From: Mucilaginibacter sp.
GTDB taxonomy: Bacteria; Bacteroidota; Bacteroidia; Sphingobacteriales; Sphingobacteriaceae
DNA: 41,929 nt
Direction: 5' to 3'
NCBI GenBank assembly: GCA_028287925.1
Contig: JAQBOS010000003.1
Location: 1-41,929 of the forward strand
The notes under the pieces were generated by a model. It was not told the DNA's origin, searched no databases, and worked only from the letters and a program-made list of their open reading frames with translations. This document shows positions 1 to 41,929 of the stretch, piece by piece (position 1 is the stretch's first letter; every line of letters begins with the position of its first letter). A program made the position numbers and the translations under genes.

Positions 1-242
1 TACATGAAAACAAGGCTTCCGATTAATAGGGCCGGATGTTTTCCGTGAAAGCTCACATAGATCCTCGCAATTACAACAATTAATACGAGGTAACTCCATA
101 CAGAGCAGAGGGTGCTCCATAAAAGCATTTGCTGTACTTTATGATCCAGTTGCTGAATTTTTGCTTTAAACTCATCATCCTTCAACACGTCGTCTTCTAA
201 AATTAAGGAGATCTGCTTATTGATGGTTTTCGATTTTTCCAT
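1..242 (-). CDS. Small membrane protein, partial (C-terminus off window)
   Basis: A minus-strand reading frame starts with ATG at 242-240 and stays open to the left edge, giving at least 80 residues that begin MEKSKTINKQ. The first ~45 residues are hydrophilic and charged, and a hydrophobic segment (WSYLVLIVVIARIYV) around residues 49-63 looks like a membrane helix, with another hydrophobic stretch beginning at the edge. It follows the kdp-linked histidine kinase on the same strand after 157 bases, so it could be the distal gene of that unit or have its own promoter. I do not recognise the family. The length and frame are convincing but no function can be given. Confidence 0.6.
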   Translation of the reverse strand, partial: MEKSKTINKQISLILEDDVLKDDEFKAKIQQLDHKVQQMLLWSTLCSVWSYLVLIVVIARIYVSFHGKHPALLIGSLVFM

Positions 243-399
243 CTTTTGAATCCGCTATCCTTATGCCATAAAATACAGAGATTAAAAAACCTTTATTAAA
301 ACCTTTTAAATGAAGTTTTCCATGAATGAAATGAGAATTAGATCATGCAAATCAATTCATTTTGAATTGGTTGCCTGCTCAATATGAGATACTTGCAGC
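243..399. other. Intergenic stretch, AT-rich, no clear signal
   Basis: This gap separates the histidine kinase stop from the start of the partial membrane protein. It is AT-rich. I looked for a terminator hairpin on the minus strand and found none that is convincing. Confidence 0.4.
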
Positions 400-2166
400 T
401 TAAACTAAATGATCATTCTGCGCTGGTAACGAAAAATAAAAACTGCTGCCTTCACCAATGGCACTTTCAACCCATATAACGCCCTGTTGCGCTTCAATAA
501 AATCTTTAGAAATGGCCAGGCCCAGGCCGGAACCTGATTTATTCTGCCCATCTGTAGGTACCTGGAAATAGCGTTCAAACAGCCGTTCCCGGTATTGTTC
601 ATCAATGCCTTTACCAAAATCCCTAACCGCAAAAACAACCTGGTTGTCCTTTTCGCGAAGCTCAATAATGACTTTAGATTTTTCACCGCTATACCTTAAC
701 GCATTGGAGAGAAAGTTAACCAATACCCAAGCGGTTTTTTCCATATCCACCTGTACTTTGGGAAGACTTGATGGTGCTTTTACCTGCAAACTGATCCCTT
801 TTTGTTCTGCCTGGAACTTGACTGAGTTAAGCGCGTAGTTTACAATTTCCAAAGGATCTGAAAGCACGAAATTTAACTGGATATTACCTGTTTCAACCTG
901 TGAGAGATCAAGCAACTCGCTAGTGATCTTCAGTAAACGGTCGCTGTCATCTTTTATATGTTCCACCAATTCCATTTGCTGCGCATTAACCGGGCCTATC
1001 CGATCGTCCTGCAACAGCTTCAAACTCATTTTAATGGAAGAAATCGGTGTTTTCAATTCGTGTGAAATGGTGGCAATAAAATTGGTTTTAGCCTCATCAC
1101 GCTCTTTAAATTCAGTTATGTTACGGAGCATATAAACGCGTCCAACTGATTTGCTGCCAAAACTCACTGCATCTTCCGGCCTTGGGTCAAGGTTAGGGAT
1201 TACAATTTCACGGCTATCCAACTGGAAGTATGACTCCTTACCATTCAGGGCAATCTTAAATGATTTTATGGTTTTGTTTTCAATGATCGATTTAAACAGG
1301 TCATTTGTTCCGGTAAATTTATTTACGTTTTGGCCCACCAGTTTCTTTTCTTTCAGATTTAAGATCTCTTCTGCTACCGTATTAATAAACAAGATCTCAT
1401 CTTTTTCATTTAAGCCAATTATAGCATCCTGCATTTGCTCTATTATAGTATCAATCCGCTGTTTTTCAGATAATACCGTAGCCAGGTTACTATTTTCCCA
1501 TTCTTTTAACCGGTCTGTCATTTCATTGAAGGCGGACGACACATCGGCAAACTCATCATTAGCGCTGAAATTTAGCCGCTGGTTATAATTTTTTTGACTG
1601 ATCTCCCTGATCCCGTCTACCAGTTTCTTTAAAGGATCAGCTATAAATCCAGGGAAGTTGACACTAAAGCTGAAGAGCACAAGAAAGGTAAATGTCCCAA
1701 CCAGGCCCAAAAGAACGGTCGCTTTATTTACCGAAGCCTGCGCGCGTTCATTTTTACGCACAATGGCTTTCATGTTTAATAATTCTATCTGCCTTAGCTG
1801 CGCCCTGGCATGGTATTGTGCGTTATCCAGTGCTGCAGCATTTGCTACACCAGGCGCCTGCAATATGTTAAATGCCTTTCTTAAGCCGGCAGTGGCCTCT
1901 GCCTCTCCCTTTTCTGTAATATTATGTTCCTGCAGCACCAACTGGCGGTCAAAATCCTTAATCGCTTTGTTATTTAACGGAAGCTTATTTTCATCGAGCA
2001 CGGTCCGCATTTCGCGTGCAAAACTTAATGACTCATAATTATTTTTCAGGATCACCTTGGCGCTGTCTGATATTTCATGGATATAAAATATAGCCACAAC
2101 CCCGAAAGAGAGAACGATCAGGAAAAGAAACCCGAATCCTAACCGTAATTTATTTTTGATTTTCAT
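400..2166 (-). CDS. HAMP/PAS sensor histidine kinase linked to split KdpD
   Basis: A 588-residue inner-membrane histidine kinase. Membrane helix 1 is at about residues 8-30, an extracytoplasmic helical sensor region at 31-148, helix 2 at about 150-172, HAMP to about 225, and a PAS domain at about 238-350. HisKA carries the phospho-acceptor H369 in SHELKTP, and the HATPase part has NALRYS (N box), DFGKGI (G1) and GSGLGLAIS (G2). It is 25 bases downstream of a KdpD that lacks any kinase domain and is the last clear gene of the kdp unit. I infer that the KdpD head and this kinase together do the job of full-length KdpD. Its likely partner is the NtrC-type regulator at 12089-13429, because no OmpR-type KdpE is present. 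Partnering is inference; the kinase assignment is firm. Confidence 0.93.
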   Translation of the reverse strand: MKIKNKLRLGFGFLFLIVLSFGVVAIFYIHEISDSAKVILKNNYESLSFAREMRTVLDENKLPLNNKAIKDFDRQLVLQEHNITEKGEAEATAGLRKAFNILQAPGVANAAALDNAQYHARAQLRQIELLNMKAIVRKNERAQASVNKATVLLGLVGTFTFLVLFSFSVNFPGFIADPLKKLVDGIREISQKNYNQRLNFSANDEFADVSSAFNEMTDRLKEWENSNLATVLSEKQRIDTIIEQMQDAIIGLNEKDEILFINTVAEEILNLKEKKLVGQNVNKFTGTNDLFKSIIENKTIKSFKIALNGKESYFQLDSREIVIPNLDPRPEDAVSFGSKSVGRVYMLRNITEFKERDEAKTNFIATISHELKTPISSIKMSLKLLQDDRIGPVNAQQMELVEHIKDDSDRLLKITSELLDLSQVETGNIQLNFVLSDPLEIVNYALNSVKFQAEQKGISLQVKAPSSLPKVQVDMEKTAWVLVNFLSNALRYSGEKSKVIIELREKDNQVVFAVRDFGKGIDEQYRERLFERYFQVPTDGQNKSGSGLGLAISKDFIEAQQGVIWVESAIGEGSSFYFSLPAQNDHLV

Positions 2167-2191
2167 ATTATTGATTTTTAATTTCTACCGG

Positions 2192-3322
2192 TCATGATAA
2201 AATAACCAGGTCGGTAGCTGTTTCCGCTATTTTCTTTAATAACTCATTAAACACTGCTGTCCTCAAAATAACCTGGAACAGGCTCAGGTGAGGTTTGCCA
2301 ATACAAATAGTTGTTACTTCCCGTTCTTCCGCAATGCTCATTATAGTTTGAGTAACATTATCACTTTTTATTTTCACCACCTCGCCCCCAAGCTCTGTAG
2401 CCAGTTTAAAATTATTGATGAGGTGACGTTGCTTGTCGAGCTTGATGCGATTGCCACTTTCGCTGCTGCTTTGCACATATAAAACTATCCAGGGTGATCG
2501 GTAATAAGATGCCAGGCGCGCCGTTTTCCTGATCACAACCTTTGCCGTTTCCGCATTGGATGAGATACAGGCAAGAAACTTTTCAGGTCGCAATTTGATC
2601 TGTTTGGGGATCTCAATATCTATCTTCCGTTCAACATGGTGCGCCACTTCTTTCAGGGCAAGCTCCCTTAATTGCAGGATCTTATCGGGCTGGAAGAAAT
2701 TTTGTAAGGCAATATCCACTTTACTTTTGTCATAGATCTTCCCTTCCTTCAACCGGTCGATGAGCTCATCAGCAGTAAGGTCAATATTGACAATTTCGTC
2801 CGTCAGCTCCAGCACTTTGTCGGGAATGCGCTCGGTAATGGGGATCCCGGTAATCTCTTCAATCTCCTGGTTCATGCTCTCCAGGTGCTGAATATTAACA
2901 GCTGAAATAACACTTATACCTGCTTCCAAAATATCCAGCACATCCTGCCAGCGTTTACCGTTCTTGCTGCCTTCCACATTAGTGTGTGCCAGTTCATCAA
3001 CAATAACAACCTCAGGGTGGCGGTTCAAAATGGCCGGCAGGTCCATTTCTTCCATTTCTTTCCCTTTATAGAAGATCTTTCTTCGCGGGATAACGGGCAA
3101 ACCGGCTAATAAACTATGTGTTTCGGCACGATTGTGCGTTTCTATATAGCCAATTTGTATATCGATACCGTTACGTAAAAGCGCATGGGCCTCCTGCAGC
3201 ATCCGGTAGGTTTTACCCACCCCGGCGCTCATGCCGATATAGATCTTAAACTTCCCCCGCCGTGATTTTTTTACCAGTTCGATAAAAGTTTTAACCTCAT
3301 CATTCTTTTCTTCCGTTTTCAT
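2192..3322 (-). CDS. kdpD: Short KdpD (KdpD head + USP domain, no kinase)
   Basis: The 376-residue product matches only the N-terminal cytoplasmic part of KdpD. Walker A GMSAGVGKT is at residues 30-38, followed by the family's Walker-B-like VVIVDELAHTN and the KRWQDV segment. A universal-stress-protein-like domain runs from about residue 245 to the end (FLACISSNAETAKVV onward). Full-length KdpD of Escherichia coli is about 894 residues with four membrane helices, GAF, HisKA and HATPase; all of these are absent. The protein should be a cytosolic sensor module, in other bacteria tied to K+ or c-di-AMP sensing through the USP part. It starts 5 bases after the porin gene and is followed by a separate histidine kinase. 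Truncated KdpDs are common annotations in Bacteroidota, so I read it as intact, not broken. Confidence 0.93.
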   Translation of the reverse strand: MKTEEKNDEVKTFIELVKKSRRGKFKIYIGMSAGVGKTYRMLQEAHALLRNGIDIQIGYIETHNRAETHSLLAGLPVIPRRKIFYKGKEMEEMDLPAILNRHPEVVIVDELAHTNVEGSKNGKRWQDVLDILEAGISVISAVNIQHLESMNQEIEEITGIPITERIPDKVLELTDEIVNIDLTADELIDRLKEGKIYDKSKVDIALQNFFQPDKILQLRELALKEVAHHVERKIDIEIPKQIKLRPEKFLACISSNAETAKVVIRKTARLASYYRSPWIVLYVQSSSESGNRIKLDKQRHLINNFKLATELGGEVVKIKSDNVTQTIMSIAEEREVTTICIGKPHLSLFQVILRTAVFNELLKKIAETATDLVILS

Positions 3323-3327
3323 CGTAA

Positions 3328-4407
3328 TTAAAATGAAACTGCTAAGCTGGTTGTAACTAATGGATTATTTGCAACATAAACATTGTCTTTCAAAAATATT
3401 TTGTCTTTACTATTATAGGTCTTTCCTTCTAACCTTATTACGACATTTGGAAAGGGTATGTAATCCACATTTAATGAATAACCCGTTGTATTAAAACCAT
3501 CAGGCGTTTGGGTATTAATAAAAATTCCATGCTGATCTTTATAATACTCAATCCTGCCTGCAACAGCCCATTGCTTATCCAATAAATAACGGGCTATAAA
3601 TACCGGGGCAATAATGTTATTTGTTCCTGCTGCGGCATGTACTTTTTGCTGCGTGCCATAATCTATACCCGCAGTAATACCAAATTTAGGTGTTAGTTGT
3701 ATAATTGCGTAAAGATCATGGTAAAATCGTTTTACACTGGTAGAATCGGGGCCTTCGGTACCCAGATAATTGCTGTAATTCAGCGTAAAATTTGCTGATG
3801 GCTTCCAGGTCAATTGTACACCGCCGGCAAGGCTATTATTTGCATCCTGCCGCTGGATCCGCTGCCAGCCATTTAAAAATAAAGCAGCCGCGGTAAACTT
3901 TCCATCAGCGGTGTTATAGGTGATTTTAGCGCCTGATTCATAATAAGGCGTATTATCTGAAACTATCCCACGGGTAAGTACCCAGCAGTCTTTTCCAACT
4001 GCGCTTTCAAAGCCAATATGCGATGAAAAAACACCTGCATCCAGCCACAGATCAGCTTTTTTTGAAAGCTTGATCCCGGCATTGGCTTCATAAATATTTT
4101 TTAATACGCCAGGTTCGGCAGCCAGGTTTGCGTTTGTATATGTTCCGGCCATTAAAGCAAAATTGGCGCGGATATTATCATTTGAATAAGCGGCTTTTAT
4201 AAACCCAAGGTTAAGGGTTACTTCGTTTGTACGATTGTAGGAATATACAAATGATGGCCTGTTATGATCTGCCGGCTTGTTAAAATCGTAACTGTAGTAT
4301 AGTTCCGCATAGCCGCTTATGGTAAGCTTTGCGGTATGCGAAGTATCCTGTGCTTTAACTATTGCCATTGTTAAAAACAGGATAATTATTAATATAATTC
4401 TTCTCAT
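3328..4407 (-). CDS. BBP2-type outer-membrane porin in kdp operon
   Basis: The 359-residue protein starts with a signal peptide (MRRIILIIILFLTMAIVKAQ) and continues as amphipathic beta-strands ending in an aromatic C-terminus (TTSLAVSF), as expected for an outer-membrane barrel. The pattern VFSSHIGFES, SDNTPYYESG, LFLNGWQ, GGVQLTWKP is typical of the OmpL-like beta-barrel porin-2 (BBP2) family. It sits between kdpC and kdpD, with 67 bases and a hairpin before it and only 5 bases after it. The inferred job is passive entry of K+ or counter-ions into the periplasm to feed the Kdp pump. A second porin of the same family is at 10413-11849. Family assignment is fairly sure; the substrate is inferred from context only. 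Confidence 0.85.
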   Translation of the reverse strand: MRRIILIIILFLTMAIVKAQDTSHTAKLTISGYAELYYSYDFNKPADHNRPSFVYSYNRTNEVTLNLGFIKAAYSNDNIRANFALMAGTYTNANLAAEPGVLKNIYEANAGIKLSKKADLWLDAGVFSSHIGFESAVGKDCWVLTRGIVSDNTPYYESGAKITYNTADGKFTAAALFLNGWQRIQRQDANNSLAGGVQLTWKPSANFTLNYSNYLGTEGPDSTSVKRFYHDLYAIIQLTPKFGITAGIDYGTQQKVHAAAGTNNIIAPVFIARYLLDKQWAVAGRIEYYKDQHGIFINTQTPDGFNTTGYSLNVDYIPFPNVVIRLEGKTYNSKDKIFLKDNVYVANNPLVTTSLAVSF

Positions 4408-4426
4408 TGTTTAGTTAACATAAAGC

Positions 4427-4462
4427 AGAAAGCCGGCCATAAGGTTAAATAGCCGGCTTTCT
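4427..4462 (-). terminator. Hairpin between kdpC and porin (attenuator-like)
   Basis: Two perfect 11-base arms (4427-4437 and 4452-4462, arm AGAAAGCCGGC) flank a 14-base loop. On the minus strand the second arm ends in TTTCT and is followed by a pyrimidine-rich stretch, not a clean T-run. It lies in the only sizeable gap within the kdp unit. It could partly terminate transcription, or mark a processing site that gives more kdpFABC than porin/sensor mRNA. Confidence 0.6.
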
Positions 4463-4474
4463 ACCGTAGACAGG

Positions 4475-5038
4475 TTATTTCAGTTGGTCAAGCGCTACGT
4501 TTAATTTTAGCACATTAACTTTCGGTGGACCAAATAAGCCTAACAAAGGCGCTTCAATATGGCTATCAACCAATGCGGCAACTTTTTGCTCATCAAGCTT
4601 TCTGAATTTCGCAACCCTTTTTACCTGTATTTTTGCAGCTTCGGGCGATATGTCCGGATCCAGCCCGCTGCCGGATGCGGTAACCAGATCAGCAGAGATC
4701 TCGCTGCGTTTAAGATAAGGGTGATATTTTAAAAGTGTGTCAATCCGGTTGGAAACGTCCTTCAGGTAATCCGGGTTGCTTGGCCCTTTATTTGAGCCGC
4801 CGGATCCGGCTGCATTATAAGCCACAGCTGATGGCCTGCCCCAAAAATATTGGGGTTTAGTGAAGCTTTGCCCTACATTGGCATAGCCAACCACCTTGCC
4901 ATTTACCACTACTGTTTCTCCGTTGCCGGCGCCTTTTGAAAGCTTCCCGGCCAGCATGATAGAAACCGGGTAGATAACACATAATACTATAGTAAGTACG
5001 ATGGTGATCCTTATTGATGGAATAATATACTTTTTCAT
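4475..5038 (-). CDS. kdpC: Potassium-transporting ATPase subunit C
   Basis: 187 residues, the normal KdpC length. One N-terminal membrane helix (about residues 8-30, IRITIVLTIVLCVIYPVSIMLA) is followed by a periplasmic domain with family motifs: GQSFTKPQYFWGRPSAVAYN, SGSGLDPDISPEAA and ALVDSHIEAPLLGLFGPPKVNVLKLN. KdpC is the periplasmic/membrane accessory subunit that stabilises the KdpFABC complex and affects its K+ and ATP handling. It starts 11 bases after kdpB. No unusual residues stand out. Confidence 0.97.
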   Translation of the reverse strand: MKKYIIPSIRITIVLTIVLCVIYPVSIMLAGKLSKGAGNGETVVVNGKVVGYANVGQSFTKPQYFWGRPSAVAYNAAGSGGSNKGPSNPDYLKDVSNRIDTLLKYHPYLKRSEISADLVTASGSGLDPDISPEAAKIQVKRVAKFRKLDEQKVAALVDSHIEAPLLGLFGPPKVNVLKLNVALDQLK

Positions 5039-5049
5039 TTTCTTTAATA

Positions 5050-7077
5050 TTAAATGATGTGTGCAACAATCAGATCAATTAGCTTGATCCCAATAAATGG
5101 TGCGATAACACCGCCAACACCATAGATCATCAAATTGCGGCGTAATAGTGCGCTTGCTCCTATCGGCTTGTATTCAACACCTCTGAGCGCAAGCGGGATC
5201 AGCATAGGAATAATGATGGCGTTAAATATAACCGCCGACAAAATTGCCGATTCAGGACTGTGCAGCCCCATAATATTGATGCTCTGCAAGGCAGGGATAG
5301 AAGCCATAAACAAAGCAGGCACAATGGCAAAATATTTGGCCACATCGTTTGCTATGGAGAAGGTGGTAAGCGTTCCACGGGTGATCAGCAATTGCTTACC
5401 AATCTCAACGATCTCTATCAGTTTGGTTGGGTCATTATCCAAATCCACCATGTTACCGGCTTCTTTTGCTGCCTGGGTACCGCTGTTCATAGCAACGCCC
5501 ACATCGGCTTGTGCAAGGGCCGGGGCATCATTGGTACCGTCACCCATCATGGCTACCAGTTTACCACTGTTTTGTTCCAGCTTAATGTAGTTCATCTTAT
5601 CCTCGGGCTTAGCTTCGGCTATATAATCGTCCACACCAGCCTTTTCGGCAATGAATTTGGCGGTTAAAGGGTTATCACCGGTAACCATTACTGTTTTAAC
5701 ACCCATTTTACGCAGGCGTTCAAAACGTTCAGAGATCCCGGTTTTGATGATATCCTGCAATTCAACTACACCCAGGATCTTTTCATTTTGCGAAACAACC
5801 AGCGGAGTACCACCGTTTGATGCAATGATCTTTACCCGTTCATCTACTTCTTGCGGGAAAGGATTCCCTGCTTTTAGTGCTATATTTTTGATGGAATCTG
5901 CAGCTCCTTTACGAATACGTAAACCGTCAGGAGTATTAATCCCGCTTGACCGTGTTTCGGCTGTAAATTTTACAAATTCAGAATTTGGAGGGGCAACAGG
6001 TAATTTAAAATGACCGGCTGCCAACTCCACGATGGATTTACCTTCGGGTGTTTCATCTGCCAATGATCCCAACACGCAGGCTGTTATTAAATCATCCGGA
6101 GCTATGCCCGAAGCGGGCCAAAAGTGGGTAGCCTTACGATTGCCTATAGTAATAGTGCCTGTTTTGTCAAGTAAAAGCACATCAATATCACCTGCTGTTT
6201 CAACCGCCTTGCCTGATTTAGTGATCACATTAGCTCTTAATGCTCTGTCCATACCAGCAATCCCGATGGCTGATAAAAGGCCACCGATGGTGGTTGGGAT
6301 CAAACATACAAACAGGGAGATCAAGGCTGCTATAGTAATAGGCGTATTTGCATAATTTGCAAACGGCTGCAGTGTAACGCAAACAATAATGAATATCAGC
6401 GTAAAGCTGGCAAGCAAAATGGTCAGGGCGATCTCATTTGGTGTTTTCTGACGCGATGCGCCCTCAACCAAAGCAATCATCTTATCCAAAAAGCTTTCAC
6501 CCGGTTGGGTGGATACCATTACTCTTATCTCGTCCGACAATACCTTGGTACCGCCTGTTACGGATGATTTATCACCTCCTGACTCGCGGATCACCGGCGC
6601 TGATTCGCCTGTTATAGCCGATTCATCTATAGTGGCTATCCCCTCAATGATCTCACCATCGGTTGGGATTGTGTCGCCTGTTTCACAGGTAAAGACATCG
6701 CCTTTACGCAAATCGCTCGATGATTTCAGTACGATGGTACCATCTTCCATAACAACCTTTGCAGGAGTTTCCTGGCGGGTTTTACGTAAGCTGTCGGCCT
6801 GTGCCTTACCGCGAGCCTCGGCAATTGCCTCGGCAAAATTGGCAAATAGTACGGTTAAAAGCAGGATAAAAAATATGGACAAGTTATATCCGAAAGATCC
6901 CTGGTCGTGGTGCGAAAAGCTGTATGCGCTTACCACCAGCATAACCAATGTGCCTACCTCCACGGTAAACATTACCGGGTTGTGGATCATTACCCGGGGA
7001 TCCAGCTTTATGAACGATTGTTTTAAAGCTGTCTGTACCTGGGCAGGTTCAAATAATTTATTAGATTGATTTTTCAT
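5050..7077 (-). CDS. kdpB: Potassium-transporting P-type ATPase subunit B
   Basis: 675 residues, normal for KdpB. Visible P-type ATPase signatures: TGES at 156-159 (its serine is the inhibitory phosphorylation site in E. coli KdpB), PTTIGG at 261-266 in the ion-path helix, DKTGTIT with the phosphorylated D304, KGAAD in the nucleotide domain, and [20 protein letters not shown] in the hinge. It hydrolyses ATP in the inner membrane to drive high-affinity K+ uptake through KdpA. It lies 8 bases from kdpA and 11 from kdpC, so the three are clearly co-transcribed. Confidence 0.98.
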
Positions 7078-7085
7078 TGTTCTGT

Positions 7086-8810
7086 TTATCTTTTAATAAG
7101 CATGGAGAAATGTTCTGCCAGCGGGCCGAGGGCAAGCGCAGGGAAATAAGACAGGGCATTCAATACAATAATTACCGCGAAAGTCATTACCCCAAAAGTG
7201 AGGGTATCGGTTTTTAAAGTACCGGCAGACTCTGGAATGAATTTCTTTTGTGCAAGCAATCCGGCAATCGCTACGGGGCCAATTATTGGCAAAAAGCGAC
7301 CAAATAGCATAACAACCCCGGTTGTAACGTTCCAGAATATGTTGCCATCTCCCAAACCTTCAAACCCTGAACCATTGTTGGCATTGGATGAAGTATACTC
7401 GTACAACATCTCCGAAAAGCCATGGTATTTAGGGTTATTGAGCCAGGTGGAAGGCTTTACTGCCCAATCGATATTAGGGTGAACGGTAACTATATAGCTG
7501 GCAAGCGCAGTTCCCGTCATGATAAGGAAAGGGCTCAGCAGCGTTATCAGCGCAGCAATTTTTACTTCTCTTGCCTCTACTTTATGCCCAAGGAATTCCG
7601 GGGTTCGACCAACCATAAGGCCGGAGATGAAGACCGCAATTATTACATATATAAAATAATTTAACAAACCTACACCGCAACCGCCGAAGAAGCCGTTGAT
7701 CATCATGGCCAGCAATTGCCATAAACCGGTAAGGGCCATGGTGCTGTCATGCATCCCGTTAACAGAGCCTGTTGAAGTAACTGTAGTCAAAGTGCTCCAA
7801 TATGCAGTTGCTGCCGGCCCAAAACGCACCTCTTTACCTTCCATGGCGCCAGTTGCCTGACTTACACCCATTTTGGCAATCAGCGGGTTCCCGCCAAGCT
7901 CACTACTTATGGTAGGTAACATCAGCATCATCACACCAAACATCATCACACCAAAAAACACCCAGGCTAACTTCTTACGGCGTATAAAATAACCGAAAGC
8001 CAGGATCATTGCCACCGGGATAATAAACTGGGAAATGATCTCAGTCATGTTGGTCAGGTAATTCGGATTTTCCAGCGGATGGGCCGAGTTGGCGCCAAAC
8101 CAGCCACCGCCATTTGTACCTAAGTGTTTAATGGCTATCATTTGTGCAGCTGGTCCGCGCGACATGTTTACCGTATCGCCCTGTAAGGAAATAAATTTAT
8201 CCTTACCGGCATAGCTGCTTGGGGTACCATTAAAGGTTAGTATTAAAGACACAACTATAGATAAAGGCAGCAGCAAACGGGTAATGGATTTTAAAAAGAA
8301 ATTCCAAAAGTTACCCAGGTCTGTAGCGGTTTTATCCCTGAAGGCTTTAAATACAGCCACAGCACATGCAATACCAGTTGCCGCACTCACAAAATGTAAA
8401 AACATAAAGATGAAGTGTTGGGTAAGATAAGTAGCGCCACTCTCGCCTGAATAGTGCTGCAGGTTACAGTTCACCACAAAGCTGATGATCGTGTTAAAAG
8501 CAGTATCGGCTGATTGCCCTGCATTGCCGTCAGGATTGAGTGGTAATTTATCCTGGTACATCAAAACAAAAAAGCCATAAACGATCCATAAACTATTGAT
8601 GGTCATCATGGCTTTGAGAAACTGTTTCCAGTTCATCGGCTCATTAGGGTTAATACCGGATAGTTTAAAAATGCCTTTTTCTATGGGCTTCAAAAAATCC
8701 GTCCATGTTTTTTCCCCGGCAAACATTCTGGCCAGGTACTTGCCCAGTGGTATTGCGATCAGCAGCGTGATGGCAAAGGAGGCAATAATTCCAAGTAATT
8801 CAGTGTTCAT
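7086..8810 (-). CDS. kdpA: Potassium-transporting ATPase subunit A (operon copy)
   Basis: 574 residues, about ten membrane helices, four-fold pseudo-symmetric K+ channel-like subunit. The selectivity-filter loops are visible as [10 protein letters not shown] (from 114), [15 protein letters not shown] (from 231), [10 protein letters not shown] (from 347) and SNANNGSG (475-482). In the first filter the TNTN of E. coli is NCN here; the others are close to the usual form. It binds K+ and passes it to KdpB. It follows kdpF by 12 bases and precedes kdpB by 8. A second, more divergent KdpA lies on the opposite strand at 15953-17680. Confidence 0.97.
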
Positions 8811-8822
8811 TGTCTTTTACAA

Positions 8823-8900
8823 TTAAAATTTTTCGGGTTTGAGCAGCACATATATCATGTATATGAAAACTGCAATTGCTACGATGAATAGGGCTAACAT
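8823..8900 (-). CDS. kdpF: Potassium-transporting ATPase subunit F
   Basis: A 25-residue peptide beginning MLALFIVAIAVF and ending LLKPEKF, almost entirely one membrane helix. The position immediately ahead of kdpA and the C-terminal L-x-x-x-E-x-F pattern fit KdpF, the lipid-like stabilising peptide of the KdpFABC complex (29 residues in E. coli). It is too short for most gene finders. It starts 5 bases downstream of another small ORF (8906-8989). Confidence 0.85.
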   Translation of the reverse strand: MLALFIVAIAVFIYMIYVLLKPEKF

Positions 8901-8905
8901 AACTT

Positions 8906-8989
8906 TTAGATTTTTTCGAAATAGTCAATGGATTTAAAAATGAGCCAACAGCCAATTAGCAGGGCGATGAAAAGAATGATAGTGTTCAT
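8906..8989 (-). CDS. 27-residue membrane peptide leading the kdp operon
   Basis: An ATG at 8989-8987 opens a 27-codon frame: MNTIILFIALLIGCWLIFKS, then a short charged tail with two acidic and two basic residues. It is a single hydrophobic helix with a polar C-terminus, unlike KdpF in sequence. It is the first frame after the predicted sigma-54 promoter, about 13 bases from the expected transcript start, and ends 5 bases before kdpF. Possible roles are a second small subunit of the Kdp complex or a regulator of it. It could be a chance frame, but its position, membrane character and tight spacing argue for a real gene. Confidence 0.6.
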   Translation of the reverse strand: MNTIILFIALLIGCWLIFKSIDYFEKI

Positions 8990-9012
8990 AGTCTTATAGT
9001 TTTACTGACATT

Positions 9013-9028
9013 GGCAAAGGATATACCA
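9013..9028 (-). promoter_or_regulatory. Sigma-54 (-24/-12) promoter of kdp operon
   Basis: On the minus strand the sequence is TGGTATATCCTTTGCC: the -24 GG (9027-9026) and the -12 GC (9015-9014) are separated by exactly 10 bases, and TTTGC matches the -12 element well. The predicted transcript starts near 9002, 13 bases before the first small ORF. The case is strengthened by the NtrC-type activator gene nearby and the palindrome 98 bases upstream. Confidence 0.75.
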
Positions 9029-9116
9029 CCAATTTGAATTATTTATTCAAGTTACTTATTATCAGTTAATTAATATAGTATAAATTACAGAAAAATTGAA
9101 AGTACAGGTAAAATAA

Positions 9117-9133
9117 CCTATCAAAATGATAGG
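9117..9133. promoter_or_regulatory. Palindromic activator site (UAS) for kdp
   Basis: CCTATCAAAATGATAGG is a perfect palindrome of 7-base arms around AAA. Its centre (9125) is about 98.5 bases upstream of the GG of the kdp sigma-54 promoter, the usual distance for an NtrC-family enhancer site. A degenerate half-site TTATCAAAA follows around 9139-9147. The core TCAAAATGA recurs at the other sigma-54 promoters of this window. Confidence 0.7.
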
Positions 9134-9232
9134 GTTTATTATCAAAAAATATACTGGGCGTTATAATTTCCGGGTGTTTCGGTTTGGCGGCGTGCCGTGA
9201 GGACATGGGCCAGAGGAATAAAAATCAACCCA

Positions 9233-9259
9233 CAAAAAACCCCGCAAAGCGGGGCTTTT
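9233..9259 (-). terminator. Rho-independent terminator
   Basis: CCCCGC at 9240-9245 and GCGGGG at 9249-9254 form a 6-base stem with an AAA loop (extended by flanking bases). The plus-strand A-run at 9233-9239 becomes a T-run after the stem on the minus strand. It ends transcription of the secreted protein gene at 9308-9904. Confidence 0.85.
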
Positions 9260-9307
9260 CTCGAACAGGGTAGTTCAATTATATAGTCAATTGTAGTAAA
9301 TTATTAA

Positions 9308-9904
9308 TTAAAGGTTGGCATGGGCCATTGCTCCATTTTGCTGAAAATAAAGGTACTTGAGCTTATATTGATTTGATAGCTTATCATAAGCTATCAGGTC
9401 AGCATCCTGTTTAAAATTATTTTGAATACTGTATCTGAACCCGGTTTGTGTGGGAAAGCTGTTCCAAAGATTTTCAATAGTTAATTTTTGTACCGGTTGC
9501 GCTAAATTTACGCTGTAGAAATAAGTTTCTACCGGCAAATATCCTTTTCCCTGCTGGGTTAGCTTATCTTTTTTATAAAGCGTAAAGCCGGCAGTATCCA
9601 ATATGCTATAAGCCTCATTGTGAAAGAAGCGAAAATCCTGGTTGTGCATTCTGTATCCGAATATTTCACTTTTAGCCAGCGTCAACTTTTTGCCCTGATA
9701 AACAAGGTTAATGTTTTTTCCATCCAGGAATTCGTTGAGCTGCATTTTATCGGTTGGTGATAATGTATAAGTTAATTTGTTTAATTTGTAATCCTGTTCA
9801 GTCAAATAGATCCCATTAGATCCAGTTGAAGATTGTGCCTGTAAACGCAGTGCTGATAAACTTATTATTGCTATTGCAGTAAGTGTTTTAATTGAATTTT
9901 TCAT
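9308..9904 (-). CDS. Secreted protein of unknown function
   Basis: A longer frame opens at 9988, but I prefer ATG at 9904-9902, which gives 198 residues beginning with a clear signal peptide (MKNSIKTLTAIAIISLSALR, then LQAQ). The upstream part of the longer frame runs through a terminator-like hairpin at 9950-9985, which supports the internal start. The mature part has an NKLTYTLSPTDKMQLNEF segment and many aromatic residues, with no motif I recognise. It lies between the kdp promoter region and the second porin. Exported or periplasmic; function unknown. Confidence 0.75.
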   Translation of the reverse strand: MKNSIKTLTAIAIISLSALRLQAQSSTGSNGIYLTEQDYKLNKLTYTLSPTDKMQLNEFLDGKNINLVYQGKKLTLAKSEIFGYRMHNQDFRFFHNEAYSILDTAGFTLYKKDKLTQQGKGYLPVETYFYSVNLAQPVQKLTIENLWNSFPTQTGFRYSIQNNFKQDADLIAYDKLSNQYKLKYLYFQQNGAMAHANL

Positions 9905-9949
9905 TTTATATTTATTTAAGTATGCGGGGGTATAAATTTTGCCTGTTTT

Positions 9950-9985
9950 AATAAAAGCCGGGCGGCAAAACCCGGCTCTTTTATT
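9950..9985. terminator. Bidirectional hairpin with T-runs
   Basis: GCCGGG (9957-9962) pairs with CCCGGC (9971-9976) and the stem is flanked by AATAAAA and TTTTATT, so it can act in either direction. On the minus strand it would end a short transcript coming from about 10075-10150, not a known long gene, because the porin upstream already has its own terminator. Confidence 0.6.
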
Positions 9986-9991
9986 CAACCT

Positions 9992-10021
9992 TAACTTACC
10001 TAAACAATGAAGGGTAAGTTA
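9992..10021. repeat. Inverted repeat, 9-base arms
   Basis: TAACTTACC (9992-10000) and GGTAAGTTA (10013-10021) are perfect inverse copies with a 12-base loop. It sits directly ahead of the 9950-9985 hairpin on the minus strand, as in a small structured RNA with a terminator. Confidence 0.55.
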
Positions 10022-10030
10022 GTGCTGTAC

Positions 10031-10075
10031 TTAGTTGCTATCTTTATTTACCTGATATAGGTGAGTATATGCCAT
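10031..10075 (-). CDS. Possible 14-residue peptide (MAYTHLYQVNKDSN)
   Basis: A 14-codon frame from ATG at 10075-10073 to TAA at 10033-10031. It is followed on the same strand by the hairpins at 9992-10021 and 9950-9985. A frame this short can easily be chance; I record it because the region looks like an independent short transcript. The peptide is polar and not membrane-like. Confidence 0.2.
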   Translation of the reverse strand: MAYTHLYQVNKDSN

Positions 10076-10170
10076 TGAAGTGCCACATCGGGAATAACAT
10101 TGAAAATATCAGTTAAATAATTGAAAATCAATTATTTAATTTCAATTATAGACCTGCTATTTTTTCATTT

Positions 10171-10209
10171 TTACTCATTATGATAAAGGCTTTTTATCAT
10201 AATGAGTAA
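10171..10209. repeat. Perfect 17-base inverted repeat
   Basis: TTACTCATTATGATAAA (10171-10187) and its exact reverse complement (10193-10209) flank a 5-base loop GGCTT. The arms are AT-rich with no following T-run, so a terminator is unlikely. It may be an operator, a cruciform or a mobile-repeat remnant. Each arm holds CATTATGAT, only distantly like the TCAAAATGA activator core. Confidence 0.7.
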
Positions 10210-10233
10210 GCATTTATTACTTCACATTTTTCA

Positions 10234-10285
10234 TAAAAAAAGCCGCAGGCAATCTTTCAATCTTCCTGCAGCTTAATTTTTTTTT
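10234..10285. terminator. Bidirectional terminator after second porin
   Basis: AAGCCGCAGG (10240-10249) pairs with CCTGCAGCTT (10265-10274) with one mismatch. An A-run precedes it and a run of T follows it to 10285, so it works in both directions. It ends transcription of the porin at 10413-11849. Confidence 0.75.
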
Positions 10286-10390
10286 CATCCTGAACGAAGT
10301 GAAGGATCTTATCCGGCTGATGAGTCGCCGTCGTACTTGTCCTGCTTGCATGTCAGTTGAAGAAGATTCTTCGCTATCGCTCAGAATGAC
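10285..10390. repeat. Interspersed repeat, inverted-type ends
   Basis: The left end reads TCATCCTGAACGAAGTGAAG then GATCT, and the right end AGATTCTTCGC, TATCGCTCAG, AATGAC. The two ends are imperfect reverse complements. I recall near-identical 'cattctgagcg...gaagaatct' sequences scattered through Sphingobacteriaceae genomes, so this is probably a copy of a widespread non-coding palindromic element of about 105 bases. Copy number cannot be seen in this window. Confidence 0.6.
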
Positions 10391-10412
10391 AAACTTGCCT
10401 TAAATCATCCCT

Positions 10413-11849
10413 TTAAAAGCGAACCAGCAATGCGCCTATAAACCGCGTTTCAGACGGCACCAGGTCCGGTGTAAAATCTGCTGGTACCGGGGTGGTGTTA
10501 TATCCGTCAGGAGAGGTTACGCCGCCATGGCCTGCAAAATATGGCACACTTGCATGTCTGTGCACCACTTCCAAACGGAAGGTTAAATAATCATTTGGCA
10601 TAATGTCAAATGTTGTTGAGTAATCATATCCGTGAAACTGGTCGCCTGGGTTTGCTGTAAACGGATGTGAGCCTGTTGCACCTGTGTTAATTGCCGGGAT
10701 AGGATTAGCATCTCCGGTTGGATACAATACCAGGTAACGTCCCGGATTATTGATCACGCCGCCGCCAATTGTCCAGCCGTAATGGCCCTTACCAAATACT
10801 ACGCGGTTATATACCATGCCGCTTGCAAAATATTGAGCCGGTCCCTTAACCGGGTCGGCATGAAAACCATTTACACCGTCGCCTTTTTCAAAACCAATAT
10901 CCCCGGTTAATGAAAATGCCATGCTGTTTATAAAGCTGTTTTTGTTGGTGCTTTTAAAATAGCGCACTTCAATGCTATTATCCGAGTGGAAACGTTTTCT
11001 TCCCGGTTTATCCTGTGTATCGGCTCCATAGTAGGTATTTGTTAAAGCCTGGAACCATTCAACCGGACGCCATAAAATCTGGCCGCCTATTCCCGGCTGG
11101 CTGTTAAACATACCATACGATTGCCAGCCGTTTATTAACCAGGGCTCAATCTTAAGCTTATCAGAAACGAAGATCTGCACCCTTATCCCGTTAAAGAACC
11201 AGGGCGTATTATCTGAAGTAAATGACGGCTGGTAAGCCCAGTTCTCGGCATTATAATAGGAGAACAAACCAACGTATGACATAAAGATCCCTGCGTCAAC
11301 GTTAATACCATGCAGCACATTAAAGTGATACCCGGCGTTGGCTTCGCTCAAATAACGGTAAGCAGTAGCGAGGTCATATTGTCCGCGCGTAACGCTAAAA
11401 TCATTACGCGGAACTACAGTAGCGCGGGTGCCGAATTGGGTGAGGATAGTTGCGCGAACGTTATCATAATGAAAATCGCCTCCAAATGCTGCAGTTGAAA
11501 TTTCAAACTCATGGTCGCGGGCCAGTGCGGTTGATCCTACAACCGTATGGTCAATGGGGTTATTGTTTGATGCGGTGTAGTTAACGTCCAGCAAAATACG
11601 GCCGGTAAAATATTTTGAATCCAACAGGGCGCTGTGCCTGCGGTCGTTCCCATTTAGCCAGGTAAAATCACCAAATGCAAATGGTTCGCTTACAGCCTTA
11701 ACAGTATCTTTTTTTACCGCAGTATCGGCTTTTATAAATGATGGAACCTTAACCTCCTGATTTTTGTTGGAGGCAAGAACAGGCTGACTTTGGGAGTATG
11801 CGTAAGTTAGCGATACCCCTAAAGTAATTGACAATAAAACTTTTTTCAT
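10413..11849 (-). CDS. BBP2-type outer-membrane porin under sigma-54 promoter
   Basis: 478 residues with a signal peptide (MKKVLLSITLGVSLTYAYSQ) and a barrel ending in ETRFIGALLVRF. It shares with the kdp-operon porin the BBP2/OmpL-like pattern: VDAGIFMSYVG, SDNTPWFFNG, PWLINGWQ and GGQILWRP. It is a single-gene unit, with a sigma-54 promoter at 11955-11969, paired activator sites upstream and a terminator after it. A leader of about 94 bases is predicted. I infer that it is made together with Kdp to raise outer-membrane permeability under K+ limitation or osmotic stress. Family call is good; substrate is unknown. Confidence 0.85.
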   Translation of the reverse strand: MKKVLLSITLGVSLTYAYSQSQPVLASNKNQEVKVPSFIKADTAVKKDTVKAVSEPFAFGDFTWLNGNDRRHSALLDSKYFTGRILLDVNYTASNNNPIDHTVVGSTALARDHEFEISTAAFGGDFHYDNVRATILTQFGTRATVVPRNDFSVTRGQYDLATAYRYLSEANAGYHFNVLHGINVDAGIFMSYVGLFSYYNAENWAYQPSFTSDNTPWFFNGIRVQIFVSDKLKIEPWLINGWQSYGMFNSQPGIGGQILWRPVEWFQALTNTYYGADTQDKPGRKRFHSDNSIEVRYFKSTNKNSFINSMAFSLTGDIGFEKGDGVNGFHADPVKGPAQYFASGMVYNRVVFGKGHYGWTIGGGVINNPGRYLVLYPTGDANPIPAINTGATGSHPFTANPGDQFHGYDYSTTFDIMPNDYLTFRLEVVHRHASVPYFAGHGGVTSPDGYNTTPVPADFTPDLVPSETRFIGALLVRF

Positions 11850-11954
11850 TTTTAAATAATTTGGATGTTAATTTATCCGGAACAGCAGTATTTAGCTGAT
11901 CCCGGATATGTTTTTTGGATTAAAATCAGATGATCCTGATCCGTGCCAGTAAAG

Positions 11955-11969
11955 GCAATCGGTATTCCA
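11955..11969 (-). promoter_or_regulatory. Sigma-54 promoter of second porin
   Basis: The minus strand reads TGGAATACCGATTGC: TGG at -24 (11969-11967), TTGC at -12 (ending at 11955) and exactly 10 bases between GG and GC. This is the best -12 match in the window. Expected start of transcription is near 11943. Confidence 0.78.
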
Positions 11970-12013
11970 GCTTTTATTTTATTTTTATAAGTAAATGTTT
12001 ATCAATTGATTAT

Positions 12014-12045
12014 AAAAAAAAGAACCGGCTATATTAGGCCGGTTC
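12014..12045 (-). terminator. Terminator of the sigma-54 regulator unit
   Basis: GAACCGGC (12022-12029) pairs with GCCGGTTC (12038-12045), 8 bases each around an 8-base loop. The plus-strand A-run at 12014-12021 gives a T-run on the minus strand. It lies after the regulator gene and between that gene and the porin promoter. Confidence 0.85.
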
Positions 12046-12057
12046 GTAAAAAGATTC

Positions 12058-12088
12058 TCATTTCGTTCAGGTCATTTTCTCAAAATGA
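12058..12088. promoter_or_regulatory. Paired activator sites upstream of second porin
   Basis: TCAAAATGA at 12080-12088 is centred 116.5 bases upstream of the porin promoter's GG. A degenerate copy, TCATTTCGT at 12058-12066, is centred 94.5 bases upstream. The same two distances occur at the 15568-15582 promoter. The first site also forms part of a palindrome TCATTTT-CTC-AAAATGA next to the regulator's stop codon. Confidence 0.6.
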
Positions 12089-13429
12089 TCAATTTAAAAG
12101 GAGGTGGTATTCTTCAATCTTTCGGTACAGGGTAGCAAGGCCAATCCCCAGGATCCTTGCGGCTTCTGTTTTATTTCCTTTTGCATATTTTAAGATCCGG
12201 TTGATGTGGTGTTTCTCCACGCTATCCAGGTCAAGCGCCATAAGGTCATAGTAGCCGCCATTGTGAAATTCATAAGGCAATAGCTTAGGTGTCAGGACTG
12301 GTTCGTCCATCAAAATGATCACCCGCTCAATCACATTTTTTAATTCCCTGATATTTCCATTCCATTTATGCTGATTCAAAAGCTTGAAAAAGCGCTCATC
12401 AACCTCAGGCACTTTCTTTTTTACTTTCCCCGCATAAATTTTTATAAAGTGATGGGCAAGTGTTTCTATATCCCCGGTTCTTTCTCTTAGCGGTGGTAAA
12501 ACAATTGAAAACCCTGATAAACGATAATACAGGTCAAGGCGAAAGTGATTTTCTTCTGCTTCTTTTTGCAGGTCGCGGTTGGTTGCCGCAATCAGGCGAA
12601 TATCAACTTTGGTCATTTTTGTTTCACCAACTTTTATAAAGGTGCCGTTTTCCAATACCCTTAAAAGTTTAGCCTGCAAATCAAGGCTCATTTCTCCTAA
12701 TTCATCCAAAAAAATGGTGCCTCCGCTGGCCTCCTCGAACAGGCCTTTTTTATCTTTTAAAGCGCCTGTAAAAGCCCCGGCTTTATAGCCAAATAATTCA
12801 CTCTCCAGCAGTTCTTTGCTGAACGCACTGCAGTTAACGGCCACAAATGGTTTATCTTTTCTTAAACTTTCCTGATGAATAGCTTCCGCAAAAACCTCCT
12901 TTCCGGTGCCGGTTTCACCAAGCAAGAGCACGGTAGCATCAGTTTTGGATACCTTTTTAGCCAGCTCAACGGCTTCTATTATTGCCGGGGACTGACCTAA
13001 AACTATCGGGAACCCCTTTTGTTCTTCAATCTGCTGCTCCAGCCTATTTAACCGGAATTGCAGATTAGCCTTATCAAGCGCCTTACTGACCAGGGGGATA
13101 ATTTTTTCGTTATCGTCGCCTTTTGTTAAATAGTCAAAGGCGCCGTTCTTAATCGCCAAAACGCCATCGCTTATTGAACCAAATGCTGTAAGGTTAATTA
13201 TCTCAATATAAGGTTTGATCTGTTTTATTTTCTTTACAAGCTCCACACCATTGGCATCAGGCAGCTTAACGTCGCTTAATACAACCCTGATATCCTCCTG
13301 CTCTATCATGCGGATGCCGCCTTTTGCATTAGCTGCCTGTAAAACATGGTAGCCCTCCATTTCAAGGATGCGTGCAAGCAAAGCGCTGAGTTTAACCTCA
13401 TCGTCAATTATTAATATGTTTGATTTCAT
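12089..13429 (-). CDS. NtrC-type sigma-54-dependent response regulator
   Basis: 446 residues. A receiver domain with acidic pocket (DDE at 9-11), phospho-acceptor D53, T81 and K103 is followed by an AAA+ domain with Walker A GETGTGKE (171-178), the sigma-54-contacting GAFTGA loop (218-223) and Walker B GGTIFLDELGEM. A Fis-type helix-turn-helix (NKTEAARILGIGLATLYRKI) ends the protein. It binds enhancer sites and opens sigma-54 promoters using ATP. Its start overlaps the end of the M20 peptidase gene by 26 bases, suggesting translational coupling. No kinase is next to it; the kdp-operon kinase is the only plausible local partner. Three sigma-54 promoters with matching palindromes nearby are its likely targets. 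Confidence 0.95.
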   Translation of the reverse strand: MKSNILIIDDEVKLSALLARILEMEGYHVLQAANAKGGIRMIEQEDIRVVLSDVKLPDANGVELVKKIKQIKPYIEIINLTAFGSISDGVLAIKNGAFDYLTKGDDNEKIIPLVSKALDKANLQFRLNRLEQQIEEQKGFPIVLGQSPAIIEAVELAKKVSKTDATVLLLGETGTGKEVFAEAIHQESLRKDKPFVAVNCSAFSKELLESELFGYKAGAFTGALKDKKGLFEEASGGTIFLDELGEMSLDLQAKLLRVLENGTFIKVGETKMTKVDIRLIAATNRDLQKEAEENHFRLDLYYRLSGFSIVLPPLRERTGDIETLAHHFIKIYAGKVKKKVPEVDERFFKLLNQHKWNGNIRELKNVIERVIILMDEPVLTPKLLPYEFHNGGYYDLMALDLDSVEKHHINRILKYAKGNKTEAARILGIGLATLYRKIEEYHLLLN

Positions 13430-14576
13430 TTTTGTACTTATTTGGATTATTGATCAGCATCAGCGGGAGGGCATCCAGCAGTTTGATATATAAATTGATG
13501 CCATTCTTTATTTCCTCCAGGAAGATGTACTCATCGGAAGAATGCGACCGCGCAGAATCGCCAGGCCCGATCTTTACAGAAGGGATTGACAGCCACGCCT
13601 GGTCTGATGTAGTTGGCGAACTATAGGTTTTACATCCTATAGCTATTCCTGTTTTTACTATCGGGTGATCAAAAGGCACAGATGACGCACCCAACGAACC
13701 CGGCCGTACGCTGAGCTCAGCCGACACGGCATTTTTTATCGTATTTAATATATACTCCTGCGTATAGGTATCGTCATTGCGAATATCCACGGTAAATTCA
13801 CATTTACCCGGCACGATATTATGCTGCATTCCTGCCCTTATAGTTGTAACCGTCATTTTTACCGGATTTAAGCCTTCCAGCTGTTGAGGGAACTGGTAGT
13901 TTCTGAACCATTCAAGGTCCTTCATGCATTTGTAGATAGCATTCTCCCCCTCTTCTCTTGCCGCATGCCCGGAACGCCCGGTACTGATGCAATCAATAAC
14001 CAAATTTCCTTTTTCAGCCACGGCCATCTGTAAAAGTGTAGGCTCACCTACAATAGCCAGTTCCAGTTTACCCAATAAAGGCAAAATTGACTTGATCCCG
14101 TTCTGTCCTGAATTTTCTTCTTCTGCGGTTAGGGCCAAACAAATATTGAATCCCAGGCCCTGGTAGCTATAAAAGTGCAAAAAAGTGGCAACTAACGATA
14201 CCAGGCATCCCCCGGCATCATTGCTGCCCAATCCATATAAACGCCCGCCTATGATCTCCGGGCAAAAAGGATCATTGGTATAGCCGTCGTTCGGTTTAAC
14301 CGTATCAATATGAGAATTCAGCAAAATTGTTGGCTTTGACGGATCATAAAACTTATTATAACTCCATAAATTATTCCCTTTTCGCTTACACTTTATCGAA
14401 TAGCTTGCCAGGTATTCCTGGATCAGGTCCGCTGCTTCTGTTTCTAGTCCGCTGAATGAAGGTGTTTTAATAAGCCTTTGCAATAAGGAAACCGACTCAC
14501 TGAATAGCAGGTTGCTTAATGGCATTCTTTCGCGAACCGTTGAAAGTTCTCTTGCTTTGAAATTTTTAATCATCAT
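13404..14576 (-). CDS. M20 metallopeptidase, ArgE-like N-acetylornithine deacetylase paralogue
   Basis: 390 residues from the first ATG. An alternative start at residue 18 (14525; MPLSNLLF) matches where I recall related proteins starting. Zinc-site motifs of the M20 family: SHIDTVKP (H89, D91), GSNDAGG (D120), TAEEENSGQNG (E152/E153), GEPT, and SARSHSSDEY near the C-terminus. Wording such as PTILLNSHIDTVKPN and GLGSNDAGGCLVSL is that of the deacetylase in Bacteroidota arginine-biosynthesis clusters. It likely removes acetyl (or succinyl) from ornithine or a similar amino acid. It follows the GNAT gene by 6 bases and overlaps the sigma-54 regulator by 26. No other arginine genes are present, so this is probably a paralogue with another role. 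Confidence 0.88.
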   Translation of the reverse strand: MMIKNFKARELSTVRERMPLSNLLFSESVSLLQRLIKTPSFSGLETEAADLIQEYLASYSIKCKRKGNNLWSYNKFYDPSKPTILLNSHIDTVKPNDGYTNDPFCPEIIGGRLYGLGSNDAGGCLVSLVATFLHFYSYQGLGFNICLALTAEEENSGQNGIKSILPLLGKLELAIVGEPTLLQMAVAEKGNLVIDCISTGRSGHAAREEGENAIYKCMKDLEWFRNYQFPQQLEGLNPVKMTVTTIRAGMQHNIVPGKCEFTVDIRNDDTYTQEYILNTIKNAVSAELSVRPGSLGASSVPFDHPIVKTGIAIGCKTYSSPTTSDQAWLSIPSVKIGPGDSARSHSSDEYIFLEEIKNGINLYIKLLDALPLMLINNPNKYKNEIKHINN

Positions 14577-14582
14577 AATTTT

Positions 14583-15128
14583 TCAGTTTAATTTTGGATC
14601 AAACATCATTGCGGTGCAAAGACAATTGCACCTGTTCTTACTTTGCAAAACATCATAGTTTACGCAGCTTTTACAGCCATCCCAAAAAGTCGGCTCCTGT
14701 GCAATCTCGGCATAGGTAACCGGCTCAAAACCCAGGCGGGTATTCAGCTTCATGATAGCTGAACCGGAGGTGATGCTGAACACTTTTGCCAGGGGATACC
14801 TGCTTCTTGACAGCTCAAATATTTGCGTTTTGATAAGGGAGGCTACCCCCTGGTTGCGGTGATCAGGAGATACGATCAGGCCGCTGTTAGAGACAAACCT
14901 TTCATTGTCCCAGGTTTCAATATAGGAGAAACCCACCCATTCGCCACTTTCTGTAACGGCTACAATAGCCTTCCCGGCGTCAATTTTTTCTATTATAGCG
15001 GCTGCCGATCTTTTGGATATTCCGGAGCCCCGTACAATAGCGGAACTTTCCATTTCATGAATAATTTGGTCAGCAAAAACCACATCAGCGGGTATTGCCG
15101 ACCTTATAATAATTCGTTCATCTTCCAT
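14583..15128 (-). CDS. GNAT acetyltransferase of the arginine-cluster type
   Basis: 181 residues. The GNAT core shows SGLIVSPDHRNQGVASLIKT, the acetyl-CoA pyrophosphate loop (R/Q-x-x-G-x-A form), and SAIMKLNTRLGFEPVTYAEI. The C-terminal tail is unusual, with clustered cysteines (DGCKSCVNYD and CNCLCTAMMFDPK). From memory, this tail and the GSGISKRS segment are characteristic of the acetyltransferase that begins the arginine operon in Bacteroidota, where it probably makes N-acetylglutamate. Here it pairs with an ArgE-like deacetylase ahead of a sigma-54 regulator. The acetyl acceptor is unknown. I found no GG-N10-GC promoter directly upstream. Confidence 0.88.
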   Translation of the reverse strand: MEDERIIIRSAIPADVVFADQIIHEMESSAIVRGSGISKRSAAAIIEKIDAGKAIVAVTESGEWVGFSYIETWDNERFVSNSGLIVSPDHRNQGVASLIKTQIFELSRSRYPLAKVFSITSGSAIMKLNTRLGFEPVTYAEIAQEPTFWDGCKSCVNYDVLQSKNRCNCLCTAMMFDPKLN

Positions 15129-15280
15129 TTCTTTTAGTTTATTTCAGTTAAAGCCTTGAAAGTTTTTTAACTGTAAATATTCATATACCAAAAGAATGCC
15201 TATTGTACCAGGCTATCCGGAATTGGGCTTTTAAAGCATTTAAATGCAGTTTTTATTCATTTGCGGATTATTAACGCATA

Positions 15281-15312
15281 AAAAAAACCTCTCAAAATGA
15301 AAGGCTTTTTTC
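15281..15312 (-). terminator. Terminator built on the activator-like palindrome
   Basis: CCTCTCAAAATGAAAGG (15288-15304) forms a stem around AAA, with A7 before it and C-T6 after it. On the minus strand it ends the 60-residue membrane peptide gene. The palindrome carries the same TCAAAATGA core as the proposed activator sites, so it may serve both as terminator and as a binding site upstream of the GNAT gene. Confidence 0.7.
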
Positions 15313-15334
15313 CCGAATTTATCTGTTTAGAGAA

Positions 15335-15517
15335 TTAATGAACTGAGTGATGATCCAAAGTGCTGCCTGTAAAATGTTCCAGGTAGCCATTCTCATTTAC
15401 CGACAGGTTGCTAATGGCTTTTACAGTTACCGGTTTTTTCTTTTTCGGGCCGATTAATGGGAGTACTATAATAGCTAATAAGGCGCTTACTTTTAGTACG
15501 ATATAAAATGCTGTCAT
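15335..15517 (-). CDS. 60-residue single-pass membrane peptide, sigma-54 promoter
   Basis: A frame is open from 15583, but the sigma-54 promoter at 15568-15582 predicts a transcript start near 15556, so I choose ATG at 15517-15515. The product has one membrane helix (about residues 3-24, AFYIVLKVSALLAIIVLPLI), then GPKKKKP and a polar tail containing NENGYLEHF and ending in HHSVH. It is a monocistronic unit with its own terminator and is divergent from the orphan kdpA. I do not recognise a named family. By context it belongs to the same potassium/osmotic response. Confidence 0.75.
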   Translation of the reverse strand: MTAFYIVLKVSALLAIIVLPLIGPKKKKPVTVKAISNLSVNENGYLEHFTGSTLDHHSVH

Positions 15518-15567
15518 TATAAAATGTTTAAATATATTTATGAAAATTGACTTCTGAGATCTCATTA

Positions 15568-15582
15568 GCCATGAACATGCCA
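15568..15582 (-). promoter_or_regulatory. Sigma-54 promoter of the 60-residue peptide gene
   Basis: The minus strand reads TGGCATGTTCATGGC. The -24 element TGGCATG is close to the consensus TGGCACG, and GG and GC are 10 bases apart; the -12 element has TGGC for TTGC. Leader length to the chosen ATG is about 39 bases. Confidence 0.75.
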
Positions 15583-15670
15583 CGGTTTAATAAATTCCAA
15601 TTATCTTCATCTATAAGATAAAAACGCAGTTTATTTTTTAATAAGAGGATTGTCTATTTTTTTAAACCTT

Positions 15671-15701
15671 TCATTTTGACGGTATGGAATTATCAAAATG
15701 A
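15671..15701. promoter_or_regulatory. Paired activator sites in the divergent region
   Basis: TCATTTTGA (15671-15679, within CCTTTCATTTTGACGG) and TCAAAATGA (15693-15701, within TTATCAAAATGATAG) are centred 94.5 and 116.5 bases upstream of the GG of the 15568-15582 promoter, 22 bases (two helical turns) apart. They could also serve the orphan kdpA on the other strand. Confidence 0.68.
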
Positions 15702-15842
15702 TAGTATTGTGATTATAGTTAATAAACAAACTCCCTTGTTATTTAATTATGATTTATAATTTCCGGCATCTTACCTGTTTAATATCCTCCGGTAATTGAA
15801 TTGTCCAATCTATACAGGGTATTTTATCATAACAGGAATAAA

Positions 15843-15859
15843 CCTCTCAAATTGATCGG
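15843..15859. promoter_or_regulatory. Further activator-like palindrome before orphan kdpA
   Basis: CCTCTCAAATTGATCGG resembles the other sites (core TCAAATTGA). It is flanked by AAA and T7, so on the plus strand it also looks like a weak terminator hairpin. Which role applies cannot be decided from sequence. Confidence 0.5.
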
Positions 15860-15906
15860 TTTTTTTCAGAAATTAAAGGTTAGGAATAAGCTTATTATAC
15901 TTAAAA

Positions 15907-15947
15907 GCCCTCATTACGGGGCCATTATCAATCAGGGCACTTTTTTT
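15907..15947 (+). terminator. Hairpin plus T7 immediately before orphan kdpA
   Basis: GCCCT (15907-15911) can pair with AGGGC (15934-15938), followed by AC and seven T ending 5 bases before the ATG. An alternative pairing of GCCC with GGGGC at about 15919-15923 competes for the same left arm. This resembles a leader attenuator; the stem is short, so confidence is limited. Confidence 0.4.
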
Positions 15948-15952
15948 GTTAA

Positions 15953-17680
15953 ATGATAAATAAACACATTCAAATGCCTGCTGATAGTTTTGGTTTTATC
16001 CTGATCTTCCTGGTTACACTCATCCTGGCCATCCCGCTTGGGGCTTACATGAAAAAAGTTTACAATGGCGACCCCGGCCCTCTTGATTTTATACATCCGC
16101 TTGAAAAATGGATCTTTAAAATATGCCGCATTGATCCTGAAAGATCAATGGACTGGAAACAATATTTGCTGGCGTTATTAACCATTCAGTTGGTGTGGAT
16201 CCTTCCTGCATTCATTATCCTGATATTTCAGGGAAAGCTTTTTCTCAATCCTGCTCATATCCCGGGGATGGAGTGGTCATTGGCTTTAAATTCAGTTATA
16301 AGCTTTTTAACCAGCACCAATCTTCAGCATTATTCGGGTGAAACCGGCGCCAGTTATCTTTCGCAAACGGGGGTATTTACATTTCTTCAATTTGTTAGCG
16401 CTGCCACAAGCCTTGCCGCCGGTGTAGCCATTGTAAGAGGTTTGGCTGCCAGCCCAGGTACCGGGATTGGTAATTTTTTTAATGATTTTCTGAAATCGTG
16501 CACACGCATATTGTTACCGCTAAGTGTTGTTGTAGCTATAATTTTTATGTTTGGCGGGATGCCCATGACCTTTAAGGGGCCCAAAAAAATCACCACTTTA
16601 CAGGGTGATCCGGTTAACGTAGCCACAGGTCCTGTTGCTTCTATGGTCCCGATAAAAGAGCTGGGTTCAAATGGAGGCGGGTTTTTTGGTGCTAATGACG
16701 CACATCCTTTTGAGAATCCCGGGTTTGCCACGTTTATAGTGCATTTTATTATTGTACTGTTATTACCAATGGCGTTTGTGTTTTTTATAGGTTATTATCT
16801 TAAGCGAAAAAAATTCGCATGGATGCTTTTTTCGGTCATGACTGCAGGCTTGCTATTGCTTACTATCCCGATTGTCAAATCAGAGGCAGGCGGCAATCCA
16901 AAGGTAACCGCTATGGGCGTAAACCGATCGGTGGGTAATATGGAGGGTAAGGAAGTTCGTTTCGGTGTTAACTATTCCGCGTTCTATGCGGCCGAAAATG
17001 TGGCTATCCCGGCTGGTACGGTTGCGTCGGTACATGACAGTTATATGCCAATATCTTCTGTAGCCATGTTAGTAGGTATGCAGGTCGACGCTTTTTTTGG
17101 CGGCTTGGGAACCGGCTGGATCAATATGCTGATGTACCTGGTAATTGCTGTATTTATCGGCACGCTGATGATAGGCAGATCGCCGGAGTTGTTTGGAAAA
17201 AAAATTAGTACTGAGGAAATGCAGGTGGCCGTAGGGGTAAGTGTATTACAACTATTTGTTCCGGTGGCCCTTGCCGCAATAGCTTGCTTTGTTTATGTTA
17301 ATAAAAGTGGGGGCGGCGATACACTGGGCTGGCTAAGTAATAAGGGTCCGCACGGCTTTACTACCATGCTGTATGAGTTTATTTCCTCGGTGGCCGGTAA
17401 CGGGTCTAATTTTGGCGGCCTGGGTAATAATACAACCTTCTGGAATCTTACCACGGCTTTCGCTATGTTAACCGGGCGCTTTGTACCCATCATCGGGGGT
17501 TTGGTGATAGTTGGGTTAATGAAACAGAAAAAATTCATTCCTGCATCTTCAGGAACATTACAAACCGATTCAGCAACCTTCGGCGTTTTGCTTTTCGCCA
17601 TTATTCTTATACTAAGTGTTTTATCGCTATTTGTTATTTTTATGGCGGGGCCTATAGCCGAATATTTTTCTCTGCATTAA
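15953..17680 (+). CDS. kdpA: Orphan second KdpA paralogue
   Basis: 575 residues, full KdpA length and topology, but no kdpB, kdpC or kdpF beside it. Filter loops: [11 protein letters not shown] (from 120), GSNGGGFFGANDAHP (from 238), PAGTVASVHDS (from 353) and SSVAGNGSN (478-486). The central glycines remain, while residues around the third and fourth filters differ from the operon copy ([13 protein letters not shown]). A second possible start is M8 (15974). It could replace KdpA in the Kdp complex with changed affinity, or work alone as a channel-like carrier. It is followed after 111 bases by mgtE and is divergent from a sigma-54-driven peptide gene. The KdpA identity is firm; the role is open. 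Confidence 0.92.
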   Translation: MINKHIQMPADSFGFILIFLVTLILAIPLGAYMKKVYNGDPGPLDFIHPLEKWIFKICRIDPERSMDWKQYLLALLTIQLVWILPAFIILIFQGKLFLNPAHIPGMEWSLALNSVISFLTSTNLQHYSGETGASYLSQTGVFTFLQFVSAATSLAAGVAIVRGLAASPGTGIGNFFNDFLKSCTRILLPLSVVVAIIFMFGGMPMTFKGPKKITTLQGDPVNVATGPVASMVPIKELGSNGGGFFGANDAHPFENPGFATFIVHFIIVLLLPMAFVFFIGYYLKRKKFAWMLFSVMTAGLLLLTIPIVKSEAGGNPKVTAMGVNRSVGNMEGKEVRFGVNYSAFYAAENVAIPAGTVASVHDSYMPISSVAMLVGMQVDAFFGGLGTGWINMLMYLVIAVFIGTLMIGRSPELFGKKISTEEMQVAVGVSVLQLFVPVALAAIACFVYVNKSGGGDTLGWLSNKGPHGFTTMLYEFISSVAGNGSNFGGLGNNTTFWNLTTAFAMLTGRFVPIIGGLVIVGLMKQKKFIPASSGTLQTDSATFGVLLFAIILILSVLSLFVIFMAGPIAEYFSLH

Positions 17681-17791
17681 TCAGAAAAAGAGTAATAGTA
17701 AAATGCCTTAGATTTATCGGCCGCAATTAATCTTTTGATAATTTTAATTGCCTTAATTTGCTCAACACATTCACAATAATTTTCACGATCA

Positions 17792-19162
17792 ATGAAATCA
17801 CTTACAGATATAAAAGACCTTATTTTAAAAGGAGATCTGAAAAAATTATTTAGTAAAGATTCAAAAGAAAAATTTCATCCTTCGGAAATAGCTACACTGC
17901 TAAATTCGGTATCGCTCAGCGAAGCCCGCGGAATATTTGATTCTTTTGTTGAAGAAAGGCAGGTTAACGTTTTTCCTTTCCTGGGGCCTTATCTGCAAAA
18001 CCAGTTGATCAAAAATGCATCGGTTCAACAAAAGAGTTATATCCTAAATCACTTGAGTTCAGTTGATCGTTATGCCTTTTTAATGAGCTTAAAGGGCGTC
18101 CAGCGGTCGGCTTTGCTGGTTCATTTGGACGAACATAACAGAAAAGCTACCGAAATAATGTTAGGTTACTCTCCGCAAAGCGTAGGTAAATTATTAAATA
18201 CCAAATTCGTTACCCTTAGAAAAGAAATGACGATTGCCCAGGCCATCGATTATTTACAAAAGAACCAGCCCGATTCAGATAGCGCGAATGTATTATATGT
18301 AGTAGATGAAAAAGGGGAATTGATTGATGATATCCCGGTAAGGAGATTGGTCTTAAACGATTCCAAAAAACGAATTGAAGATATAATGGATCATCAGTTT
18401 ATCTGCCTCCAGGTTAATGATCCGATAGGTGAAGCCATAGGTAAATTTGAACAATATGACCGAAACGTTTTACCCGTAGTTACTGCTGAAAACCAGCTTT
18501 TAGGGATCGTAACCATTGATGATATCATAGATGCCGCCCAACAACGTGATACCAGGGAAATGCAGAAATTCGGGGGTGTTGAATCCCTGGAATACCCTTA
18601 TGTAAAAACACCTTTATTTTCCCTGATCAGGAAACGTGCGGGGTGGTTAATTATCCTCTTTCTAAGCGAGATGCTTACCGCCACAGCAATGGGACACTTT
18701 GAAAAAGAGATAGAATTAGCAGTTGTCCTGGCCTTGTTTGTTCCATTGGTAATTTCGAGCGGCGGTAATTGCGGCTCACAAGCGGCCACATTAATTATCC
18801 GCGCAATGGCCGTGCGTGAACTTACTGTGAGGGATTGGTGGTATGTGATGAAAAAGGAGTTGTTTTCGGGATTAATTTTAGGAATAATTTTAGGCAGCAT
18901 CGGGTTTTTGCGGATTATAACATGGCAGTATTTGCACTGGTACGATTACGGCGCTAAATTTTTACTAATGGGAAGCACCATTTTCTTTTCGTTGATCGGC
19001 ATTGTGATGTGGGGAACCTTAAGCGGTTCAATGATCCCGATATTACTTAAACGGCTTAAATTCGACCCGGCTACTTCCTCAGCACCTTTTGTAGCTACCC
19101 TTGTTGATGTAACCGGGCTAATTATCTATTTCAGTATTGCCTCTATCATTTATTTAAAATAA
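17792..19162 (+). CDS. mgtE: Magnesium transporter MgtE
   Basis: 456 residues with the MgtE layout: helical N domain (about 1-130), tandem CBS domains (about 135-262, with NVLPVVTAENQLLGIVTIDD), and a five-helix membrane pore domain from about 285. The pore domain carries the family signature SSGGNCGSQAATLIIRAM. MgtE is a Mg2+-gated Mg2+ channel of the inner membrane. It follows the orphan kdpA on the same strand with a 111-base gap and no clear terminator between, so co-transcription is possible. Confidence 0.95.
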   Translation: MKSLTDIKDLILKGDLKKLFSKDSKEKFHPSEIATLLNSVSLSEARGIFDSFVEERQVNVFPFLGPYLQNQLIKNASVQQKSYILNHLSSVDRYAFLMSLKGVQRSALLVHLDEHNRKATEIMLGYSPQSVGKLLNTKFVTLRKEMTIAQAIDYLQKNQPDSDSANVLYVVDEKGELIDDIPVRRLVLNDSKKRIEDIMDHQFICLQVNDPIGEAIGKFEQYDRNVLPVVTAENQLLGIVTIDDIIDAAQQRDTREMQKFGGVESLEYPYVKTPLFSLIRKRAGWLIILFLSEMLTATAMGHFEKEIELAVVLALFVPLVISSGGNCGSQAATLIIRAMAVRELTVRDWWYVMKKELFSGLILGIILGSIGFLRIITWQYLHWYDYGAKFLLMGSTIFFSLIGIVMWGTLSGSMIPILLKRLKFDPATSSAPFVATLVDVTGLIIYFSIASIIYLK

Positions 19163-19696
19163 CACTGTATTTATATAACGTTCCCTCCCCTGTTGTCAGC
19201 TGAGGTAGGGCAATTGCACGTTGCCATGTGATTAGTTATAGCGAACATTCTCTTTACTTAACTTGAGTCAGGCATAAGCAAACGTTCACCTCACCCCAAA
19301 CCGTTCTCTTTCATAGAAGTCCTTTGGACAACAGCGTTGAGGAGAAGCGCAAGTTTATGTATCCGGCAAAGCGTTCCACTTTTACACGCGGAACGGGGTG
19401 GAACGATGTGGAACATGCTGACTATCAGGGTTTTTAGCTTTTTTCCAATAACCAATAAATGTAAGTTTCTGATAATCAGGCATTACATAATTTGGCGTTT
19501 TTTGATCGTTGCTGTAATTTATTTATAATCAGCGTGTTCCACTTTGTTCCATGCGTTCCAGACCGTTAGTTTTGTAATCCAGAGTACGGAGTCCATTAAT
19601 TGGTTTCACATAAATAGATTTTATAGCATTGAAAATTAATATACCAGCTTTAAGCTTTGCGCATTCTGCTTTTAGCTTTTATATAATTGAGGTGCA
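19163..19696. other. 534-base non-coding stretch
   Basis: No convincing gene is present; a 63-codon plus-strand frame at 19337-19528 has an implausible composition. The left part has low-complexity pyrimidine-rich text (around 19182-19310) that looks like decayed sequence. The right part contains the inverted repeat at 19388-19562. mgtE and the DoxX-like gene converge here but I see no strong terminator. Confidence 0.5.
19388..19562. repeat. Imperfect inverted repeat with GGAAC units
   Basis: The left arm (19388-19420) holds three GGAAC units and ends GTGGAACATGCTG. The right arm (19530-19562) begins CAGCGTGTTCCAC, 12 of 13 matching its reverse complement, and holds three GTTCC units with similar spacing. 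About 109 bases lie between the arms. It could be a non-autonomous mobile element remnant or a structured RNA. Confidence 0.5.
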
Positions 19697-20086
19697 TTAT
19701 ACCACTGCTTTTAGCGTGAACATACCACTATAATACTTGCGGTAACCATATCCTAAAAGCAGGTTAGGCACCAGCAGAAAAATCCCCATTAGCCAGCCTG
19801 ACGGTACTAAAATGGTATGAAACAATAATACATTTAAGCTGATGGGGAAAAGCACAACCGCAAAGAATGGGGCATAACGGTTAAACAATAAAGATAAGCC
19901 ACCGCTTATTTGTATAATTTTTTGCATTGGGTAAAAGTAACCGGTACCCTTAAGCCCGGCAATAAAAGCCCCGGCTTTGCCAGTATGTAATGGTTGATAC
20001 GGTATAAAATGCAGAAAGTAATCAAGACCGAATACCAGGTAAAGAAATCCAAGTAAAATGCGGGATATTAATACTGTAGTTTTCAC
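19697..20086 (-). CDS. DoxX-like inner-membrane protein
   Basis: 129 residues with four hydrophobic helices. The start RILLGFLYLVFGLDYFLHF and the segment GTGYFYPMQKIIQISGGLSLLF are typical of the DoxX/DoxD-like family of small four-helix membrane proteins. The exact biochemical role in this family is poorly defined (quinone/redox or thiosulfate-linked in some members). It stands alone, 119 bases after the LytTR regulator gene on the same strand, so it may be the distal gene of that unit. Confidence 0.85.
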   Translation of the reverse strand: MKTTVLISRILLGFLYLVFGLDYFLHFIPYQPLHTGKAGAFIAGLKGTGYFYPMQKIIQISGGLSLLFNRYAPFFAVVLFPISLNVLLFHTILVPSGWLMGIFLLVPNLLLGYGYRKYYSGMFTLKAVV

Positions 20087-20205
20087 AGGGCGCTATTGTT
20101 AATATTAATTTATTCAAAACTTACCAATTAGATGGACATTTTCAAATATTGCCTTCTCAATTAATAAAATAAATATTTTTAACGGGCATCGAAATTATAC
20201 AGGAA

Positions 20206-20916
20206 TCAAAATTTCTTTTGATTGATAACCTCCATAAATGCATCCCTGAATTTTTCACTCACCGGGATCCGCTTATCGGCAATTGAAATATGGTTATCTT
20301 CAATTTTAATAAGCTGCTCATAATTAATTATATAAGAATTATGAACCCTGATAAACGGCGACTTCAGTTGCCCCTCAATATCCTTTAACCGGCGATATAT
20401 CAATAATTGTTCATCGCCTGTTACCAGTCTTACATAGTCTTTTTCTCCTTCAAAATACAGGATCTCCTTCAGTACTATTTTTCTTAATACTTTACCTGAT
20501 TTTACGAAAAAATAACCCTGTGCCGGTTCTGCACCCGGGGCCTCTTCCGGCTCTTTTTTTGAGAAATACTGTTCTATCTTTTGTACTGATGACAGGAAAC
20601 GTTTTAAGGTGATTGGTTTTAGCAGGTAGTCGATAGTTTGAAAAGTATAACTTTCTAACGCATGTTCGGAATAAGCTGTGGTAAAAACAATTTTGGTTTG
20701 GGGCGGCAATATGCCGGCCAGTTCCATACCGGTTAGCTGCGGCATGTTAATATCTAAAAAAATAAAATCAACCTGGTTTTTTCTTAAAAACGCCAATGCT
20801 TCCAAGGCGTCATAACACTTGGCCTTTAGCCGCCATGATGTGCTTTGTTTAATAAGCAGCTCCAGCAGATCTACAGCGTCAGGCTCATCATCAATAATTA
20901 TGCAGCTTAAATTCAT
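20206..20916 (-). CDS. LytTR-family response regulator (pair 1)
   Basis: 236 residues: receiver domain with acidic pair DDE at 9-11, phospho-acceptor D55 (FIFLDINMP), and the conserved DYLLKPI. A LytTR DNA-binding domain follows from about residue 133 (KSGKVLRKIVLKEILYFEGEKDYVRL ... FIRVHNSYIIN). Its ATG overlaps the kinase's TGA in an ATGA, a clear sign of translational coupling. Target genes are unknown; the divergent DUF2911 and TonB-receptor genes are candidates. Confidence 0.95.
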   Translation of the reverse strand: MNLSCIIIDDEPDAVDLLELLIKQSTSWRLKAKCYDALEALAFLRKNQVDFIFLDINMPQLTGMELAGILPPQTKIVFTTAYSEHALESYTFQTIDYLLKPITLKRFLSSVQKIEQYFSKKEPEEAPGAEPAQGYFFVKSGKVLRKIVLKEILYFEGEKDYVRLVTGDEQLLIYRRLKDIEGQLKSPFIRVHNSYIINYEQLIKIEDNHISIADKRIPVSEKFRDAFMEVINQKKF

Positions 20917-21944
20917 AGAAGTGGTATTTTTAAAAATGCATGGTATAATTCCCCGGTTTTATCAATAGTTAGTTCAAAATTTGAGCCATATAACATAGTA
21001 AGCCGTTTAGTCAGGTTAGCTATCCCAAATCCGTTAGCCTGGTTGGTTACAGACCTGAGTTTACGATTGCTGGTTTTAAAAAGCAGGTAGCCATCTTTTT
21101 GGATCAGTGAAATAGTTATCTGATTTTTTTTGCTTGACTTATCTATTCCATGCTTGAAAATATTTTCCACAAAGGTCATGAGCAACATCGGCGGAATGCG
21201 GAGTTCAGGATTGTAAGCTTTCTCAAAATCAATGATGGCCCCATGCCTGATCCGGATTTTTTCGAGTTCCATATAGTTTTCAATAAACTCCACTTCAGTG
21301 GTTACCGGCACTACGTCTTTCGGGCTTTCATCAACAAAATAGCGCATGATGTCTGACAGGCGCTCTATTAAACCTGCCGACCGGGGATCAACCTTGTAAA
21401 CCTTATAGTAAATATTGTTGAGGGTGTTGAACAGGAAATGCGGCTGTACCTGCGATTTCAGTAAATTGAGCTCAGCCTGGCTTTTTTGCAACATTATTTC
21501 TTCCGTTTGCTGCTTTAAGGTAAAATATGCAATAGAGATCCGAAAAACCAGGCTGAGAATATAGATCAGAATTCCCCCCGGAACATAATTAAGCAGTGTA
21601 AAAAAACTTACAGGAAATGTTTTTATCAATAAAAAATGGCGGTAAAGCACCACCGTTGCATAACCCCGCAAAACCCCGGTTATAACCAGGAAAAGCACTA
21701 CCAGCAGGCCGTACCAAACAAACTTTCTTTTCTGATAAAATACCGGGTATAGTACCAGGATATTCCCATAGATGATGATCGCGTAAGATGTTGTGTTGAC
21801 TATAGTATATAGCACCGATTTCAGGAAACCATCCATCGGTAACAGCGAAAAAAAGATCAACAATAATACGGCTAGCCAGATCAGTACCTGGAGCTGAACA
21901 ATACCCGGCCCTTGCCTCCATATCTTCATCTCCAAAAATACCAA
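20913..21944 (-). CDS. LytS-type sensor histidine kinase (pair 1)
   Basis: 343 residues. About four N-terminal membrane helices (roughly residues 17-140) are followed by a short coiled segment, then the His_kinase domain with H169 in SQVQPHFLFNTLNNIYYKV, and a HATPase part ending in NGFGIANLTKRLTMLYG. A second possible start is M6 (21929). It phosphorylates the regulator encoded by the overlapping downstream gene. The signal sensed is unknown. Divergent from the 22151-25159 genes. Confidence 0.94.
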   Translation of the reverse strand: MVFLEMKIWRQGPGIVQLQVLIWLAVLLLIFFSLLPMDGFLKSVLYTIVNTTSYAIIIYGNILVLYPVFYQKRKFVWYGLLVVLFLVITGVLRGYATVVLYRHFLLIKTFPVSFFTLLNYVPGGILIYILSLVFRISIAYFTLKQQTEEIMLQKSQAELNLLKSQVQPHFLFNTLNNIYYKVYKVDPRSAGLIERLSDIMRYFVDESPKDVVPVTTEVEFIENYMELEKIRIRHGAIIDFEKAYNPELRIPPMLLMTFVENIFKHGIDKSSKKNQITISLIQKDGYLLFKTSNRKLRSVTNQANGFGIANLTKRLTMLYGSNFELTIDKTGELYHAFLKIPLL

Positions 21945-22150
21945 GCTTTTTGGTTTCCGGATACTGTTTTATGCCGTTGAGGCATTTTTCTCGACAAATA
22001 CCTCAAAAATTCAGGCAATCGGTTATAAAGGCGCTAAAACTCCTCCCGTCGAATAAATAACCAGCTCCGTTAGAAATAAAATCAACTGTGTCGAAAAGAT
22101 TATTGAAGGCGGTTTGCAAAAAGCAGTTTTGATCATCAAAAATCAAAACC

Positions 22151-22666
22151 ATGAAAAAAATCAAAAACGTAATTCTGCTTTTAGCGGCAGTAATCCTATC
22201 AGCATCGGCTTATTCCCAAACTCCAAAACCAAGGGTAAGCCTGCCAGATTCAGTAACCGGAAAATTCGGCAATGCTACCATCGCCATTCATTACAGCCGT
22301 CCATCAGTAAAAGGAAGAACAATTTGGGGAGGGCTAGTTCCTTATGATAAAGTATGGCGGGCGGGCGCCAACGAAGCCACAACTTTTGAAACCGATAAGG
22401 ATCTTAAAATAGGCGATAAGCTATTGCCTGCCGGCAAATACGGTTTTTTCCTGGTCCCTAAAGAAAATGCACAATGGATTGCTGTTTTTAATAAAGTACC
22501 TAACCAGTGGGGCGCCTTCAAATATGACGAAACCCAGGATCAGCTTCGCGTAAATGTAAATACAGCACCATTAAAGAATGCACAGGAAATTTTGATCTAT
22601 AAAATTACTGCTAAAGGGTTTTCATTAGACTGGGATAAGTTGTCAGTTTTCATCCCTGTACATTAA
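22151..22666 (+). CDS. DUF2911 secreted protein
   Basis: 171 residues with a signal peptide (MKKIKNVILLLAAVILSASA, then YSQ). The mature part reads IAIHYSRPSVKGRTIWGGLVPYDKVWRAGANEATTFETDKD, which is diagnostic of the DUF2911 family common in Bacteroidota; function unknown. It precedes a TonB-dependent receptor gene by 24 bases, so the two are likely co-transcribed. Confidence 0.92.
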   Translation: MKKIKNVILLLAAVILSASAYSQTPKPRVSLPDSVTGKFGNATIAIHYSRPSVKGRTIWGGLVPYDKVWRAGANEATTFETDKDLKIGDKLLPAGKYGFFLVPKENAQWIAVFNKVPNQWGAFKYDETQDQLRVNVNTAPLKNAQEILIYKITAKGFSLDWDKLSVFIPVH

Positions 22667-22690
22667 AAATCATAAACTCAACCCCACATA

Positions 22691-25159
22691 ATGAAATTAT
22701 TTCAAATAAAATTAACAGCAATTATTCTAATGCTTTTGAGTGTTACTTCTACGCTGTACGCTCAAAATATTGGAAAAATAACCGGCATTGTAAAGGAACC
22801 CCAAACGCACGAAGTTATCTCTTTCGCCACAATAGCTTTAACAAACCAAAATACCAAAGCTAATGTTAAAGGCACACAAACAGATCTGAACGGCAATTTT
22901 GTGCTGGATAATTTACCTGCCGGTACCTTTACGCTCCGGCTAAGTTTTGTTGGCTATGATCCCGTTGTTAAAGAAAACATTGTGCTCGATCCGTCAAAAG
23001 GCATTTTAAATTTAGGCGAGATCCCGATGAATGCGGCAAAAAGCAAAGTGCTGAATGAAGTAACAGTTACCGCAAAAAAAGCCACGCTGCAAAATAGCAC
23101 CGGCAAGAAAGTGTTTTCTGTAAATCAGAGCCTGGTGAGCCAGGGTGGCACCGCAGCAGACCTTTTACAAAATGTACCCACACTACAAATTGACGTAAAT
23201 GGCAACGTTAGCCTGCGCGGATCAACCGGGGTTAAGGTATTGATTGATGGCAAACCCTCTCTTATCGCCGGCGGCGATGTTACACAAATTCTTCAGTCTA
23301 TCCCTGCCAGCTCTATTGAAACGGTAGAGGTAATTGCCAACCCATCAGCTAAATATGATGCCGAAGGCCAAGGGATTATCAACATTGTGCTTAAGAAAAA
23401 CAGCAAACCGGGCTTTAACGGGTCTGTAGCCCTGGCCGCAGGTACCCGGAAGAACTATAGTGGCAGTGCGAATTTAAGCTATCAAACAAACAAGGTTAAT
23501 CTTTATGGAAATTACAGCCTTCGCGATGGTAATACCTATAGTAATGGTTTCCAGTATTTAACTTTTTTAAAGCCAACCGATGCAACCGTTTTTTCAAATC
23601 AGCTATTCCCGTCTACCACCAGTAACAAGATCCAAAATTTAAAAACCGGGATTGATTATTCATTATCGCCAAAAAGCATATTAAGTGTTTCAGGGAGCCT
23701 TAACCTGCGTAATACTCACCGCGATGAGCTTTTGGATTTAGATTACCTGGATGCAAACAAGGTTCCTATCCAATCAAGCCGCCAAAACAACACAACCAAT
23801 AATAATGGAAAAAGTTATGAGCTGGACCTTGATTATAGCCAGCATTTTAAAAAGCCTAAAGAAGAATTAACCTTCAATTTTGCTTATTCACATGGCACAT
23901 CCAGGAATTTGCAGGTTTATCAAAGCCATTCAAACATTATAAACGAGCGGGGGCCCGATCCCGACCCCTTGGAAAGCGATATCTGGAACAACAGCACCAA
24001 TTATAATATCCAGGCCGATTATATTTTGCCAGTAGGTAAAACCGGGCAAATATCTGCCGGTTACCGCAGCCAGATCAGCCTGGGTAATAACAATCAGAAT
24101 GCCTATAATCTTGGCAGCGCAGGTGCTGAGCCTATTTATTCATTTACCAATCTTTTCGGTAGTAATAAGCAGGTTCATGCCATCTATTTAAATTACCAGA
24201 ACCAGGTTAAGAATTTTAGTTATGAGGTAGGTTTAAGAGGTGAAGACACTCATTTAAACGCTACCTATCAGGGCTACGATGCAAACAACTCATTATATAG
24301 TACGCCTATTAGCGTTCCAAGTAAAGGGCTATACCCCAGCGTTTTTTTAACGCAAAAACTACAAAACAATCAGCAGCTGCAATTTAGCTTTATCAACCGG
24401 GTAACACGGCCCACCCCAAGGGAACTTAATCCGTCAACAGATTTCTCTGACCCCACAAATTATGAAACGGGCAATCCGCATTTGATCCCCGAGAGCATCA
24501 ACTCTTTAGAATTGGGCTACAACAAAATCTGGCAAAATATATCATTCACAAGCAGCCTTTATTACAGCAGGCTTAATAATGTAATTAAACACATAGAAAG
24601 CGACCCGGTTGATGGACTTATTATTACAACCGCTCAAAATTTAAAGCACTCTACTACAACAGGGCTTGAATTGATTGGTCATTTTGATTTAATTAAAGCA
24701 TGGGATTTTACAGCTAACGCGAATATTTTTGAGCGAAAAAACGATGCCGCCCCACAGTATGGTATTGCTGCAAATAGCGGCCTGAGCTGGAATGCAAACA
24801 TTACAAATAATGTATCGCTTGTAAAAAACCTTTCTGTACAAATTCGCGCTGATTACCGTGCGGCAGACATAATTGTACAGGATAGAAACCGCCCCGCTTT
24901 TGGACTGGATGCAGGCGCCAGGTATGATTTTCCAGGTAACAAAGCGTCATTAAGTTTTAACAGTATTGACATTTTTAACAGTCGTAAATGGGCGTTTTTA
25001 AGGAGGAGTGACGATTTACTTTTAGATTTTGAGCGCCGCACAATAAGTTCAAGGGGTACTTTTACGTTTACTTATCGGTTTGGTAAAAGTGGCATTAACT
25101 CCAAACCGCCAAAGAAAAAGGAAGACAGGCCGGATAAACGGATTGATGACGCTTCTTAA
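22691..25159 (+). CDS. TonB-dependent receptor, OMP_b-brl_3 type
   Basis: 822 residues. A signal peptide (to about residue 24, ending LYAQ) is followed by a carboxypeptidase-regulatory-like beta-sandwich (about 26-115, GKITGIVKEP ... LRLSFVGYDP), a plug domain (VLNEVTVTAKKATL ... VLIDGKPSL ... VEVIANPSAKYDAEG) and a large outer-membrane barrel. The C-terminal tail is charged and lysine-rich (KPPKKKEDRPDKR), beyond the last barrel strand FTFTYRFGKSG, which is unusual. Substrate unknown. It is bracketed by two LytS/LytTR pairs. Confidence 0.92.
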   Translation: MKLFQIKLTAIILMLLSVTSTLYAQNIGKITGIVKEPQTHEVISFATIALTNQNTKANVKGTQTDLNGNFVLDNLPAGTFTLRLSFVGYDPVVKENIVLDPSKGILNLGEIPMNAAKSKVLNEVTVTAKKATLQNSTGKKVFSVNQSLVSQGGTAADLLQNVPTLQIDVNGNVSLRGSTGVKVLIDGKPSLIAGGDVTQILQSIPASSIETVEVIANPSAKYDAEGQGIINIVLKKNSKPGFNGSVALAAGTRKNYSGSANLSYQTNKVNLYGNYSLRDGNTYSNGFQYLTFLKPTDATVFSNQLFPSTTSNKIQNLKTGIDYSLSPKSILSVSGSLNLRNTHRDELLDLDYLDANKVPIQSSRQNNTTNNNGKSYELDLDYSQHFKKPKEELTFNFAYSHGTSRNLQVYQSHSNIINERGPDPDPLESDIWNNSTNYNIQADYILPVGKTGQISAGYRSQISLGNNNQNAYNLGSAGAEPIYSFTNLFGSNKQVHAIYLNYQNQVKNFSYEVGLRGEDTHLNATYQGYDANNSLYSTPISVPSKGLYPSVFLTQKLQNNQQLQFSFINRVTRPTPRELNPSTDFSDPTNYETGNPHLIPESINSLELGYNKIWQNISFTSSLYYSRLNNVIKHIESDPVDGLIITTAQNLKHSTTTGLELIGHFDLIKAWDFTANANIFERKNDAAPQYGIAANSGLSWNANITNNVSLVKNLSVQIRADYRAADIIVQDRNRPAFGLDAGARYDFPGNKASLSFNSIDIFNSRKWAFLRRSDDLLLDFERRTISSRGTFTFTYRFGKSGINSKPPKKKEDRPDKRIDDAS

Positions 25160-25251
25160 ACTGTAAAAAAATTAACAGTGGTGAGATATTAGGTAAATAA
25201 ACACAAAGATCTTCCTTCAATCGTTCTTGGGGTCAGTTAATAGTTAATAAA

Positions 25252-25283
25252 AAATCAGGCATTGCGAAGGGAATGCCTGATTT
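25252..25283 (+). terminator. Terminator after the receptor gene
   Basis: AAATCAGGCATT (25252-25263) and its exact reverse complement (25272-25283) form a 12-base stem with an 8-base loop, ending in TTT. It separates the receptor gene from the second kinase gene. Confidence 0.75.
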
Positions 25284-25389
25284 ACTGATCAGCTTCATCA
25301 ATACCGTAATATTGTCCCTTTCAAACCCTTAATTGTCCATTTGATTATATTATTGATGGATTCTCCGGGAATTAAAGCGAAATTTATAC

Positions 25390-26415
25390 ATGTTTAAAGT
25401 TTACCAGATCAAATGGGGGATTTTCTTGTCCTTTGTCTTCACCGTGATTGGTTTTTTACCAAGGTTAGGACAGTTTGAATTTGGTCACCTCACCTTGTTA
25501 AAAAATTACTTTTTTTTTTCGATTTTCAATGTATTCACCTGTTGGTTTATCCATCATTATTTTATTCTTCATTCATTTAAACATATTGGTAATATAACCA
25601 AAGGTATTATTAGCAATATAATTACCATTAGTATTCTTTTAACCTTCGATTACCTGTTAATCGAATTCTGGAACCATCCTTTGCTGGTTGATGCCCCCAG
25701 GTTTAATAATATCCAGGATATATTGCTCAGCCTGATCAGGTTTGCTTTTCTGAGCGTATTTATATACATTATTATCTATAATATCCAGATCAATATCTCA
25801 CTGCAAAAATCAAAGCTGGAAAATGAATTATTAAAACAAGCGCAGTTAAGGGCCCAGCTATTATCGCTGCAGCAACAGGTGAGCCCTCATTTTTTGTTTA
25901 ATTCATTAAGTACGTTAAAAACAATTGCGCCTGACCATGAAACTAAAACCTATGTTGTACAGTTGGCTAATGTTTACCGCTACCTGCTGAATTTTAACGA
26001 GAATCACCTCGCTAGTGTAAAAGATGAGATCGCTTTTATGAAATCGTACCTGTATATATTGCAGGAACGGTTTGAACAGGCTTTACAAATTTCTATTGAT
26101 GTTCCTGATGGGTTTTTAAGCTATTACATCCCCCCGCTTTCGCTTCAGCTGCTTATTGAAAATGCCATCAAGCATAATATAGTATCCCCTGAACAGCCAT
26201 TGCTGATCCGGATCTATACCGATCAAACGTCTGCGTTAATCATTGAAAATAGCTATCAGCCAAAACTATCTGTGGAAGAAAGTACAGGCAAGGGTCTGCA
26301 AAATATAAAAGACCGTTACCAGCTGCTGGCGGGCAAACAAATCAACGTTTGCAAAAACGAAGATCTATTTAAAGTAACTTTACCATTGATGCAGCATGAA
26401 CGTATTAATTATTGA
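25390..26415 (+). CDS. LytS-type sensor histidine kinase (pair 2)
   Basis: 341 residues with several N-terminal membrane helices (about residues 10-131), a coiled linker, the His_kinase box QQVSPHFLFNSLSTLKTI with H167, and an ATPase domain (LIENAIKHN N-box, STGKGLQNIKDRYQLL). The position usually holding Q before PHFLFN is S. It overlaps the regulator gene by 20 bases. Located just after the receptor's terminator and on the same strand; the signal is unknown. Confidence 0.94.
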   Translation: MFKVYQIKWGIFLSFVFTVIGFLPRLGQFEFGHLTLLKNYFFFSIFNVFTCWFIHHYFILHSFKHIGNITKGIISNIITISILLTFDYLLIEFWNHPLLVDAPRFNNIQDILLSLIRFAFLSVFIYIIIYNIQINISLQKSKLENELLKQAQLRAQLLSLQQQVSPHFLFNSLSTLKTIAPDHETKTYVVQLANVYRYLLNFNENHLASVKDEIAFMKSYLYILQERFEQALQISIDVPDGFLSYYIPPLSLQLLIENAIKHNIVSPEQPLLIRIYTDQTSALIIENSYQPKLSVEESTGKGLQNIKDRYQLLAGKQINVCKNEDLFKVTLPLMQHERINY

Positions 26416-27157
26416 AGATGAGATTAAAACAGCTAAGGAATTAAAAAGCCTGATTGAAGCAATTGACAGTGATATCAGGGTAATTGCAATCCTGCATTCC
26501 GTTAGTTCTGCAGTTCAATGGTTTAAAGAAAATCCATCGCCCGACCTGATCTTTTCAGACATTCAGCTTGGTGACGGGCTTAGTTTTGATATTTACAGGG
26601 ATGTACAGGTGAATGCGCCCGTAATTTTCTGCACCGCATTTGATGAATATGCCATCCGGGCTTTTGAGGCCAACAGTGTTGATTACCTGTTAAAACCTAT
26701 TGATGAAACCATGCTTGAACAAAGCCTTGGGAAATATCATCGCTTTAAAGAGCTGTTTGAAAATCAGCAGGCGCGATACCAGAAAAAGCTGGTAAAGTTA
26801 TTGCGCCAGATGGACACAAAATATAAGCAGTCTATCCTGGTATATTTTAAGGATAAAATGATTCCTGTAAAAACCGGCGAGATCCGCTTTATTTATGCCG
26901 AACACGGTTTAGTATATATTCATACCGGGCTCGATCAATTCACCAGCCAGCATACTATGGACCAACTGGAGGCCATGCTGAATCCGCAGCAGTTTTTTAA
27001 GGCTAACCGTCAATTTATTATTAACCGGGATACTATCCAAAACGTGGAGCATTATTTTAATCGCCGGTTGTTTGTTAAATTGAACTGCGATACCCCTGAT
27101 AAGATCATCGTAAGTAAAATAAAAGCGAATGATTTCCTGCAATGGATAGAGGCCTGA
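26396..27157 (+). CDS. LytTR-family response regulator (pair 2)
   Basis: 253 residues: receiver with EDE at 7-9, D55 (LIFSDIQLGDG), T at FCTAFDEYA and K in DYLLKPID. A LytTR domain follows from about residue 150 (YFKDKMIPVKTGEIRFIYAEHGLVYIHT ... FKANRQFIIN). Partner of the kinase gene that overlaps its start by 20 bases. Its DNA targets are not evident; the downstream beta-barrel gene at 27378 is one candidate. Confidence 0.95.
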   Translation: MNVLIIEDEIKTAKELKSLIEAIDSDIRVIAILHSVSSAVQWFKENPSPDLIFSDIQLGDGLSFDIYRDVQVNAPVIFCTAFDEYAIRAFEANSVDYLLKPIDETMLEQSLGKYHRFKELFENQQARYQKKLVKLLRQMDTKYKQSILVYFKDKMIPVKTGEIRFIYAEHGLVYIHTGLDQFTSQHTMDQLEAMLNPQQFFKANRQFIINRDTIQNVEHYFNRRLFVKLNCDTPDKIIVSKIKANDFLQWIEA

Positions 27158-27377
27158 ATTACCCCGTGCTATCTTCCTGCCCATCTAACCTATAATTTCC
27201 CGCCGATCAATTCTGACAATTGGTTGCCGTTTTTGTCAGTTTCGGTTCTCCTTTTGTGCTGTTCACTGTAAAATTTCGGTTACGATGCGATTTCAGGAGT
27301 ATTTTCGGAAAATTAAGAACAGTGCGTGCGTGATTCAGACATCTGGCATCTTCTATATTATTTACACATCAAACTTT

Positions 27378-28397
27378 ATGAAACAAATTTCATTGATCAG
27401 CATTTTACTGCTGTTATTTATAAGCCGGTCATTTTCGCAAACAACCAAAGAAGCTATGACGAAAAAGATGGCTGATTCCATTAAAATGGTTTACCTCAGT
27501 GCTGCCGCTATCCACTACCCCATTTTGAGGCAGGCTTCTATTTCCACCGATATTATGGGCGGTGGGGATATTACCGGCAAGCTTAACGGGAATGATCTAT
27601 TTAAGGCAAAAGCTCAGCTTACCCGCACAAGGGCAAGCTTCAACCTGCCCATTGCCCAATGGGGCAAAAACAGCCTAACCGCAAGCATCAGTTACCTGCA
27701 TCAGCATATCGACCTGAGCCAGGTTACCAGCTATAACACCCAAATACCGGTATACAACTCAGCTATTAATACCACAACGGTAGGGCTTACCGCCAGCTAT
27801 GCCAGGATGGATACTTTGTTTAACCACCCGGTGATCTATTCCGCAAGTATTACCGGGCTTACTGATGAGCTTTCCAGGGTAAGAAGTATTAATGAGATCG
27901 TAGGGATAAATATTCCGTTTAAGCGGACGGCGACCACTTCGTTTTCAGCAGGGTTATATTATATTAATAATCCGATGTCTCCTACTCATATTCTGCCGTT
28001 TTTTAGTTACTGGCATCAATTCCAAACCGACAATATTCAATTGTTTATTGATTTGCCAACCCGTGTTTTATTAAAAAAGCAATTATCAGCAAAAAGCTGG
28101 GTCTCATTTGGGACTGAACTGGGCGGCAGCCAATCCTATTTAACCTTAAACCCGCCTTTGCCGCATGATGCCGTCAGTTCAACACTGGAGATTAAGGTAG
28201 GACCGGCCTTTGAATACATGCTTACTAAAAAGATCATCCTGGGTGTTAGCGGCGGCATGTCATCAACGTTGTCGTCCAGGGTATTCAAAAAAGGCGACAG
28301 CCCGTCTGATTATTTTATAAACAGCAGCAATAGCTCAGTTCCCTACATCAATTTTTCAATTTCAGTTCTACCATTTTTAAAAGCGATCAGCAGGTAG
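27378..28397 (+). CDS. Outer-membrane beta-barrel protein, unknown family
   Basis: The frame is open from 27285, but I choose ATG at 27378 because it begins a clean signal peptide (MKQISLISILLLLFISRSFSQ); this gives 339 residues. The mature protein has alternating amphipathic beta-strands (QASISTDIMGGGDITGKL, VGPAFEYMLTKKIILGVSGGMSS) as in outer-membrane barrels, and resembles in style the DUF6268-like protein at 30971. The last strand ends FSISVLPFLKAISR, not in an aromatic residue. Function unknown. Confidence 0.72.
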   Translation: MKQISLISILLLLFISRSFSQTTKEAMTKKMADSIKMVYLSAAAIHYPILRQASISTDIMGGGDITGKLNGNDLFKAKAQLTRTRASFNLPIAQWGKNSLTASISYLHQHIDLSQVTSYNTQIPVYNSAINTTTVGLTASYARMDTLFNHPVIYSASITGLTDELSRVRSINEIVGINIPFKRTATTSFSAGLYYINNPMSPTHILPFFSYWHQFQTDNIQLFIDLPTRVLLKKQLSAKSWVSFGTELGGSQSYLTLNPPLPHDAVSSTLEIKVGPAFEYMLTKKIILGVSGGMSSTLSSRVFKKGDSPSDYFINSSNSSVPYINFSISVLPFLKAISR

Positions 28398-28420
28398 GGC
28401 CTCTTATTAACAGATACGCA

Positions 28421-28645
28421 ATGAAACAAGTTGAAATATTTAAAACCAATGTTTGCAATGCAAATCAATCCACCCAGGTTATTCAATTGCTTTCGGAGCG
28501 ATTTCAGGAATACAAAGCAAACTTTGACTTGGATGACTGTGACCAGATCCTGCGGATCGAAACCACTTTTGGGCTGATTAACAATGCAAAAATTAAACAA
28601 GTATTAGCAAGCGCAGGATATTCCTGCCAGGAGCTACCAGATTAG
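28421..28645 (+). CDS. Small HMA-like (ferredoxin-fold) protein
   Basis: 74 residues beginning MKQVEIFKTNVCNANQSTQV, with FDLDDCDQILRIET in the middle. I recall many such short Bacteroidota proteins with a heavy-metal-associated-like fold lacking the usual CxxC metal site. The three cysteines are at C12, C40 and C69 (the last in GYSCQEL). It starts 23 bases after the barrel protein gene and is probably co-transcribed. No specific function is known to me. Confidence 0.7.
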   Translation: MKQVEIFKTNVCNANQSTQVIQLLSERFQEYKANFDLDDCDQILRIETTFGLINNAKIKQVLASAGYSCQELPD

Positions 28646-28657
28646 TGGGAGGTAAAC

Positions 28658-28739
28658 AGTCCGGAGTCGAAAGTCTTAAGTTCTAAGTCCGAAAAAAGGC
28701 CGGATTTGACTTAGGACTCAAGACTTTCGACTTCAGACT
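28658..28739. repeat. Long imperfect hairpin repeat
   Basis: A 32-base left arm (28658-28689) containing GTCGAAAGTCTT and CTAAGTC and a right arm (28708-28739) containing GACTTAG and AAGACTTTCGAC are reverse complements with a few mismatches, with an 18-base loop. I recall similar 'gacttaggactcaagactttcgac' sequences in other Sphingobacteriaceae intergenic regions. Placed right after a gene end, it may also terminate transcription. Confidence 0.75.
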
Positions 28740-29103
28740 AACACGACACTGGTATTTAAAATCTTATAGCCATTTAAGGTGCATAAGACGGATCAATGTG
28801 AGATTGACCGGGTTTAGTTGATTGTCATTTATAATGACCAGGCGCTTCGGGATGAGATCCGGAGCGCTATTTTTAACCGGAACCGGCAAATAAAGTTAGT
28901 TAACTTTATGGATCATACCCAAAAAAAAGATCGCCATCTTTGCACAGTATCACTTTTACTATCCGGAAAAATCAGTACCATATATTGAATAGTACGAACT
29001 TTCGTTTGATGCTAAAATGAAGAAAGAGATTTCATTGATTTACTATCATTTTTAGAGACTTTCAAATACTTTTGAAGTAGCTGCAACCCTTAACGAACCT
29101 CGC
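28740..29103. other. Intergenic stretch upstream of the AraC gene
   Basis: No gene seen. It holds a GC-rich imperfect hairpin at about 28840-28875 (AGGCGCTTCGGGAT against ATCCGGAGCGCT, then ATTTTT), a short palindrome GTCATTTATAATGAC at about 28824-28838 and AAAGTTAGTTAACTTT at about 28892-28907. These may be terminator and operator elements for the AraC unit. Confidence 0.4.
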
Positions 29104-29967
29104 ATGGCGACTGATAACATTTCGACTCATTCTCTAAGGGATATAACAGACCAGGGAATAAGCATTGACAAATTTATTGGAATGGGAAATGATGAGCGGC
29201 TATATAAAAAATCAGCTCACCGCAGAGACGACCATTACCTTTTTATTTTTCAAAAAAACGGGAGAAGTAAAATAGTAATTGACTTTAAAGATGTTGAATT
29301 AATTGGAAGTGTTGTACTGTGTATATTACCGGGACAAGTTCACTATGGTGTGGCTGTTGATAACAACACCGAAGCGTGGTTAATTACCTTAGATATTAAT
29401 TTTGTAAATGATGATTTCAGGGCAATTTTTGATGATTATTATTTCCAATACGAACCGGTGATCTTGTCAAACTTAGAAAGCTTATCGTTAAATGAATGTA
29501 TTGAATTAATTGCATCAATAAAAAAAGACCGCCAGCAGTTAAACTTCATTCCACAAGTTGTACATTCATTGATTAACGCTTGCGTTGGTATGTTTGCTTC
29601 GGCCTATCATCAAATAGAAAATAAGAATCCGGCTTTATCGCGTACACATATTTTAACCCAACAATTTAAGCGATTGCTTTTACGACAATTTAAAATGCAC
29701 AAAAGCACATCAAACTATGCAACAATATTAAACATTACCCCTGCCTATCTGAACGAAGCCGTAAAATTAACTACCGGGTTTACGGTGAGCTTTTGGATCA
29801 GGCAAACCATAATGATGGAAGCAAAACGGCTACTTTATGCTACCGATGCTACGGTTAAAGAAATAGCCTACCTGTTGGGTTTTACAGACCACGCATACTT
29901 TACGCGCTATTTTTCTAATGCAGAAGGCCACCCTCCATTACAATTTCGATTGAAATACCGCAAATAG
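29104..29967 (+). CDS. AraC-family transcriptional regulator
   Basis: 287 residues: an N-terminal cupin-like sensing domain (about 40-110; DDHYLFIFQKNGRSKIVIDFK, LCILPGQVHYG) and a C-terminal double helix-turn-helix of AraC type. The latter shows NYATILNITPAYLNEAVKLTTGFTVSFWIRQ and KEIAYLLGFTDHAYFTRYFSNAEGHPPLQFR. It probably controls the following SDR and outer-membrane protein genes, 53 bases downstream on the same strand. The inducer is unknown. Confidence 0.93.
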   Translation: MATDNISTHSLRDITDQGISIDKFIGMGNDERLYKKSAHRRDDHYLFIFQKNGRSKIVIDFKDVELIGSVVLCILPGQVHYGVAVDNNTEAWLITLDINFVNDDFRAIFDDYYFQYEPVILSNLESLSLNECIELIASIKKDRQQLNFIPQVVHSLINACVGMFASAYHQIENKNPALSRTHILTQQFKRLLLRQFKMHKSTSNYATILNITPAYLNEAVKLTTGFTVSFWIRQTIMMEAKRLLYATDATVKEIAYLLGFTDHAYFTRYFSNAEGHPPLQFRLKYRK

Positions 29968-30020
29968 TACAACAGTCGCCACCATCTATCCATTTCTCTC
30001 AATAACGCCCTGCTCTAACT

Positions 30021-30905
30021 TTGCAGAAAAAATCAGAGATGGGAAATCACATTGTTTTTATTATTGGCGTATTATGCTCTATATGGCTTTTGTACAGGTT
30101 AGTAAAATTCATTTATCCTTATATCCATCGTTCAAATCTCAAAAAATACCTGGTAACTGATGCTTATGCCGTAATAACAGGCGCAACCGATGGCATCGGA
30201 AAAGCCATTGCTATTGCGCTTGCTAATAATGGTTTTAATATAGTTATACACGGGCGGAACCCAGATAAGCTTCAAGCAGTGGAAACAGAGATAAAGGCAA
30301 GTTATCCTGAGTGTAATGTAATTTGCCTATTGCATGATGCAAGCAAAAGCAGCCAAATGAATCTTGATGGAATTGAACATTTGCCTATCACTGTGCTGGT
30401 GAATAATGCAGGGGTTGGCCCAATAAATGAGCTTGCAAAATTTTCAGGCAACCAAATTGATGAAGCTATTACACTCAATACAGCATTTCCTTCGCAACTT
30501 ACACGGAGTTTATTACCACACTTAAGCAAGCAATCGCTTATATTAAATGTTTCATCGTATGCAGGTTTATTTCCACCACCTTATTTAGCGGTTTACGCAG
30601 GCACAAAAGCATACAACAACGCTTTTTCCATTTCGCTTGCCCGTGAATTGGAAAATACAGAAGTGATTTCTTTGATAACCGGAAGTGTAAATACGGGATC
30701 CAATACTAAACCAGTTACGTTTATGCGGCCAGGTGCGGCAACCTATGCCAAACACGTTTTAGCAATTGTGGGTTGTGGCAGAAAAAGCATTATGCCTTAT
30801 TGGCCTCACGCCATACAAACTTTTTTAATATCGCTGCTGCCTGAAAAAATGATAGACAATGCGATCAAAAAAGCGATGCAGAAGGAATTAAGCAGACCCT
30901 CATAA
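30021..30905 (+). CDS. Short-chain dehydrogenase/reductase, membrane-anchored
   Basis: 294 residues. An N-terminal hydrophobic helix (HIVFIIGVLCSIWLLYRLVKF) precedes a Rossmann fold with the NADP-binding TGATDGIGKAIA (about residues 53-64), LVNNAGVG, catalytic S in LNVSSYAG and the YxxxK of VYAGTKAYNNAF. The layout resembles 3-ketoacyl-CoA reductase / 17-beta-hydroxysteroid dehydrogenase 12-like SDRs. M7 (30039) is an equally good start. The substrate is not determinable. Likely co-transcribed with the flanking AraC and outer-membrane protein genes. Confidence 0.9.
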   Translation: MQKKSEMGNHIVFIIGVLCSIWLLYRLVKFIYPYIHRSNLKKYLVTDAYAVITGATDGIGKAIAIALANNGFNIVIHGRNPDKLQAVETEIKASYPECNVICLLHDASKSSQMNLDGIEHLPITVLVNNAGVGPINELAKFSGNQIDEAITLNTAFPSQLTRSLLPHLSKQSLILNVSSYAGLFPPPYLAVYAGTKAYNNAFSISLARELENTEVISLITGSVNTGSNTKPVTFMRPGAATYAKHVLAIVGCGRKSIMPYWPHAIQTFLISLLPEKMIDNAIKKAMQKELSRPS

Positions 30906-30970
30906 GCAGCCCTTAAAAACTATCAAATCTTACTCCAAAATACCTTTGAGGTATAAATAATCATATAAAA

Positions 30971-31912
30971 ATGAAAATAAAGATCTCGTCATTAATAGCT
31001 ATAATTTTAGTTTCGGCTACGCTAACTTCACAGGCACAGGAAAGCCATGTAGAACAAATTGCACCAGCTCCAAAATCAGCACTTCAATTAGGTTCATTCA
31101 AGACCGATTACTTCTATTCGCCATTTCGTATCAATGGCCGGGATGTGAATACACAACAGGTTAATACGGCCCTTATATTGCCTTTATATAATAAACTGCA
31201 AGACGGGAAGCTTGATTTTTTTCTTGCAGGGATAGGATACAGCGGCCTTTTTCTTTCGGGCACAGGCTCCGCTTATGGCGGAACAAATTTTCATTCATTC
31301 TCGGTACCGCTTACCTTTCAAAAATCGTTTACAACCAGGTATACGTTGATCGTTTCCTTTATACCAACATTCTCTTCGGATTTGAAGGATCTCTCCGGCG
31401 ATGACATGCTCTATACAGGTGCTGCGATGTTGAAAGTAAAAACCTCTGACAAATTCTCCTATTCTGCAGGTATCGTTTTTTCCACACAGTTTTTTGGGAC
31501 CCTTTTATTACCCATCGTTGGTATCGATTGGAATATTACTAACAAACTGAATTTTTCGGGCTCATTACCTGTTTCTCAAAAATTAAAATACCGGTTATCG
31601 GCTAAAAGCGCGATCGGGATCAACAATGATCTTGGTATTGGCGGTGGCTCATATCGCTTATCAACGAAAATGAATTCCGCTTATTTCCAGGCTCAGCAAT
31701 CCAAAATCACTTTATTCTATAATCATATGATGGCCCGGAATTTTTCGATAGAAGTTAATGCGGGATATAATTATTTACAAAAGCTGGATCTCTACGATAA
31801 GGATCAAAAAGTAGACTGGGTACCCTTTAATAGCCTGAATAAAAGAATGCCTTTAGCTGAGTTAAATAAAACAGGTATTTCAGTCGGAACAGGCATCAAC
31901 TACCGTTTTTAA
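30971..31912 (+). CDS. DUF6268-like outer-membrane beta-barrel protein
   Basis: 313 residues with a signal peptide (MKIKISSLIAIILVSATLTSQAQ). The mature part, including QLGSFKTDYFYSPF, NTALILPLYNKL, SYSAGIVFSTQFFGTLLLPIVGIDWN and a final aromatic strand TGINYRF, fits an outer-membrane barrel of the DUF6268 type. Family naming is from memory. It is the third gene of the AraC-SDR unit, 65 bases downstream of the SDR. Confidence 0.75.
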   Translation: MKIKISSLIAIILVSATLTSQAQESHVEQIAPAPKSALQLGSFKTDYFYSPFRINGRDVNTQQVNTALILPLYNKLQDGKLDFFLAGIGYSGLFLSGTGSAYGGTNFHSFSVPLTFQKSFTTRYTLIVSFIPTFSSDLKDLSGDDMLYTGAAMLKVKTSDKFSYSAGIVFSTQFFGTLLLPIVGIDWNITNKLNFSGSLPVSQKLKYRLSAKSAIGINNDLGIGGGSYRLSTKMNSAYFQAQQSKITLFYNHMMARNFSIEVNAGYNYLQKLDLYDKDQKVDWVPFNSLNKRMPLAELNKTGISVGTGINYRF

Positions 31913-32023
31913 CTAAAATCCGAATGTTTACCATTCCTATCGGGTTCCTGAAGCAAGTGATTTGGCCGTTTGCACATTTCAAAATTCCGCGTCCCGTTAT
32001 TACAAAAACCACTTAAGCAGCGT

Positions 32024-32758
32024 TTATTTTTTATCCCACAGCCTGTTGGTAACCACCTGTTCCAGTACCTGATCGCGGTAACTACGGCTCAATGGGATGC
32101 GAAAGGATTGCATAAAGATCTCGTTGCCTTCAATCACTTCTATTTTGCGGATAGATACCATATAGGATTTATGTACCCGCATAAAAGAACTATTATCAAA
32201 ACTTTGCTCCAGGTTCTTCAGGTTAATTAAGGTTATGTATTTGCCTTTAGTGGTAAAAATGTTGACATAGTTTTGCATGCTCTCTAAATAAAGCACATCA
32301 TCAAAAAAGATCTTTTCGTATTTATTGCCGCATTTAATAAAAAAAAAGTCCTCTACAGGCACCGGCTTTTGCGGGTTTGTATTTGAAGAAAAAGCAAGGA
32401 AACGCTGATAATCTCTTGCCTTGTTAACTGCCATAAAAAACCTGTCGAAAGTGATCGGCTTTAATAAATAATCCAGCACATTTAATTTAAAACCCTCCAG
32501 CGCAAAATTCGGGAAGGCAGTGGTAAGGATCACCATCGGTGGGTTTTTGGTGACCTTCAGAAAATCCAGTCCGCTCATTTTGGGCATCTGGATATCCAGG
32601 AATACCAGATCTACCTGGTGGCTTTCCAAAAATCTGATCAGTTGAACCGGGTTTTCGCAAGTCCCCGCCAGGTGCAGAAATTCAACATCCTCCACAAAAT
32701 CAATCAGGCCCTCTCTTGCTAAAGGTTCGTCATCTACAATTACACAATTGATCATCAT
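32024..32758 (-). CDS. LytTR-family response regulator (pair 3)
   Basis: 244 residues: DDE at 9-11, phospho-acceptor D55 (LVFLDIQMPKMSG), T in ILTTAFPNFA, K in DYLLKPI, and a LytTR domain from about residue 135 (FFIKCGNKYEKIFFDDVLYLESMQNYVNIFT ... FMRVHKSYMVS). It begins 3 bases after the kinase stop. The creatininase-receptor unit divergent from the kinase gene is its most plausible target. Confidence 0.95.
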   Translation of the reverse strand: MMINCVIVDDEPLAREGLIDFVEDVEFLHLAGTCENPVQLIRFLESHQVDLVFLDIQMPKMSGLDFLKVTKNPPMVILTTAFPNFALEGFKLNVLDYLLKPITFDRFFMAVNKARDYQRFLAFSSNTNPQKPVPVEDFFFIKCGNKYEKIFFDDVLYLESMQNYVNIFTTKGKYITLINLKNLEQSFDNSSFMRVHKSYMVSIRKIEVIEGNEIFMQSFRIPLSRSYRDQVLEQVVTNRLWDKK

Positions 32759-32761
32759 TGC

Positions 32762-33880
32762 TTAATAAGTTATTTCAGGGACGGATAGCTCAACCATTTC
32801 TTTCAACGTTAACTGCAGGCTAACCTGGTACCGGGAAGCCGTTTGACTGACCGAAAGCAGGTGCTGTGCAGGATAAACCAGGTCGAGTCTTCGCTGTACA
32901 TTTTTTAAGCCGATCCCGCCAACCGCGCCTGCAATTGCCTCTCCAATGGTATTGATGACCAACAGTTCAAGCACCTGCTGATTAAGAGAGAGCCGGATCC
33001 TGATCCGGTTATCCATTTCCGGTTCTCTTGAAACATGTTTAAAGGCATTTTCCACAAAGGTCATCAGCAGGAAGGGCGCGATCCCCAAATGATCTGCATA
33101 AAATTCCTCTGTGCTGAACTCCACTTTTAAATATTTATTCTGCCGCAGCTTTTCCAATTCTATGAAGTGCCCCAGGTAACTGATCTCCTTGCTTAAGGGG
33201 ATCTGCTGCTCATTGCAATCATACAACTGGTGGCGTAGCAGATCTGAAAACTTGGCCAGGGCCGAGGAGGCCAGCTCCGGGTTCTTACGGATCAGGATGA
33301 AAATGGAATTGATACTGTTAAACAAAAAATGCGGGTTGAACTGGTGTTTTAAAAACTTCAGTTCCGTTTCCAGCTTTTCATTTGCTATCATCTGCTGCCT
33401 GCGCTCTTCCTGGATCCGGTTCTTGAACAGTTTAATGGTCATAGCCAGGGTCATGCTGGCAAAAGCGGAGGGTAAAGCATAACCCAGGAAATAATAAAAA
33501 CAGTTAGAGCCATTCCCATACAACTCCTTCAGCGTTTTACCGGATAGGTCTGAACTGAGGTAATACCCGGAAACAATGAACAAAGCTGTCCCGGTAATTG
33601 TAAGGGTTAAAAACAGGAAATACAGCGTATATTTTTTTTTATCAAAGTATCGGGGGATGAGGTAATACAAATTAAAGTACACCGCCAGCGCTTCAAAGAC
33701 CACGTAAAACAGGTACTTAACACTATAAGGCAGGAAAATAATATTTGCTGCTGCTTTTACCGGGTTGCCAATGGCTACTGTCCACCAGAGGTAATGGTAG
33801 AGGCACCAGAAAGGAATATGATACAGCTTATATTTAAAAAACCAGTTCTGCTCCGGGCCTTCGTTCCACCAATTTTTCAT
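32762..33880 (-). CDS. LytS-type sensor histidine kinase (pair 3)
   Basis: The frame extends to 33949, but the preferred ATG is at 33880-33878 (MKNWWNEGPEQNWF), giving 372 residues. The extra N-terminus is not conserved-looking and would shorten the divergent promoter region. Four membrane helices (about residues 22-150) precede a coiled linker, the His_kinase box HQFNPHFLFNSINSIF with H184, and an ATPase domain (FVENAFKHVSREPE, GIGLKNVQRRLDLVY). It is the partner of the regulator downstream. Confidence 0.92.
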   Translation of the reverse strand: MKNWWNEGPEQNWFFKYKLYHIPFWCLYHYLWWTVAIGNPVKAAANIIFLPYSVKYLFYVVFEALAVYFNLYYLIPRYFDKKKYTLYFLFLTLTITGTALFIVSGYYLSSDLSGKTLKELYGNGSNCFYYFLGYALPSAFASMTLAMTIKLFKNRIQEERRQQMIANEKLETELKFLKHQFNPHFLFNSINSIFILIRKNPELASSALAKFSDLLRHQLYDCNEQQIPLSKEISYLGHFIELEKLRQNKYLKVEFSTEEFYADHLGIAPFLLMTFVENAFKHVSREPEMDNRIRIRLSLNQQVLELLVINTIGEAIAGAVGGIGLKNVQRRLDLVYPAQHLLSVSQTASRYQVSLQLTLKEMVELSVPEITY

Positions 33881-34096
33881 CGTTATGAAAATTAATAAAC
33901 TAAGATAAGGGAATTTTAAGCTTGCCTGGCACTGTATTGATGAAAGCACCCAAATTATTGCTGAAATTCAGCTTTGGACAGGTGAACGGACTATTTGCAT
34001 TTCATCAATAAAAGCCGGCGGGTCATCATTCAGATTTTCAGGGCTTTTTCTCCGCTGTTTCTTTGTGCTAATTAAAAACCATCAAAGAATTTAGTT

Positions 34097-34966
34097 ATGA
34101 CAAAGAAACTTTTTTTATTACTGATGCTGTTGGCGGGGCTTTCATTTGCCTATGCCCAGCAACTGCCGGCCCGCTGGGATGAGCTGGTGGCAAGCGATTG
34201 GGGCACGGCCCTGAAATTATCAGATTCTACCTGTATCCTGCCCATTGGTGTACTGGAAAAACATGGCCCGCATGCCCCGATGGGTACCGACCTGATCAGG
34301 GTAAGGGAATATGCTGCAAGGGCTACAAAGAAGGAGTATGCTGTGGTTTTCCCCGACTATTTTTACGGCCAGATCAATGAGGCACGGCATCAGCCCGGTG
34401 CTTTTGCTTTACCTGAACGGGTAGTTTGGGACCTGCTGGAGGCCACCTGTGACGAAATTGCCAGGAACGGTTTTAAGAAGATCCTGATTGTTAACGGGCA
34501 TGGGGGTAACCCGGAGCTATTGCATTACTTTATGCAGACCAGGCTGGAAAAACGCAGGAATTATGCGGTTTTTCTTTATGAACCAAGGATAGACGATCCG
34601 GAGTTCGATAAAAAATTTACCCGGCTAAGTAAAGGAGACCTAACCAAAGGTGACCATGCCGGCGAAATGGAAACTTCGGAAGTGCTTTATGTAAGGCCTG
34701 AGCTGGTTAAGCTTGACAGCGCCAAAAATGAATCAGGTGTAAAACAAAATCGCCTGTCGCTGCCCAATGTCTATACGCCCATCTGGTGGTACGCGGGCTA
34801 TCCTAATCATTATGACGGGGACGGCTCAAAATCAACTAAAGAACTGGGTAAGCTGGAGGTTGACCATGTGGTGGCCGGGATAGCCGAAGCTTTGAGAGTT
34901 ATAAAAGCCGATCAGCAAACACTGAAACTACAGAAAGAATTTTTTGACCGGGTAAAAGAACAATAG
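34097..34966 (+). CDS. Exported creatininase-family hydrolase
   Basis: 289 residues with a signal peptide (MTKKLFLLLMLLAGLSFAYA, then QQ). The creatininase (PF02633) pattern is visible: metal ligands in LEKHGPHAPMGTD, NGHGGNPE, and GDHAGEMETSEVL. Family members hydrolyse cyclic amides or amide bonds (creatinine, mycofactocin or riboflavin-pathway intermediates) using two metal ions and are usually cytoplasmic; a secreted form is less usual. Two bases separate it from the downstream TonB-dependent receptor gene, so the two probably act on one substrate. Confidence 0.9.
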   Translation: MTKKLFLLLMLLAGLSFAYAQQLPARWDELVASDWGTALKLSDSTCILPIGVLEKHGPHAPMGTDLIRVREYAARATKKEYAVVFPDYFYGQINEARHQPGAFALPERVVWDLLEATCDEIARNGFKKILIVNGHGGNPELLHYFMQTRLEKRRNYAVFLYEPRIDDPEFDKKFTRLSKGDLTKGDHAGEMETSEVLYVRPELVKLDSAKNESGVKQNRLSLPNVYTPIWWYAGYPNHYDGDGSKSTKELGKLEVDHVVAGIAEALRVIKADQQTLKLQKEFFDRVKEQ

Positions 34967-34968
34967 CC

Positions 34969-37416
34969 ATGAAAGCTTTACTTGTCAGCCTGTTCTTTTT
35001 AACCTTAAGGTATGATGCATTTGCCCAGGTATCCGGAAAACTAACGGATGCCAGCGGGCAACCTGTTTCATATGCTACGGCTTTTCTTTTGAAAGAGGCC
35101 GATAGTACGATAGTAAGATCTGCATTAACCAATGATACCGGGAAGTTTTTAATTGAAAATGTACCGGGGGGCAGGTACCTGCTAAAAATAACAAGCATTG
35201 GCTATCAAACCTGGATGTCACCGGTTTTTGAGGGATCTAAAGGGTTTGGGACCATTGTACTGCAGCAGAACAAACAACAGCTGGGCGAGGTACTGATCAA
35301 AGCGGACCGGCCGCTTTTCCAGCAGCGCCCGGACGGAACGGTAGTCAATGTTGAAAGCAGTGTGCTTACTAAAGGCAGTACCGCCTTACAGGTACTTGAG
35401 CGTTCGCCCGGTGTGATCATTGACCACCAGAACAACGAAATTGCCCTGAATGGCAAAAATGGGGTAATGGTGATGATCAATGGCAAGCAGATGCGGCTAC
35501 CGGCAGACCAGGTGGTGATCTTACTGAACGGGATGAGTGCTGATGATATTTCTAAAATTGAACTATTGACCACACCTGGCGCCGCTTATGACGCCGAAGG
35601 AAGTGCCGGCCTGGTCAATATTGTGCTGAAGAAAAACAGGAATGCGGGTACGAACGGATCTTTTTCCCTGTCAGGCGGCTATGGTTACGGCGAAAAAGGA
35701 ACAGCCGGGATCAATCTTAACCATAATAGCGGGAATACAAATCTGTATGGTTCCTATAATTATGCCCATGACCGGAGCTATAGCGATTTTCATGCCATAG
35801 GCTCAGAACAGGAACCTTTACTGGGTGGCTTTGCAGCATCAGATTTTTTAAGTATTGCTAAACCCGTGCAGAATAGCCATACCGCCGTTGCGGGCTTTGA
35901 TACCAAACTGAATACAAAGACCACTATAGGCGGGAATGTGAACTATAATAACAGCAGTACGGCCATTCAAACCAATAACCATGCGATTTATACCATTCAA
36001 CCAGATTCCATTTACCGGTTGAATGCCCTGATCAATGGCGTAAATCATTGGAGGAGCATCACCTCTGGTTTATACGTTGAAAGACAGCTGAAACCGGGTG
36101 AAAAGCTTAACCTGGGCCTGGATTATATAAACTATAAAAATGATTACCCTACCAATGTACAAAGCACTTTCCTGGATAAGAACGGCAGGCAGGCAGGAAC
36201 TAATGACACCTTGTTTTCACCACGGCAAAAGGGTTTATCCAATACGCTGATCCAGGTGGGGGCAGCCAGGGCCGATTATGAAAAGCAGCTTGGCGCTACA
36301 CTTAAGTTAGTGACCGGAATTAAAGGAACTTATACGCACACGGCTAGTACATCCTCCATAGCCAGCCTGGTGAATGGCGAATATGTTACCAGCCCCACTG
36401 CCATTAATCATATCATTATGCGGGAAGGTATCTGGGCCGGTTATGCCACCATGAATGCACAATTAGATTCGTCCACCAGGTTAGTGGCGGGCATCCGTTA
36501 CGAGTATTCGGGTACCCGGTTAGCCGATCCGCAAAGCGGGCAGCTTATTACCGACAGGAAGCTGGGTGAGCTGTTCCCGAATTTGTTACTTTCCAGGAAA
36601 GTAAATAATGATGCCGAACTGTTTTTATCTTATACAAAGAGGATCAGCCGCCCTGCTTACAGCGACCTGGCTTCATATGTAACCTATAACGGCCCCAACT
36701 CGGTGAATACCGGGAACCCATTATTGAAGCCTACCATTACGAATAACCTGAAACTGGGTTATAATAACCGGGGTTATTCCCTCTCCATTTTGTGGAGCAA
36801 AGACGATGACCCCATTGCCCGCAACCAGTTTGTTTACACACCCGACCGAAAGCAGTCGGCGGTTTCCCCCCAGAACCTGCTTTACAGGGATGAGTTAACT
36901 TTCCAGGCTGAACTTCCGTTTGCGATTGGGAACTGGCTGAATATGAATTATGGCTTTGTGGGTGGATGGCGTAAATTCAGCCTGGATTATACCAAAAATC
37001 CGGTAGAAAAAACTTATTTCGGTTATTCGTTGCATGGTAGCCAGACATATCAGCTCCCGGGCAGGTTTTCCCTTGAACTTTCGGGCTACTATAATTCGCT
37101 GTCATATAACGGGACCAGAAAAGTTGACGGCTATGGGGTACTTAATGCGGGGATCAAAAAAACATTGAAAAATAATGGCGGCATCGTCCAGCTTGCCGTA
37201 GCTGATCTATTAAGCAGTAATGTGATCAGCAGTTATTTCGGATCACTTACACAGGAGGCCTTTGACCTAAAAAGCCATGTGGTTTTTCATACCGAATCCG
37301 GTAAATACCCGCTAATCAGGCTCTCTTACTCCAGGTCATTCGGGGGCACAGCTTCAACACCATCAGGCAATAATAAATCAGGGATTGAAGATGAAAATAA
37401 CAGGATAAAAAATTAA
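34969..37416 (+). CDS. TonB-dependent receptor, OMP_b-brl_3 type (second)
   Basis: 815 residues: signal peptide (MKALLVSLFFLTLRYDAFAQ), carboxypeptidase-regulatory-like domain (VSGKLTDASGQPVSYATAFL ... SIGYQTW), plug (GEVLIKADRP ... VMINGKQMRLP ... KIELLTTPGAAYDAEG) and a long barrel. It shares this architecture and many plug motifs with the 22691-25159 receptor. It continues past the last aromatic strand (LIRLSYSRSFGG) into a polar tail. The substrate is unknown; co-transcribed with the creatininase-type gene and divergent from a LytS/LytTR pair. Confidence 0.92.
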   Translation: MKALLVSLFFLTLRYDAFAQVSGKLTDASGQPVSYATAFLLKEADSTIVRSALTNDTGKFLIENVPGGRYLLKITSIGYQTWMSPVFEGSKGFGTIVLQQNKQQLGEVLIKADRPLFQQRPDGTVVNVESSVLTKGSTALQVLERSPGVIIDHQNNEIALNGKNGVMVMINGKQMRLPADQVVILLNGMSADDISKIELLTTPGAAYDAEGSAGLVNIVLKKNRNAGTNGSFSLSGGYGYGEKGTAGINLNHNSGNTNLYGSYNYAHDRSYSDFHAIGSEQEPLLGGFAASDFLSIAKPVQNSHTAVAGFDTKLNTKTTIGGNVNYNNSSTAIQTNNHAIYTIQPDSIYRLNALINGVNHWRSITSGLYVERQLKPGEKLNLGLDYINYKNDYPTNVQSTFLDKNGRQAGTNDTLFSPRQKGLSNTLIQVGAARADYEKQLGATLKLVTGIKGTYTHTASTSSIASLVNGEYVTSPTAINHIIMREGIWAGYATMNAQLDSSTRLVAGIRYEYSGTRLADPQSGQLITDRKLGELFPNLLLSRKVNNDAELFLSYTKRISRPAYSDLASYVTYNGPNSVNTGNPLLKPTITNNLKLGYNNRGYSLSILWSKDDDPIARNQFVYTPDRKQSAVSPQNLLYRDELTFQAELPFAIGNWLNMNYGFVGGWRKFSLDYTKNPVEKTYFGYSLHGSQTYQLPGRFSLELSGYYNSLSYNGTRKVDGYGVLNAGIKKTLKNNGGIVQLAVADLLSSNVISSYFGSLTQEAFDLKSHVVFHTESGKYPLIRLSYSRSFGGTASTPSGNNKSGIEDENNRIKN

Positions 37417-37455
37417 TGCGGTTGAGGCATAAGTATAAATCTGAATTTATTTGAA

Positions 37456-37486
37456 ATGAGCGGCTAATCATTAAATAGCCGCTCAT
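37456..37486. terminator. Bidirectional terminator between converging genes
   Basis: ATGAGCGGCTA (37456-37466) and TAGCCGCTCAT (37476-37486) form a perfect 11-base stem with a 9-base loop, followed by GTTTTT. It separates the receptor gene (plus) from the DUF4249 gene (minus). Confidence 0.88.
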
Positions 37487-37510
37487 GTTTTTAGGGAGTA
37501 AGGGGACGTT

Positions 37511-38335
37511 TTATGGTGCTGTAATAACTTTATGTTGAATAGTATGCGCGCTAAAATAGCCCAATGCTCCCCCCTGTATATTGCCAACAGGGTTTGATGG
37601 CGATGCCGTGTTACTATTACCACTGGCCCCGTCAACCAGGCTATACCAATATTTATATACAGCCTCGTCAATACACAACATATCTATACTGAGTTTATCA
37701 CCCTTTTTAATATTCCTGGAAGGGTCATCATTATCGTTATTAAAATTAAGCGGGTTGTTAACCTCCTGCCCATTTGTAAATTCATCATTGTTTACAAAAA
37801 TTGATTTCTCTTTTTTTCCATTGAGATATTGAATAAAACGGTAATAATTCTTTACTGGGGCGGGGTCTTTATATTCCACAGTTGCATATTTGCGAATGCT
37901 CCCGTCTTTATTGGTATTCAGATTATCCACGGTAACATACACGCTATCTAAAGTTACAATTTGAGGCATGGTGCAGCTTGCTGTAAATGTATTGCCTTTA
38001 ATATTTATAGTTAGCTTGTATGTATTTCCAGGCACACCAATAAGCGTATTGGCCTGGTATACACCATTACCTGCCGCAGTACAAACATTTACGGCGCCAT
38101 TGCCTTCAATCGTAATTATTGCGCCGTCAACACCGTTAAAATTATTATTATCGCTAAAGTTTTTTGTTTGGCTCAGCAGCACTTGAGCTCCGCCTGCCTC
38201 GTTTGTAACCATGCCTTCAATTACATATTTGGTTGCACTGCTGTTCAGCTTAATATCAATCACTTTATCGCATGAGCATAACAGGGCTGCGAATATTAAA
38301 AAGAGTGAAAAATGTTTTATATTCATCATGAGCAT
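37511..38335 (-). CDS. DUF4249 outer-membrane lipoprotein
   Basis: 274 residues. A hydrophobic signal segment ends in a lipobox-like LLCSCDK, so the mature protein should be lipidated. The following text (IDIKLNSSATKYVIEGMVTNEAGGAQVLLSQTKNFS ... GVYQANTLIGVPGNTYKLTI) is the beta-rich DUF4249 type. Members accompany STN-type TonB-dependent receptors, as here, and probably act as a surface partner. The first ATG shares one base with the receptor's TAA; M4 (38326) is an alternative start. Confidence 0.87.
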   Translation of the reverse strand: MLMMNIKHFSLFLIFAALLCSCDKVIDIKLNSSATKYVIEGMVTNEAGGAQVLLSQTKNFSDNNNFNGVDGAIITIEGNGAVNVCTAAGNGVYQANTLIGVPGNTYKLTINIKGNTFTASCTMPQIVTLDSVYVTVDNLNTNKDGSIRKYATVEYKDPAPVKNYYRFIQYLNGKKEKSIFVNNDEFTNGQEVNNPLNFNNDNDDPSRNIKKGDKLSIDMLCIDEAVYKYWYSLVDGASGNSNTASPSNPVGNIQGGALGYFSAHTIQHKVITAP

Positions 38336-41016
38336 TAAAATTTAAAATTGTAGGTAACGGATGGAACGAACGTAAATAAAGTGGTTTTAACGGCCTCTGT
38401 TCTGCCTGGGTCTGTTTTGCTGTCTCTGAAATAAATGCGGTAAGCATTGGCGTATCCATAAGCGTTATAAATACTAAAGTTAAGTTCGGACGAGAATTTT
38501 TTGGTTTGTTTTAACAATTTGGTAGCGCCCACATCAAGCCGCTGATAACTTGGCATACGGTAAGCATTACGCTCGGTATAATAGTAAAAGTTAGTGCCGT
38601 CAACCTGGTATTTGCCGCTTGGAAAAGTAACAGCATCGCCGGTTGAGAAAACCCAGTTGGCAGACAATGTCCATTTGGGGCTTAGCTGATATATAGTCAC
38701 CAAAGCAATATCATGCGTTCTGTCTTGCCGGGCATTGTACCAGTTATCATCATTAATACCATCAATTTTACGTTGCGTTTTTGATAACGTATAGCTTAGC
38801 CAACCCGTTAACCTTCCGGTTTTCTTTTTTATCAAAAGTTCAATACCATATGCCCTCCCCTTACCATACAACAATTGTGTTTCAATAGGCTGGTTGGTAA
38901 AAATATCGGCTCCGTTACGGTAATCAATCTGGTTATCCATGCTTTTATAATAACTCTCTACGGTAAGTTCATATTTATGGTCGCTCAGATCTTTGTAATA
39001 ACCAATAGAAAACTGATCGGAAATTTCCGGTTTAATAAGGTTTGTACTGGCCACCCACTTATCAGTTGGGGATGCCGAAGTGGAGTTTGATATCAGGTGC
39101 AGGTTTTGCACATTGCGCACATACGATGCTTTAACCGATGCCATATCATTAACCTGCAAAGTAGCGGCAATACGGGGTTCGGGGTTAATATAGGTTTTCA
39201 CTACCTGGCCCTGAGTGTAATGCCGGGTGGCGGTTATATTACCATCAGCATTAAGCATATAAAAATCACCCGGACCAAGTATGCTAAATGCTGATAAACG
39301 CAAACCGTAAGTTAAACTAAAGATGCTGCTGGCTTTCCATGAATTACTGACATATGCAGCGTTTTCTAAAGAATACTGGCTCTGCAATGTTTGTGAAATA
39401 ACGCCTGAGTTACCTGTAGCCGAAATTTCACCGGGCTTTATAGTATGATATATGCTGTTAACACCAAAGCTTATTGTGTTTTTTTCATCGGCATACCACT
39501 GCAGATCCTCTTTAACATTCCAGTCTCTTATCTGTGAAAATACGGTAAAGTTGCTGGCTGCCTGCTGTGCTTTAATTTTGTAATTGTAATTACTAAATAT
39601 AACTGAGGTGTTTGAAAACAGCTTATTGCTGAACAAATGGTTCCATCGCAAAGTGCCGGTGGCATTACCCCAGTTAATGCCCGTTGTATTATCGGGGCTC
39701 AAAACATCCTTGCCAAAATAACCCGAAAGGTATAAACGATCCTTATCGCCTAATATATAATTGGCTTTAGTGTTAAGATCATAAAAATACAGGGAGGTAC
39801 GGTTCACATTTGTATCTTTAGATAGTTTAAGAAAAGCATCAATATAAGTACGCCGGGCCGAAATCAGGAACGATGATCTATCCTTTTGGATGGGGCCTTC
39901 CACATTTATCCTTGATGCAATTAAACCAATGCCTCCGCTTACGCCGTAGTTCTGGTTATTACCATCATTCATTTTAACATCCAATACTGACGATAGCCTG
40001 CCGCCATACTGCACCGGCATACCGGCTTTGTAAATGGTTACATTTTTTATAGCGTCTGAATTAAAAGTTGAAAAGAATCCCAGCAAATGCGTAGCATTAT
40101 ATACCGGGGCTTCATCCAGTAAAATCAGGTTCTGATCTGCCGAACCTCCACGTACATAAAAGCCGCCACCGCCCTCACCCGCAGATTTTATACCCGGTAA
40201 AAGTTGCATTGTTTTAATAATATCATGCTCACCCAGTAAAACAGGTACGTTTTTAGTTTCACGTACGCTCAGTTTCTCAACTCCCATTTGAGTACTTTCC
40301 AAATCCCGGCCCCCCGGTGCTTTGGCAGTAATATTTACAGATTGCAACTCCTGCTCGCCATCTTCAAGTAAAATATTGAGCTTCGTATCCTGGTGCAGCA
40401 CAACATCCTTAACTATATTTTTCTGGCCAACAGCGCTTATAGCCAATTGATAGGCGCCTTTTGGTAACGTAAGCGAATAAAAGCCATACTCGTTGCTGCT
40501 TGTGCCTTGCGGCATACCAACTACCCGCACAGTAGCTCCAATAATGGTTTCGCCGGTTTTTTGTGAGCGGATAACACCGCTGATCGTATATTTATCATCC
40601 ACCGCATTCACCTGCGTTCCGATTGATGACTTTTTTAGCTTTTCGGCGTCATAGCGGATAAACACTTCCTGGTCAAGCGCACTAAAACTATAAGGATACT
40701 TAGCCAGTGCTTCGCTTAATACTTGTCTAAGGGTTTTGTTTGCTGCCTGCAACTTTATTTTAACCTTGCTATTGGCTACAGTTTCGCTATAAGTAAAATT
40801 CACACCACTTACAGCAGTAATTTTATCAAGCGCCTGTTTTAATGGCTCATTATTCAAATTTATTGTGATGGTTTTATCCAATGGATTTTGTGCGTACACA
40901 GGCGGATGTGCAAATACAATAAATACTGTGCAGCATATCACAGCTATTACAAATGCTGATAATCTCATAATGGAATAAATAATTGGCAGGAACCTTACAG
41001 GTCCGTATTTTTTCAT
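38335..41016 (-). CDS. STN-domain TonB-dependent receptor (FecA-like)
   Basis: 893 residues. Signal anchor (to about residue 42, HPPVYAQ), STN domain (about 48-125, ITINLNNEPLKQALDKITAVSGVNFTYSE), carboxypeptidase-regulatory domain (about 143-225, YTISGVIRSQKTGETIIGATVRV), plug (about 240-350, GGGGFYVRGGSADQNLILLDEAPVYNATHLLGFFS) and a 22-strand-type barrel ending VPSVTYNFKF. The STN domain signals through a FecR-type protein, encoded immediately upstream, to an ECF sigma factor. Substrate unknown. DUF4249 lipoprotein gene follows directly. Confidence 0.94.
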   Translation of the reverse strand: MKKYGPVRFLPIIYSIMRLSAFVIAVICCTVFIVFAHPPVYAQNPLDKTITINLNNEPLKQALDKITAVSGVNFTYSETVANSKVKIKLQAANKTLRQVLSEALAKYPYSFSALDQEVFIRYDAEKLKKSSIGTQVNAVDDKYTISGVIRSQKTGETIIGATVRVVGMPQGTSSNEYGFYSLTLPKGAYQLAISAVGQKNIVKDVVLHQDTKLNILLEDGEQELQSVNITAKAPGGRDLESTQMGVEKLSVRETKNVPVLLGEHDIIKTMQLLPGIKSAGEGGGGFYVRGGSADQNLILLDEAPVYNATHLLGFFSTFNSDAIKNVTIYKAGMPVQYGGRLSSVLDVKMNDGNNQNYGVSGGIGLIASRINVEGPIQKDRSSFLISARRTYIDAFLKLSKDTNVNRTSLYFYDLNTKANYILGDKDRLYLSGYFGKDVLSPDNTTGINWGNATGTLRWNHLFSNKLFSNTSVIFSNYNYKIKAQQAASNFTVFSQIRDWNVKEDLQWYADEKNTISFGVNSIYHTIKPGEISATGNSGVISQTLQSQYSLENAAYVSNSWKASSIFSLTYGLRLSAFSILGPGDFYMLNADGNITATRHYTQGQVVKTYINPEPRIAATLQVNDMASVKASYVRNVQNLHLISNSTSASPTDKWVASTNLIKPEISDQFSIGYYKDLSDHKYELTVESYYKSMDNQIDYRNGADIFTNQPIETQLLYGKGRAYGIELLIKKKTGRLTGWLSYTLSKTQRKIDGINDDNWYNARQDRTHDIALVTIYQLSPKWTLSANWVFSTGDAVTFPSGKYQVDGTNFYYYTERNAYRMPSYQRLDVGATKLLKQTKKFSSELNFSIYNAYGYANAYRIYFRDSKTDPGRTEAVKTTLFTFVPSVTYNFKF

Positions 41017-41098
41017 ATTTTTATTTTTTAATGTTGATCGTAACCCGTTGTTGTTTTCGAGGCTTTAGCGGGATACGTTTGGTTAACTTAAAACTCAG

Positions 41099-41130
41099 GC
41101 CCTGTTCTGCTTGCAGAATCGGGCTTTTTT
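41099..41130. terminator. Hairpin with T6 between fecR-like and receptor genes
   Basis: GCCC (41099-41102) with GGGC (41121-41124) and TTCTGC (41105-41110) with GCAGAA (41113-41118) form a stem with a two-base internal mismatch. T6 follows on the plus strand. On the minus strand it lies between the FecR-like and receptor genes, so it could reduce read-through into the receptor, which then would need its own ECF promoter. Confidence 0.6.
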
Positions 41131-41234
41131 GTGATCATATTTTAGCTGGCTGTTATTTCATCATGGTGCGGATTTGATTTATTTATTATTGATTTGTTAC
41201 GGATAAGTTTTGGGTTATGAATGCCTGCCGGGCT

Positions 41235-41929
41235 TTATTTTATGGTATAAGCATCCCCGGTTTTTATCAATTTAACTTCCATTATTGTGCAAAGCTTGTT
41301 TAGCGTTTGGCTAATGCTATCAGTTGTTTTCAAACTTCCATAAAATGCCTTGTTAGATAATTGCGCACTAATTGTTATGCTTATCCCATATTGATCTTCC
41401 AAATCCTGAACCACAACTTGTAACGGTGTTCCTCTATATTGAAAAACACCTTCGCGCCGGGCCAAAAATTCACGGGCATCCGGATAGTCCTGTTTAATAA
41501 GCATGGAGCTTGCTCTGTTAAATACAACCCTTTGGTTAGGTAACATTATTTGCTGTTGCGGCTTGCCTGTTAGTAAAGCCACCGCTACTTTTCCGCTTAT
41601 TAAGGTTACATTAATAATAGCCTTATTCCTATATGCATCAACGTTAAAGCTTGTACCCAATACAGTTGTTTTAATATTATCAGACTGAATGATAAAAGGA
41701 TGATCCTCATCATGCTTTACTTCAAAAAAAGCTTCACCATCTATATTTACCAAGCGCTTGTTACCCCTGAATTTATCCGGATAAGTTATCGTAGTAGCAG
41801 GGCTAAGCCATATTTTGGTACCATCGCTTAGTAGTAATTGTTTATGCTGGCCTTTTGCAGTTACCATTTGCAACTGATGTACCGGATTAATTAAATTGAG
41901 CAAAGCAACACGATATAAAGCTGTGCCAC
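41235..41929 (-). CDS. FecR-type anti-sigma factor, partial (N-terminus off window)
   Basis: The frame is open to the right edge: upstream of LLNLINPVHQ it continues as GTALYRVA, so the true start is outside the window. At least 231 residues are present. FecR motifs: LSDGTKIWLSPATTITYPDKF, NIDGEAFFEVKHDEDHPFIIQSDNIKTTVLGTSFNVDAY and a C-terminal DUF4974-like domain (REGVFQYRGTPLQVVVQDLEDQYGISI). Such proteins sit in the inner membrane, hold an ECF sigma factor and receive the signal from the STN receptor. The sigma gene would be expected further right. Confidence 0.93.
   Translation of the reverse strand, partial: GTALYRVALLNLINPVHQLQMVTAKGQHKQLLLSDGTKIWLSPATTITYPDKFRGNKRLVNIDGEAFFEVKHDEDHPFIIQSDNIKTTVLGTSFNVDAYRNKAIINVTLISGKVAVALLTGKPQQQIMLPNQRVVFNRASSMLIKQDYPDAREFLARREGVFQYRGTPLQVVVQDLEDQYGISITISAQLSNKAFYGSLKTTDSISQTLNKLCTIMEVKLIKTGDAYTIK

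Follow-up and report, generated by a model that had tools for sequence, protein, structure and literature searches.

A conserved KdpA paralogue of Bacteroidota with a remodelled selectivity-filter floor and no adjacent KdpB

The locus described here raises the question of what a bacterium may do with a second KdpA, the K+-selecting subunit of the Kdp system, encoded apart from the ATPase subunit KdpB; behind it lies the wider question of how a channel came to form the front half of a pump driven by ATP. The stretch of DNA that was analysed (the window) comprises 41,929 nucleotides from a draft assembly of Mucilaginibacter sp., 86% complete and divided into 675 contigs. At 15953-17680 on the plus strand, it carries an intact ORF with an ATG start, coding for a protein of 575 aa that we name KdpA2. 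In profile searches, this protein matches Pfam PF03814 with 631.7 bits (E 1.1e-189, cut-off 22.6) and NCBIfam TIGR00680 with 524.6 bits (cut-off 387.7), and it shares 46% identity with KdpA1, the operon copy. The original prediction of a second full-length KdpA without KdpB, KdpC or KdpF alongside it was confirmed: no kdpB, kdpC or KdpF-like ORF was found among the scanned neighbours, the adjoining genes being a GNAT ORF 825 bp upstream on the opposite strand and an MgtE gene 112 bp downstream. This lone status has to be qualified, as the entire kdp locus is present on the same contig, 7142 bp from kdpA2. PF03814 is the sole Pfam match of KdpA2 at E 0.001, with Trk-type family profiles unmatched and no attached signalling domain detected in Pfam; neither was a TrkA/KtrA-type regulator found among the scanned window neighbours. 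All five KdpA proteins scanned (the two of the window and three lone copies) score over the KdpA equivalog cut-off, and the automatic name 'potassium-transporting ATPase subunit KdpA' may thus cover genes with another role. Of note, the MgtE divalent-cation transporter also adjoins kdpA2 in genome G1069 (17792-19162, plus strand, in the window; L222 6884-8266, plus strand, in G1069), the two being 66% identical.

The kdp locus of the window lies entirely on the minus strand, spanning 400 (kinase) to 8810 (KdpA1), plus a KdpF-like ORF. In the direction of transcription, it comprises this KdpF-like ORF (25 aa, located exactly at 8823-8900), kdpA1 (7086-8810, 574 aa, PF03814 729.1 bits), kdpB (5050-7077, TIGR01497 1016.9 bits), kdpC (4475-5038, PF02669 236.2 bits), a BBP2 outer-membrane porin (3328-4407, PF07642 323.1 bits), a KdpD sensor domain with Usp and without kinase (2192-3322, PF02702 306.3 bits) and a separate histidine kinase with HAMP, PAS, HisKA and HATPase domains in Pfam (400-2166). 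Between the kdp locus and kdpA2, at 2.5 kb from the latter, an NtrC-type response regulator is encoded (12089-13429, minus strand), recognised by Pfam and by synteny, since it adjoins kdp loci in relatives. The Kdp sensor is therefore split into KdpD-N/Usp and a separate kinase (400-3322), and the regulator is of the NtrC type (sigma-54 activator) and not KdpE-like; this set recurs near the kdp loci of relatives. A sigma-54 promoter shared by kdpA1 and kdpA2, an idea raised by the type of regulator, was rejected, as no -24/-12 site of either gene stood above shuffled sequence; likewise, sigma-70-like sites and terminators within 15100-19400 were at shuffle level. Bacteroidota kdp loci regularly include BBP2 porins (PF07642), of which the window has two (3328-4407 and 10413-11849). 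They also adjoin several KdpA copies without their own kdpB, lying just upstream of the lone KdpA in G587 and G1131; in G027, G1665 and, weakly, G1033, this upstream place is taken by a homologue of the window porin. An ORF of 226 aa at 9308-9988 (minus strand) has no Pfam or NCBIfam match, and its homologues in G1028 (43-44% identity) are located in the kdp operon (L260 11015-11581) and directly upstream of kdpA2 (L220 11701-12279).

With regard to the fold, an AlphaFold2 model of KdpA2 built from 20 aligned proteins (pLDDT 80.2, pTM 0.85) is placed by Foldseek and VIA-align 2 with KdpA chains (VIA-align 2 Z 47.5-49.3 over 553 residues, rmsd 2.1; TM 0.90-0.91), followed by KtrB, TrkH and HKT at Z 15.7-24.9. 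The surroundings of the filter loops belong to the least certain parts of the model, which is uninformative on filter geometry.

Including the window copy, 11 KdpA2 proteins were found, from at least three Bacteroidota families. The other ten belong to M. lappiensis, Pedobacter caeni and three Bacteroidota MAGs (together G585, G588, G586, G587 and G589), and to G027, G439, G1028, G1033 and G1069. A bit-score gap separates them from operon copies, at 912 versus 731 in the genus of the window among the matches listed, and at 1039 versus 725 in the family of G586. They are rare: at least 5 of 149 genomes in the genus of the window, 2 of 201 in the family sample, 2 of 244 in the family of G586, 1 of 199 in that of G439, and 2 of 395 in the phylum sample, the window genome included. 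No plasmid-borne KdpA2 was seen among 465 matching plasmid records, none of which reached 60% identity. In a tree of 159 KdpA sequences, eight KdpA2 form a single clade (SH-aLRT 100, stem 0.6), and in a quick tree of 76 sequences all 11 do so, also with an SH-aLRT of 100, in agreement with the expectation that lone copies would form their own clade with conserved filter changes. Branching inside the clade mixes families, which suggests that KdpA2 has passed between them by transfer. The dN/dS ratio is about 0.06 for the two closest pairs, on which the estimate rests since dS is saturated for most pairs (YN00), and indicates purifying selection. Neither of the findings that the original prediction had held against itself was encountered: the identity to KdpA1 and the dN/dS of the closest pairs do not fit a gene that was recently duplicated and evolves under relaxed selection, and the assembly's sole kdpB over the cut-off stands with KdpA1, so that a second kdpB serving as private partner in the window genome was discarded. 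M. lappiensis has two kdpB genes, each beside its own canonical kdpA.

What sets the clade apart is the floor of its selectivity filter. The filter signature of K+ channels is TVGYG, and the filter floor of these channels shapes ion binding. In E. coli KdpA, we take the corresponding strands to be N112-T113-N114, T230-N231-G232, S343-C344-G345 and N466-N467-G468. The original prediction had read loops 3 and 4 of KdpA2 as PAGTVAS and SSVAGNGSN, against TGSVN and SNANNGSG in the operon copy. The quoted letters are correct, the loops of the window KdpA2 being AIPAGTVASVHD and SSVAGNGSNF and differing from those of the operon copy (7086-8810, minus strand); loops 1 and 2 are altered too (N112S and T230S). 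At position 1 of the four strands (E. coli N112/T230/S343/N466), the ring reads S-S-P-G in all 11 KdpA2 and N-T-S-N in 153 of 174 KdpB-adjacent KdpA. In the window protein, it is formed by Ser121 (16313-16315; S in 11/11 KdpA2, N in 174/174 KdpB-adjacent copies), Ser239 (16667-16669; S in 11/11, T in 168/174), Pro353 (17009-17011; P in 11/11 and 0/174) and Gly482 (17396-17398; G in 11/11, N in 174/174), all codons being on the plus strand. At position 3, every KdpA2 and all 174 KdpB-adjacent copies retain N or D in the first strand and G in the other three. Since passages of PMC12629597 place G232 at the S3 site and describe S4, just under S3, as having only two lower ligands, both side-chain oxygens, the position-1 ring should shape the S3 and S4 sites.

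Other residues are fixed throughout the 11 KdpA2, namely, G144S, T339N, T at position 346, D at position 370, K415Q and E455T. The D at position 370 corresponds to a vestibule aspartate, Asp379 in the window (E. coli E370; 17087-17089, plus strand), where 70 of 70 Bacteroidota operon copies carry N. All 11 keep Q116, N239, R400 and R493, together with the intramembrane GGxGxG loop. Of the 25 positions changed across the whole clade, 14 belong to the pore or gating loops, and 11 of these carry a fixed new residue, versus 3 of the 11 others (Fisher p 0.017, with pore-loop limits that were chosen once the changed positions were known; p is 0.049 when the protein is simply divided at residue 381).

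The side facing KdpB has behaved differently from the fixed pore. Arg409 (17177-17179, plus strand), equivalent to R400, which forms a salt bridge to the KdpB P domain according to a passage of PMC6255902, is retained in 11/11 KdpA2. In helix D3M2, which touches KdpB, the equivalent of G395 is Thr404 (17162-17164, plus strand), and this position is T, S or C in 11/11 KdpA2 versus G in 135/135 KdpB-adjacent copies; Gln424 (17222-17224, plus strand) replaces K415, with Q in 11/11 versus K in 133/135. Both G395 and E410 are replaced by varied residues in all 11, and P545 in 8 of them. Contact helices were delimited as residues 379-404, 409-435 and 527-552, limits that we set around the KdpB contacts named in the passages of PMC6255902 at hand. 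Relative to canonical KdpA, identity within the clade is 0.82 in these helices versus 1.02 elsewhere (95% interval of the difference -0.296 to -0.088), and identity of KdpA2 to canonical copies is 0.62 versus 0.78 (-0.257 to -0.057). Some drift is also seen in the remainder of the second half (0.93 within the clade and 0.69 to canonical copies), so that contact with KdpB is not the sole cause. Furthermore, a KdpF-like ORF precedes none of eight kdpA2 genes examined (those other than G1028, G1033 and G1069), versus 67 of 71 canonical Bacteroidota kdpA. A pore that had re-specialised while being released from KdpB would be expected to show just this combination of fixed pore residues and drifted contact helices.

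In terms of genomic surroundings, none of the 11 kdpA2 genes is directly adjacent to kdpB, and 6 of them are situated inside or close to a kdp locus. In G027 and G1033, kdpA2 is within the kdp operon, with kdpB at 3.3 kb and 1.8 kb, respectively, the nearest distances recorded; in the former, the start of kdpD and the stop of kdpA2 share one base, and a one-base gap separates the two genes in the latter. It adjoins a regulator in M. lappiensis and G589, and a kinase in G1069; the sixth case is the window, with its regulator at 2.5 kb. The other five show no homologue of kdpB, kdpC, kdpD, kinase or regulator in the available flanks; a porin stands next to kdpA2 in G587, and a homologue of the window ORF 9308 in G1028. 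All 10 KdpA2 genomes checked, the whole set but for G1069 (63% complete), possess kdpB, a co-occurrence that is only suggestive because kdpB is common in these groups, KdpA itself being present in 116 of 201 family genomes.

KdpA2 is not the only KdpA without its own kdpB, although it is the most widespread lone KdpA found here. Seven further copies were identified in G1132, G1665, G1137, G1459, G1131, G589 (a third copy) and Paenibacillus sp. yr247, several of them through similarity to KdpA2. The G1665 (L255 11808-13541, plus strand) and G1132 (L127 9845-11713, plus strand) proteins form a lineage pair with 70% identity, a GSSN ring and N231D; the former gene is preceded immediately by a homologue of the porin and neighbours a canonical kdp operon, and the G1132 assembly contains no kdpB over the cut-off. 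Those of G1137 (L258 9623-11326, plus strand) and G1459 (L266 3722-5455, plus strand) share 59% identity, an NGST ring and N231D, and are encoded near kdp genes; the G1459 copy follows a kdpD on the same strand. In G1131, an alphaproteobacterial MAG by its record title, the lone gene (L099 2798-4525, minus strand; ring TTAN) has a BBP2 porin upstream and lies 5 kb from a canonical kdpA-kdpB pair. The third KdpA of G589 (L080 12011-13587, plus strand; ring NLMA, F at position 3 of strand 1) comes right after kdpC and ends at the contig end; the operon kdpA1 of this genome is interrupted at a run of unknown bases, and the third copy could therefore stand in for it. Finally, the Paenibacillus copy (L085 10007-11686, plus strand; ring NTNN, E at position 3 of strand 1) keeps all seven conserved filter columns, and this genome has two kdpB elsewhere. 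N231, which does not vary in KdpB-adjacent copies, is replaced by D in the copies of G1132, G1665, G1137, G1459 and G589. Overall, N112, N231 or N466 is changed in 17 of 18 copies without their own kdpB versus 0 of 174 KdpB-adjacent ones; the seven copies outside the KdpA2 clade retain K415 in 7/7 and G395 in 6/7. The 76-sequence tree needs six switches between the two kinds, four of them forced by well-supported branches; KdpA without its own kdpB thus arose at least four times, and probably six.

These counts exclude 10 of 159 KdpA rows shorter than 540 aa and 6 of the 149 aligned rows that lack a kdpB within 1500 bp on the same strand, of which L099, L127 and L085 have no kdpB of their own, L107 has an overlapping KdpB frame, and L177 and L079 are at contig ends. 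As a control, 38 stretches were taken from 20 genomes that have more than one KdpA match, the third matches of G1044, G1071 and G1112 excepted. A kdpB is found within 154 bp in 34 of them, all of which retain N112 and N466; three others (L263, L286 and L287) were dropped because they lie at contig ends. The only clear lone copy of this set, L266 of G1459, no longer has this pair intact. When rows are tested singly at the seven filter columns that are strictly conserved, G1137 (p 0.028) and the third copy of G589 (p 0.043) are nominally enriched in changes, and seven of nine rows are not significant, the two KdpA2 rows giving p 0.32; with six lineages pooled, an odds ratio of 2.96 is obtained (p 0.008). 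As copies without their own kdpB also differ at conserved positions outside the filter, the change is only partly specific to it.

Read together, these features make KdpA2 most likely a conserved, neofunctionalised KdpA paralogue whose main role is no longer that of channel half in KdpFABC. As to its function, we tentatively favour, at a little under an even chance, a cation-permeation protein uncoupled from KdpB and tied to the Kdp regulon. Such a membrane protein would bind K+ or a related monovalent cation and let it across through a remodelled pore of its own, with no need of KdpB. A filter floor that is smaller and less polar, together with the fixed aspartate of the vestibule, would reduce affinity and favour a downward exit of ions from the filter instead of their entry into the KdpB tunnel. 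KdpA2 would probably be made together with the Kdp system, because 6 of the 11 copies are in or near a kdp locus. The separate, fully supported clade, the SSPG ring in 11/11, the dN/dS of about 0.06, the fixed pore residues and the drifted contact helices argue for this reading, as do the missing KdpF-like ORF (0/8), the single kdpB over the cut-off and the fold shared with KtrB and TrkH. Against it, passages of PMC6255902 report that E. coli KdpA alone does not support K+ uptake in LB2003, so that a KdpA freed from KdpB would need changes to work. In addition, kdpB occurs in 10/10 genomes checked, as expected if KdpA2 needs KdpB, R400 and the pore-sealing intramembrane loop are kept in 11/11, and part of the drift spans the whole second half, contact or not. 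Some of these points also fit the exchange suggested by the original prediction, in which KdpA2 replaces KdpA1 in KdpF-A-B-C through the KdpB of the cell and confers another affinity or ion range. We consider such an exchange unlikely, if worth keeping in mind. It accords with the operon position in G027 and G1033, with the retention of R493 besides R400, and with E. coli KdpFABC, where excerpts of PMC12629597 describe filter mutants (Q116R and G232D) that stay coupled with shifted affinity and, for G232D, shifted selectivity; the conservation of G395 (six of seven) and K415 (all seven) in the other copies without their own kdpB points the same way. The idea is nonetheless weakened for KdpA2 itself, in which G395, E410 and K415 (11/11) and P545 (8/11) are replaced, the contact helices have drifted more than the rest of the protein, no KdpF-like ORF precedes the gene, and 5 of 11 genes are away from any kdp gene in the available flanks; the kept R400 and the presence of kdpB in all 10 genomes checked still speak for it. 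For the other lone lineages, exchange is at least as likely, because more of their KdpB side is preserved.

A K+ sensor or transceptor, binding outside K+ and reporting to the split KdpD, the kinase or the NtrC-type regulator without bulk transport, appears improbable. The neighbourhood of kdpD, a kinase or a regulator in 5 of 11 cases (G027, G1033, G1069, M. lappiensis and G589), with the window regulator 2.5 kb off, and the one-base overlap and one-base gap with kdpD, would suit it, as would the preserved S3-forming glycines; yet KdpA2 bears no signalling domain, five genes are far from regulators in the available flanks, and operons devoid of kdpA2 have the porin just before kdpD, so that the coupling may be only positional. 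That KdpA2 could be a decaying duplicate or an assembly artefact is very improbable. The draft state of the window genome and the variation of KdpB-side positions among copies could hint at it, but none of the 11 copies has an internal stop, the gene occurs in the named strains M. lappiensis and P. caeni, and the SSPG ring is unchanged even where identity to the window copy falls to 56%; recent duplication or decay was rejected on the basis of the 46% identity to KdpA1, the separate clade and the low dN/dS. Beyond KdpA2, it is conceivable, though we hold this more doubtfully than the favoured reading, that KdpA has repeatedly escaped its ATPase partner, the lone copies of Bacteroidota and of the class of G1131 being cation channels or transporters that work independently, with filters rebuilt in a way specific to each lineage, and often encoded beside Kdp.

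In open-access full texts, we found no description of an orphan, second or paralogous KdpA, or of a KdpA without KdpB. In the excerpts retrieved, 'kdpA2' is a reference mark, a primer name or, once, an automatic label (kdpA_2), and 'lacking KdpB' in the relevant excerpt of PMC9651954 concerns phosphorylation. With one precise and fixed change in its filter floor, KdpA2 resembles a KdpA that nature has released from KdpB, and may offer a route to whether KdpA can conduct alone and which filter residues the pump needs. A soil bacterium's spare copy of the K+-selecting Kdp subunit probably handles K+ or a related ion in a new way.

Compared with known systems, KdpA2 shares with the KdpA of KdpFABC (PDB 5mrw, 6hra and 7nnp) the family profile, the fold, the filter glycines, Q116, R400, R493 and the GGxGxG loop, but differs by the lack of its own kdpB, kdpC and KdpF-like ORF, by a floor reading S-S-P-G and not N-T-S-N, and by the replaced G395, E410 and K415 with drifted KdpB-contact helices. 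Like Trk, Ktr and HKT proteins, it has the same overall fold and would be a channel-like subunit without a P-type ATPase, whereas it matches the KdpA profile alone in Pfam, shares about 12-16% identity with them and has no TrkA/KtrA-type regulator among the scanned neighbours; a comparison with E. coli TrkH by eye gave nothing decisive. As in the E. coli filter mutants, the altered residues lie in the KdpA filter; unlike Q116R and G232D, KdpA2 keeps both Q116 and G232 and alters, in each of the four strands, the ring that lies two residues ahead of the filter glycine. The other lone KdpA resemble it in being second or lone copies, usually near a canonical kdp locus, with altered floors (GSSN, NGST, TTAN, NLMA and NTNN), but they have separate origins in the tree and have kept K415 in all seven and G395 in six.
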